64,000 nucleotides of DNA from Phycomyces nitens (taxonomy: Eukaryota > Mucoromycota > Mucoromycetes > Mucorales > Phycomycetaceae). The stretch lies in NCBI GenBank assembly GCA_022702545.1, contig JAHRBC010000001.1, positions 8,556,001 to 8,620,000 on the forward strand, in the 5' to 3' direction. Made by a program: the position numbers and the translations under genes. Below the pieces are notes generated by a model. It did no database searches. It worked only from the letters and a program-made list of their open reading frames with translations, and was not told where the DNA came from. Shown one piece after another: positions 1 to 64,000 of the stretch (its first letter is position 1; every line of letters starts with the position of its first letter).

Positions 1-817
1 TTTATTTCATCTATATGAGTATAAAACGGACTTGTAGATATACTAATTTTTCTTGACGATATTAATGCTGTATTTATGGCCAATGATGGTAATTGTGTAT
101 TCTGTTGGAGGGTATTCTTCCTTGATGATCGACTTTTGATGTATGTATGAACAGATTAGTCTCCAATGTTATTTAGTATACTTTTTTTTTAAAAAAAATT
201 GAAGAAAATATGTTCGTATAATGTAATACATAAACAAGCCTAAATTTTTACAAACTGGTACACACCAAGTCCATAAAACTTTTTGGTCTTTTTGGGCATA
301 CGCTTCCCAAAATATCACAAGTCAATGTTTGAATAGCTTAGTATTGATCGGTCGGTTAAAACAAAACCTCACCTTTTCTGATGACTTTATATACTTCAAT
401 ACCGAACCTACACCAATGATCCTACTGAATATAAATCTAGTAGAAAATGGACGATATTTTTCAGGCCATTGTTTGGGTTCTGGATTCAGTCTGTCTTGCA
501 AGCAATATCCTGGTAATATTGAAATTGTTGCAGTATCATTCTTTTTGATTTATTGCCCATCCTTTGGCACAGGAAACAAAGTACCGATTGCATAGATTCT
601 CAATATTTGTGCAGAACACCCTTTAGGATATCAACTTTTATTATAGTACAGGCTGTGGTATCCACTCCAGAACTGAGTGAAATACAGACTCTACAACCAA
701 TCTCTGATTGCTCTTTGCTAATAAACATGACAAGTTGGCATCTAAGGAACGGTTACGCATCATTTAAATGTACACTTCGCACTTATACATTAATATCCAA
801 CCATTGCATGACAAGGG
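1..817. other. AT-rich stretch, no supported gene
   Basis: Two short open frames (88 and 96 codons, plus strand, about 330-840) lie here. Neither has a recognisable motif, and a minus-strand reading of about 330-570 looks as protein-like as the plus strand. This may be decayed coding or transposon sequence, but I cannot name it. Confidence 0.4.
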
Positions 818-883
818 CTTTAATTACAAGCGAATTTAAATGATTATTTGTATAATATTATTCAAATTCGCTTGTAATTAAAG
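818..883. repeat. Perfect 20-bp inverted repeat (hairpin)
   Basis: The arm at 818-837 (CTTTAATTACAAGCGAATTT) is exactly complementary to 864-883, with a 26-nt AT-rich loop. It stands just before the LTR-like repeat at 891. It could be a small MITE or a transposon end; no target duplication was seen. Confidence 0.8.
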
Positions 884-890
884 TCTCCAT

Positions 891-1169
891 TGTGGTAATC
901 AAGGGTTTTTGGGGAACTTATAGATACCGTGAGAGTGTTATTTATTAAAGAAAGAATATTATGGTGGTTTATATAGTTATTATCCTAGTTCCCTTGTTCT
1001 ATTAATCTCTATTGTGTAATGGTTGGCTATCACTGTAGTAGTGTGAAGTGTACGTGTGCCTGGTGTGTAGCTGCTCCTGGGATGTTAACTTGCCATGGTC
1101 ATTAGCAAGTAGTAACCGGAGATCGGTTGTGGAGTCTGTATTCCACTCAACTGTGGTGCGTATACCACA
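891..1169 (+). mobile_element. LTR-like interspersed repeat, copy 1
   Basis: The 279-bp element begins TGTGGTA and ends TACCACA, a 7-bp inverted terminal repeat of the TG...CA kind found on retrotransposon LTRs. Related copies lie at 9421, 26999, 27363 and 57440. Shared marks are the GTGAGAGTGTTATTTATT box near the 5' end, a TTTATATAGTTATT TATA-like box, the GTGTGAAGTGTACGTGTG box and ACCGGAGATCGGTTGTGGAG near the 3' end. No internal retroelement genes or clear target duplication are visible, so a solo LTR is the best reading; a non-autonomous element is possible. Confidence 0.6.
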
Positions 1170-1959
1170 TAGAGCATCTTAATTGAAGCGTCATTTATAA
1201 GAGCCAAAGTGTCAGTTATACAGTAAATGTCGGGTTCATATTATTTTTTATTTAAAAGATGCGAACACATCCACATATCTCACTGTAATAATACAAAAGC
1301 AGCAGATATATATCAAACATCATATATCACCTGTACTTTCAATTGACAAAGAATATCAGTTATAAATATTTATATAGACCATTTTATGATCATCCGCTAT
1401 ACATGCTGTTCAATGACAATGCTAATATTATTATGTTTGTAAAAGTTATCATGGCCAAGATGCTACAAAAAAGGGTAAAAGTTCTTTGACTATGATTTCG
1501 ACATTAGATTAGCACATCATGGTAATGACAAGATGTATTGAAATGGCATGTCAAGACCATTTGACATGAAATCTCTAAAACTTGTATATAAATCTTACTG
1601 GAATATATATATATATATATTGTAGCAATAGCCCTGGGGTAAATATTGTATGTCTTATCTTCATGTAATTTTGAAGAGATTTTATTCCTGAATAAAAAGC
1701 GCACGGGCCATTTCAGAGTAACGTACAGAAACTAATCGCCGTTCAAAGAAGTACCACTGTCTTTAAAGATATTCCCACACCGATGAACACCACCTTTCAA
1801 ACTGATACTATACGATTTAAAAGTTCTTTACTTGTTTCTATTGAAAAAGAAGTAGTCTTAACATTAGTTGGGTCAAACTTATTTACATACAAATATGCGC
1901 TTCCATATATGGAGGAGCAATACATTCCCACACTTTGATGACTTCATCACCTGAAAATT

Positions 1960-2054
1960 TTTCTATATCTTAGCGCACTGGGGGCGAGGTTTTGTATTTT
2001 TCTCTTTCCCTCTCTCTTTCCCTTTCATCGCCGCAAACCAATATTTGGATCCAG
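1960..2054 (+). promoter_or_regulatory. Promoter-like segment and first exon of candidate ncRNA (left)
   Basis: A CT-rich tract (about 1998-2028) follows TATATCTTAG and a short G-rich box. It is followed by GGATCCAG joined to a consensus GTAAGT donor at 2055. CT-rich tracts just before the start are common at promoters of genes in this window (for example the NECAP gene). The same arrangement is kept in the right copy. Transcription start is inferred, not seen. Confidence 0.4.
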
Positions 2055-2489
2055 GTAAGTACAAATATCTTTCCATCTCCTCTTCATCCATATTCCATCT
2101 CATACTACACGCCCTTTATAACCATAAAGACGCGTTATTGATGATGGATGGATGTTTTTCACGTTTGGATCACTGTATTTTTGCCACAAGAATTCAAGTT
2201 TTTTCTTCTTATTTTCTGTATTATTAGGAATCTATCCATCTACCACTGTCTGAGCAAGTCAAAATAGTCTTATAATCATGTTCTGAAGGTCCGCTTTGTG
2301 CTCAACAGCCATCCACCCATCGTCATTCTACAAGGAGCGTTTCAAAAAATTGAAACATTTTTCAAGGGCATGTCAAGATGAGAATTGCAAGTCAATGCCA
2401 TTAGATTGCAAGTCAAGATGAAAAGTGACCCCATTCCTTTTCAATAAAAGTTTTCATTGCAAAGAAGCCAACTGCTCTTTCTACTGGTG

Positions 2490-2920
2490 GTTCACTGACT
2501 CCAACATGAGTATGTCAAAGTCTTGATGTCAGACTGCTGGGCTTGATGAAAGATAGTTCTGACTCTTACATGGGCAAAGGTCCACTTTAAGACCCCAGAG
2601 CCTTCTTTCGATAGCTCGTTATCTGGCATCAATAAGACGTTGATAAACTTTTGACAGCAGCTACCAGCCTTGATGAAGACCATCTTCGGTGGCCATTCCC
2701 CTGGACCTAGCATGGAAACACCAAAGTCTTGACTTCGGAAAGCTCAGCTTGATGAGAGATGGTTCCAACTCTTTAGCGGGTGAAATTCCACTAAAGGGCG
2801 CAGACCCATTTTTCAATTGCTAGTCTTTCGGTACCAAGACAACAACTGCGGCCATCCTTGATGAAAACCTTTTCAGATTCTTTCAGGGACAAACAGCCAT
2901 TATGAAGAGTCTGAAATATT
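2490..2920. repeat. Two diverged direct repeats inside the leader
   Basis: The segment from about 2500 and the segment from about 2700 share ordered blocks: CAAAGTCTTGA, CTTGATGA(A/G)AGAT, GGTCCACTTTAAGACCC versus ATTCCACTAAAGGGCGCAGACCC, then CTTGATGAAGACC versus CTTGATGAAAACC. The period is about 200 bp. The same pair is present in the right copy, so the duplication predates the segmental copy. Confidence 0.6.
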
Positions 2921-3540
2921 TTTTCAGTCACACATGTTATGGGGTCAACATGCAAGTCCAGAATTATTGATACCAGACGACTAAAGTTGATCAATATGAC
3001 TTAAGACTCTTTGACATATATATATATATATATATATTAAAGATGTTGAACAGTTGTTCAACTACTAGTGATGCCGTGACAGCACCTGAATACCAATACA
3101 TACCTTTCAAGCCGCCGGACTTCATCATAAAATGGCCGAGACTCTTTGAGGACAAGCGTCCAATATAAAGAAGCCGATTTATTTCTAAGGATCAAGGTGT
3201 TAGCCTACCAGTAGAGACCATGTGGTGTAAGTTTTCAGGTTGGTGGTAGACATCGACGAAAATACATGTATGCTAAGACTAATATTTTTCTTGTGTACAT
3301 TTGTAGGTTTAGTGGTCAGTTTTCATCCGCATGTCCAGGCCAGGCAGACGATCAGGATGGTTCAAGACGGGGTTGGTGGAGGGTTGCAGCTAAGTATGAA
3401 TGTGTTGCTATTAAGCCGTGTTTTTTTTTTAGCTCTAGATCCAGTGCCAGTTTTTACTAGCATGTCCAGTCCTAGTCAATCGTTCCAGTTGGTTGGGAAG
3501 AATCGGGGATGGTGGTGGGCTCCAAGGTAGGTAGAAAGTA

Positions 3541-6500
3541 GATTAGAAATTGTAGTGTAGATATTGTTTAGAGTAGCCGTCCGAGTAGAGTAGAAAGGTA
3601 AGTCCATCCCAATCAAACTTGACAGCACTGTTAACAATGACTCCACTCTATGTAGTAGCGTAGCCCGTCCCGTAGTTTAGTCGTCCGAGTAGTTTAGCAG
3701 GTAAGTCAATTGAATGCGATCAAAGACACACTGCTAACTTGGATTTCAGTTTAGCTGTAGCTTAGTTCCGGTTGGTAAGAATCGGGGATGGTGGTGGGCT
3801 CCAATTTAGCTAGAAAATAAATTAGAAATTGTAGTATAGATATTGCTTAGAGTAGCCGTCCGAGTAGAATAGAAAGGTAAGTCTATCCCAATCAAACTTG
3901 ACAGCACTGCTAACAATGCCTCCACTCTATATAGTAGTGTAGCCGTCAGAGTAGTTTAGCTGTCCGAGTAGTTTAGCAGGTAAGTTAATCCCAATCAAAC
4001 TTGTCAGCACTGCTAACAATGACTCCACTCTATATAGTAGCGTAGCCGTCCGAGTAGTTTAGCTGTCCGAGTAGTTTAGCAGGTAAGTACATCCCAATCA
4101 AACTTGACAAGCACTGTTAACAATGACTCCACTCTATTATAGTAGCGTAGCCGTCCGAGTAGTTTAGCCGTCCGAGTAGTTTAGCAGGTAAGTGTATTGA
4201 ATGCGATCAAAGACACACTGCTAACTTGGATTTTAGTTTAGCTGTAGCTTAGTTCCGGTTGGTAAGAATCGGGGATGGTGGTGGGCTCCAACTTAGCTAG
4301 AAAATAGATTAGAAATTGTAGTATAGATATTGCTTAGAGTAGTCGTCCGAGTAGAGTAGAAAGGTAAGTCGATCCAAATCAAACTTGACAAGCATTGCTA
4401 ACAATGACTCCACTCTATATAGTAGCGTAGCCGTCCGAGTAGTTTAGCTGTCCGAGTAGTTTAGCAGGTAAGTTAATCCCAATCAAACTTGTCAGCACTG
4501 CTAACAATGACTCCACTCTATATAGTAGTTTAGCCGTCCGAGTAGATTAGCAGGTAAGTCCATCCCAGTCAAACTTGACAAACATTGCTAACAATGACTC
4601 CACTGTATATAGTAGTGTAGCCGTCCGAGTAGTTTAGCTGTCCGAGTAGTTTAGCAGGTAAGTCCATCCCAATCAAACTTGACAAACATTGCTAACAAGG
4701 CCTTCACTCTATATAGTAGTGTAGCCGTCCAAGTAGTTTAGTCGTCCGAGTAGTTTAGCAGGTAAGTGAATTGAATGCAATCAAGGACACATTGCTAACT
4801 TGGATTTCAGTTAAGCTGTAGCTTAGTTCCGGTTGGTAAGAATCGGGGATGGTGGTGGGCTCCAACTTAGCTAGAAAATAGATTAGAAATTGTAGTATAG
4901 ATATTGCTTAGAGTAGCCGTCCGAGTAGAATAGAAAGGTAAGTCTATCCCAATCAAACTTGACAGCACTGCTAACAATGCCTCCACTCCATATAGTAGTG
5001 TAGCCGTCCGAGTAATTTAGCTGTCCGAGTAGATTAGCAGGTAAGTCCATCCCAGTCAAACTTGACAAACATTGCTAACAATGACTTTAATCTATTATAG
5101 TAGTGTACACCGTCCCGTAGTTTAGCAGGTAAGTCCATCCCAATCAAACTTGACAAGCACTGCTAACAATGACTCCACTCTATTATAGTAGCGTAGACCG
5201 TCCCGTAGTTTAGCTGTCCGAGTAGTTTAGCAGGTAAGTCCATCCCAATCAAACTTGACAGCACTGTTAACAATGACTCCACTCTATATAGTAGCGTAGC
5301 CCGTCCCGTAGTTTAGTCGTCCGAGTAGTTTAGCAGGTAAGTCAATTGAATGCGATCAAAGACACACTGCTAACTTGGATTTCAGTTTAGCTGTAGCTTA
5401 GTTCCGGTTGGTAAGAATCGGGGATGGTGGTGGGCTCCAACTTAGCTAGAAAATAGATTAGAAATTGTAGTATAGATATTGCTTAGAGTAGCCGTCCGAG
5501 TAGAGTAGAAAGGTAAGTCGATCCAAATCAAACTTGACAAGCATTGCTAACAATGACTCCACTCTATATAGTAGCGTAGCCGTCCGAGTAGTTTAGCTGT
5601 CCGAGTAGTTTAGCAGGTAAGTTAATCCCAATCAAACTTGTCAGCACTGCTAACAATGACTCCACTCTATATAGTAGTTTAGCCGTCCGAGTAGATTAGC
5701 AGGTAAGTCCATCCCAGTCAAACTTGACAAACATTGCTAACAATGACTCCACTCCATATAGTAGCGTAGCCGTCCGAGTAGTTTAGCTGTCCGAGTAGTT
5801 TAGCAGGTAAGTTCATCCCAATCAAACTTGACAAGCACTGCTAACAATGAATCCACTCTATATAGTAGTGTAGCCGTCCAAGTAGTTTAGTCGTCCGAGT
5901 AGCTTAGCAGGTAAGTGAATTGAATGCGATCAAGGATACACTGCTAACTTGGATTTCAGTTTAGTTGTAGCTTAGTTCCGGTTGGTAAGAATCGGGGATG
6001 GTGGTGGGCTCCAACTTAGCTAGAAAATAGATTAGAAACTGTAGTTTAGATATTGCTTAGAGTAGCTGTCCGAGTAGAGTAGAAAGGTAAGTCCATCCAA
6101 ATCAAACTTGACAGCACTGCTAACAATGACTCCACTCTATATAGTAGCGTAGCCGTCCGAGTAGTTTAGCTGTCCGAGTAGTTTAGCAGGTAAGTCTATC
6201 CCAATCAAATTTGACAGCACTGCTAACAATGACTTCACCCTATTATAGTAGCGTAGAACGTCCCGTAGTTTAGCCGTCCGAGTAGTTTAGCAGGTAAGTC
6301 AATTGAATGCGATCAAAGACACACTGCTAACTTGGATTTCAGTTTAGTTGTAGATTAGTTCCGGTTGGTAAGAATCGGGGATGGTGGTGGGCTCCAAGTT
6401 AGCTAGAAAATAGATTAGAAACTGTAGTTTAGATATTGCTTAGAGTAGCTGTCCGAGTAGAGTAGAAAGGTAAGTCCATCCAAATCAAACTTGACAACAC

Positions 6501-7650
6501 TGTTAACAATGACTTCACTTTATATAGTAGCGTAGCCCGTCCCGTAGTTTAGTCGTCCGAGTAGATTAGCAGGTAAGTGAATTGAATGCGATCAAAGACA
6601 CACTGCTAACTTGGATTTCAGTTTACCTGTAGCTTAGTTCCGGTTGGTAAGAATCGGGGATGGTGGTGGGCTCCAACTTAGCTAGAAAATAGATTAGAAA
6701 TTGTAGTATAAATATTGCTTAGAGTAGCCGTCCGAGTAGAATAGAAAGGTAAGTCTATCCCAATCAAACTTGACAGCACTGCTAACAATGCCTCCACTCC
6801 ATATAGTAGTGTAGCCGTCCGAGTAATTTAGCTGTCCGAGTAGATTGGCAGGTAAGTCCATCCCAGTCAAACTTGACAAACATTGCTAACAATGACTCTA
6901 CTCTATTATAGTAGTGTACACCGTCCCGTAGTTTAGCAGGTATGTCCATCCCAATCAAACTTGACAAACATTACTAACAAGGCCTCCACTCTATATAGTA
7001 GCGTAGCCCGTCCCGTAGTTTAGTCGTCCGAGTAGTTTAGCAGGTAAGTCAATTGAATGCGATCAAAGACACACTGCTAACTTGGATTTCAGTTTAGTTG
7101 TAGCTTAGTTCCGGTTGGTAAGAATCGGGGATGGTGGTGGGCTCCAAGGTAGGTGGAATGTATATTAGAAATTGTAGTGTAGATATTAATTAGAGTAGTC
7201 GTCCGAGTAGAGTAGAAAGGTAAGTTGATCACACTCAAAGCTGTCCTTATTTCTAATAATGTAGTTATTATGTAGTGTATCATAGATTATCTTTAGTGTA
7301 GCCGTCCAAGTATATTAGAAATGTAAGTGAATTGATCGCGATGAATACGGAAAGACTTACATGGATTACATATTCTGTAGTAACTTAGTTCCGGTTGGCA
7401 AGATCGGGGATGGTGGTGGGCTCCAAGGTAAGTGGAATGTATATTAGAAATTGATATTTTAATAATAGTAAGAACGGGTGTCCGATTAGAGTAGAACTGT
7501 AAGTATGTCCAACCAAAACTTGCCTGCACTGCTAACAATGCTTTCATTTTGTATACTATCAACGTTTGGTCTTATTGGAGTTGTCCCATTTAGTTAAGGC
7601 AAGTACATCTTATTCAACCTGGTTTGCACCACTAACAATGTTTTCAGATT
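3541..7650 (+). repeat. Tandem array of intron-exon cassettes (left)
   Basis: Two unit types alternate. The S unit is a 58-nt intron-like block (GTAAGT...CTGCTAAC...TATATAG) plus a 45-nt exon-like block made of two copies of GTCCGAGTAGTTTAGC. The L unit is a 49-nt intron-like block (GTAAGTGAATTG...CTGCTAAC...GATTTCAG) plus a 127-nt exon-like block carrying a G-rich core (GGGGATGGTGGTGGGC). G-rich cores start their shared GGTTGG at 3491, 3770, 4257, 4831, 5406, 5980, 6363, 6642, 7113 and 7393. Spacings are about 279-283, 383, 471-487 and 574, that is, one L unit plus one to four S units. A block of about 574 bp is repeated three times in a row (4257-5980). Confidence 0.95.
7200..7650 (+). other. 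Degenerate distal edge of the left array
   Basis: Here the unit bodies diverge strongly, yet donor and branch signals stay. There are GTAAGT motifs at 7220, 7323, 7428 and 7499. A CTGCTAAC follows the last, and a GC-AG type candidate intron runs from 7599 (GCAAGT) with CTAAC at 7632 to TTTTCAG at 7647. This is the segment that best separates conserved signals from conserved sequence. Confidence 0.65.
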
Positions 7651-8079
7651 ATATAGTATCTTTTGTGTTTGGTTGTATGGTTGTCTGAATTCAGTTTTAA
7701 TCACCTTAAAAGAACTCTAGTATTTCGACACACCTAGGATTGATTGCTTGTACGTATGGAAATAGAATAAATGTTTTATCTCCTAGAAAAACTTTGAAAA
7801 GATGTGCTTTCATATTTTCAACGCTAAGCGTTTCAACTGCGAAAATAGCGATAGGGTACAAGCGTTAATTGTACAATGATAAATAAATTATGTATGTATT
7901 TATTAATATTATCAAGAGCCTAATATTTGGTATCAATGTGTTTAGTGTAAACCACTATACGTTATCAATTTTGTACTCGTCCCACTAAACCTTTGGTATG
8001 ATTCAATGCCCATTATCCCACCTTATTTCATTATGACTTCAAATGTTCCATAGTTTTAAAGATGTCCTTTGTTTTACTC
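7651..8079. other. Intergenic, nothing recognised
   Basis: AT-rich sequence between the array edge and the transposase relic. No open frame, repeat or RNA signal that I can support. Confidence 0.5.
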
Positions 8080-8940
8080 ATTGTCCCCACGAACACTCAT
8101 TAAATATCCTCAAGCAAAGCTAGTCAATACTTTGAACAGGATTGTAGCGGTGCCGTTTAATCGGATGTCTTTCTCTGCACCACTTTTCAGTCGAGCTGTC
8201 TTTCTTGAATATTAACATTATATCCTGTTCGTCTGAAGGGTGTTTGATTTTGGGAAGGAAGTTCCGGTTTAAAGTGTTGATACACTCAATCTTGGTTTAC
8301 AGTGCCTTGAATGAAGATCAAAGAACCACAACCACCTGCCCAGAAACAACCAATATCATAGCGCCATCCTTGCCTCCCTTTGTTCCATAAAAGGTATGTT
8401 CTTCTTTGGACATTTTTCCAACTTGTCTAATGGCTTTAGCACGGCTATTGTTGCCTTTGATTGTAAATTGGGTGTTATCGGATTACACTACACTTTTACA
8501 TTTGTCATTCTATTTAATTGACATTATCCTTGACCCATTGCAGTCTTTGTTGGTTGCTTCTTTCTGTCAAGGATGATTTTTAGGCTGCAATGTAAGAACA
8601 AAAGCCAATGTTTTTGAGATGACGGATTACTGTTCCTCTGTAGATGAAATTCTCCATCTCTACTGTTAATCTCAGCTGATTATAATTAGCTAATGGATTC
8701 TTCCATGTTAATCACAAAATGCCTCTCAGTACTCGTGCTATTTATTTTCTGTCATCCAGGGCTCTTTCCAGGAAGAGACGATCTAGTTTTTTTTTTTTTT
8801 TTTTTTGAATCTCTCAATGATCTTGACAGTTGACAAACTCATTTTGGCCAATGCTGAAATCTTTGTTATACCAATATTAGCTAAATACAGGTGCATAATT
8901 CCACTATACTTGTGCTCATTGAGCTTATAATAAGGGCCAC
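8080..8940 (-). pseudogene. Decayed Tc1/mariner-type transposase
   Basis: Conceptual minus-strand translation with frameshifts and stops gives, in order, blocks typical of Tc1/mariner transposases. First is a helix-turn-helix-like stretch (ITKISALAKMSLSTVKIIER, about 8880-8810). Next is a second DNA-binding block with NPLANYNQLRL and GTVIRHLKNIGF. Then comes RLQWVKDNVN (about 8555-8525), matching the family's RL.WA..H..W block. After it is a degenerate GGKDGAMILVVSG strand, then NRNFLPKIKH and a region ending NPVQSID, resembling the SPDLNPIE block. Many stops and loss of the catalytic acidic residues show it is dead. No terminal inverted repeats were identified. A poly-T/A run (8788-8806) interrupts it. 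Confidence 0.7.
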
Positions 8941-9420
8941 GAGCAGTTTCTTATGCTAATGGTACGTTGATGTTTGTATTGATTAGTAAAAAGAATAAGA
9001 AATATAATATTTTTATTTTTCAAAGAAACAAACATTTTTTATGATCTTTTGCGAGGCTCAATCTTTCTTGTGCCTGTTTTTATATGTCAAACCATTAAAA
9101 CTCTGACTGTAACAGGCACTTAAAAAAAACAATCTATAAACTAATTCTAAGCTTAATATCGATGCTCTACATCCATGCATCTTATTCAGCCATAAATCTA
9201 TAGTAATTAGCGTATAACAATACAGCTAGATATAGCCTCTTGAGTATAAGGTGGTAGCCACCTTTGAAAATCAAGTTTGGCTTTTAAGGAACACAGACCG
9301 AATGCTGACACTCTAGTAGGTTACAAAGTTTATAATTCCAAATTTAACCAGTACTTTATATAGGTATTGTTTGTTTTTTTTTGGCCTGGAATCTTATATA
9401 GTGTATAGATTGGATAGGCT
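8941..9420. other. Intergenic, nothing recognised
   Basis: AT-rich flank between the transposase relic and an LTR-like repeat. It may hold the far end of the decayed transposon, but no inverted repeat could be matched. Confidence 0.45.
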
Positions 9421-9680
9421 TGTTAGTATCTTGTGAGGAACTTATAGAGAGGTGTTGTTTATTAAACAAAAAATGTCATGGTGGTTTATATAGTTATTAT
9501 TCTAGTCACTTTGTACTTTTTAGGCTCTATTGTTTAATAGACAGTTATCACTATACTAGTGTATATGCGTATGGTTTGTAACTATTAAGATGTTAAATTG
9601 CCATGCTCATTAGCAAAGAGTAACCGGAGATCGGTCGTAGAGTTTGTGTTTCGCTCAGCTACAGTTTGTATAATACACCA
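9421..9680 (+). mobile_element. LTR-like interspersed repeat, copy 2 (old)
   Basis: This copy begins TGTTAGTATCTTGTGAGGAAC and ends near TACACCA. It aligns over its whole length with the copies at 891 and 57440 but has more substitutions, so it is an older insertion. The TATA-like TTTATATAGTTATT and the ACCGGAGATCGGTCGT blocks are retained. Confidence 0.6.
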
Positions 9681-11161
9681 TCAAAGTCCTCAATGTCTAT
9701 ATATATGCTCACACGATAATCAGATGCACACTGAGTGACATTTGGCGTGCCCATTTACAATATACTTTTGATAATGCTGCAATTGTCTTCAACGGAATAA
9801 TTGCTTTCGCTACTCTGCCCACAAGAAGATTCAAAGCTAAAACAGCTCTCAGATGCTTTTAATTTTTTGTACATTCTAAATTGTATTTTCAATAAAGAAT
9901 ACAAAAAATTACTAGGGCGAAGAATGATGGGTTTGTGATGATATAGATATCATTGATCTGTGAAAATATTTACTAATATTTCTTTTATTCTTTTCTTTTA
10001 AAAAATATTTAGTACTTACAGTACTATCATTGTTTCCTTGAAATGTATCGTAGAAACATCTTTGTATTTTATTTTATTTTCAACACCACATAAAGCTGCA
10101 ATATTAGAAAAATGTAAATTCAAACTTGGGATATTATTAACTTACCATCAAAAGGTCCTTACTTGAGTCCAATCCAGGACATCCGAAATAGATTGGACGG
10201 CGATATACGTTCAAGGTCAATTTAATATACAACACCAAAATAACTAAAAGCTGTTCCTATCAAATAATGATTAAGTATAAGGAGTATATGACAAATATTG
10301 CTTTCTCACACATAATAAATTATCTTGAGGAAGTGCAAAGGTGGGTTAACATCATATTGAATAAATACCTTGCTTTTATTACATAAAATACACAATACAC
10401 AGTTTATTATAATATATTGCTGGTATATATCAAGAGTTGGATCAATGTAAAGTAATCTATTTCATTTATATCTTGTGACAAAGTTTACAATCGCTCAGCA
10501 TTTTTATATTTTGCCTTGCTCTGTAACATTTATGAAGCTATCCAGCTCAATAAGTATCCCAGCTTTTCTTGACCAGACATACCCAATACTTAATATTAAT
10601 AATATGTATATGTTTATTGCTTTGACACGGTGTTAGTATTATTACCTATCCGCCTGCTCTTTAATTTTATGAATGAGAAAATCACTTGATTGTAGAAAGA
10701 GTTACTGCCTTATAATAGTATAGTAATTTGTAAAAGTCTACTGTGTATTAATGGTTAATTTTATGGATACACTCTTGGGGAAAGATTGAGAATGCGTGAT
10801 TTCGAGATTTTTAAAGTGTGTTTTTTCTTTGTTATTATTAGCAAAGTAAATACCTGAACATTTTTCTATAAAAGAATATCAAAAGGTAAAAGGTACATTG
10901 AGTTGATGTTTCCATGTAATATTGTTTGTAGATAAAGTTTAAATGATAAGTTTTTTTTCCTAGTCATATGTTTGTTGATTATAGCACCTTTAATTAATGT
11001 ATTAAGCGAGTTTGCTTTTTTTTTAAGAAGTGCAGTTGATATCCTTGATTATACATTAATATGTGAAAGATAAGAGAGAATATAAGATGTAAAAAGTGTG
11101 CAAGAGCTTCTTTATTAAGATTAAATAAGAGTAATGATATAAGTATTAGTATTATTATGAA
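9681..11161. other. AT-rich intergenic region downstream of the OPT gene
   Basis: About 1.5 kb of low-complexity AT-rich DNA with no open frame above 60 codons. It contains the 3' side of the transporter gene; poly-A signals such as AATAAA-like motifs are too common in this composition to call. Confidence 0.5.
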
Positions 11162-13551
11162 TTATGTACAGTCAGCACAGCAATAATCCGCATAAGTAAG
11201 ATCAGGATTGCCGGCCCATGTAGGGAAAGGTGTCTCGACACCATTGCCACCGCCAAAAACTGACATGGCCAGTATAAAGGATAGGATTGAAGCTCCAGAA
11301 TCCAAAGCAGCAGACATTAGGTAATTATGCTTGACATACCAGGAATTGTAGCGACGCTTGACGTACAACTGACTGACAAGGATAATGATAAATGAGACAG
11401 TAATCCATGAATAGCTGTAGCCAGGGAAAAGGTTGAGGCCATAACAAATCATGGGAGTATTGACCAAGTTAAAACCGACTTTAGGGAAGAACTTGTGAAG
11501 AATCCAGAAAGGAATTGGAAGAGCAAATCCGACAAGGAAGGCCCACAGGAAGAAAGAGTACTGGGTATCAGGGCCAAACATGAACATAGGACCAATACCA
11601 CCCCAGGTGATACCAGCAGAATTCATGGTTTGCATTCCTGCACCACTCCAGATGTTGCCGTTGGGATCCAAAAGCTCTTCTCTCTTGGAGTTAATAATGG
11701 TCTATTGGAAACCATTTTGTTAGAAGCCAATAAATATTTAACAGATCCAATAAAAGATTACTTACGTAGTTGACAATATAGTTAAAGATACAACCGATGA
11801 CGGTACCAATCATTTGGCATAAGAAAACCAGTCTTGGAGGAACCTTCATGTAGTGACCAATCTTAAGATCGTTTGCCATAATTCCAGCCTGGCTTAGAGT
11901 GTTGAATCCAAGGGTTTTGAAGTACATGTTAGCGATTGGGTTACCAGGAAGGATAAAACCGCAAATCATCTCAGCAACAATATTGAGGCCAAAACCAGTA
12001 CCCGTGATGGCTGTAATCATATTCAATGGAAGAGACAGGATGGTAGCCAAGAGAATTGCGAGCAAGAAACCCCACCATGGAAGCTGGCTGTGGTTGGCAT
12101 AACCAATACCGATGTTAAGTCCGATACCACAGACAAAGATGATGTAGTACCACCAGGCAGGGACTTCCTTGTAAGCGGCCATGAGACGGTTATGAATATC
12201 GTTCTCTCTTCCTTCTTTGCGTCTAAAAATTCCAAGGGCAATTCTCTTGATGTCAGAACCATAGTAAAGAGCAACATGGCAAATCATGGCAGTGACACCA
12301 AGGTTACTGACGATGTAACCAATGGCGTATATCGGACCAAATGAAGGGCGACCAACTTCAGCGAGAGCAGTTTGGTTAATGTTGTTATACTGATCAAGGA
12401 TAAGTTCTTGAGGATAATCTACGGCTTCTCCTGTCTCAGGATCGATTCTGAACAGACCGTTTGCCAAGAAGGGGAAGTTTTTTGCGTCCCATACGTTGTA
12501 ATAGTAGACAAGAGGGGCTATAAGCCACATAAGGAATATACCGCCATAAAGGTTGAACTGGACATACAGAGGAAATACAAGGGGGGATAACATTGACAAA
12601 CTGGTCCAGTCCAGACTGATTGAGCCAATACCAAGACCTTCGTTGACACCAATACCGCCAAAGAGATACTGGACCCAAATACTGTCACGTTTGGCGAGAC
12701 AGACAACTGAGATTCCACCGAGAACAGGGAAGATATACTGAGGGAAAAACTCCCAAATGAAGATTCCGCAAAAGACGGATGCGAAGAATTTAATAAGGGT
12801 CTTGTTTTCACTGCTGGGAGTATTGAATGTCTTGAGGAAAGAGATGACCGGAAGACTAGTGGGCCAGATCATTATAGAGGGGTAGACAAGGAAAGGACGC
12901 AGTTGACCAGCAATACCATAACCAATCAATTGGGTAGCAAAAAGTAAAAAGATACCACCAGCTGCAGATGGGTAGGCATTATAATAAAGCTGCTGGGCGC
13001 CGAGAATATTGGTACCATAGGCAGTTGCATTTGCAGAAGAAACGATGACATACATCAAGGTATGTTCCTTGATGTTGAAAGGGCCAGGGTTGAAAATAGT
13101 TCCTTCTTTAAGCACGCGAGTTGAACCAATACAGATGAGATACCCGACGATCAGCATAAACACATTGGAAAGAGGAACAGGAACAGGCTTAAACTGCATT
13201 AGCTGGTAGACTGATGATCCGAGACATGCAAGCAACTGAAATCAAATCAATGAGGTTAAGAGTTTTCCAGAGTAAATATTTTAGTGTGTCGATTGGTATA
13301 CTTACAGAGCCAACTACAATGCTACGAATGGTCAGGGCTCTCATTGTTGGATCATCTTCAGTACGTGCAATCTTGTTTACAATTTCGATATCAAGATCTT
13401 CATTCTCAAAGTCAATATCCCTTGAATCTTTGGTGTCTTTGTGGGATTCGCTTATGGAGCTGATCTCTTGTTTATCGTTGAAATATCGTTCTTTTTCTTC
13501 AAAACTAGATGTTTGAATGACCTCGTTATGCCTTTCCGTGGCGCTCTCCAT
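11162..13551 (-). CDS. OPT-family oligopeptide transporter
   Basis: Predicted 751-aa membrane protein from three exons: 13551-13306, 13235-11766 and 11701-11162. Both introns (70 and 64 nt) have GTAAGT donors; the second has a TTCTAAC branch site. Reading phase is kept. The family imports small peptides, glutathione or metal-peptide complexes by proton symport at the plasma membrane. The acidic cytosolic N-terminus (about 70 residues) is followed by many hydrophobic helices. The OPT signature NPGPFNIKEH lies near residue 131, and the family's C-terminal GNPDLTYADYC is present. I start at the ATG at 13551; an upstream in-frame TTG is unlikely. Length is normal for the family. Substrate cannot be read from the sequence. 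The plus-strand open frames over it are shadows. Confidence 0.95.
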
Positions 13552-13645
13552 TTTGTATAGCGTTTGCAAAATGAAAGATTGGAAAGACTAGGTTATTTAA
13601 AGGTAAAAAAGATGGGTTCAATAAATATGAAACCCGGCAAAGAGC

Positions 13646-13658
13646 TTATATATATATG
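13646..13658 (-). promoter_or_regulatory. TATA-like box of the OPT gene
   Basis: CATATATATATAAGCTC on the minus strand lies about 100 bp before the start codon, a usual position for a fungal TATA element. Alternating TA runs are frequent in this DNA, so the call is tentative. Confidence 0.35.
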
Positions 13659-16600
13659 TTAATTTTTACAAAAAAAAATTAATTAGCGGATTATATTCTC
13701 AATACTGATTGTCCTTGAAATCGTTTTTTTTTATTTTCTTGAATCAAAGGTTTAAAAGTAAAGTACATTTGATAAGAGTGTGTTCTTTGCGACACAAGTA
13801 CACTATAAATAATAATATTACCAGATCAGATGTATATTAGGAAGAATATATGCCGAAAATATTTCTTTACCCGTACTTTATAAAATTGTGTACCACTAAA
13901 AATCCCAGTTCTTATTTGGGAAAATAATGACTAGAAAGACAATTCCATCTCATAACTCTTGTAATAAATTGTTTATAATTGTACATTTATTAGCTTGCAA
14001 TACAATCAAGAAACAGAGTTTCTACTTTTATCGACTTGGGTTTTACTGGAAACTACACCTTACAGAATTAATGTCTGTAGAAAATTACGCCTTATATTAT
14101 TTATTTATTAGCCAAATATTGCGAGACACAAACCAATCTAAATAGCTATTTAACTAGATCCAGAACCAGGTCTATGATTTACTAATTATTATTGAATTTA
14201 AAAGGGTTGCAATATTGGAAGGCTGAATGGAAATATAGCAAGATTATCCAGAGACTTTTTATTTGTTTATTATAGTCGAAAGTTGTACTGATCTGGGCCA
14301 AATGCCTAAATAACTCCATTGTGAATCTTGGCTCTCAAAATATACCTGGCAGCCGTGGATCTTAACTATAGTACTGCTAATAAGAGTTAATCGAGTACTG
14401 TTTGGCACCACAGACAGCTGATGAGATGTACTACTGTTTATCTCAAATGGGTATGTTTGGGTAATAATTTATACCAAAATTTGACAGCTTTGAATTCCTG
14501 AATCCATATTGCTTTATTAGATACTTGTAACATAACAAATACAGCACATTTAACAACAGTCCTGACCATATAATAAAGCCTGCTGTTACGATATTTTTTT
14601 TTGTGAAAAATGTTGTACGAATGGTAGAATGGCTCTTGTTACCATATAACTATGGTAGTACTTATTTGAAAGTATGGGTACAAGCTAAATGAGTTGAATG
14701 TGCTGCGACATTTTAAAATATATAAAACAATGCTTCTTGACTATTCTAGAGAGTTGGAGATCATAACGAATTATTATTTTTTAAAAAAAAGTATACTGGA
14801 TCAGACCAATTTTACGATAACAATTTAGATATATATTTTTTTTTAACTGAAAAGAGATGTTGATAGTCAACACTTGTACATTTGCAGTAAAATTAATGCC
14901 AGAAATATTAAATTCACCTTTTCAAGCTAATAGGGTCATTTTTGGTTAAATCAAAAACAGTGGTGATAGTGGAACAAAGATAGAAAATGTGGTCCTAGCA
15001 CTGGGTATGAAAAACATCCAACCTTGTGTATTCCAAATATTCTAAAGCTCTTGATATACCTTGATTTTGGTACTGCTTATGTTTGTGCTACTGTACCTTT
15101 TGTCATTGGGATTCTTATGGCCATGACCTTTGAGCTTTAACTGGACGATTATAAATGTCCACATTTGATATTATTTATTCTTTTTAGTTTATCAAGTCTA
15201 ATACATCTATTTCTCTGTTCCAAGCTTGGCCCTTTGCTAAACCCTCGCTTGTCCAATTCGACATTTGAGTAATGAAAACTCTGATTCATAAACATACCAC
15301 TTAATCTTAGCTTTATAAAAATGGGAAGTATACAACACTAAACCTGTGGTATTTTTGTACATGGGGCTAGTATAGCTTACATCAATGAATTACCCGTTGC
15401 CATGGAGCTTAATAGTTGCACGCTGTTTGACAAGCTCTCAAGCGTGACAAATAAATCACATTATACGAGACCATCTAGATCCAGGGTGCTCAAAGTTATC
15501 GAATGCGAGACAAGGAGACAATTATAGGAGGGATTTTAAAGAATGTAACAGTCGATACTAGTAATTAGAAATGATGTTTATACTCCTATACCAAGAAGCT
15601 TGTTTGAACTTTCTCACTGGAAACCTATAAGGAACTAAATACAAGTGGCTAAAACTTCATTATATGTGTGATATACACACCACATCATAGTATAATACAA
15701 AATATTAGAACCACATATCTGGTTTCTCTTTGCTAACTACCACAAGACAATGTCTCAGGAATAGTTACACATCAGGGACTTTGGTTACAAGAGAGCTTTA
15801 ACAATACTATATAAAGCACCGCTATGCTCTTATTTCCCATAAAGGTACTAAATAATCCATTCAAGTCAATCTCATTTGGGATAAAAGACCAACTTTGTAC
15901 GGAAGTGATGGGCGCCAAAACAGTTTTTTTTTCACACAAGGAGGTGATCATTTGGAAAACTTCGATGGCAAGACTAGTGACCGTAAAGTTAGTGGTGACA
16001 TGATACCATTTATCTTTATACTAACCCATTATTTTATACCAGACCCTGCTACACTATAATCTCATTAGTGACACTATGGATGAAACGCAATGTCTCTCTT
16101 TTCTTTTTCTTCTTAACAGCAATGTAGCTTTTGTACTTGAAAAAGTTTCCATGAGCTTCAAAAACTTTGGTTATTAAAAAATGTCAATTTTTCTTTGGAT
16201 TAATAGTATATAATGTGGACCAAATGAACATACTATTACTACTATTTGCTTTTATACCAAGTCTTTCTCCTTTCAATCTTGCCTAATTATCAGCTTTCTT
16301 TAATCTACTATTAATGGTGGTATCAATAAACATGAAATGAGTCTTCATTTGACGAGTATTTTCCAAGTTCAACTTGATGCTAAATATCATCTTCATTTAT
16401 GTCTACGTAAAATAAAGGTAGTATATGACCATCTGTACTACCAGTTTTCCACTGTTTGACGATAATACAAATCCATAACTTACTATATATTGCTTTATTG
16501 CTTTTATGAATGCACTGTTGGCTTTCTCCAAGTTTGGTCAGTATTAATAGCAATGAAAGAACCAAATTTATTAGTCTTTAAGCTGGTACTCTATAGCCAA

Positions 16601-19600
16601 TAATTTATTAATATCAGCTTAGCAATAGGTTTGGTCCAACAATCAATTTAGAGAAACTGAATATAATGTAGCAGGGCATTATTAAGAGTGTCAAAAATTA
16701 CCTATTTTATAATTGTATATAAAACGTGTGGCCAAGTCGGTAAAAATAGTTCAATTAACCAAATGTCCAGATCAGCCCGGAAAGCGAACAATCAATAAAA
16801 GCAGCAATATATCTTTTAAACGGGTTTGATATACCAGGTACAAGTATTGAATTAGCACTAAAAACAGTTAGAAGATGCCTTTAAGTTTTTTTTTTGGTAA
16901 TTCGTATTGCCTCGGTCTTAATATGTTTGCCCTATACTTTATATATATATAATTTGAATGGCTATAAAAATCATCAGTGCCTAGCATGCATCCTTGCTGT
17001 TCCGCAAACGTTGATTTAGGAACAAGGCAGACAAAGTCCCTTTTTTTCAGAAAAAGTAATAATGCTAATACTAATATATTGCACTTGAGAATTGGTCTTT
17101 TTATATTTGGGAATATTTGCAGAATATACACATATTTTCTGTAACAAGATTATTATTCAGCTTATTACAGTTAAATATAAATTGTTTTGAAAGCATATGC
17201 TTTGCATCTGTACCAAAGTCTTTTTTTATGGTATTGACATTGTACAATCCCCATGTTTTTTTTTCAGCTAAAAATACCGCACATGTTCTAGTTTGTTTTT
17301 TGTTATCCAGTGAGAATGCTAAATATTATCACTTTGCCAAAATTAAATGACACTGTTGTGTTTTAGGATATTAAAACAATAAACAATAATAATAGATATA
17401 TAGACAGTAAGTGAGTACTTTGAGACTATATATAAGCTTGTCTTTATTAAGATACAGAATGTGCCGCTCTTTATATACTCTTTCAATGTGCTATTACACA
17501 AAATCTTGAACTTCCTGATACATGGGGTTTTTCACCACTATAACGTTGGACGATGTGCGGATCTTTGATATACGATGCGATATGAACTGCTGGTCCGCCA
17601 TGAGGGAGAAGAGTTATATGCAAAGTTGTGAGGGGATGTTGGGGACAAGGCCCGATGTGGGTATCCACAGCAAAGTAATAGAATAAAGTGGATAAAGTAG
17701 TTCTCTCAACGATTCAGACAATACGAAATGACCAGAGCGACCCATGTACTCTGCAACAGATATAGACTTGACGGAAAAAGAATCTGTTTTATTTAATCTG
17801 GCTGATATGGAGATAATAAGGCCATAACCTCAAAGGTAGTATTATAATGTGAAAATGGGATACATGCTCTCTGAGCCTCGCTTTATTTTCATATATATTC
17901 AATAAATTTGTTATCTAAACTACTTTATATCTTTCTAACTAGCCAAGTGTTATATGTATTCATTTTTTTTCTTGGGTAGGGATAAGTTATATAATAATGC
18001 TTGTCAATCCTAGAACCACTTTCGATACCAACGGCAGGCATGTATCACATTAGAGGTTGGAATGATACCAACGGGGATTGGTTTAGATACGACAAGCAAT
18101 TATATACGGAGTATTTCTATATGTTTAATATTGATCATCGAAATTTAAAAAATTAATTTTGAGCTACTGTATGTAAATCAACTTCCAGTGACTGTATATA
18201 GTGGTTCCAGCAGTCAAGACAATTTGGAATCCCCATCAGAAGTTTGCCTTTGACAGCCAGTCCTTTCTTCATGGAGTAGTGGCTATAAAAATCTCCAGTG
18301 ATATAGAGAAACAGCAAGCTATACCAGCTTAACGAGTGCTTTTTTCTTTATCCCTTTTCTATTATCATTTTTTATCCAAGTTCATTTTAATAATACTCTA
18401 GAAGCCATATGCTTTTCATGACGACAGATCAATAAAGTATTATAAAAATGTATCTGGATATTCCTTGCAGTGTAGACATTCAAAAAAATATACTTGGTAT
18501 ACTTATTAACAAGCATATTCTATATTGGTAAGCAGTAAAATAAATTACTTGTATATGATTATTATTTTTTGTTATTATTCTGATGGCAATATATCTGTAA
18601 CAGTTGACGAATGATAAATGCAAAAAGAAAAAAAAAAAGAAATATTTACAGAATCCAATAAAAAAAAAGTACCCTGACATCTTTTATTTTTTCTCAGGAA
18701 ATAATATTGTGGACAAGAGTATAATGTTTGAACATCTGATAAATATCACGCTGCTCAAATATTTGGGTATTTAAATATTCTTTAATAATAAATTCTTAAA
18801 AGAAAAAAGAAAAACTAAATGGTGAGATATCTTGTAAGATTATATAGCTCATCGAAATAAATGTCAAATGATTTTGGTTGTACAAGGTACAAAGTATTTA
18901 TATTTTAAAATATACACATGTATTTTGGGAATATCAAAGATTAAGCTGAAAATAGCAACCAACTGTTCAAGCACAATCTTTGTGTTTGAGAGTAATTTGT
19001 TATCTAAAAGCTTGGTCAAAGAAGCTGTGTAGATATTAACACTAGCACCAACAGTGCACTTTGACGATGAACATGGTTTGTAAAACAACAACAACAACAA
19101 ACAGAATTCTGCTGTTGCAGAGACCAAAGATAAAAAAGTAAATTTTAGGAATAAGAAAAGTATATCAATATACTTTAATCATCGTAACAAAAGTGATATA
19201 TTCAACTAGAAAATGTCTTGCTTAAATGACAGTATTTCAATGGGTTTGGTGCCCACCTGCAAAAAAAAACAACCAACGGGGTGTATAGTTTGATATTTAT
19301 TAAGCCCTTTTGATGCTCAACCTATTTTATCATAAACAAACCTAGCCACAAGACCATTCCGAATCACCCAAAGCTGTTTGGTTGGTGATATGAAACCATA
19401 TATCTATCTGTATTCGTTACGGATTCATTATTTTAAATAGAAATCGCTTTTGTAAAGTGCTGATACACCTAATCCAATACCCATCAAATCATTGATTATT
19501 CTAGTATGAGCATTCTTTGGTGACCTTTAGTATCTCTAGACTGCTCTACACCCTGCAACTCTTTCAAAATACACATCAAACTTGGAAGATGCCTAAGCTC

Positions 19601-19860
19601 CATGTCTACAAGACACCGTGAGAACATTGATGATTAGCTCTTTTGACCATGCACTATGGACGGTCAATAAAAAAAAATAGAAGTCAAGAGGCCCATCTTG
19701 AAGGCTTGACAAGATATATCAATACTAGGTCAGTAATAGTGTGGGTCAAGATATAGAGCATAATCATCTATCTATATATATATATACTAACTTTGCAGAA
19801 GAATCATATAATTCTTATCCTCTCAAGGGCTCCTCTCTTTTTTAAAAAAAAATAGCCCTT
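13659..19860. other. 6-kb gene-poor AT-rich region
   Basis: No open frame above about 90 codons, and none carries a recognisable motif. Small frames at 13927 (+), 16868 (-), 17117 (+), 17483 (-) and 18864 (-) look random. A stretch near 19530-19640 hints weakly at a decayed F-box/LRR relative on the minus strand, but not enough to call. Otherwise poly-A/T runs and short TA tracts. Decayed transposons would be the likely content. Confidence 0.5.
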
Positions 19861-19884
19861 GTATAATACAATATATACGACTCT
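19861..19884 (+). promoter_or_regulatory. TATA-like segment before F-box copy 1
   Basis: GTATAATACAATATATACG followed by a CT-rich stretch sits about 30-45 bp before the upstream ATG at 19905. If this is the core promoter, translation from either ATG is possible. Confidence 0.3.
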
Positions 19885-20048
19885 TCTCTTGGCTCATTGT
19901 AGATATGTCCCAAGTTGCCCTTATTACCTATACTGTGTTCCCGTTCACAGGTTTGGGTCACATATCTTTATTTAACTCTTGTCCTCCCAAAAAAAGAAAC
20001 TATCTTGACGCTTTTTCTTTCGAAACAAGTTTTGTCATTTGCTTCATC

Positions 20049-21869
20049 ATGTTAGCATCCGAATTGCCATTTGAAATCCTTTGCCACATTGCCAGCTTTG
20101 TCGGGGCGGACAAGAAATCAGACTATGCCCTGGTGTGCAAAGCGTGGAGAATACCCTTTGAAGAGTCAATGTGGAGAATAATGAATATATACACAAAAAA
20201 GAAGCTTGAAGACGCCTGCAATACATCACTAACCTATCAATCGCACCAAAAAGCACATGGGCACCTTGTACGGGAGCTGACCCTGTCAAAACGACTGCAC
20301 ACCTCTGATAAACAGCTCCGTATCCTCCAGGACCGCTTTCCTAACTTGAGGAGTCTATGCATATACGAGGAAAGTGTGGATCATATTGATTTTGGAGTGA
20401 CAGCAGACTGGAGCATCTGGGGATCGTTGACGACTCTCAAGATATGTATGGAAGGGTTCGATATCGAGGTTGACGTAAAAAAGTTCCTTGGACTGTTGTC
20501 ATTCTTGCCTTGCCTTCGACGACTAGAGTACATAAAGGCGCTTTGTGGCCTGTCATCTGTCTTTACAATCGATGATTTTGAGACACTCCATAGACATTTG
20601 CCTCAGCTGAGACACCTGTCGACAGCAATGGATCTTGACAACATATCGGCAAACGACATCCAAACAATCGAACATACCGATCCTGCAAGTAGATTGACAA
20701 CAGCAGAGATTAGGGTTGATCATATGGATCTTCGGTGGCTTTGGTACTTTAGTCAAAAGTATCCAAACATACACACTCTGGAATGGAAGATTATCAATAC
20801 CCAGCACAATGACGATTCATCAGATAAACTGTTGTCAATGTTTCCTGACATTTCCTGTGCATTTCCTCGCCTAACAAAGGTCATCATGAAGGGAGAATCC
20901 GAAAAGATACCTGTACACCTGGCGTTCTGGGAGCTTATTTATCGGTTCCGTGCCCCAATCAAGCATTTGGTGTATTACCTGGCCGACAGAGGCAATGATC
21001 CGGAATCATTGGAGCACCTTATCAAGAGGTGTATGAGTGCATGCTCAAGAACCCTAGAAACCCTTTTGCTCCTGTGTGGGGCAGAAATGAGTGATCCCTT
21101 GATGATTCCAAATGCACTTGGTATCTGCACCAGCCTTCAGAGTCTTAATCTAGAGGTTCGTCAAAGTTCGGTTGCATTGGATGTCATATTTGATAACTGC
21201 AGTCTACTCAGGAAACTAAAGGTGACCAGCCAAAGGGTCTCCACAAGGTCCACCAATGGCCCTACACATGGACTGATATTCTTGGAGATCAGGATGGCAA
21301 CTGTCAGTTCACTATTGTTCCAGTACATCTCCTTGCGTTGCCAGAACCTTGCGTATATGCGACTGGCTAGTCTGAATGCCTTTGGACCTCTGCTACCAAA
21401 TGGAATCCTGAGCCTGGACATGGAACATACATGCTTTGAGAGACTGGAGCTCAACTGTGTGAGGTTCTATGCCTCACCAGATGACTGGACCATAGACACA
21501 GCCATCAATTTCATGGCACTTTCTCAGAGTTCTCCTTGTGATAAAGCACCACCACTCACATGGTTTCATCTGCACCGACCTTCACGCAGTGGTTATCAGA
21601 GAGATCAGATCCGGGCACTAAAAAACGCCGAAGCAAAGCACTCTAAAAGGTTCTTTCGTGCCTTTGAACGCAAGATCATCAAGAACCCTGATAGTCAAAG
21701 GGGAGTCCAGCGATCTAACAATGGGCAGGTTCTCAAACACTTGTGGAAAAAGGATCTTCCTCTTGGATATGCAAGGCTAAACTGTAGATATTTAAAGAGC
21801 TTTGTGGTGGATACCAACATGTCCTACAGCAATCCCCTGTGGGATAATATCTATGAATCCTTGCATTAG
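20049..21869 (+). CDS. F-box/LRR-like protein, tandem copy 1
   Basis: Intronless gene, 606 aa from the ATG at 20049. An upstream in-frame ATG at 19905 would add 48 residues, but the other two tandem copies also begin a few residues before the motif, so I prefer the shorter form. The F-box is at residues about 5-42 (LPFEILCHIASF...LVCKAWRIPFEESMW). F-box proteins bind Skp1 and present substrates to an SCF ubiquitin ligase. The rest has irregular leucine-rich, LRR-like repeats (for example LETLLLLCGAEMSD, LQSLNLEV, LRRLEYI), likely the substrate-binding part. The C-terminal landmark WFHLH and the ending LGYARLNCRYLKS are shared with the neighbours. First of three same-strand paralogues. Substrate unknown. 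A (TAA)n tract follows the stop. Confidence 0.85.
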   Translation: MLASELPFEILCHIASFVGADKKSDYALVCKAWRIPFEESMWRIMNIYTKKKLEDACNTSLTYQSHQKAHGHLVRELTLSKRLHTSDKQLRILQDRFPNLRSLCIYEESVDHIDFGVTADWSIWGSLTTLKICMEGFDIEVDVKKFLGLLSFLPCLRRLEYIKALCGLSSVFTIDDFETLHRHLPQLRHLSTAMDLDNISANDIQTIEHTDPASRLTTAEIRVDHMDLRWLWYFSQKYPNIHTLEWKIINTQHNDDSSDKLLSMFPDISCAFPRLTKVIMKGESEKIPVHLAFWELIYRFRAPIKHLVYYLADRGNDPESLEHLIKRCMSACSRTLETLLLLCGAEMSDPLMIPNALGICTSLQSLNLEVRQSSVALDVIFDNCSLLRKLKVTSQRVSTRSTNGPTHGLIFLEIRMATVSSLLFQYISLRCQNLAYMRLASLNAFGPLLPNGILSLDMEHTCFERLELNCVRFYASPDDWTIDTAINFMALSQSSPCDKAPPLTWFHLHRPSRSGYQRDQIRALKNAEAKHSKRFFRAFERKIIKNPDSQRGVQRSNNGQVLKHLWKKDLPLGYARLNCRYLKSFVVDTNMSYSNPLWDNIYESLH

Positions 21870-21960
21870 ATAATAATAATAATAATTGTAATAATAATCG
21901 TAATAATCTTAATAGTAATAGTAATTTTAATAATAATTTTAATAATAAAAAAAGTTACAT
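21870..21960. repeat. Impure (TAA)n tract
   Basis: TAATAATAATAA with scattered substitutions directly after the stop of F-box copy 1. A similar tract sits at 26634-26666 after copy 3, which fits amplification of whole gene units. Confidence 0.7.
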
Positions 21961-22274
21961 GTGATTATGCCACCTACTCTTCATATCAAATAAATAAATT
22001 AAATAAAATAAAAAAGGGGGGTTTCATATGTAGAGTCCTGTCAACAGACACATTAATCTCTTGGGGATCTCTGCAGCCAATATTCTCAAACGGCTGCAGC
22101 CAACCTTGTTTTGAGAGCAGTTTTGGTCGTTTGTTTCTCACGGTGACCAAGCTGCCTTGGGGATTGGTCTATGATAACACATTCATTCGTATCTTGTCCT
22201 CCCTTGAACTTGTTGCTTTTAACCTTGTCTGCCAAGAGAAAATAATATCATATTATCCTTTTTTTTTAACCATT

Positions 22275-24083
22275 ATGCCCAACTCTGAATTGCCATTCGA
22301 AATCCTCATTTACATTGCAAGCTTCCTCTCAACCAATGACAGACTCTCATGCATCACTACCTGCAAGACATGGGAACCAGCATTCCAAGAGACCTTGTGG
22401 AACACAGTCGATATTCGCCACAAAGGGAAACTAAACGCTATTCACAACCTACTTGTCTCCAAGGGCGACTCTATTTACAGCCAAGGAAAACATGTCCGTA
22501 AACTTGTGTTTGCCGTGGGCCTCAAGGTCAACAGTGACCAGCTCTGCTCTTTTCAGAAACACTGCCAAAAGATCCAACATTTGGTTATTCGAGAAGGCGG
22601 CCTAAGCAAGGATTACTTTTTAAAGAGGCCAGACTGGAAACTGTGGGGATCACTAACATCTCTGGAGATCTGTCTGTCAGGACTGAACCTCGTCAATGAA
22701 CCCAAGGAGCTTAATTATATCCTGTCTCATCTACCTCGTCTTAGGCGGCTAGACTACGTAGATGCAATGATGGGACCAAGACCGGTTTACAAACTAGACG
22801 ACTTTGAGACCCTACACGCTCATCTACCCCAACTGGAGCATCTATCCATGGCTGTCTGGCTTGATTCTATACCAACAAAAGATCTGTCTCTCATCCAAGC
22901 AACTCCTCCAGCGGCCAGTCTGACTACCATGAAGCTCTATGTGGACAATATGGACATCTGGTGGACATATTATATGGCTCAAAAGTATCCCAACATCAGT
23001 ACCCTGGAGATGAAAATCGACACTGAATTCCGCAGGCCAAATGACTTTCGTCAAAGTGCAACACTCGAACTCTTTAATATTTCGCGTGCATTTCCCTGCC
23101 TCGAGAACACAGTTATAACATGTAGACCAAACACAGAATGGTCCCAGCTTACCCTATGGAATCTTCTTTGCCGATTCGATACACCCCAAAGACACCTAAA
23201 GTACGACTTGCACTCCTGCTATGACATGTCTGGATCCCTAGAGAGAACCGTCTCAGCAAGCATTCAATCCTGTACAAAGACCCTTGAATCGTTTCATATC
23301 TCTAGCTACATTGACTTCTCTGACCTCTGCAAGGTCTCAAAGGTGCTCGGCTTCTGTCCTAACTTGGTTGACTTGCAAATAACTTCCTACATCACCGTCG
23401 TTGGATTGGATGTGTTTCTGGATCATTGTTTGGTCCTAAAGAGCCTAACCCTTGGCGTCAGCATGCTGTCTGTAATAGAGTCGCCATTAGATTATTCCAC
23501 TCCACACGGATTGCAGTCTCTGAAGATTATTAGGGCAACAACCAACAGGTGTATATTGTATTATGTCTCGCGCCGTTGCAAGTCTTTGAGTTACATGCGC
23601 TTGGCCGACGTAAACATCTTTGGAGTGGTCAATCAAGAGACTGGAAGACTTTTGATTGATATGTCCTGTACTAGTTTCAAGTATCTCGAGCTTATTCGCG
23701 TGTCGTTTTATTCATCATCTGTTGAGGATCGAGAACGATCTCTCAAATTCTTGGTTCTCTCGTATCCAAACCACTCGCTGCCTTTGGGTGGAATTGATAA
23801 TCTAGAAAATTCATTATGGTTTCATATGTACAGCAGTCTAAAGACAAGACAAGACAATAACGAGATGAGGGTTATGAATGAAGAGGAGATTAGGTTTTCG
23901 GAAGCCTACTATTCAGACTTTAAGCAAAGGAGTGAACAAGTGGTTGACAACCAACAAGAGCGTTTCTACAGGCTCAAGTCACCCTCGAACAACCGGCTCG
24001 ATTGGACAAGATCGCTCTCACTTGGTTATTGCTCAATAAGGTGTGCGTCTCTGGAAAGATATAGTGTCAGCCTGGAAGCTTAA
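22275..24083 (+). CDS. F-box/LRR-like protein, tandem copy 2
   Basis: Intronless, 602 aa from the first ATG before the F-box (MPNSELPFEIL); the open frame reaches further upstream but only from a non-ATG codon. F-box residues about 5-42 (LPFEILIYIASFLS...CITTCKTWEPAFQETLW). It then shows the same irregular LRR-like body as copies 1 and 3, with shared blocks DNMDIWW, YMAQKYPNI, CKSLSYMRLADVN and a WFHMY landmark near the end. It begins about 400 bp after the stop of copy 1. Most similar by eye to copy 3. Expected role: substrate receptor of an SCF ubiquitin ligase through Skp1 binding; the target is unknown. Confidence 0.85.
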   Translation: MPNSELPFEILIYIASFLSTNDRLSCITTCKTWEPAFQETLWNTVDIRHKGKLNAIHNLLVSKGDSIYSQGKHVRKLVFAVGLKVNSDQLCSFQKHCQKIQHLVIREGGLSKDYFLKRPDWKLWGSLTSLEICLSGLNLVNEPKELNYILSHLPRLRRLDYVDAMMGPRPVYKLDDFETLHAHLPQLEHLSMAVWLDSIPTKDLSLIQATPPAASLTTMKLYVDNMDIWWTYYMAQKYPNISTLEMKIDTEFRRPNDFRQSATLELFNISRAFPCLENTVITCRPNTEWSQLTLWNLLCRFDTPQRHLKYDLHSCYDMSGSLERTVSASIQSCTKTLESFHISSYIDFSDLCKVSKVLGFCPNLVDLQITSYITVVGLDVFLDHCLVLKSLTLGVSMLSVIESPLDYSTPHGLQSLKIIRATTNRCILYYVSRRCKSLSYMRLADVNIFGVVNQETGRLLIDMSCTSFKYLELIRVSFYSSSVEDRERSLKFLVLSYPNHSLPLGGIDNLENSLWFHMYSSLKTRQDNNEMRVMNEEEIRFSEAYYSDFKQRSEQVVDNQQERFYRLKSPSNNRLDWTRSLSLGYCSIRCASLERYSVSLEA

Positions 24084-24131
24084 GACGCACTGCTTTTGGA
24101 TGGCTATTTGACATGGCGTGAATATATTACA

Positions 24132-24585
24132 TTATTTAAAGTGATGGTAATCTAGGGCTGTGGCATAACTGCGCCCATCCTTGTCAAGGAGAACAAGGGT
24201 CGATTGTAGTCTGATATTAAAAAAGCCAAAGAACTCGAATTTGACCTGTGAAATATAGTATCGACTGATGGCCATGGTAAATTGGTTTGCACATTGGAAT
24301 CCTCTTGAAGAAACCAGTCAAACTTTAGAATGGGTCCATTGATCGCATGGTATTGAAATCATGCACACCACAAAACATGTCGTTGGACCATTTGGGGTGC
24401 TTAAATGTGCTGATGTCGGCAAGAACCTGCGTCCCAGGGATGTCTTGTTCAAATACAAGGCTACTCCAACTACTGTTATGAAATTCAACCATCATTTCCT
24501 GGGGGTACCTTTTGATTGAGATGCAAAAGATGAATTGATGGGTTGTTGGCTTGGCATTATATAATAGTCGAGTGCTGGCAGCCAT
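24132..24585 (-). CDS. Small hypothetical protein, two exons
   Basis: Not recognised. A phase-consistent model gives 128 aa: exon 1 24585-24369, intron 24302-24368 (donor GTGTGC, acceptor AAGAG, TTCTAAAG-like branch), exon 2 24301-24132. The joined reading passes from SNDMFCG to FQCANQFTMAIS without a stop and ends RSYATALDYHHFK. It is rich in aromatic residues with no signal peptide or membrane helix. It lies on the opposite strand inside the roughly 620-bp gap between F-box copies 2 and 3, so it would share that gap with the copy-3 promoter. The atypical donor weakens the model. It could instead be a decayed gene fragment. Confidence 0.45.
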
Positions 24586-24705
24586 GTATTACTATCATTT
24601 TTTTAGGCTTTGGGTTCGGCAAAAGATCCACCCAAACCTATTCTTGTTTGCCTTGATAAATTCTGTCAACATATGCAGGCACCGGTCGTCACTTTTTCTT
24701 CCTTA

Positions 24706-26562
24706 ATGTCAGCATCTTTCTTGCCATTCGAAATCATCTCCATCATTGCAAATTTTCTTTCGCTCAAAGACAAACTATGCTGTACTACTGTCTGTAGAAC
24801 ATGGAGAATACCGTTTCAAGAATCCTTGTGGCTCACAATCGATATTTCTGGCAGGCGGAAACTTGAATCGATATGCGACCCAATCTCACATATCTATCAA
24901 GTTTCTGGATACCGTGTGCAGACACTGAATCTGGCCTGGAGACTTGGTGTGAGCGATGAGCAGCTTTACACCTTCCAACAACTGTTTCCAAATCTTAAGC
25001 AGCTCTATATTCGCCAAGGAAGTCTGAGCAAAGATAATTTTGGAAAGACGACAGACTGGAGTCTCTGGAGATCATTGACCCATTTAAATGTCAGTTTGTC
25101 CTGGCTTAGCCTCGAAGATGAAGCAAAGGAACTTGTTCACATTCTGTCTTTCACGCCAAATCTCAAGTGGCTAGAATACAGTGATGCCGCCATTGACCAG
25201 AAGCGTCTCTACACATGGGAGAATATCGATGCCCTGCATTTACATCTACCGCACCTAAGTTATCTGTCAATGGCCGTCTATCTGGACCCAATTCCTCCAG
25301 CAGACCTTTTGCGGGTCACCAATGTCAACCAAGCAGAATCATTGACGACCCTAAAGTTGTGTGTGGATAACATGGACATTTGGTGGATGTATTACATGGC
25401 TCGAAAATATCTTTCTATCCAGACCTTGGAATTAAGAGCAGATAGTGAACGTTATAGACCAAAAGATTATCTAGAAACCGCTATGCCCTTATTCTCAACC
25501 CTTACGAGGGCATTTCCGAATCTAAAGACGGCAGTTTTGACCAGTCGACCAGGTATGGAGCTTCCCCAGACAATGTTTTGGGCACTGGTCAATCGTCTCT
25601 GTGTCCCGTTGAAGAACCTAACCTACGAGATGGGGTTCTGTGAGGATGACCCAAATTTATTGAGGAAATATGTCACCCAAAGCATACGGTCTTGCTCAAA
25701 TACTCTCGAGACTCTTTACATCTCAAGTCCTGTAGATTTTTCAGACCGGCTGGGGGTTGTCGGTGCTCTTGAGACCTGCCGTTTTCTAGTCAATCTACAC
25801 ATCATGGCCTACAACTGTTCGCTTGCGTTTGATATCCTGCTGGATCATTGTGTGTCCATCAAGCGACTGACCCTTAATGTTGAGATTCTTTGCGAGGTTC
25901 CATACACAGCTAGTACAGAGTCGCATGGGCTGCAGATGCTGGACATTAGCCGAGCAACTACCTGCGCAGACCTGTTTAGTTACATATCCCACCGCTGCAG
26001 ACGATTGAAATATATGCGTCTTGCAGACATGAATGTGATTGGCCAGCTTTCTAATGGGGGCAGAATATGCCTTGACATGTCACCTTGTCGATTTGATTAC
26101 CTGGAACTAAACCGAGTACTGTTTTATGGATCCATGGCCAAGTGGGGACCAGAAAACATCATCAATACAATGGTCCTTGTCCAGAGCCGCGAAAACATTT
26201 CAGAACAAGGCACATCAATACCTGGGGATCAGACGGTTCCCTATAAAGATTCGACTTGGCTTCACTTGAACCAGACACCAACGTCCTTTCCGTGGATGCA
26301 GAGATGGCGAATACTCAAGGCCAATGAGATTAAGGTTGCCAGAAACTATTTTATGGAGTTTGAGAAAAATCGTGGCAGTGGGTTTAGTAGTGCCGATATT
26401 GAACGATCAGACATGGGCCAGGTGTCTTGGTACAACTGGAGACAGGATCTTCCCAGAGGGTTTGCAGTGTTTTGTTGCGAGATTGCTAATAAATACAAAG
26501 TTAATACTTGTCGGTATCCTGATAATCGTGCTTGGGAATCTTTGTATAGAGACCTGGATTAG
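24706..26562 (+). CDS. F-box/LRR-like protein, tandem copy 3
   Basis: Intronless, 618 aa from the ATG at 24706 (MSASFLPFEII). An in-frame ATG at 24673 would add 11 residues. F-box residues about 6-43 (LPFEIISIIANFLS...CTTVCRTWRIPFQESLW). Shared family blocks include DNMDIWWMYYMARKY, a run of LRR-like LETL/LKRLTL strands, CRRLKYMRLADMN, a WLHLN landmark and a C-terminal LPRGFAVFCCE. Last of the three tandem copies. Likely an SCF substrate receptor; target unknown. A (TAA)n tract lies about 80 bp after the stop, as it does after copy 1. Confidence 0.85.
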   Translation: MSASFLPFEIISIIANFLSLKDKLCCTTVCRTWRIPFQESLWLTIDISGRRKLESICDPISHIYQVSGYRVQTLNLAWRLGVSDEQLYTFQQLFPNLKQLYIRQGSLSKDNFGKTTDWSLWRSLTHLNVSLSWLSLEDEAKELVHILSFTPNLKWLEYSDAAIDQKRLYTWENIDALHLHLPHLSYLSMAVYLDPIPPADLLRVTNVNQAESLTTLKLCVDNMDIWWMYYMARKYLSIQTLELRADSERYRPKDYLETAMPLFSTLTRAFPNLKTAVLTSRPGMELPQTMFWALVNRLCVPLKNLTYEMGFCEDDPNLLRKYVTQSIRSCSNTLETLYISSPVDFSDRLGVVGALETCRFLVNLHIMAYNCSLAFDILLDHCVSIKRLTLNVEILCEVPYTASTESHGLQMLDISRATTCADLFSYISHRCRRLKYMRLADMNVIGQLSNGGRICLDMSPCRFDYLELNRVLFYGSMAKWGPENIINTMVLVQSRENISEQGTSIPGDQTVPYKDSTWLHLNQTPTSFPWMQRWRILKANEIKVARNYFMEFEKNRGSGFSSADIERSDMGQVSWYNWRQDLPRGFAVFCCEIANKYKVNTCRYPDNRAWESLYRDLD

Positions 26563-26998
26563 GTGGATTATTTAGTTTTAGTTTTAAAAAGAACATTCAA
26601 TAAAGTATAATTGTTGAAACTATTCTTTTTAGAAATAATAATAATAATAATAGTAATAATAATAATCCAGGTTTTGCATGTATATAAAGAGGTCATAAAC
26701 TGGTTTCCTTGAGGTTGTATTTACATGTATTTGGCATGATTTATTCAATAATATATTGATATTCAATGGTCAATTGGAGAATACAGAATACATGGTAAGA
26801 GATGCAACTTGTCTTTGCTTGTTTTGAGCAAACTGACTGATTGATTTGACTGGGTCTTAGGTCTGTAATTCTATAAAGAACGATTGGATCCACACCATGA
26901 CTATTTGCTACCTAGATTCAACAGTAAGAGTCTACTATTACAAAATAGAAGTTACATAATAGAGTTAGAATAATAAATATATAAACTACCATAATATC
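26563..26998. other. Intergenic, F-box copy 3 to LTR-like repeats
   Basis: AT-rich, with a (TAA)n tract at 26634-26666. No gene seen. Confidence 0.5.
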
Positions 26999-27362
26999 TG
27001 TGGTAATTTGGGGTTGAGAACTTATAGATACTGTGAGAGTGTTATTTATTGAAGAAAGAATATTATGATTGTTTATATAGTTATTGAGGTAGATTAGGGT
27101 TTGTAGGGAACTAGTAGATACTGTGAGAGTGTTATTTATTAAAGAAAGAATATTATGGTGGTTTATATACTTATTATTCTAATTCCCTTTTAATGTAACG
27201 TCTATTGTGTAATGGTCGGTTATAACTGTTGAAGTGTGAAGTGTACGTGTGCCTGGTGTGTAACTGCTCCTGAGATGTTAACCTGCCAGGGTCATTAGCA
27301 AAGAGGAACCGGAGATCGGTTGTGGAGTCTGTATTTCACTCAGCTGTGGTGTGTATACCACA
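26999..27362 (+). mobile_element. LTR-like repeat, copy 3, with internal duplication
   Basis: Starts TGTGGTAA and ends TACCACA, like copy 1. Its 5' block (CTTATAGATACTGTGAGAGTGTTATTTATT through the TTTATATAGTTATT box) occurs twice, from about 27019 and again from about 27115. This makes the element about 85 bp longer than its relatives. This points to a nested or recombined insertion. Confidence 0.6.
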
Positions 27363-27620
27363 GTTATTACTCTAGTTCCCTTGTTCTATTAATCTCTATT
27401 TTGTAATGGTCGGTTATCACTTCTTTAGTGTGAAGTGTACGTGTGTTTGTTGTGTAACTGCTACTGGGATGTTAACATGCTATGGTCATTAGCAAAGAGG
27501 AACCAGAGATCGGTTATGAAGTTTGTATTTCACTCAATTGTGGTGTGTATACCACAATATCCTTTCTTCAGTAAACAACACTCTCACATTATTCGTATTC
27601 CCCTAAAAGATCCTAATAAA
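27363..27620 (+). mobile_element. LTR-like repeat, copy 4: 5'-truncated plus inverted fragment
   Basis: The 3' part of the same family runs head-to-tail after copy 3 and ends TACCACA at 27556. It is followed at once by an inverted fragment of the 5' block (AATATCCTTTCTTCAGTAAA, then CACTCTCAC). The cluster therefore holds at least three partial copies in two orientations. Confidence 0.55.
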
Positions 27621-27628
27621 CCAAAATA

Positions 27629-28033
27629 GAGGGTTTGGTATGTTATCAAAATACCCTCCTACTTAAAAAAGGAAGCCATGGTCTTTGGATTGTTTCAAAT
27701 TATTTTCAAAAAAATGCGATTTTTTGTGAAAAATAGCAATTGTATATTTGAAAATACATCTTCTTGCTGGCTGTTTTGTCAGTTCTGGTGGCTTTTTTTT
27801 TAGTAAAGTAACAGTATAGGGTATATTTAAGTAATGTATTAACAATAACTATACAATTATTATTTACAAAAGCATTTATATACTCTTATAATGTTATAAA
27901 CTTTTGTACCAATTGATATTTTGGTACGTCCAAAAACGCAAGTTTCACTTCTTCGTTACACAAATACCCTATTAAGGTAATGTTTTTTGCCAAGTCAAAC
28001 TTGAATGATTTTTTGATTATTCACCAAACCCTC
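27629..28033. mobile_element. MITE with 11-bp terminal inverted repeats and TA target duplication
   Basis: Begins GAGGGTTTGGT and ends ACCAAACCCTC, exact inverted repeats, flanked on both sides by TA (27627-27628 and 28034-28035). The similarity extends further in with ATCAAAA after a short mismatch. It is 405 bp and AT-rich with no open frame of substance. TA target duplication and size fit a non-autonomous Tc1/mariner-group element. The decayed transposase at 8080-8940 is a possible but untested source of mobilisation. Confidence 0.75.
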
Positions 28034-28380
28034 TAATACATCTATACTTATGATAATCAGCTTTCGTGTAAGGACGGCGTGTGAATTCTGATAAAGATGA
28101 TGTTTTCATAATGGGCTCGATTAATAAAATGGGAAGGGAATAATATTTTTATTTTTAAAAAAAAAGTTGACTTTGTTATTTTTGTTGGGACTGAAACGTT
28201 TCTCACTGTAAGTGTGTAGCCCATAATTTAAAAGAAAATAAAATATTCTGAATGTTAAAATATAAGCTATTGAAACCCATATTATTCTGGGTATTAGTTA
28301 TTTAAAGTGAGTCATGGTCCTACTTTCCTTATTTAGTAAATAAAATATTATATATGGGCGATATTTTTTATATACCGCTT
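28034..28380. other. Intergenic, nothing recognised
   Basis: AT-rich DNA between the MITE and a tRNA-like relic; poly-A run at 28156-28166. No gene seen. Confidence 0.45.
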
Positions 28381-28462
28381 GCACCACACATCGATAGTCC
28401 AATCGGTTGTACACTTAGCTTTTACTCCGTCGGCGCCGGTTCGAATCCCGGCGTGCGCCTTT
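28381..28462 (+). pseudogene. tRNA-like relic with A- and B-box
   Basis: TAGTCCAATCGGT resembles a D-arm/A-box and GGTTCGAATCC is a perfect T-loop/B-box about 45 nt later. A CGCCGG/CCGGCG stem brackets the T-loop with one extra base, and the 5' acceptor strand does not pair with GTGCGCC. It is therefore not a functional tRNA. It could be the head of a SINE or a tRNA pseudogene. Confidence 0.4.
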
Positions 28463-28798
28463 CGGCGTGTCAATGATATGGGTATTGGCTGGTGTGTGAT
28501 CGTTGGCGCTTCGGGAACAACTCCGAAGTGTGTAGGCTTTTTGCCATTTTTATTCAAAGTACGTGTATACGCGAGTGGCATACTCCTTGTTGATGATGTA
28601 GAATTAATGTTTTATTCTTTAAAAATTCTATAATTACTGCTGATAGTGAAGCCCAAAACTTGTGGTTTTTTAAAAAAAACTGTCTACACAGATAAAATGT
28701 AAGAGTCTTGGTTAAAAATAAAAGAACCAACTCGACTCAAGAAGATCAACGTCAATTTACAAGGTCTCAGATGAAGAAGTATATTTTATTGAATCGCA

Positions 28799-28898
28799 AC
28801 TCAAATATCTAAAGATGCCCATGGCGCGAATCGAACTCAGGACCCTTCTTCCAATTCCAACGTCACACCAACTGAGCTCTGATTAGTAGCTCAGTTGG
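28799..28898 (-). pseudogene. tRNA-like relic with A-box inverted repeat
   Basis: Read on the minus strand, AGCTCAGTTGGT is a good A-box and GAGTTCGATTC a B-box about 40 nt on, giving a tRNA-like body with poor acceptor pairing. The A-box (28868-28878) is repeated in inverted form at 28888-28898 (11 bp perfect, 9-bp spacer), so two tRNA 5' halves lie head to head. Confidence 0.4.
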
Positions 28899-28899
28899 C

Positions 28900-30181
28900 T
28901 TAGAAAAAAAATTGGATACGTACAGCTCTTTTGTTACCGTCATGGAAGTCTAAATACTCTGTAGTACTTACCAGCCATTTTCTACCAGACAATGTCCAGC
29001 CACTCAAAATAATATATTCTTTATGCCTGTAACTAATCATTCACCAAATCTCATGTTAATCCAACTGCATTTCTCCTTCTGCTGCTACTGTTCTTACTGA
29101 ATCTTAAATATATATAAAGTCTTTAGCTCTAATGTAGTAGATTCTCATTGAGTTTACTTTTTATACACATTCTACTTGATCAACATCCTTCAATCAACAG
29201 ACGCGCAACAAACTTTGGGCTGTCACCAATATAAAAATACCAAAATATTTCTTGCATTAGCTAATGTACAAAAAGACATGAAACAATAACCTTGCGACTA
29301 TTTGTCACTCTTGTTTTCTCTATAAAAACCATTTGCAATCTTGAATCTAGTATCAGCTTTGTTGATTCTGTTCATTCAAACCAAGAACAAAATGATAAAA
29401 AAAAGATGATATTGAAAGTGAGAAAAAAGATAACAAGATAATATAAACCTGGATTTGTATCTGACAACATGTTAGATATATTATACTTGGAATATATATC
29501 CCAACGTATGGATGAAATCCTCATAAAAATTGGAGACATAATCAGAATTTTATCTGTTAGGCTTGCAATGCTTTTCGTAAAAGAGATGTACAAGAGGAAG
29601 AAGCTTACCAGACACTCTAAATTACCACTGAATAAATATATTTGATAGTTTCAATATATTAGCCTTGGCCTAACGTTAATAAGATCTCTCAAAGCGATAC
29701 TTGATGTCCTGCTCACTGCATTTTACTCCTAAAACCCTTGGTCGAGAGTGATTTACTCCTTTTAAATATATGTATACATTTCTACGGCATTTCCACATTT
29801 TATTGACTTTAATTCTACCTACAACTCATTGCTAGTAAATATCAATAGTGAATAAAAGAAAAGCTTTGAATAATTCGTAAGTTATATAATCTATATTGGC
29901 TGCTTAAATATACTTTCAAGAATATATTTCAACAATATTCTGAGAGACAGTTAAAAGGGTGAATAAACATATCTTATTTACATAATCTATTTGTAAGGTG
30001 GTTGTAGACTTACAAATATAATAGTCGGTCATTAGGTTTATCAATTGTACAAAAATACATGTTTTAATCACCACGAGCGCTGCTCGCTCTCCGAAGGCTC
30101 CCTGATTACCTCCCAACTACAGGCAGAAAGAAATATCTGGTTCTACTACAAAACCCTAATTATATGATTTTATATAAGAAG
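28900..30181. other. Intergenic, nothing recognised
   Basis: AT-rich. A short GC-rich island near 30070-30110 stands out from its surroundings but matches nothing I can name. No open frame above about 75 codons. Confidence 0.45.
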
Positions 30182-30435
30182 TCTACTGGTTTGGCTCAGT
30201 CGTAGACTTCGCAAGTTATAGGTCTACTGGTTTAGCTCAGTCGTTGACTTCGCTACTTATACGCTTCTACTGGTCCAGCTCAGTCGTAGACTTCGCTACT
30301 TATATGTTTCTACTGGTCCGGCTTAGTCATAGACTTTGCTACTTATACATTTCTACTGGTTTGGCTCAGTCGTTGACTTCACTGATTGCTGGTTTACTGG
30401 TTTGGTTCAGTCGTTGACTTCACTGGCAATTGGGT
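30182..30435 (+). repeat. Minisatellite, about 43-bp unit, six copies
   Basis: Units start TCTACTGGT at 30182, 30223, 30266, 30309, 30352 and about 30393. Each contains a variant of TTTGGCTCAGTCGTAGACTT(C). The conserved TGGCTCAGTCG/TAGCTCAGTCG part resembles a tRNA A-box. No coding potential is evident. Confidence 0.85.
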
Positions 30436-30467
30436 TTTTTTTAAAAAAAATGCCTCAAAAAAGAGGA

Positions 30468-30615
30468 CCCCGATCGTAAATCACATGACTTCTAATACCA
30501 TTGAATTTTAAGAGAGGTTTTAAAGTGGATTTTTGTCTTGAGATATATAAAAAAGAATGTAATCCCCAAACGTAAATCGCATGACTTCTAATTTCATAGC
30601 ATTTTAAGATAATAG
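30468..30615. repeat. Pair of direct repeats, about 97 bp apart
   Basis: CCCC..CGTAAATC(A/G)CATGACTTC followed by TAAT.(T/C)CAT...ATTTTAAGA occurs at about 30468 and 30564, within the AT-rich upstream region of the NECAP gene. It may be regulatory or a relic. Confidence 0.6.
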
Positions 30616-30820
30616 AGAGAAGATTGGCTGTGATATTTACTTGAAAGCATTGTATATACATATATATATATTTGCTCTGTAAAAGCTTCAAAAATAATAT
30701 ACACAATCTGATAATCACAATTATCAACTGCGGATTTCATATATTTTATATTTTAGACTTTTCTCTCTCTTTCAAAATACCGATTTTCTTTCTTTTTCTC
30801 TCTCTCTCTAAAACGTAGCA

Positions 30821-31824
30821 ATGGACGAATACGAGAGTGTGCTGCTTATTATCCGAGAATGTTTTGGTAAATAGAATATGGCTAGATATTCGATAAACAG
30901 GCATTTATCCGTCATATGGCGTAGTCTACAGAATTCCTCCTCGAACCACAGCTAGAGGATACAGGTATTTGGAAACAGGATGATATACGAGGCTTGGGAT
31001 GAAATGGTGAATGGTGAATGGTGGGTTTATTATAGGGCAGCTGAATGGGGAGATCTTGGAGATTCATTCCTGTGGAAAGGACGAATGCGCATCATGAGAA
31101 AAGGAAGTACATGCACAATCAGACTCGAGGATCCCAACACAGGTAATCTATATTAAGATGGAGAATCAAGATGGAGAGCAAAAAGAGAAGTCAAGTTGAT
31201 TTATTATATCATTATAGGCGAAGTATTTGCTGTGTGTCCTTATGACCCCAACTCAAACTCAATGGAACCTGTCCTGGATTCCAGTCGATACTTTGTGCTC
31301 AAGATTGAACACGAAGGTAGAATATATTTGTGGCCTATTTTTTTTTCTGTACCAGGGCATCTTTTTTTAAACAATCTTACCCTTGTAGGAAGACATGCTT
31401 TTATTGGAATGGGATTCCAGGAGCGTAGTGATGCTTTTGATTTTAATGTTGCATTGCAGGATTTCACAAAGTAAGCAATACAAAATAGAAAGGGTTCTTT
31501 ATTCATGTAACAATCATTTATTGACTTCTTTTTTTTTTCTAGGCAACTCTTGGCCGAGAAAAAGGCCAGCGAACGTGCTGTTGAGGTAGACAATACACCT
31601 AAAAAGGACTATAGCTGGAAAGAGGGCCAGACGATCAATATCAGCATTGGATCTGTAGGAGTAAGTCAGAGAATCCTGGAGTCTGTGGTTTATTAACAGG
31701 CTAATAGGCAAAGCGCACTCGCCCTCGTCCCTCTGGTTCCGACTCTTCTGGTTTTGTCCCTATTATCCCTCCTCCTCCCTCAGCAGCACAAGTTAAGCAG
31801 CAGCAGCAGCAGAGACAGTCGTGA
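30821..31824 (+). CDS. NECAP-family endocytic adaptor protein
   Basis: Seven exons, phase-consistent: 30821-30866, 30925-30964, 31036-31142, 31218-31316, 31389-31470, 31543-31660, 31708-31824; 202 aa. NECAPs bind the AP-2 clathrin adaptor and act at clathrin-coated pits. Residues about 5-160 form the PH-like NECAP domain (ESVLLIIRECFVYRIPPR, WKGRMRIM, FVLKIEHEGRHAFIGMGFQE, FDFNVALQDF). A short proline/glutamine-rich tail follows. All six introns are 47-75 nt with GT and AG ends. A CT-rich tract just upstream is the likely core promoter region. Length is slightly under animal NECAPs because the tail is short. Convergent with the CotH gene. Confidence 0.93.
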
Positions 31825-32513
31825 CATTCATCAGTTGAATGATAATCGTTTGTATCCAAGACATTAAATATATACATATAAAATATACTAAAAGATCGAC
31901 GCGGATATTTTAAGCAATAAAAGATATACCAAATATATATATATATACACTCTTTCTCACAATTCCCGGGAAAACAAGATGTTTATAATGGTGATCATTT
32001 AAAATAGATTCTCTCAGAGAGATAGGTTGCGCAACCTTTAATTAATTGATATTCGTATTATTAATATTATTAAAGCTATGTCGTGCTCAAGATCTATGTG
32101 GGAATCACGCCATGCTCTTACATGGTATTTTTGGTTGATAATTCTTTTTTGTATTGTTTATTTGGTTGATAATGATATTATATAAATCCGCCTTTTTTTT
32201 TATTATTTATTTATTTTGATCTTGGCTTTTTTTTTTATATAATGGGCGAATGAATATACTGATTGATATAAGAATAGTAAAGTATAGTATAGTATTATTG
32301 TTATTATTGATACTATATTTATGAAAGGATATTAGGTTGAATGATACAATATGCAGAAAAGCAAGAGACTTGACTTATGTCACACAATAGCACAGGCCTC
32401 TTTTCTTGTCTTTCTGGTCTGTCTTTACATATGTATCTATATATACATATATTGCTTAAAGCTACAAGAAAATTAATACAAAATTTATTAGCCAGAAAAT
32501 AATCAAACATTAT
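31825..32513. other. Convergent intergenic spacer
   Basis: AT-rich 3' regions of the NECAP and CotH genes, with poly-T and (TA)n runs. No gene seen. Confidence 0.5.
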
Positions 32514-34534
32514 TTAGCTTACAAAGATGGTCAAGAGGGCTGTGGAACCAATCATAGCAGCACTCATGGCAGCCTTTGGTGTAATCTGGAAGGCAGCACT
32601 ATCCTTGGAGGCAGCCGAGACATTACCGTCGGTGTCCTTGCTAGCACTCGAGCTCGCTCCAGAGCTCTTGGGTGTACTGGCAGTTGCAGAAGCACTCTGG
32701 GAGACAGCAGCAGAAGAGGCAGCAGAAGAGGCAGTGGATCCAGGGGGACCAACAGGAACAGTGGTGATGTCCACCTTGAATTCAGCAGCAACGGCCTGGC
32801 TCATCGACACAATCCATTCGATCAAACCCCAGCCAGCACCTCCTCCCTCGCCGCCAGTGCCACTCACAGCCTCGTACAGGTTCTGTGAGACCTGATCAGC
32901 GGTCCAGCCAAAGTTAATACCAGGGGATTTCTGGACAATGCTACGGTCCCAGAGAAGATCAGGCAGGACAAACTCATGGTAGGCCAGGACACGGTTAGTG
33001 AGAGTAACGTTGTTGAACAGGACAGACACAGTGTTCTTGATGTATTTCTCAAAGGTAGCCTTGGTGGTGGGGTTCTCCAACAGGCGGTTGATCATTACAG
33101 CGCCTGGGTAACGGGTTGGGTAGGTTGTGTAGGACACCTTTGTGAACTCCTTGCCTTCGACTGCGCCAAGATTGACACCAAAGGTAGCATCATAATCCTG
33201 TCCGAGGTAATACCACTTGCTGTCGGTGGGGTCCTGGTAGGCACCATCGTTGGTCTGTTCTTGCCAGTAACCATCCCAGTGGCCAGTGAGGTATTCCATG
33301 ACCATGAAGCGAAGGAACTGGTCGACATCAAACTGCTTTGCAAATGCTGCTACTGAGCTGTCTGATGACATATCGGTCTGGTTGAGTGCGAGTGCCAAGG
33401 GCTTGATGGCACTGTAGTCCTGAGGGCTGGCAGCATTGGGAATAAATGAGCTATAACTATCGTCGTTTTCAGAGTAGGCAAATGAGGCACCAGAGGCACC
33501 ATCGAATAGAGGGCCCTTTGTTGCAGGAGGCTTTCCATTGTAGAACATGGCATCAATGTACGAATACTCGACCACATCATCGAGCATGTTAAAGGTACCA
33601 AAGCCCTCGCCGTTGATAAAGAGACGGACCATGTTGGCCTGGTTGCCATAGGTACCCATGGCATGGAGAATGTCAGCGTAGAGCTTCTCGCGCAATTGGG
33701 TAGGATCTTCTTCCATGTGTCTGATCTTAATGTAGTTACGGTTGTCGATTGTCTGGCCAGCGGGAAGAGTCCACTTCCAGCTCTGCTTGGCATTGTTCTT
33801 CTTCTTTCCGGCACCATGGATACCAAAGCTGCAGCCCTGAATTGAAGAGGTTAATTGAATGTTGAATAATTTTTAATGTTTTAATATTTTACATTGTAGA
33901 CTCTGACGGTCTCGGGACCGATGAATGTGAACTTTACAGTGGACATTGTTGCAGGCACATTGGTAACCATGTTGGAGAGTTCTGCGGCATCTCCGGTCAT
34001 GAAGACCGAGGGAATGTAGTTATCGTCCCACATCTCTTGGTTGCTGCCACCACGAGTCCATTGGGGCTATAGAGTGGTTGAGTATTAATAAACATTTGAA
34101 ATGGGATTAATAATAATAATCTATTAAACTAACGTTTTCAGCAATAGGCCAGGGAAGTTTGGGGATATTGGCATAGGTGACTGGGCGGCTGAAGAAATCG
34201 TTTCGGGTGGCGTTGCGGCCTGTCTCGAGAGTACGATCAAAGCTTTCGGCTTGACCATTGACAATGTACTAAACAAGATGCCAGAGTGAGCAGACTTGTT
34301 GATAGTCTGTAAATTATTTGTTACCTTGTATTTTCCAGAGGTTCCGGCCTCAACAGATCCAGTGTAGTAGGGAACATCAGCATCGGGAGCGGTCAAATCC
34401 GTTGCCTTGCCGTCAATTGAGACCTGTGGATTTCCTGTTGCTCCGGGAGCAATCACACGAAAGGTGACAGGAGAGGCTTCGTTGGACGCAACCAAGAGGG
34501 CAAATGCAATGAGCGACAAGGAAGCAAACTTCAT
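32514..34534 (-). CDS. CotH-family GPI-anchored surface protein
   Basis: Four exons (34534-34325, 34268-34134, 34066-33893, 33836-32514) give 613 aa; the second donor is GTTAGT and the others are GTAAxA-type. The N-terminus is a signal peptide (MKFASLSLIAFALLVASNEA). The CotH kinase-like fold follows (LFINGEGFGTFNMLDDV, YDATFGVN). The tail is Ser/Ala-rich, likely O-glycosylated, and ends in a hydrophobic segment typical of GPI attachment (AAMIGSTALLTIFVS). CotH proteins are widespread in Mucorales; some act as spore or hyphal adhesins for host cells. The block TNDGAYQDPTDSKW corresponds to the surface loop region known in that family. Whether this copy is adhesive, kinase-active or structural cannot be told. 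Confidence 0.92.
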
Positions 34535-35381
34535 TTTCCAAGAATTGTAAATAAAAACAAAAACAAAGGATGGAGTGAAAAGATGAAAAAAAAAAGATAT
34601 TTAAATATATCTGAATATGAGATGAACTTGAAAATATAAAGAAAGGCCATTTATACTTTATTTTCATTTTTAGCAGCAGTTGCACAGACTTTGAATACGG
34701 CCGGATTTATACCCTGGTACACTTTCCATATTCCCTATTTTGGATCTTGAGTGTGGCCTCACGTGTGGCAGAATGAGTGGATAGCAAAGATCGAAAAGAA
34801 GCCTTTAAAAGGAAATGGATTAATTCTGGGATACTTCTGTGCGTGTGAAAACAAGCAATGAAAGAACTTGGAGATGATGAAGAAATACAAGAGGATATTT
34901 AAATTGAAAATGAAGATCAGTAAAAAAATAAAGGGCGATATTTGGACTATTGAGTTTCAATACAAACTTTTGGTGCCTGCCATTGTGGCCCGATTGCTTT
35001 GGCTTATGAAAAAGAAAAGAAGCTTACATATAGGGTCAGAAACGAAAACAGTCTTGGTCGATTGACTAGAAACCATCTGTGCAACTAACAATCTATACAA
35101 AATTACTAAAGATCCTATTTATAAAATATATATATATTTATTTATATACATTCAGGGCTGTCGTACAATGGCGAAATATAGAGAAACAAATAAAAATGTC
35201 AAGGATAAATGACATATGTTTGATAGAAATAATGTATAAATAAATGGCTGTTTATCCATTAATCCCAAAAAACCATATGATGAGGCTCATTTACTTTCTT
35301 ATTTTTGTTGCAAAGCATTTTTGGTATAATTCTGTTGCAAAACTTGCAAACAAAAATAGAAAAAGGCGCTCGAATTGTCTG
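34535..35381. other. Intergenic, CotH promoter side
   Basis: Upstream region of CotH and 3' region of the G-beta gene; a poly-A-rich stretch lies just before the CotH start. A 65-codon open frame (34868, +) is lysine-rich and looks random. Confidence 0.45.
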
Positions 35382-36577
35382 TTAGAGCCAAATCTATCAA
35401 AAGTATTTAGTAACCATAACAACCGTAACCCTTGGTTACCTTTAGAAAACTGTCCCAGCTCCCTGTGCAGAGTGCCCTACCGTCACTAGACACTCCCAGA
35501 CAGGAGACCCTGTTGTCGTGTCCCCGCAAGATTCCTACTCGTTCGCCGCGCAAAGTATCCCAGACGTGGCAATTGAAATCATCATAGCCACCAAACAAAA
35601 GTCTACCTGATTTTGAAAATGCTAGGGACGTAACTCCACTAAAGATCTGCTCATGCGAGAATAGATTCAATTCACGGTCAGCGCGCATGTCAAATAGTCG
35701 GCAACTGGCATCGTCAGAACCTGACCCGACCGCGTTTCCGTCTGGAAAGAACTGGACAGCATTGATATCAGACTCATGTCCACTAAATATCTGGACACAC
35801 TTGTCGGCTCGAATGTCCCATACTCTGGCCGTAGTGTCGCAAGCCCCAGACACGAAAATCGAAGGGTTTGGTGAAATTGAAACACTAGAGATCATTCTTG
35901 AGCAAAGCCGGCCTATCAACTACCATGACTTACCTCATCACATCTCCAGAATGGTCCGTGAATTCCTGCAACTTTCTCCCCGAATCAATGTCCCACAATA
36001 TACAGGTCGTGTCCCCACTGGAGCTCAGGATCTGGTGATCGCTTGGAAACCGACAGCAACTGAGATAGCCAGTATGGCCAATCAATTCTCTTGTTGGCCG
36101 GCCAGTGCTCCCTGAAGTCTTGATATTAAATATGGAGCAAATGTTATCCAGTCCACCAGAAGCAACCAAGTCTCCAGATGGTCCATATGCGCAGGTCATT
36201 ACCCAGGATGATTTCAGAGGCACAATATGTGTCTTGTTTCCACTATAGGAATCCCACACAAGCAATTTGCCATCCTGGGAAGCCGACACTAGGCTGTTCT
36301 CATTGAATCCCCACTGCATTGCGTAGATCTTTGCCTGGTGACCTTTGAGTGTCCTTCCTGTCTTGATCGACAGGCGAGGTATACGCTCCAGGTGCTGTTT
36401 TGCGTAAGTGCTGACTAGATTGGCCTATGGTGAGAATAAGCTGTGGCTATGGTCAATTGAAAACATACGTGTGGTGTCGCATAGAGAATTCTTTCGGTTC
36501 TTGATCTTGTCTCTCAAGAGTTCTGCTTCCTGCCGAGCAGCTGCCATGCGCTTCTGGATATCACTCGGGGAGTTCAT
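35382..36577 (-). CDS. Heterotrimeric G-protein beta subunit (WD40)
   Basis: Four exons: 36577-36469, 36414-35934, 35884-35440 and a 12-nt last exon 35393-35382; 348 aa, the normal size. The first acceptor was placed at CTAG (36415-36416) because only that keeps phase and gives the family's DTTLSTYAK. The short N-terminal coiled coil ([18 protein letters not shown]) pairs with G-gamma. Seven WD40 blades follow ([50 protein letters not shown], and SWDSFLKIW at the end). The last exon codes only I-W-L-stop and completes the final blade. Known role: G-beta signalling in mating or trisporic response, growth and cAMP pathways. A GTAAGT upstream of the start suggests a 5' UTR intron. Confidence 0.95.
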
Positions 36578-37387
36578 GGCGAGATTGTCTTTTGGGTGGG
36601 AAAGAGACAGCAGTTTGGAATTTAGATACATTTTGACATGCCTGATTACTTACCTTCAAAATCTTTAGGGAATATTGTGCAAAGAAAGAAGGAAAGAAAA
36701 ATGGCGATTATGTTGATTTGCAATAATGGAATATATATATATATATATATATTATACCGCGCTGACATGACTGATTTTTATTTTCAGTAGAGGATAATGG
36801 CGGTATTTTATTATTGTTTGTTATTCATCATGACGACTTGAGATATTATTTATAATACACCAATTGGTTTATGGTATAGAGTAAAACTACAAGCAATTGC
36901 TCGTCAAATAGGCTGCAGCACTTCTTTATATTATATATATATATATTATCAGTCTTTGTAGTTACACACTAAATTTGACAGTTTCCACTCAAGATAACAA
37001 ACCGTTATTTTGTTTCTTTTATTCTTTGGACATCTTGTCTTTGGTATCAAGACCTCTTTACCGTTCTCATTGCTAGTCATTGAATACTGTCACCCAGAAT
37101 CGCGCCCTTTATTGGAACATCTTGTGGATCAAAGAAATGCGCCATTTTGGATTTCTTCTCAGGAAATATTTCATATCCCGCTCTTCATTGACCATCTAAC
37201 CTTGATTGGCTCAGACATGTTTTCCAAGCTCTTGTCCATTTTCTGAAATAAATAAATAATAAAGGCTTACAACGGTTGTACGATCCAGATTCCCTTTTTT
37301 TTATAACAAAATAAAAATCCTCACTAGTATCCTTATCATAGTCAATCTTCAAATCTATACAATCGTACTATTGAAGATAAACATTCA
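36578..37387. other. Divergent promoter region, G-beta and PIAS genes
   Basis: Contains a likely 5' UTR intron of G-beta (donor near 36653 on the minus strand), two (TA)n tracts (36729-36752, 36931-36947) and no supported gene. A 78-codon frame at 37010 (+) has no recognisable motif. Confidence 0.45.
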
Positions 37388-39736
37388 ATGGTAGAAAGTA
37401 AAAAGGTGAGTTTTTTTTTTGCCTTCTTGTTTTTTATTGATTTTCAGAACAATCGCCTCTATATTATATATATTTTCCTTTCTTTTTTCTTTTCATTTGA
37501 ACATGAGGACAGGCCAACTAAACGTTTTCCGAAACAATTTGCAATTCAATGCGTAAATTCAGTTATTATTTGAAAATCTGGGATCCCTGAGAATAGCCGA
37601 TCTCAAGGCGATTATAGACTTGGTCAATGCCAAATACGATTACAAAATCAGCTCCAGAGGTAGAAAGAACGAGCTTGTCGATCGATTGAGCCAAGAGATA
37701 CCAAGATTTATAGAGAAGCATGATAAAGCAGACTCAAGACACGTCATAGAGTTTATGAATCTTGTTTCAAATAAAAAGTAAGGCATCAAAGATATGAATC
37801 AGTAATCGAATTTATCCGATAGGTTAAGATGGGTATTGTTTAAAGGCTCTATTCATCTCTGGGTCAACCTTTCACCAGCCGAGCAAGAGTTGATTAGCCG
37901 TGAAGAAAACCTGGCCCATAGTGGCCATCCACCAAACGTAACAGGTGCATTGGATGAGCCGTGGCAAAAACGACGGAAACTACAAGACATACATAGTCGA
38001 CAGGATCAGCCACCACCACCACCACCAACATCACAGCAGCTGCTGCAGCAACAGCAGCAACAGCAACAACAGCAGCTACAGCTGCAGCGGCTGCAGCGGC
38101 AACAATCGCAGAATACATACATACTACCATCTACCCAAGCCCCCATTCAAGATTCTCGTGCCCTCTTTCATCCAAATATCAATCGAGATTTCCCATCCCC
38201 ACACGCACCCGAAATTGCACCAAGATTCACCGTCAAGCCAAACTCCTTTTACCAACACATTGTCTCATTAACAGCCCCTGTCTCCTGTCCAGGTAAACCA
38301 CAATCTTCTTGTTGTCAAAGAGGTTCAAATATCAAACTCTTTTTCTTTTTTCTTTAAAAAAACATAAGTTACCGAAAATGCAAGGGGTTCAAGGCATTTC
38401 AACTTTAAATTAAGCCCTCAGCAAACACAACAAATCAAACAACCCAGAGAGTATGATGGACGGACCATATATCAAGTACGAGTGTTCTGTGTAGCGGCAC
38501 CGTCATCGTTTGAGGAGTCAAAGGACGTGACAATAGAGTTTCCGAGTATGTGTGAATTGAGGGTCAATGGTCATATAATAGAAGGCAGTGTAAGTCTATT
38601 TATTGTTTGGATAAAAAGGGCGACCGATAGTCCTGTACACTTGTTCCGTTACTGCGATGGTTGACCATAGTATTGAAAGTCTGCCAACTTAATATATCCC
38701 ACAATCCCCTTAGACACTTCGTGGCCTAAAGAACAAACCAGGCACCGTACATGCTCCTGATGTCACACCTTGGATTAAACCCGAGTATACAAACAAAATC
38801 GAGCTATTGTTTGCCAACACAGCAAAGGTAAGCAGACATCATGAGGGATCAGTATTCACATTGGCAACCCCTTGCTAGCGTTATCTGGCAAGCGTAGAGT
38901 TTGTCCAGAGAAACACAGTAAACAATCTAGTGAAAGATTTATTAGCAACCAGGACAATGGCTAAAAACGAGGTTCTGGAGAACTGTAAGTCATCAAATAA
39001 AGTATTCAAACCAATCTTGACCCAATGCTTTTTTTCTTCAGTCCAGAGCCAAAACAAAGATACAGACATTGTAATCACTCACGCAACATTAACTACAAGA
39101 TGTCCTGTAAGAAGAAGAAGAAAAACAGAGCTAGATCCACTCAATTACTTTTTGATAATAATCCACTGTATCCAGATTGCTTTTAGTCGTATCAAGGTCC
39201 CTTGTCGAGGCATTGCTTGTATGCACCTCCAATGCTACGACGCAACAACCTTTCTGTCGATGAATGAACAAACACCTACCTGGATATGCCCAGTATGCTC
39301 TCGTACCATGACATCCTACAAGGATCTGGTTATCGATGGCCACTTTACAGACATCCTGGCCCGTGTTGACGAAGATGTTGAGAGTGTACAGATTGATGCA
39401 AACGGAGAGATGCAGATCGAGCAAAATACCAGTGAATCCGTAGTTGAGCCAAAGGTCGTTCCTCAGTCAAAACTAAAAGAAGATGGACCATCGAATTCGT
39501 CTTCAGTTGTTCTAGATACTGATACTGACGAAGACTATGATGATTCCCAATCAAAGCCATCTACATATACTCCCAGCCGGACTGTCAGCAATGTAGCCCT
39601 TGATAATTATCAGGATCGAAGAACAGGGTCTTTGGAACATGGGGAGACAAGCACATCTCAGGCGTTTTTTATTGATCTCACCACAGATAGTGAAGATGAA
39701 GACGATGAGTACAAGAAGAAAATCATAGCAAATTGA
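37388..39736 (+). CDS. PIAS/Siz-type SUMO E3 ligase
   Basis: Eight exons, phase-consistent: 37388-37405, 37563-37777, 37823-38292, 38369-38589, 38714-38827, 38879-38984, 39042-39106, 39176-39736; 589 aa. The family transfers SUMO from Ubc9 to nuclear targets. A SAP-like DNA-binding motif lies at residues about 8-60 (LRIADLKAIIDLVN...SSRGRKNELVDRL). A linker with a proline run and a polyglutamine tract (CAG/CAA mix) follows. A PINIT domain is next (TIYQVRVFCVA, TIEFPSMCELRVNG, NKIELLFANTAKRYLASVEF). The SP-RING zinc fold is at about 395-445 (CPIAFSRIKVPCRG, CMHLQCYD, WICPVC). Two SUMO-interacting motifs with acidic tails end the protein (VVLDTDTDED, FIDLTTDSED). Exon 1 codes six residues only and is the least certain part. 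Confidence 0.92.
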
Positions 39737-39818
39737 CAACATTAATGATTCTAAAATATCTCAAAGAATAAACAATATGCATTTTTTTTCTTAAAGGAAT
39801 AATATTTGTAAATGATAT

Positions 39819-41430
39819 TCATGCCTCGTTTAATAATCGATCTGTCTTTACAACTTCCATCCTTCTCTCCTCCAACAGCCCTTCCAATTCTCGCTTCTTG
39901 TCTCTTGCTTCTTCAACAAGTCTATCCAATCGACGGATAGCATCACGTCCAACATCAATATCTCTGGATTGTTTATGGACCTTGTCGGCAACATCGGCTT
40001 GGTCTGTGAGCTGTCGTAACTTGTAATCATACAAAGCCTGGAACTGGTCTCTTAATGGACGCGATTCAAAATCATTAGAGCCATGTTCCTTCATGGCCAA
40101 AGCCCGTTTCTGGGCCTCCTTTGCTTGTAATCTGACAACTTCCAACTCTCGCTTTAGCATTTCTTCCTCGTCGTACTTTTCACCCTTTACAGATGTTCCT
40201 ATGGTTTCAATAAACATTAGTATTTTATGATATCAATCTTGGTTTGGCTATATTACCTTTGGAACTAAGGGAAGTACTTGCAACTCCAAGGCGGTTCACA
40301 TAGCTATCGGCCAACTGTGCACTTTTGGACATTGATTGATTGTTGCCCTTGCGCGCTCCTGTGCCTGCTCCCGGACGTTCTCCAAGATCAGCAGCGTACT
40401 CACCTGCAAATGCTGCCTGGAGATCTGGAGGAAGCTGTTTAGGAATAGGAGCTCCTTTTGTTCGTTGGTTTAATATGTGAAAGTACGTGAGGCATTGATC
40501 TTGGGTAAGAGCATATGTGTGATTGACGTCTACCAATGACCTTTATAATAATAATAATAATAAAACAATTGAGAACCAAAGCCTGTCATTGTTTCTATTT
40601 TACCAGGCATCCGACAGATCTGCGTGCGAGAGTCCAAGAGCTCTGTAAAAGTCGTCCATCAAGCCAACTATAGGTAATATGTCAAGGTCAATGCGGTTTT
40701 TGGTTGTTGAGTCAATTGAGACAAGGTGTCAATGCTTCCACATACATTTTACTTTGCCGGTTTCATTGGCATATTTTGAATAGATGTTTTGGTAAGAGGT
40801 CATGTCCTGGGGTGTCATGTCCCAGCTAAATTCAACTGGACCAGATGGGGGTGGGGCCTGAGTGTATCCGGTTGCATAAGGCTGTTGGTATTGTGCATAC
40901 CCGGTCTGTTGAGGCATCATTCCAGTTTGCTGAGGCATCATTCCAGTCTGTTGAGGCATCATTCCAGTCTGCTGTGGCATCATTCCTGCTTGTTGTTGTG
41001 AAATATATCCACTCGGGAACAAATGTACTTTGGATTGAGGAATAAGTGTTGGTGGTAAACTGGTTGGTGTGTCGGCTCCATTGATACACTCAAATGTAAG
41101 GTGCATTGCAATACAAAACTCTTCGAAATCTAAACTTCCATCCTTGTCAATGTCTGAAAGATCCCTAAAGACAGCCGATTATAAGTATTGCAAGGTCCTA
41201 GAGTTTTGGGGTTTGGATATTTACCAAATCTTTTCGAGTCTGTCTGGCGGTAGGCTTGAACTCAAGAGGACATCTCTTGCAATTGAGCCTAGAAGAAAAA
41301 AGAATTGTTGGGTAAATTAAAGTGATGAAATGTGGATGGGGGGGCTACCTGACATGTAGCCATTGACTTGACCACGTGCTTGGAATATTTCGGCATATTT
41401 TGTCTTTTCTTCTGCTGTAATGAGGCTCAT
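39819..41430 (-). CDS. End3-like EH-domain endocytosis protein
   Basis: Six exons: 41430-41349, 41288-41225, 41164-40746, 40667-40604, 40540-40257, 40198-39819; 430 aa. End3 works with Pan1 and Sla1 in cortical actin patches during endocytosis. The first EH domain (residues 1 to about 95) carries an EF-hand-like loop DIDKDGSLDFEEF and IAMHL. A fourfold MMPQQTG repeat, absent from typical End3, and a QP-rich linker follow. The second EH-like domain (SWDMTPQDMTSYQNIYSKY...) leads to LTYFHILNQRTKGAPIP, LADSYVNRLGV and a long coiled coil, as in End3. The third donor is GTATGT, chosen because it alone preserves phase. Convergent with the PIAS gene, stops 82 bp apart. Confidence 0.9.
40914..40997 (-). 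repeat. In-frame 21-bp repeat, four copies, within End3-like gene
   Basis: Units encode MMPQQTG in the linker between the two EH domains. Synonymous variation between copies (CAG/CAA, CTG/TTG contexts) shows they are not fresh copies. Confidence 0.85.
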
Positions 41431-41836
41431 CTCTGTCTTTCTGTTTCGAGAGTTCGGGGATGCAGCAAGAGATTTGCTGTAAATTTCACTAAATGACTCT
41501 TTTGTGTGCACGGTCACGGTTCCTAAAAATGGATATCCAGACACAGTCCAATGAACGGTACAAAGTGCACTTGTGCTTGAGACTCAATTGACAGTTAAAG
41601 ATGTATTCTTTGTGAGAATATCGATTACAATTGTCAGTAATTTTTGTGGGTCGAATTGGATCCAAAGTGCAGGTTAATACATTGTGGCATTATCCACGAT
41701 TGCCAATTGACTACTTTTTATGTTTATAGATATTTTTTTGGTTTATTTAAACTAGCACAAGCGAGTCTTGCAAGTATAGTCTAGTGATGTGATTCGGCTT
41801 ATTGATCAAAAAATGTAAATTCAAATCAATAATTGC
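41431..41836. other. End3-like promoter region
   Basis: Spacer between the eL36 stop and the End3-like start, both minus. No open frame with an ATG of note; no other signal supported. Confidence 0.45.
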
Positions 41837-42131
41837 TTAATGACGACGAGACTCGGCAATGACAGCAGAGAGCTCTTCAATCTTCTTCTTGGCACGGAGG
41901 AAGGTACCGAGTCTCTTCTTGGTAAGCTTCTTGGCACGCTTGTCCTTGGAGTTCTTGATCAATTCCATAACGCGACGTTCATAGGGAGCAAATCCGACAA
42001 CTTCACGAACAATGCTGCGGACAAAGGTAGTACGCTTGGAAGCAGCCTATCGACAATCAAATTCGTATAAGTCTCTCTTTATTCGACCAGTTTATAAAAA
42101 AAGAAAAAGAAGAAGTATTGTTTATTAGTCT

Positions 42132-42165
<34 letters not shown>

Positions 42166-42581
42166 GTACTGGTATCAATATATAATGTAATATTATTACT
42201 ATCATTCTTATTACTATTCTGCTTTTGCACTGAAAACAGTAAACGCTCAATGCATAACGCGCTTTCGATTAATTCTTCAATATTGACAAGTAGTGTTTTC
42301 TGTTGCATCTTTTTTCGTTTTTCGTTTTTTGTTTTTTTTTGGCACCATTGTTTATTTCTGAATGAGTCTCATTTCTTTTCGTACGTATAATTTTTGTGTG
42401 TGTGTGTATTTTTTTCGTCACTGGAAATATGTTTTATAATGATAATTGATGTTTTTATATAAAATAAAGAAAGTTAATGACTTACACCCTTTGTGTAAGA
42501 GGGAGTGATCTTGAGTTCACGACGAGTAGTAATGTGTCCCTTGTTGAGACCAACAGCAATACCAGACTTGGAAGCAGCCAT
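41837..42581 (-). CDS. rpl36: Large-subunit ribosomal protein eL36
   Basis: Two exons (42581-42486 and 42046-41837), 101 aa, full family length. It is a basic protein of the 60S ribosomal subunit. Diagnostic blocks are [11 protein letters not shown] near the N-terminus, [20 protein letters not shown], and a lysine/arginine-rich helix ending in AESRRH. The intron is 439 nt, by far the longest among confident genes here, with a GTAAGT donor at codon 32. It contains a (TAA)n tract (42133-42164) and a (CA)n tract. Long first introns are common in fungal ribosomal protein genes. I looked for C/D-box snoRNA motifs in it and saw none. Confidence 0.97.
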
Positions 42582-42796
42582 TTTGTGAAAGAGGAGGAAT
42601 CCAATAGCTTAACCAAATGGATTCAATATAAAAAAAAATTAAAAATTTTCAGTGGCGTGCCGGTTTGGCTTGTGACGTTTGTCGGCGGGCCAATTGATAA
42701 TGAACATTAAGGTAGTCTTTATTTGTCAAGGTTATTTCAATTGATACATTAGCATTGCAAGATTGGCATCAATGGCATCAATGGCATCAATGGTCT

Positions 42797-43494
<698 letters not shown>

Positions 43495-43640
43495 TACAAT
43501 GTATAATATTAAAAGCTTGTTTTTTCTTCTTCTTATTCTTGTACAAATGACAAAAGAAGGAAAGATGTGCAATGCGTTTATGCAATGATATATACATCCA
43601 AATATTTAGATATTAAGATGACATCAGCTGTCTTACATAT

Positions 43641-43707
43641 TCATATTCATATTTATATATTTATATTTATATTTATATTTATATTTATATTTATATTTAT
43701 ATTTATT
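43641..43707. repeat. Hexanucleotide microsatellite (TATTTA)n
   Basis: About ten near-perfect TATTTA units lie directly after the stop of the BSD-domain gene (which reads leftward), so they fall in its 3' UTR. They are also just upstream of the AMMECR1 start, on the shared 217-bp spacer. Confidence 0.85.
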
Positions 43708-43711
43708 ACCA

Positions 43712-45204
43712 CTATTCCCAATCACTGTCACTGTCACTCTCTTCCTTCTTTTGAGTGTCTGGTTTGACCCATTCCTCAGCGTCAGTGGAACTGTTGGCTT
43801 TAAGAGGAGGAGACAATAGACTGGGCTCAGTAGAGTGGGGAGCAGAAATGGTGCTATAGTCTGTATCAGATCCCTTGTCCTTTTTGTGATCCACCGAGGT
43901 CTTTTCATTATCCTCATCATCAGAATAATCCCACTTGAACTCGGTATCCTGATTGTCTTGAACACTGGCCTCTGTAGATAGCCCAATTAGCCATGATATC
44001 CAACATTAATGACAGCTTTACCTTTGACTACCCATTGACGCTTTTGCTCATCTTGGTCAATTTTCCAAGCATAATAAAAGTATCTCTGCCAGAACAAAGC
44101 ATAGCTCACCTGGACAGGCACTTTAAAACAGTTTAGCAAACTATGGATTCAAATCCAAGACTTACCCAACTTGTCCATCATTTCTCTCAAATCACTATGC
44201 TCCTCCAAGAGACGGGCAATCTCATCAGTGTATTCTGTTGCATTGAATCCAGCCTTGAAGGTCTCCATGACCTTTTTCTCGTTTTCTCTCTCTGTCTCTG
44301 TCTCCAATCTCTCTGCAGGATCCTTGAGGAAATTGTCCGGGTCTGTTCTCAAGGCAGCCAACAAGCCTTCCTTGCGAGTAGCCCTTTTAAAAACCAATCT
44401 TTAAAACCATCTTGATGGGTACCAAATCTATCTTTTATGCACTTACCACACACGAGCTCCTTCTGAACCCTTTTGCTCAGCCTCTTCTGGTCTTGAGACC
44501 TGTTCCTCTGCACTTGGTTCAACAACCGTGATAGCCTTGCCAAGGATCTGGATTACTTCTGTACCAAACTTTTGGATGTATTGTTCAGCAAACCGGGTGC
44601 CTTGACTGGCTTCTTCTTTGAGGGTAGTCAAGTCAATGTTGTCTGGCAATTTAATGGGAGGAAGATGGGCAGGCAGGGTCTGGATATAATTCGTCAAGCC
44701 GTCTTTCAAGGACTCTAGATTGACAGTGTTTATCTTGTTGAGATTGTCACGAATGGATTGCAGAGGGGCATATGTTGTGGTGTCTGGCTCAGCAACTGCT
44801 CTTTGTTTTCCTTTTTCAGTTGGTTGGATTGTAGATGAGGATTTGTCTAGGTTGGACTGGTCATCGGATACCTCTTCGTCTTCACTGGCGTCATCGACAA
44901 GGTCTTCGCGCAAAACTTGAGCGAATTCCTGCAAGTCCTTTTTTGTGACCTCTACAAGAGCTTCACTCTAATCGAACAGGAAATGATTTAGCATGTGCAT
45001 TGGACAATCTTCGGAATCCACAAAGGAATCTAACAATTGGCTTGCCTGTTTCTTTACAGTGTCGACAATGCTAGTGAATCGTTGTCCCCATCCAAAGTTT
45101 GTGAATGCCTTGAGAATGACGTCTTCTTCTTCAGGCACGCTCTTTGGAGCGACTTGTTTGTTTTCATTGACTGCAGAAGCAGCATACTGGTACATGTCAT
45201 CCAT
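43712..45204 (-). CDS. BSD-domain protein
   Basis: Five exons (45204-45022, 44967-44447, 44383-44166, 44120-44022, 43971-43712), 426 aa. Exon 3 acceptor was placed at AAAAG (44384) since the earlier AG gives a stop. The BSD domain runs from about residue 285 to 345 (FKAGFNATEYTDEIARLLEEHSDLREMM, then VSYALFWQRYFYYAW with the family's F-W pair). The N-terminal part has an amphipathic helix with QLLDSFSEALVEVTKKDLQEF and an acidic stretch. The C-terminus is acidic and serine-rich, ending SDSDSDW-E. BSD proteins of this shape (SYAP1/Dos2-like) are linked to signalling or ubiquitin-dependent processes; the exact role is unknown. Confidence 0.88.
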
Positions 45205-45407
45205 GGTTGTTTATATCTGAACTTGACTTGAAGATACGGTTAAAGCAAATTGATTACACAAATCCGCACTCTTTTTTTATTATTATTATTATTCTATGTA
45301 CACAATATAATATATATATATATATAATATATACACACACACGCACACAAAAGAACTTGCTAATCGTGTAAAGAAAATGTGGGGCAAGATAAGACTGCTG
45401 TGACTTG

Positions 45408-45444
<37 letters not shown>

Positions 45445-46098
45445 CTCTGGATATTCCTGACTGGGCTTAATGAGATGTAATGGCAGCATCCAGAGCCAGC
45501 TTGTGTAAATATATATATGGGGTCTTTATGGATCAGGAGCTTCATGTGCTCCTTGCTGGAACCGACTGATAACAATGCACATCCTCAATGTTGAATAAGA
45601 TAGAGATAGTCCACCATTATCTATATTAATAATATTAAAAATATTAAAAAAATAACAATCTTTTATTGGAAATGGCAGAGTGACCAAGATTATACAATAT
45701 ACATAATTTGTATATATAATTGTGTACATGGGTATGTAAATATATATGTAATTGTATGAACAAGATGTATATAAAAATAAAAAAAGGAATGAGGGAGCAG
45801 ATTTTCAAAGAATGACAAGAGAAATATATAAATATGAATAATATATCTAAATAATATATAGACTTTTTTTTTTGAAAATGTGGGATGGGAGTTGTTTGCT
45901 TATAAAGATAGATATGTAAGCCAAATGAAAGATAGAGGACGGTCTTTGATATGTGAAGGGAGAGGATGGAGGATATTGAGGGTCTTGTTTTTACCTAATG
46001 GCTTAGTGATAACAATAGTAATAATAATAATAAAAGGAGAGGAGAGGAGATCGAGCAGGTTTTTTGGAGTGGTGATTTGTTGTTTGCAGACCTTTGCT
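45205..46098. other. AT-rich intergenic with (TA)n tracts
   Basis: Promoter side of the BSD-domain gene and 3' side of the MIT gene. It holds TA runs at 45306-45328 and 45410-45440 and a (TAA)n tract near 46020. Open frames here are low-complexity or antisense shadows. Confidence 0.5.
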
Positions 46099-47220
46099 TT
46101 ATGGGGCAGACATCCTGCGGTGCTCCTTGTATCCTGGTGCTTCTGTGTAGGCAATACCTGCCTTGAGAATTGCCGTACAGCCAGTGTAAAGGGCATCTGT
46201 CAGCATACGGTGGACCTCGTACTGCTGATCGATCTCGACTGCCTTGGCGACACCCTGTGTTGCAAAATCCCATGCACGTTGACGGATATGGTATGCTTCG
46301 TCTACGGACTGGAACCCTGACTTGGCATAGGACACTGCGGAAGAAAGGACATCTGAAATGATTGGTTAGATATGCGCATGCGAGAATCTGTTTTATATTT
46401 TTGTACCTGGAAGGGGACTTCTCTTGAGTGCAACAGCACCCAAAATGGCTGCATTGATAACAAGTCCAGAAAAGCCATAAGGTTCATCGGCCGGGACGTC
46501 TTTTTCATCCTCTTCAGTGGCTTCGACGATGCTCTCTAGGTCGAGGCCTTTGGTTTCCTTGAATTCGACCAGCTTGCGTTCCAAGGCAATCTTGAGTCTA
46601 GGATCAGACTCGACTATTGTAAAGTGTTAATGGTTAATATATAAATCATTAGATATCCAAAATTGCTTACTTGGCAGGGCACACAGCATGCGTTCAAGGC
46701 CCATGAGATAGAGATCGGTGGCCATTTGGTGGTTGCCAGCCTGGTCCATCTCTGTGGCTACATTGATCAGTGTTACACCGTGATCGGTCTGCTTCTTGTC
46801 AATCGTGACTTCTTCGATAAAGGCAGGCTTGAGTGGCGATGGAGAGGCTGCGATTGAGCCTCCACTGCCAATTCCCGAGGAAAAAGAGGCTCGTTTCCAG
46901 ACATAGTCTGAGATCTTTGTCAGTCGAGAAGAAGGAGGGCCTACTTTCTCGTATGGCGGGGGAGGAGTGGAATAGATCCGAGGTGAGCCCGGGGCACTGC
47001 TGAACGACCGAGGTGCTCCGGGTGGAGGATAACGGTATTCATTGGACTCGTAGGAAGGTGTGTTCATTGAGGTACGACGACTGACAGGAGGGCTAGGTAG
47101 TAATTCCTTGGCCTCTTTTTTGGAGTAGCCAGGAATCCAGGCAGAAGCATTGGTGATGTGCGAGCCGACTAGAGGAAGTCTGTCGGCTTGGGACATGAAA
47201 CTTGAGACAAGACTTGTCAT
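46099..47220 (-). CDS. MIT-domain protein
   Basis: Three exons (47220-46671, 46613-46407, 46352-46099), 336 aa. The second intron has an ATATCTAACC branch site. A proline/serine-rich N-terminal half (about 1-135, with PPPGAPRSFSS, PPPPYEK) precedes a MIT-type three-helix domain (VTLINVATEMDQAGNHQMATDLYLMGLERML...). The C-terminal half is helical (FSGLVINAAILGAVALK, AYHIRQRAWDFATQG). MIT domains bind ESCRT-III tails or microtubules, so an endosomal trafficking role is likely by family. No AAA ATPase domain is present, so it is not Vps4. A poly-GAA/CTT tract lies just upstream of the start. Confidence 0.82.
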
Positions 47221-49895
47221 TGAAAAAGGTTGGAGCTTGGTAGCTAGATTTAGAGTGTATCGATGGTGATAAAGAAGAAGAAGAAGAAGGGGTTTGTCAA
47301 GTTGGCCGAGGTCCTTTTATTGATCCTCCAGTCTAGTCTCACGTGCAACTCAGGCCAACCACGCGTAGCACAGTGATGCAGCGCCATGTGAAGTCGCCAC
47401 GAGCCAAATTGATATTTCAATCCAACTCTCATGTTGTGAATACTTGGGGCTTGATCGAAATATGATGACTAGCTGGCATGGCATAAGGAATATATCGAAC
47501 TCTAAAGAAGTGTAGCGCCACCTTGTTTGCAGTCCAAACAGCACAAGCACTCTAATCATTCTTATGAATAGAGATTATGATTGACATTTGATTTCCAAGA
47601 AGTATCTTGTAAATGGCACTCTTGATGGCCTTTGTGCTGTCCCACCTTTGGTCCACCTTTGGTTCACCCCCAATAACTTCCATCTTGGTCCTTGGGCAAG
47701 TGATACCCTCTTGATGAGAACACGATCTGGTATGTGATTCGTAAGGCTTGGTTTCATATAGAAATATATCCTACATTCAGATTAAATAAATAACGGTCTT
47801 TCCATAGGTTGTGTCACTAGATTTCGGGTGAACCAAAAAGGTTGTTTCTATTATTCTGGTGATAGAGCCATCTTATGCTATTTCTCTCTCTCTCCAAAGG
47901 AAATTCTGTTTATAGATTAAGAACAAACTCTTTGGACATCTCGGCAAAAGATGACACCTAAGCCTAAATTCCCCATGAATCCTATTTTATTACACTCAAC
48001 ACTTGCTCTCTTGATACCTTTAATAACATCTTGCGGCTGACATGAGATTGTAGCAATCTAATAAATTATATTTTTTTTGCTGTAATTCTGGTGGCCTCTT
48101 AGTGATCCACCCCATGATAGGGTGCAATATAATTATATATAAAAAATATATATAATTATATATTATATATACTATATAAAAAGTATTCTAGTCAGTGCTT
48201 CCGTGGGATGAAACAAGGGCGTGTGTTTCATCAACCAGCCTCTATTTCTCCTAGTCTGGCATCACCAAACCAGCCAAGAACCCATTCTTGATGCTTTTTT
48301 GGCGCTGACAAACATATCATTTTCACTACAGATTGACATTCCACTTTTTTGGCTGTCCATTTGAAATCCTTGGATCCAAATAGAAATCCATCAGAATTTT
48401 GCTCTTGTTACAATCAAATCTAACTGAATAACTGTCTGTATTCCCTAAACTTTCACATGTACGATTTTTATGTGTGTGTATTATATTACTCTTTAATATA
48501 AATAAAGAAATTTTATATTCAATTTGTATTGATTTGTATTAGTTTGTGTGGCGTGGTAAAGAGTCCATGTAACTAGAAACAAGGCACTTGTTTTCAAATA
48601 GATTCACAAATCTGTCTATGAGACATTTCTATAAAAAAAAAGAAGTATTACCAGATTCTGGGAAGCATAAAGGAAATATTCAAACAAATAAATAAATAAA
48701 AATAAAAATATGGTTATAGTATAAATCTATAAAATTATACAATGAGAATTTATCTTTTAATTATTTTTTGTGGGGAAAAATATATACGTGTATTATAAAA
48801 CAGAAAAGTTGCGATTGATAAATCATTTTTATTTGCGTAGTCATGTAACCAATCAGAGTGTTTTATAACGCATATTTTATTTTTGGATCGCACAATGTTT
48901 GCTGTGCCACAATTGCAATCTTGGGAATTTGCTGGCAAAAAATGTCATTCTATATTTCTTGTTTGTTTGATAGGTTTTGGCACCCATTATCGTCATTAGT
49001 TTATTTTATTTTTTATTTTATTTTTGCATGGGATCCCTTTGGTACCTATATGTCTTATCCTCTAGTTTAAATATTATTTTTTTGAAAGAAAAATTCCAAA
49101 TCACATTTTATCAAGAACCAATAATTATTTTAAATATCCAAAAGAATTTTCACTAATGATTAATATGTTTCAATACACATTATATGTATGTATGTATGTA
49201 TGTATGTGTATATTTTGATAAAATACCAGTGGTTTTAAACTGATACACACAAGGGGGTCAATTCGTTTTTGTACATATTTAATTTGGGTTTACGTGCATA
49301 CGCATTTATTCATGAAAATAGCAGGGTTCTCGTACAACATAATGGAACAAAGTACGCCGAAGTGTCCCGGTTAAGGCGATTTCAATACAAATGTCTTGGA
49401 AGAAGAGTATTATCGCAATGATCCTTGACCCTTTCTTAATAATAACAACCATGGCAAAAAACAGTTTCATTTCCGTATTCCTTTATCTTTATATCCATGT
49501 TTCATCCTTGAACAGACTATCCTTTTATTTCCGGTTATTATTTTTTGGGGGGCCTTTGCTCAGAATCCCAACCCCCCGCCAGGTCCACCACTTGTTACCC
49601 TCAAGACCATAGAGAACTTCAACTACTTGTGGGTTGCCCTTTAACTCTCTTTATCTCTAGAGTGTATTCTATAAATCGGACAACCGGCACCAAATGGTAG
49701 CTCAAACTCTCCCTTATTGACTGGCATGACCGGGAAAAGTTCAATCTCAATCCTTTGTGCTTTGAAGCTGTCTTACGGACGTGTAACAAAGTTAGTAATA
49801 GCTTTTTTTTATATATACAATTATTTTCAAACATAAAAAAGCAAAAATAATCAAAATCGAAAACATCATCTCTTTACTTCTTTTACATAAAAAAC
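47221..49895. other. 2.7-kb intergenic region, no supported gene
   Basis: Holds AT-rich palindromic runs near 48128-48180, a (GTAT)n tract at 49185-49207 and small unconvincing open frames. The last 60 bp before 49896 are the promoter-proximal part of the TM2 gene. Confidence 0.5.
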
Positions 49896-50405
49896 ATGTC
49901 CGCCGAATACGGAGCCGTCCGCACTCAGGATGAGGAAGCACCTCTTTTGAACATCCAGATTGAGCCCGAGACCTGCTGGCAAAAGACCAAGCGCGTTCTC
50001 CATCTCCATGGCCATCGCGTTCTCATCACCTGGTTGATCATCATTGCTGCCACTGCTGTCCTTACCCTCTCTTTCCACTTTGCCCTTGTCCCCACACAGC
50101 GTCCCTCTGAGGATCCCGTCGAGGACTCTCCTGTTGACTCTGAGTGCATCTCTGACCGCAGCTGGTTCTTGACCCTCATGCTCTCCATCTTCTTTGGTCC
50201 TTTCGGTAAGTTTTGTTTGATTATGATTTAGAGCGTGTATTGACAGGTCATTCTAGGTGTCGATCGTTTCTATCTCGGATACGTCTTCCTCGGTCTCCTC
50301 AAGCTCGTTACTGCTGGTCTTGGTGGTATCTGGTGGACCATTGATATTATCCTTATTGCCCTCAATGTCCTCAACGACCATCCCGATGGTTGCCACCTCC
50401 GTTAA
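49896..50405 (+). CDS. TM2-domain membrane protein
   Basis: Two exons (49896-50205, 50257-50405) joined across a 51-nt intron, 152 aa. A cytosolic N-terminus (with EEAPLLNIQ, dileucine-like) precedes one hydrophobic helix (VLITWLIIIAATAVLTLSF) and a short luminal loop with a cysteine. The TM2 domain follows: a helix LTLMLSIFFGPFG, the family DRFYLG turn, and a second helix (WWTIDIILIALNVL). The protein ends GCHLR. TM2 proteins are small membrane proteins of poorly defined function. The TM2 hairpin split by the intron right before GVDRF is unambiguous. Convergent with the PRMT1 gene. Confidence 0.9.
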
Positions 50406-51013
50406 AAAAAAATCTCTTTGTTAATTCCCTCTTTTCTTGTCACACCCTTTTTGTTTAAATACCGTTTTTTCCCAAAAAATAATAATGATAATAATACTTG
50501 AAACACTTTACATCAACCCTTGTCTTGCCAAGCCAAAGCACAGGAAAGCATTTTTATTATATAACATGTATAAATATAAATATTGATGTTGCATTTAGAT
50601 GTTAAAGTCTAAATAAGCTCCTGTAGTAGTAATATGATCTTGATTGCTATACTGATGTCATTTTTAACAAAATATAAATTGTTGTGATTTTTTTAGTTTT
50701 AGTTTATTTTTAAAAATAATAATAATAATAATAATTAAATTTGGTCACTCTGGTTCACAACTAATTGAAAAAACTTGCGACTGTATTGGCCAATAGATTT
50801 GTTGTAAAGAAATTTTATCTTTATGGTTATTTGTTTTCCAAGTATGCAAATGTTTATTAGGAAAAGAGTTCATGAAATTTACAAAACGGTTAAATTTGAA
50901 AGAAGAGAGAAAAAAAGATGACTTGAAATATATTTTTTTTAAGAATTATTATTAGGACCTAGAAACACAATGTCAGTTATTTGGCTTTGATGATCCCTCT
51001 CTCTCTTGTTTAC
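50406..51013. other. Convergent intergenic spacer
   Basis: 3' regions of the TM2 and PRMT1 genes; AT-rich with a (TAA)n tract at 50716-50736. No gene seen. Confidence 0.5.
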
Positions 51014-52310
<1,297 letters not shown>

Positions 52311-53091
52311 GATTAGGAAAGAGAATGAAGATCTAAGGAGAAAAAACAATACTTTTTTTTTTCTCTTCTTTCTTTCTTCGTCAAAAAGTCAACAGTCACT
52401 TTTTTTTTCTTTCGTTTTTTTCAACGGAGTTTTTATTGCCATAAAAGTACATCTTTTTTTTTTAATATATATTTTTTTATTTGGTTAGTATTCTATTATT
52501 GTTCTCTAGGCAATGTAGAGGCGACCGTGAATTGATAGAGTCAATTGAAGATATTGATGGTATAAAAAGTTCAGTGCAGAATCTCCATGTCTTCTCTGTC
52601 TATTTAAACGCGGAATTCATGCATTTTCAATTTTTGTTCTTGGTTGATTTCTAGTTTTAGAGTAAAACTGATTTTAATTGGTTAAAAATAATTATCCTCG
52701 GCCCACGCAAGGTGACAGATTGAAGATGTTTCAAAATCGGGAATACATTTGAAACTGCTGGAACAACAAAAGAAATGGAATTACTAGCTTGCAAAAATAT
52801 ATCACCATGTTATATATATATATATATTAGATCCTGGCTTGCAAAGTAAGTGTTCTGCAAGTTGAACGATTCAGTGAATATTTTACTATTCTTTTAAAAA
52901 AAATATAGTACATTTTTTTCTTTTCTTTTCTATTTACAATAGCCGAGAATTGAAAAGGAATATATACACCTTTGCCAGCATTTCTGCACAAAATCTGAAT
53001 AGAAAATGCCTGCATTGTTTTTTTTGAGAGAGAGAAAAAAAAGGCGAGCAAAGAGCATGTATAATCCAATACCTCTTTCTTTCTCTTTATC
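52311..53091. other. Divergent region, PRMT1 and F-box copy 4
   Basis: Poly-T and CT-rich runs near 52340-52475 are the upstream side of PRMT1; a (TA)n tract sits at 52810-52827. A CT-rich stretch just before 53092 fits the F-box promoter. No other gene. Confidence 0.5.
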
Positions 53092-54909
53092 ATGACCTCT
53101 ATCCTTCCGCGCGACATACTGTTATATATTGGCAGAATACTTCAACCAAAAGACCAGTTGACGTGCGCTTCCGTCTGTAGAGAATGGAGAGAGCCTTTCC
53201 TAGATGCTCTTTGGGGTGTCTTCAATGCATCGGAAGACAACATAAAAGAAATTTGCCAAATGATTGACCAGGACAGCCCATACAAAAAGAATGGCCACCG
53301 TGTATGTGCCCTTAGGTCACTTTACCTCGAGTCATATACTCAAATAGAGTTTCAAGCACTACAGTATTTCTTTCCCAACATAGAGTATTTTGAATACATA
53401 CAGTATCGTCGAGGACCATCTCTTAATATAGAAATAGTCGACTGGGACATTTGGAAATCTTTAACACATCTATGCGCACCTCTTGGAGTTTCCATAAAGT
53501 TCTTTGGCTATGACCATGTCTTTAGACACCTATCCTCACTACCAAACCTTGTGCACCTTTCGATCAGACGAGATTTTGTTACCAGCAGAGAAATAGATAT
53601 TACCTGGGAACAGATCACTGCCCTTCACGTTTACCTACCAGATCTAAAATTCCTAGAAAACGACCTAGCCTTGGGCTCTATACCACAAATAGCCATGGAA
53701 TCTATACAGACCGTCGACCAAGTAAAAAGCGTAACGACAGTCAAATACGGATCAATTAGATTTAGCAAGCTGTGGATACTTTTCTTTGCCCAAATGTATC
53801 CAAATGCCCATACCTTGTCACTTGGATTCATTTGGAATGGATACACTGATGAATCGATTTTCTATGAGGACCAGTCGACCCTACCGTTTGAACCCTTTAC
53901 TTTCTTTCCTGGCTTAAAAAATCTAAATATTGCCGGTCTACATTGTGCGCCTCATACAATAGTTTCGATTTTCATAATATTCGAAAAGTTCAACGTCCCA
54001 GTCAAGCGTCTAAGTGTCCGTGCTTTATTTAATGGATCCGAAAACCGGTTGAAAGAAAGAATAATTGCCTCGACTAGATGCTTTTCAAAGACACTAGAAA
54101 CCCTGCATCTTCTTATGGCCTGCAATGAAGAAAAATTGGTCGGGTCCAAAATCAATATTGACTTGTATTCTAGCCTGGTTGAATTGTCGATTTCCAACCA
54201 CGGGCAAATCATCGAATTAGACAATATCATTGACAACTGCCCAGCCTTGAGATCATTGATGGTGACCAAGGCATTTTTGACTTTCAAGCCCTCGCGAACA
54301 AACACCGTACATCCCTTGTCAGAACTAGGTCTCGAGAGTGTGTCCTTGAAGTCATATGTTATGTTTTTTGTATCTGTACGCTGCAAGAAACTGAGGATTC
54401 TAAAGATGAAGACAATAAGGCTTTTTGATGACTATTTTGATGAATCAGGGCACATAGTTCTTGATATGCCTTTTTCTCAGCTGGACAAAGTTGCAATCGG
54501 CGAAATGATGTGTGATGGTTATCATTGCCATTTGTATTTGATTGACCAGGTACGATCAAGCCAATCAATTGCATATTTTTTGTTTTACTAATAATTTTTT
54601 TTCCCTTATTGCTCCTAGATTTTTCCTCCTCAGTTAAAGTGGTATCATCTATGCAAGGGAAATATAAACGGGGAAACGGTAGTTATGGAAAGAGAGCTTA
54701 GTATAACTGATATTGGAATTTGCAAGTCATATTTCAATGATTTCAAAAACATGGTCTTTTATGACCGAAAGCTCAATGGTATTCCTAAAGGACACAACTA
54801 CGATTTGTTGTGGGCAAAAGACTGGAAGAAAGATCTTCAGTTTGGCTATATAACAGTTCGATGTAAATCAGTCAAGGATTATTACTTTTATTCTCATGAC
54901 TATGTTTAA
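53092..54909 (+). CDS. F-box/LRR-like protein, copy 4 (one intron)
   Basis: Exons 53092-54549 and 54619-54909; the 69-nt intron has a TTTACTAATA branch site; 582 aa. The F-box is at the very N-terminus (ILPRDILLYIGRILQ...CASVCREWREPFLDALW). Body and landmarks follow the cluster at 20-26.6 kb: DWDIWKSLTHL, LPNLVHL, FAQMYPNAHTL, a CKKLRILKMK strand, then WYHLCKG where the others have WFHLH, and LQFGYITVRCKS near the end. It differs from those three by shorter length and by the intron placed just before the WYH block. Likely an SCF substrate receptor; target unknown. Confidence 0.87.
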
Positions 54910-55320
54910 TCCGTCATACTTGATAAACTCTTTTTTGTTTGCTTGAAAGACTCTGCTTTAAACAAGTTAAAAAGGTACATTTATGTGTGGGTATAGTTGG
55001 AGTACAGGTAATTTTTATGTGGTACCAAGTGCAGAGTGTCTAGATTATTGATAATCATATTTCATGACTGATATATTCATTTATGAATATATTCTGACAT
55101 TTTGTCATATACATATCACCCTATAAATTTCTTGTCTTTACATTTATCTTGCAGCCTTCAAGATATTACCGACACTTTATATTTGTATACTTTGAGGCTA
55201 TACAAGCTTTTACATATCAAGTATGTAGGACATGCTTAGAATTTGAATCCTCATGTGCAACATTCAGAGCCTTTTTAATCAAGGAAAAACAATACACTCT
55301 CTTTTTTGAATCTATTTCCA
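54910..55320. other. Intergenic between F-box copy 4 and its broken relative
   Basis: AT-rich with a small palindrome around 55060-55100 (TTCATTTATGAATATATTC). No gene seen. Confidence 0.5.
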
Positions 55321-57125
55321 ATGATTTTCAAACTACCTCTTGAAATTGTTTCGCTTGTTGCATCGTATCATTCACAGCAGGACCGAATTACTTGCTTAGC
55401 AATTTGCAAACATTGACTACCAGTATTTCAACGCTCTCTTTGGCAAAAGATATCCCTCGACGATACTTTTTTTTAATTTTTTTTTTTACAAGATACCTAC
55501 AAAATCAATGGCTTCAGAGTACAGCAATTACAGATAGCTTCAAAGCATAGATTTTAGAAAACAATACTTCGTAGAACTGTAACAGCTCTTTCCACGCACA
55601 AGACATCTTGAGTTTCTAGTGGATGTTCAGCCAGGTCTGTATACAGTGGATATATTTGACTGGAGTATTTGGAAATCTTTGACACAGCTAGAACTAGCTT
55701 TGGACGATTCGATACGAGCATTTGGATCAGAATCCACATTTGAAAAACTCTCTATTCTAAAATTCCTTGTTCGTTTTAATATGATCTCTGACTCGAAGAA
55801 CAACAGCTATCCCTGTTTCAGATGGTAAAACTTTGAAGCATTTCATCGATATCTACCAAGACTGGAATGTATAAAATCTAATTACAGTATTGCCAATATA
55901 TATCATTCAGCAACTTGAAAGCGATAAAGCATATCATTCCAGCAGTAACTGTCAAGAAATTAAGGTGCAAGAATAACTTTTCTAACTTCAATATCCACTG
56001 GGTGCTATACTATGGATTCAAGTATCCAGATCTGGAGACTCTAGGCTTCAAAATAATTACTGGAAGACGAAGGATGCCACTCCCCAACCCAAAATATTTT
56101 AAAACCTGAGATTTCAAAGTACCCAGACATGTTTTGCTCCCTCAGAACACTGGAAATAATTGGCAGTGCTGACTATACCGAGAATATGATTCCCTAGTAC
56201 TATATACTCAAGAAATCCAAATCACTGATTGAGAAATTGTTGATAAATTTCCATACTTTCCAGCAAAGAGACCAATTGTTCAAAGACGCCATTGATTTAA
56301 CAAGCAATCATATGACAATGTTGAAATACTTTGAACTTTCCTTAATTATTTCCAGCCATCCGACAGACGGTCTACCAATTAGGATGATTAAATATTCTGT
56401 ATTGGTGTCTTTGGATATAACCCTATCAGGATGTAGCATTCAAATAGATCGCATATTAGATCAGTACCCATTATTGAAATCCTTCAAAGTCAAAGGACTT
56501 GTCATATCTCTCGGTCAATATAATAACCCTTCTCCGCATGGATTACGGGATTTGGATATCGATTGCCAAAAGTTTGATAACGATATTATGAGCTATGTTT
56601 CGTTTCGTTGCAGATGTCTGAGGCAACTGAAGCTAAATGCTCATGTACACAAGCACCGTCGAATTGATCGTTGTTTTCATATATTCGACATGGCCTACAC
56701 ACAATTAGATGAGCTAGTTACAAGTAGCATTATAATCCTGTCAGGAGAATGACAGCTTTATTTTACCGAGGAAACAGACGGGTGTGCACGAAACAACAAT
56801 GTAACAGCTATTCCAACTATCCAGGATCCACAGACCCAGGAGATCCGATCAAGGTGCTATGCTCTAGAGGGAGAAAAACAAATATTCTGGTATACCAGAA
56901 ATACTTACGACAGTATAGCTTAGCTCTCAAGATGCTTGAAAAATCCAAAAGATCCTCCTCAAACAGGCACTTATAACCCGCTTTCATGAAAAGGGGTATG
57001 AAAAAGAATCTTCATCCATGTCAAAAGATTATTTGACCCCATTTATCAATGGAGGCTACTTGATATTTAAATTGAGATCTGTCAATAATTGTCGCTTTCA
57101 ACCCTATGAGCTGTACTATAAATCC
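55321..57125 (+). pseudogene. Broken F-box/LRR-like gene
   Basis: Begins with ATG and an F-box (KLPLEIVSLVASYHSQQDRITCLAICKH), where codon 32 is TGA at 55414-55416. The paralogues have tryptophan at or next to this place (CRTW/CKTW). Further pieces stay recognisable in shifting frames: DWSIWKSLTQLELAL (55660-55700), FKYPDLETLGFKI (about 56020), CRCLRQLKLNAHV (about 56610) and FDMAYTQLDEL (about 56690). A tail near 57060-57110 resembles the family ending. At least one stop and several frameshifts make it a pseudogene, most like copy 4 next door. Confidence 0.8.
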
Positions 57126-57439
57126 CAGTACGTCAGCACAAGATCATGTATAAGCCTTGTTGCTTTTAGTAGTGGCACCATATAAACACTCTATTAGTTT
57201 TTTTTTGCCAATATGTTACCTATATTATTTTATCAATCCAATAAATATGTGTAAACCTATCAAGACTTAATTGTATGAAAGCAGACGACTTTATTAGGAC
57301 AAGAAAAACAAAACATATATCAAGTCTATCATGTATAGCCACCCAAATATCATACAAGAGCAGCAATATACGTACACGGATCATGCTTCTAAAAACACAA
57401 AAACACTCAGGCATTGTTTGCGGATTGAGTTATATGGCT
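57126..57439. other. Intergenic, nothing recognised
   Basis: AT-rich stretch between the F-box pseudogene and the right-hand LTR-like repeat. Confidence 0.45.
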
Positions 57440-57709
57440 TGTTAGTATCTTGTAAGGGAAATAAGAATACTGTGAGAGTGTTATTTATTGAAGAAAGAAT
57501 ATTATGATTGCTTATATATTATTATTCAACTTCCCTTGTAATTAAAGTCCCTGTCGTGCAATGGTTGGCTATCACTGTAGCAGTGTGAAGTGTACGTGTG
57601 CTTGGTGCGTAACTGTTCCTGAGATGTTAACTTGCCAGGGTCATTAGCAAGTAGTAACCGGAGATCGGTTGTGGAGTATGTATTTCACAACTGTGGTGTG
57701 TATACCACA
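57440..57709 (+). mobile_element. LTR-like interspersed repeat, copy 5
   Basis: Starts TGTTAGTATCTTGTAAGGG (like copy 2) and ends TACCACA (like copy 1). It directly abuts the right duplicated leader exactly as copy 1 abuts the left one (TAGAGCATCTTAATTGAAGCG follows both), so the repeat marks the proximal edge of the duplication. Confidence 0.6.
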
Positions 57710-60080
57710 TAGAGCATCTTAATTGAAGCGTCGTTTATAAGAGCCGAAGTGTCAGTTATACACCAAATGTCGGGTTCATATTATTTTTTATTTAAAAGAT
57801 GCTATCACATCCATATATCTCACTGTAATAATACAAAAGCAGCAGATATATATCAAACATCATATATCACCTGTACTTTCAATTGACAAAGAATATCAGT
57901 TATATATATTTATATAGACCATTTTATGATCATCCGCTATACATGCTGTTCAATGACAATGCTAATATTATTATGTTTGTAAAGGTTATCATGGCCAAGA
58001 TGCTACAAAAAAGGGTAAAAGTTCTTTGACTATGATTTCGACATTAGATTAGCACATCATGGTAATGACAAGATGTATTGAAATGGCATGTCAAGACCGT
58101 TTGACATGAAATCTCTAAAGCTTGTATATAAATCTTACTGGAATATATATATATATATTGTAGCAGTAGCCCTGGGGTAAATATTGTATGTCTTATCTTC
58201 ATGTAATTTTGAAGAGATTTTATTCCTGAATAAAAAGCGCACGGGCCATTTCAGAGTAACGTACAGAAACTAATCGCCGTTCAAAGAAGTACCACTGTCT
58301 TTAAAGATATTCCCACACCGATGAACACCACCTTTCAAACTGATACTATACGATTTAAAAGTTCTTTACTTGTTTACTTGTTTCTATTGAAAAAGAAGTA
58401 GTCTTAACATTAGTTCGGTCAAACTTATTTACATACAAATATGCGCTTCCATATATGGAGGAGCAATACATTCCCACACTTTGATGACTTCATCACCTGA
58501 AAATTTTTCTATATCTTAGCGCACTGGGGGCGAGGTTTTGTATTTTTCTCTTTCCCTCTCTCTTTCCCTTTCATCGCCGCAAACCAATATTTGGATCCAG
58601 GTAAGTACAAATATCTTTCCATCTCCTCTTCATCCATATTCCATCTCATACTACACGCCCTTTATAACCATAAAGACGCGTTATTGATGATGGATGGATG
58701 TTTTTCACGTTTGGATCACTGTATTTTTGCCACAAGAATTCAAATTTCTTCTTCTTATTTTCTGTATTATTAGGAATCTATCCATCTACCACTGTCTGAG
58801 CAAGTCAAAATGGTCTTATAATCATGTTCTGAAGGTCCGCTTTGTGCTCAACAGCCATCCACCCATCGTCATTCTACAAGGAGCGTTTCAAAAAATTGAA
58901 ACATTTTTCAAGGGCATGTCAAGATGAGAATTGCAAGTCAATGCCATTAGATTGCAAGTCAAGATGAAAAGTGACCCCATTCCTTTTCAATAAAAGTTTT
59001 CATTGCAAAGAAGCCAACTGCTCTTTCTACTGGTGGTTCACTGACTCCAACATGAGTATGTCAAAGTCTTGATGTCAGACTGCTGGGCTTGATGAAAGAT
59101 AGTTCTGACACTTACATGGGCAAAGGTCCACTTTAAGACCCCAGAGCCTTCTTTCGATAGCTCGTTATCTGGCATCAATAAGACGTTGATAAACTTTTGA
59201 CAGCAGCTACCAGTCTTGATGAAGACCGTCTTCGGTGGCCATTCCCCTGGACCTAGCATGGAAACACCAAAGTCTTGACTTCGGAAAGCTCAGCTTGATG
59301 AAATATGGTTCCAACTCTTTAGCGGGTGAAATTCCACTAAAGGGCGCAGACCCATTTTTTAATTGCTAGTCTTTCGGTACCAAGGCAACAACTGCGGCAA
59401 TCCTTGATGAAAACCTTTTCAGACTCTTTCAGGGACAAACAGCCATTATGAAGAGTCTGAAATGTTTTTCAGTCACACATGTTATGGTACCAACATGCAA
59501 GTCAAGAATTAATGATACCAGACGGCTAGAGTTGATCAATATGACTTGAAGCTCTTTGACATATATATATATATATATTAAAGATGCTGAACAGTTGTTC
59601 AAACACAAGTGATGCGGTGACAGCACCTGAATACCAATACATACCTTTCAAGCCGCCGGACTTCATCATAAAATGGTCGAAACTCTTTCAGGATAAACGT
59701 CCAATATAAAGATACCGATTCATTTCTAAGGATCAAGGTGTTAAGCCTGCCAGTAGAGACCATGTGGTGTAAGTTTTCAGGTTGGTGGTAGACATCGACG
59801 AAAATAAATGTATGCTAAGACTAATATTTTTCTTGTGTACATTTGTAGGTTTACTGGTCAGTTTTCATCCGCATGTCCAGGCCAGGCAGACTATCAGGAT
59901 GGTTCAAGACGGGGTTGGTGGAGGGTTGTAAGCTAAGTATGAATGTGTTGCTGTTAATCGGTTTTGTTTAGTTCTAGATCCAGTGCCAGTTTTCACTAGT
60001 ATGCCCAGTCCTAGTCAGTCGTTTCAGTTGGTTGGGAAGAATCGGGGATGGTGGTGGGCTCCAAGGTAGGTATAAAGTAG
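57710..60080 (+). repeat. Right copy of duplicated leader segment
   Basis: Direct copy of 1170-3540 with sparse substitutions and short indels, such as an extra CTTGTTTA near 58370 and a shorter TA run near 59560. Candidate introns at 58601-58773 and 59769-59848 keep exactly the lengths of their left counterparts (173 and 80 nt). Confidence 0.9.
58500..58600 (+). promoter_or_regulatory. Promoter-like segment of candidate ncRNA (right)
   Basis: Same CT-rich tract, G-rich box and GGATCCAG/GTAAGT junction as at 1960-2054, identical over most of its length. Confidence 0.4.
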
Positions 60081-63000
60081 ATTAGAAATTGTAGTGTAGA
60101 TATTGCTTAGAGTAGCCGTCCGAGTAGAGTAGAAAGGTAAGTCCATCCCAATCAAACTTGACAAACACTGCTAACAATGACTTCACTTTATATAGTAGCG
60201 TAGCCCGTCCCGTAGTTTAGTCGTCCGAGTAGATTAGCAGGTAAGTGAATTGAATGCGATCAAAGACACACTGCTAACTTGGATTTTAGTTTAGCTGTAG
60301 CTTAGTTCCGGTTGGTAAGAATCGGGGATGGTGGTGGGCTCCAACTTAGCTAGAAAATAGATTAGAAACTGTAGTGTAGATAATGCTTAAAGTAGCCGTC
60401 CGAGTAGAATAGAAAGGTAAGTCCATCCCAATCACACTTGACAGCACTGTTAACAATGACTCCACTCTATTATAGTAGCGTAGCCGTCCGAGTAGTTTAG
60501 CTGTCCGAGTAGTTTAGCAGGTAATTCCATCCCAGTCAAACTTGACAACACTGCTAACAATGCCTTCACTCTATATAGTAGTGTAGCCGTCCGAGTAGTT
60601 TAGTCGTCCGAGTAGTTTAGTCGTCCGAGTAGCTTAGCAGGTAAGTGAATTGAATGCGATCAAAGACACACTGCTAACTTGGATTTCAGTTTAGTTGTAG
60701 CTTAGTTCCGGTTGGTAAGAATCAAGGATGGTGGTGGGCTCCAAGTTAGCTAGAAAATATATTAGAAACTGTAGTTTAGATATTGCTTAGAGTAGCTGTC
60801 CGAGTAGAGTAGAAAGGTAAGTCCATCCCAATCAAACTTGACAGCACTGTTAACAATGACTCCACTCTATATAGTAGCGTAGCCGTCCGAGTAGTTTAGC
60901 TGTCCGAGTAGTTTAGCAGGTAAGTCCATCCCAATCAAACTTGACAAACACTGCTAACAATGACTTCACTTTATATAGTAGCGTAGCCCGTCCCGTAGTT
61001 TAGTCGTCCGAGTAGATTAGCAGGTAAGTGAATTGAATGCGATCAAAGACACACTGCTAACTTGGATTTCAGTTTAGTTGTAGCTTAGTTCCGGTTGGTA
61101 AGAATCGGGGATGGTGGTGGGCTCCAACTTAGCTAGAAAATAGATTAGAAACTGTAGTGTAGATAATGCTTAAAGTAGCCGTCCGAGTAGAATAGAAAGG
61201 TAAGTCTATCCCAATCAAACTTGACAGCACTGTTAACAATGACTCCACTCTATATAGTAGCGTAGCCGTCCGAGTAGTTTAGCTGTCCGAGTAGTTTAGC
61301 AGGTAAGTTCATCCCAATCAAACTTGTCAGCACTGCTAACAATGACTCCACTCTTTATAGTAGTTTAGCCGTCCGAGTAGATTAGCAGGTAAGTCCATCC
61401 CAGTCAAACTTGACAAACATTGCTAACAATGACTCCACTCTATATAGTAGTTTAGCCGTCCGAGTAGTTTAGCTGTCCGAGTAGTTTAGCAGGTAATTCC
61501 ATCCCAATCAAACTTGACAACACTGCTAACAATGACTCCACTCTATATAGTAGCGTAGCCGTCCGAGTAGTTTAGCTGTCCGAGTAGCTTAGCAGGTAAG
61601 TTTATCCCAATCAAACTTGACAGCACTGCTAACAATGACTCCACTCTATATAGTAGCGTAGCCCGTCCCGTAGTTTAGTCGTCCGAGTAGATTAGCAGGT
61701 AAGTCAATTGAATGCGATCAAAGACACACTGCTAACTTGGATTTTAGTTTAGCTGTAGCTTAGTTCCGGTTGGTAAGAATCGGGGATGGTGGTGGGCTCC
61801 AACTTAGCTAGAAAATAGATTAGAAATTATAGTATAGATATTGCTTAGAGTAGCCGTCCGAGTAGAATAGAAAGGTAAGTATATCCCAATCAAACTTGAC
61901 AGCACTGCTAACAATGACTCCACTCTATATAGTAGTGTAGCCGTCCGAGTAGTTTAGCTGTCCGAGTAGTTTAGCAGGTAAGTTCATCCCAATCAAACTT
62001 GTCAGCACTGCTAACAATGACTCCACTCTTTATAGTAGTTTAGCCGTCCGAGTAGATTAGCAGGTAAGTCCATCCCAGTCAAACTTGACAAACATTGCTA
62101 ACAATGACTCCACTCTATATAGTAGTTTAGCCGTCCGAGTAGTTTAGCTGTCCGAGTAGTTTAGCAGGTAATTCCATCCCAATCAAACTTGACAACACTG
62201 CTAACAATGCCTTCACTCTATATAGTAGTGTAGCCGTCCGAGTAGTTTAGTCGTCCGAGTAGCTTAGCAGGTAAGTGAATTGAATGCGATCAAGGATACA
62301 CTGCTAACTTGGATTTCAGTTTAGTTGTAGCTTAGTTCCGGTTGGTAAGAATCGGGGATGGTGGTGGGCTCCAACTTAGCTAGAAAATAGATTAGAAACT
62401 GTAGTGTAGATAATGCTTAAAGTAGCTGTCCGAGTAGAATAGAAAGGTAAGTCCATCCCAATCACACTTGACAGCACTGTTAACAATGACTCCACTCTAT
62501 TATAGTAGCGTAGCCGTCCGAGTAGTTTAGCTGTCCGAGTAGTTTAGCAGGTAATTCCATCCCAGTCAAACTTGACAACACTGCTAACAATGCCTTCACT
62601 CTATATAGTAGTGTAGCCGTCCGAGTAGTTTAGTCGTCCGAGTAGCTTAGCAGGTAAGTGAATTGAATGCGATCAAAGACACACTGCTAACTTGGATTTC
62701 AGTTTAGTTGTAGCTTAGTTCCGGTTGGTAAGAATCGAGGATGGTGGTGGGCTCCAAGTTAGCTAGAAAATAGATTAGAAACTGTAGTTTAGATATTGCT
62801 TAGAGTAGCTGTCCGAGTAGAGTAGAAAGGTAAGTCCATCCCAATCAAACTTGACAGCACTGCTAACAATGACTCCACTCTATATAGTAGCGTAGCCGTC
62901 CGAGTAGTTTAGCTGTCCGAGTAGTTTAGCAGGTAAGTCCATCCCAATCAAACTTGACAAACACTGCTAACAATGACTTCACTTTATATAGTAGCGTAGC

Positions 63001-64000
63001 CCGTCCCGTAGTTTAGTCGTCCGAGTAGCTTATCAGGTAAGTGAATTGAATGCGATCAAGGATACACTGCTAACTTGGATTTCAGTTTAGTTGTAGCTTA
63101 GTTCCGGTTGGTAAGAATTGGGGATGGTGGTGGGCTCCAAGTTAGCTAGAAAATAGATTAGAAACTGTAGTTTAGATATTGCTTAGAGTAGCTGTCCGAG
63201 TAGAATAGAAAGGTAAGTCCATCCCAATCAAACTTGACAGCACTGCTAACAATGACTCCACTCTATATAGTAGTGTAGCCGTCCGAGTAGTTTAGCTGTC
63301 CGAGTAGTTTAGCAGGTAAGTTTATCCCAATCAAACTTGACAGCACTGCTAACAATGACTCCACTCTATATAGTAGCGTAGCCGTCCGAGTAGTTTAGCT
63401 GTCCGAGTAGCTTAGCAGGTAAGTTTATCCCAATCAAACTTGACAGCACTGCTAACAATGACTCCACTCTATATAGTAGCGTAGCCCGTCCCGTAGTTTA
63501 GTCGTCCGAGTAGTTTAGCAGGTAAGTTTATCCCAATCAAACTTGACAGCACTGCTAACAATGACTCCACTCTATATAGTAGCGTAGCCCGTCCCGTAGT
63601 TTAGTCGTCCGAGTAGATTAGCAGGTAAGTGAATTGAATGCGATCAAAGATACACTGCTAACTTGGATTTCAGTTTAGTTGTAGCTTAGTTCCGGTTGGT
63701 AAGAATCCGGGATGGTGGTGGGCTCCAACTTAGCTAGAAAATAGATTAGAAACTGTAGTGTAGATAATGTTTAAAGTAGCCGTCCGAGTAGAATAGAAAG
63801 GTAAGTCCATCCCAATCACACTTGACAGCACTGTTAACAATGACTCCACTCTATTATAGTAGCGTAGCCGTCCGAGTAGTTTAGCTGTCCGAGTAGTTTA
63901 GCAGGTAAGTTCATCCCAATCAAACTTGTCAGCACTGCTAACAATGACTCCACTCTTTATAGTAGTTTAGCCGTCCGAGTAGATTAGCAGGTAAGTCCAT
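58576..64000 (+). ncRNA. Candidate multi-intron non-coding transcript (right copy, runs off the window)
   Basis: Same layout as the left candidate: leader exon, two leader introns with intact GT and AG, then the cassette array. Several donors here are GTAATT instead of GTAAGT (for example near 60522, 61494 and 62169), still usable by the fungal spliceosome. No reading frame stays open. Its 3' end lies outside the window. Transcription is inferred only. Confidence 0.4.
60081..64000 (+). repeat. Tandem array of intron-exon cassettes (right, incomplete)
   Basis: Same S and L units as the left array. L-unit cores start at 60030, 60310, 60710, 61093, 61768, 62340, 62723, 63106 and 63694, giving spacings of 280, 400, 383, 675, 572, 383, 383 and 588. 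The order of spacings differs from the left copy, so the two arrays have rearranged independently by unequal exchange or conversion while unit sequences stayed alike. Confidence 0.95.

Follow-up and report, generated by a model that had tools for sequence, protein, structure and literature searches.

The window analysed here, a stretch of 64,000 nucleotides from Phycomyces nitens, carries tandem arrays in which each repeat unit looks like a miniature intron followed by a short exon. This raises the question of whether the repeats are real introns and, if so, what kind of gene would be assembled from them.

Structure of the array

The first-pass annotation had read the units as tandem pairs of intron and exon, which is borne out by the parse of the first array, W1, into 34 consecutive introns (Table 1). 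Their donors are GTAAGT in 32 of 34 cases, with GTATGT and GCAAGT found once each, their branch sites are CTAAC-like (CTGCTAAC, CTGTTAAC, TTGCTAAC and related forms), and all end in AG. Intron lengths are 49 (n=9), 56 (n=1), 58 (n=11), 59 (n=8), 60 (n=4) and 82 nt (n=1), while the 33 exons between them measure 45 (n=18), 127 (n=8) or 28 nt (n=4), the rest being 18, 47 and 118 nt. Exon lengths of 28, 45 and 62 nt follow 11+17n, which reflects a 17-nt repeat inside the exons of the S type. The spacing from the branch-site adenine to the intron end, which had also been read from the sequence, was recovered as 12 nt in L introns and 21–22 nt in regular S introns. In some L exons GTAGGT or GTAAGT stands just past a G-rich core (at 7428 and equivalent positions), a possible alternative donor whose use would shorten the 127-nt exon to about 53 nt.

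The pattern GTAAGT-N20-40-CTAAC-N5-25-AG has 49 matches in the window, whereas shuffled sequences gave a mean of 0.62 and none of 100 shuffles reached 49. Forty-eight of these matches lie inside W1 and a second array, W2, and the remaining one falls on the minus strand at the end of an ORF for an OPT transporter, i.e. an ORF whose best match is 95 % identical and from Phycomyces nitens, the best P. blakesleeanus match being 78 % identical.

Table 1. Positions of the array units and associated repeats in the window
Feature	Position	Strand	Remarks
LTR-like dispersed repeat, partial	924..1169	+	left edge of the W1 duplicated unit
Conserved upstream region, copy W1	1170..3159	+	
TATA box CCAATATAAAG	3160..3170	+	every base common to 20–24 of 24 loci
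Intron 1	3227..3306	+	GTAAGT, branch CTAAT, TAG; aligned in 24 loci
H-exon G-rich core	3356..3386	+	
Possible 39-nt intron, H exon to first L exon	3394..3432	+	GTATGA...TAG; by eye, uncertain as it has no standard branch site
G-rich cores of W1 L exons	starts ~3507, 3786, 4273, 4847, 5422	+	
G-rich cores of W1 L exons, continued	starts ~5996, 6379, 6658, 7129, 7408	+	
Array W1	3598..7647	+	34 introns alternating with mainly 28-, 45- and 127-nt exons
Diverged 3' edge introns of W1	7220..7647	+	signals largely kept, bodies diverge
GC-AG intron closing W1	7599..7647	+	counterparts at seven other array loci
Conserved 3' end block	7648..7790	+	array-locus homology stops between ~7729 and ~7792
Further places of the 284-bp repeat	27101–27362, 27364–27556, 9417–9652		
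Further place of the 284-bp repeat	654–847	-	
Full LTR-like repeat copy at W2	57426–57709		
Conserved upstream region, copy W2	57710..59700	+	
W2 TATA box	59701..59711	+	
W2 intron 1	59769..59848	+	
Array W2	60137..64000	+	32 introns parsed within the window, 52 overall

A gene-like unit dispersed across the genome

W1 sits in a larger gene-like unit that extends from the TATA box at about 3160 to about 7790. The second array, W2, starts near 60137 and runs beyond the window end to about G000:C1:8622.3 kb. Neither this array nor the larger unit, nor the spread of the family over the genome, had been noticed in the first-pass annotation. The two are direct duplicates, with 95.3 % identity over window positions 924–4079 and 98.7 % over 2576 nt downstream, and their arrays span 4.05 kb (W1) and 6.20 kb (W2). 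Since the flanks are near-identical but the arrays hold 34 versus 52 introns, the repeat number has been altered since the duplication, and module number thus changes quickly.

We searched the whole genome (G000; 49.0 Mb in 11 contigs). A 521-nt query from the head of W1 identified 24 loci at which the match is roughly 350 nt or longer, and 24 dispersed loci could be aligned over a common 5' region comprising the TATA box, intron 1 and what is termed the H exon, which contains a G-rich core; this head alignment used 24 of 25 loci, C4_894p being left out as partial. More than 1300 nt of the W1 upstream stretch 1200–2900 were matched at 22 loci, W1 and W2 counted in. As long upstream matches across loci are mostly 86–98 % identical, much of the family similarity reflects recent duplication. 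The mean pairwise identity across the 24 loci is 94.2 % in the TATA box, compared with 86.5 % upstream.

A 300-nt S/L stretch gave at least 118 genome matches, all of them within ten family loci. A profile search, which covered 11 of 25 loci, the other 14 having lacked S/L matches genome-wide, found about 290 introns in ten loci, i.e. 188 of type S and 102 of type L. A stricter parse of six large arrays yielded 34, 52, 59, 29, 39 and 50 introns, counts from which some introns are missing, exons of 221–230 nt being left in four arrays. S introns from one locus resemble each other just slightly more than they resemble those from other loci; for this intron type the arrays have thus been homogenised to a modest degree. 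Several members without S/L matches have two to four H modules at 128–131 nt spacing, with a related G-rich core. Considering that S/L modules multiplied in ten loci and H modules elsewhere, two distinct core-bearing modules have multiplied within a single family. One member without an S/L match, at G000:C10:2043401-2044700, carries four tandem H modules spaced by 129–131 nt.

A 284-bp LTR-like repeat with TG...CA ends, which recurs elsewhere in the genome, has an edge that coincides with the left edge of at least seven family loci (40 of 518 candidate places scored, 1001-nt query), and this coincidence suggests a mobile or recombination origin. A common right end was sought among the family loci and not found. 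At some other loci the repeat adjoins the head in inverted orientation. Words resembling GGCACGACGTTTC and related sequence occur in the right flanks of the locus at G000:C5:7266801-7268500 and of the C7 locus at 3.71 Mb, mostly inverted relative to each other.

It is conceivable that such arrays are a selfish or neutral tandem repeat in an old, dispersed family of genes or mobile elements, in which unequal exchange multiplies the modules, the RNA itself has no task and splicing is kept only since the transcript would be harmed or blocked by unspliced arrays. The strong differences in module number among loci, even between W1 and W2, the LTR-like repeat at the left edges and the absence of an S/L match in 14 of 24 loci would all agree with this. 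However, in 24 loci the core and the TATA box are better conserved than the sequence around them, and two different modules were multiplied within the family; we consider this reading less likely, though well worth keeping in mind.

Several other features were observed in the window. It also has F-box, CotH, G-beta and MIZ zinc-finger ORFs; look-alike groups of plus-strand ORFs lie at 19812–26562 and 53065–56752, and both scanned ORFs of these groups gave F-box matches, one of them below the curated cut-off. The CotH-domain ORF (32514–33872, minus strand) adjoins another ORF at 34124–34600. A dispersed repeat downstream of W1 (8195–8383) has at least 29 other places in the genome with 71–78 % identity, and a tandem array of a 43-bp unit in 5.7 copies is located at 30182–30421.

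Constraint on the splice signals

Inert arrays should lose their splice signals at the background rate, and signals that are kept while the remaining sequence diverges therefore point to constraint on splicing. We defined diverged array introns as those with a non-signal identity below 80 %. In 23 diverged S introns, 268/299 signal positions were kept compared with 655/1035 other positions (p=1.6e-20), and in four diverged L introns 42/52 compared with 92/144 (p=0.025). Because diverged copies are not independent, nine introns were chosen by judgement, one per homology class, of which four come from the locus C4_2841p, including one mildly diverged L intron (30/36). In these nine, signals were kept at 102/117 positions versus 245/378 elsewhere (p=1.6e-6), or at 89/99 versus 245/378 when donor and branch site were taken alone (p=2.9e-7). 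When the mask of donor and branch site was slid over 24 offsets, the best value was 0.828, against 0.899 at the true position.

The first intron of the 24 dispersed loci gives mean pairwise identities of 94.6 % at the donor, 95.1 % at the branch site and 97.2 % at the acceptor versus 87.8 % in the rest of the intron, and a terminal GC-AG intron is found at the equivalent place in eight array loci. Host coding introns are of similar size: among 28 automatically proposed candidates in 9000–59000, ten were judged real by eye, and these measure 47–64 nt, five having exactly GTAAGT. The array introns are thus normal in size for the host. Taken together, the conservation of signals in diverged copies and in the first intron upholds the earlier claim that these are real introns, a conclusion that the constraint supports well. 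Such conservation records past constraint and is no proof of present expression.

Weakened and lost signals were also seen. GT is missing at the intron-1 donor in two of the 24 loci; GAAAGT stands for GTAAGT at C1_8172p and C5_7268m, where the donor positions are our own placement, C4_2841p has no TAG acceptor, and C5_7829p and C5_7561p carry the donor variants GTAACT and GTAAAT, respectively. A C7 array has GTAACT donors and CTAAA branch sites, and W2 has four GTAATT donors within the window.

If the introns themselves did the work, by titrating splicing factors or by yielding small lariats, as the first-pass annotation had also proposed, one would expect what is seen in the ten loci, i.e. 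a large number of introns with mostly strong signals that are conserved in diverged copies. Beyond the signals, however, nothing speaks for it. Off-signal, the bodies of the 22 most diverged S copies are 53–71 % identical, so that no specific intron product is kept there; the edge intron bodies diverge, and the better-conserved part of the diverged L exons is the G-rich core. In addition, a few hundred introns would be few compared with the whole genome unless expression were extreme. A sink or lariat source is therefore unlikely.

Exon content

The core pattern CGGGGWTGGTGGWGGGYT has 125 matches in the genome versus 0 for the reversed control, and the 100 listed places among them are all family loci or head fragments. 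Likewise, the H core with up to three mismatches occurs at 33 genome sites, each a family locus or head fragment. Across 24 loci the H core has a mean pairwise identity of 94.3 %, compared with 85.6 % for the H exon upstream of it, and in seven diverged L exons, which are not independent copies, the core was kept at 215/245 positions versus 442/602 (p=3.1e-6).

The density of UAG in the exons is 90–112 per kb versus 22–25 in single-base shuffles, an approximately four-fold enrichment. Conservation is lower in the UAG columns (143/221) than in the remaining exon columns (299/381, p=2.7e-4), which argues against a UAG sponge or UAG as a selected site. Predicted RNA folds did not outperform those of shuffled sequences (z −0.40, −0.48 and +1.06).

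Repeated, dispersed and similar units that look transcribed could also be precursors of small RNAs that feed RNA silencing, a process known in Mucorales, but a 35-nt L-exon pattern that matches exactly 16 times in W1 and W2 does so always on the plus strand, and the conservation of the core would be left unexplained, which makes this quite improbable.

Coding potential and known RNA classes

A 99-codon stop-free run in the W1 head (3231–3530) and a possible 76-residue spliced frame in the same region could be taken to indicate a protein-coding gene, with the arrays as coding exons or as a 3' untranslated region behind a short frame. However, the H exon is 80 nt long in 16 loci, 81 nt in seven and 78 nt in one, so that indels in the head break a shared reading frame, and TAG follows directly after ATG in two loci, C5_5537m and C5_495p. 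The 76-residue frame, tested as one candidate, had no protein match at E up to 10 in a search in which only proteins of about 42–133 residues were visible, and the longest stop-free run in six spliced arrays is 51 codons. A coding role in any of these forms therefore appears extremely improbable, and for the plus strand protein coding was rejected, given the lack of a conserved frame together with the short stop-free runs of the arrays. On the minus strand, no closed ORF of 150 codons or more was found in either array, and none above 92 codons in 900–8400.

Searches for snoRNAs returned 0 Rfam matches at the gathering score in the 64-kb window, and at E up to 5 the region 2900–4300 gave only chance-level miRNA matches. 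Content of snoRNA, tRNA or ribozyme type was rejected, the searches having given no match. An apparent resemblance of H-exon stretches to the A and B boxes of tRNAs was dropped, as it was unsupported by ARAGORN or Rfam. Classical satellites form long homogeneous arrays, usually centromeric or subtelomeric, without gene structure. Arrays of 4–8 kb within units that share a 5' region and a 3' block on several contigs do not belong to this class.

Comparison with known systems

The initial statement that no described satellite is built in this way was too strong: SNHG14, the mammalian host gene of SNORD115 and SNORD116, is described in PMC11608373 as a noncoding gene with 29 and 48 tandem introns. 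It is nearest in architecture, sharing tandem units of intron plus exon in what would here be, judged from sequence, a noncoding transcript. While each SNHG14 intron carries a snoRNA, the array introns here are bare, 49–60 nt long and without an Rfam match at threshold.

With regard to possible modes of action, PMC7151548 reports that the tandem 280-nt units of Drosophila hsr-omega, extending over about 10 kb, help to recruit RNA-binding proteins, and that the fission yeast meiRNA carries a short motif in 25 or more copies, which sequester Mmi1. Both are candidates for a similar way of working, the former as a repeat-rich noncoding RNA, the latter as a fungal noncoding RNA with many copies of one short motif, and may be the nearest working likenesses of an array RNA. 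In contrast to hsr-omega, every unit here includes an intron and the family is spread over 24 loci; the meiRNA motif, in turn, is not the core found here. To our knowledge, the hsr-omega repeat unit is not itself an intron plus exon, and we know of no intron-exon array in meiRNA. Repeats of 156 nt in the lncRNA Firre bind one protein, again according to PMC7151548. Firre resembles the present family in having repeats in a noncoding RNA. It has fewer repeats (16 in mouse and 8 in human) and longer introns. Introner elements are near-identical introns that spread in many copies into many unrelated genes; here, in contrast, the S/L-stretch matches, of which there are at least 118, are confined to ten loci of one family.

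We do not assign the array family to the SNHG14, hsr-omega or meiRNA kind. On sequence, it has one trait of architectural repeat RNAs, which are nuclear and bind a protein in many copies: many copies of a short element in a putatively noncoding transcript, with 125 core matches and no conserved frame. In titles and abstract openings of the literature, subscription literature lying mostly outside, neither this family nor any fungal satellite built of tandem introns and exons was described.

A proposed spliced repeat RNA

On balance, we lean towards the view that the arrays are the bodies of dispersed, TATA-driven, spliced noncoding RNA genes, present at 24 loci, with a mature RNA that would act as a multivalent scaffold or decoy. 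This retains the core of the first-pass proposal of a massively spliced noncoding RNA, which remains the best reading given the signal constraint and the lack of a frame, whereas transcription, splicing and function are what we infer from these features. RNA polymerase II would make a transcript carrying the array of 4–8 kb, from which the spliceosome would take out up to about 60 introns, leaving a mature array RNA of about 2–4.5 kb with one core per L exon on a UAG-rich background. With its many G-rich cores this RNA would probably be a multivalent scaffold, and the core array could serve as scaffold or decoy for a core-binding protein. Unequal exchange would alter the number of modules, and the spliced design would allow modules to be added without breaking RNA processing.

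More tentatively, it is tempting to speculate on a class of spliced satellites, in which the tandem-duplicated unit of a multi-locus noncoding RNA family pairs a minimal intron with a noncoding exon, selection acts on spliceability, and the spliceosome joins tens of small exons into a multivalent polymer with a valence tuned by unequal exchange.

Were the arrays not expressed, they would represent splice signals dragged along in tandem repeats and a warning for gene annotation. The roughly 290 similar natural introns, with their graded changes in donor and branch site, offer a ready test of what the spliceosome needs in short introns. If the arrays are expressed, they would constitute a fungal repeat RNA family outside yeast, with the number of repeats in a noncoding RNA determined by the addition of whole intron-exon modules, in a host whose introns are otherwise ordinary and short.
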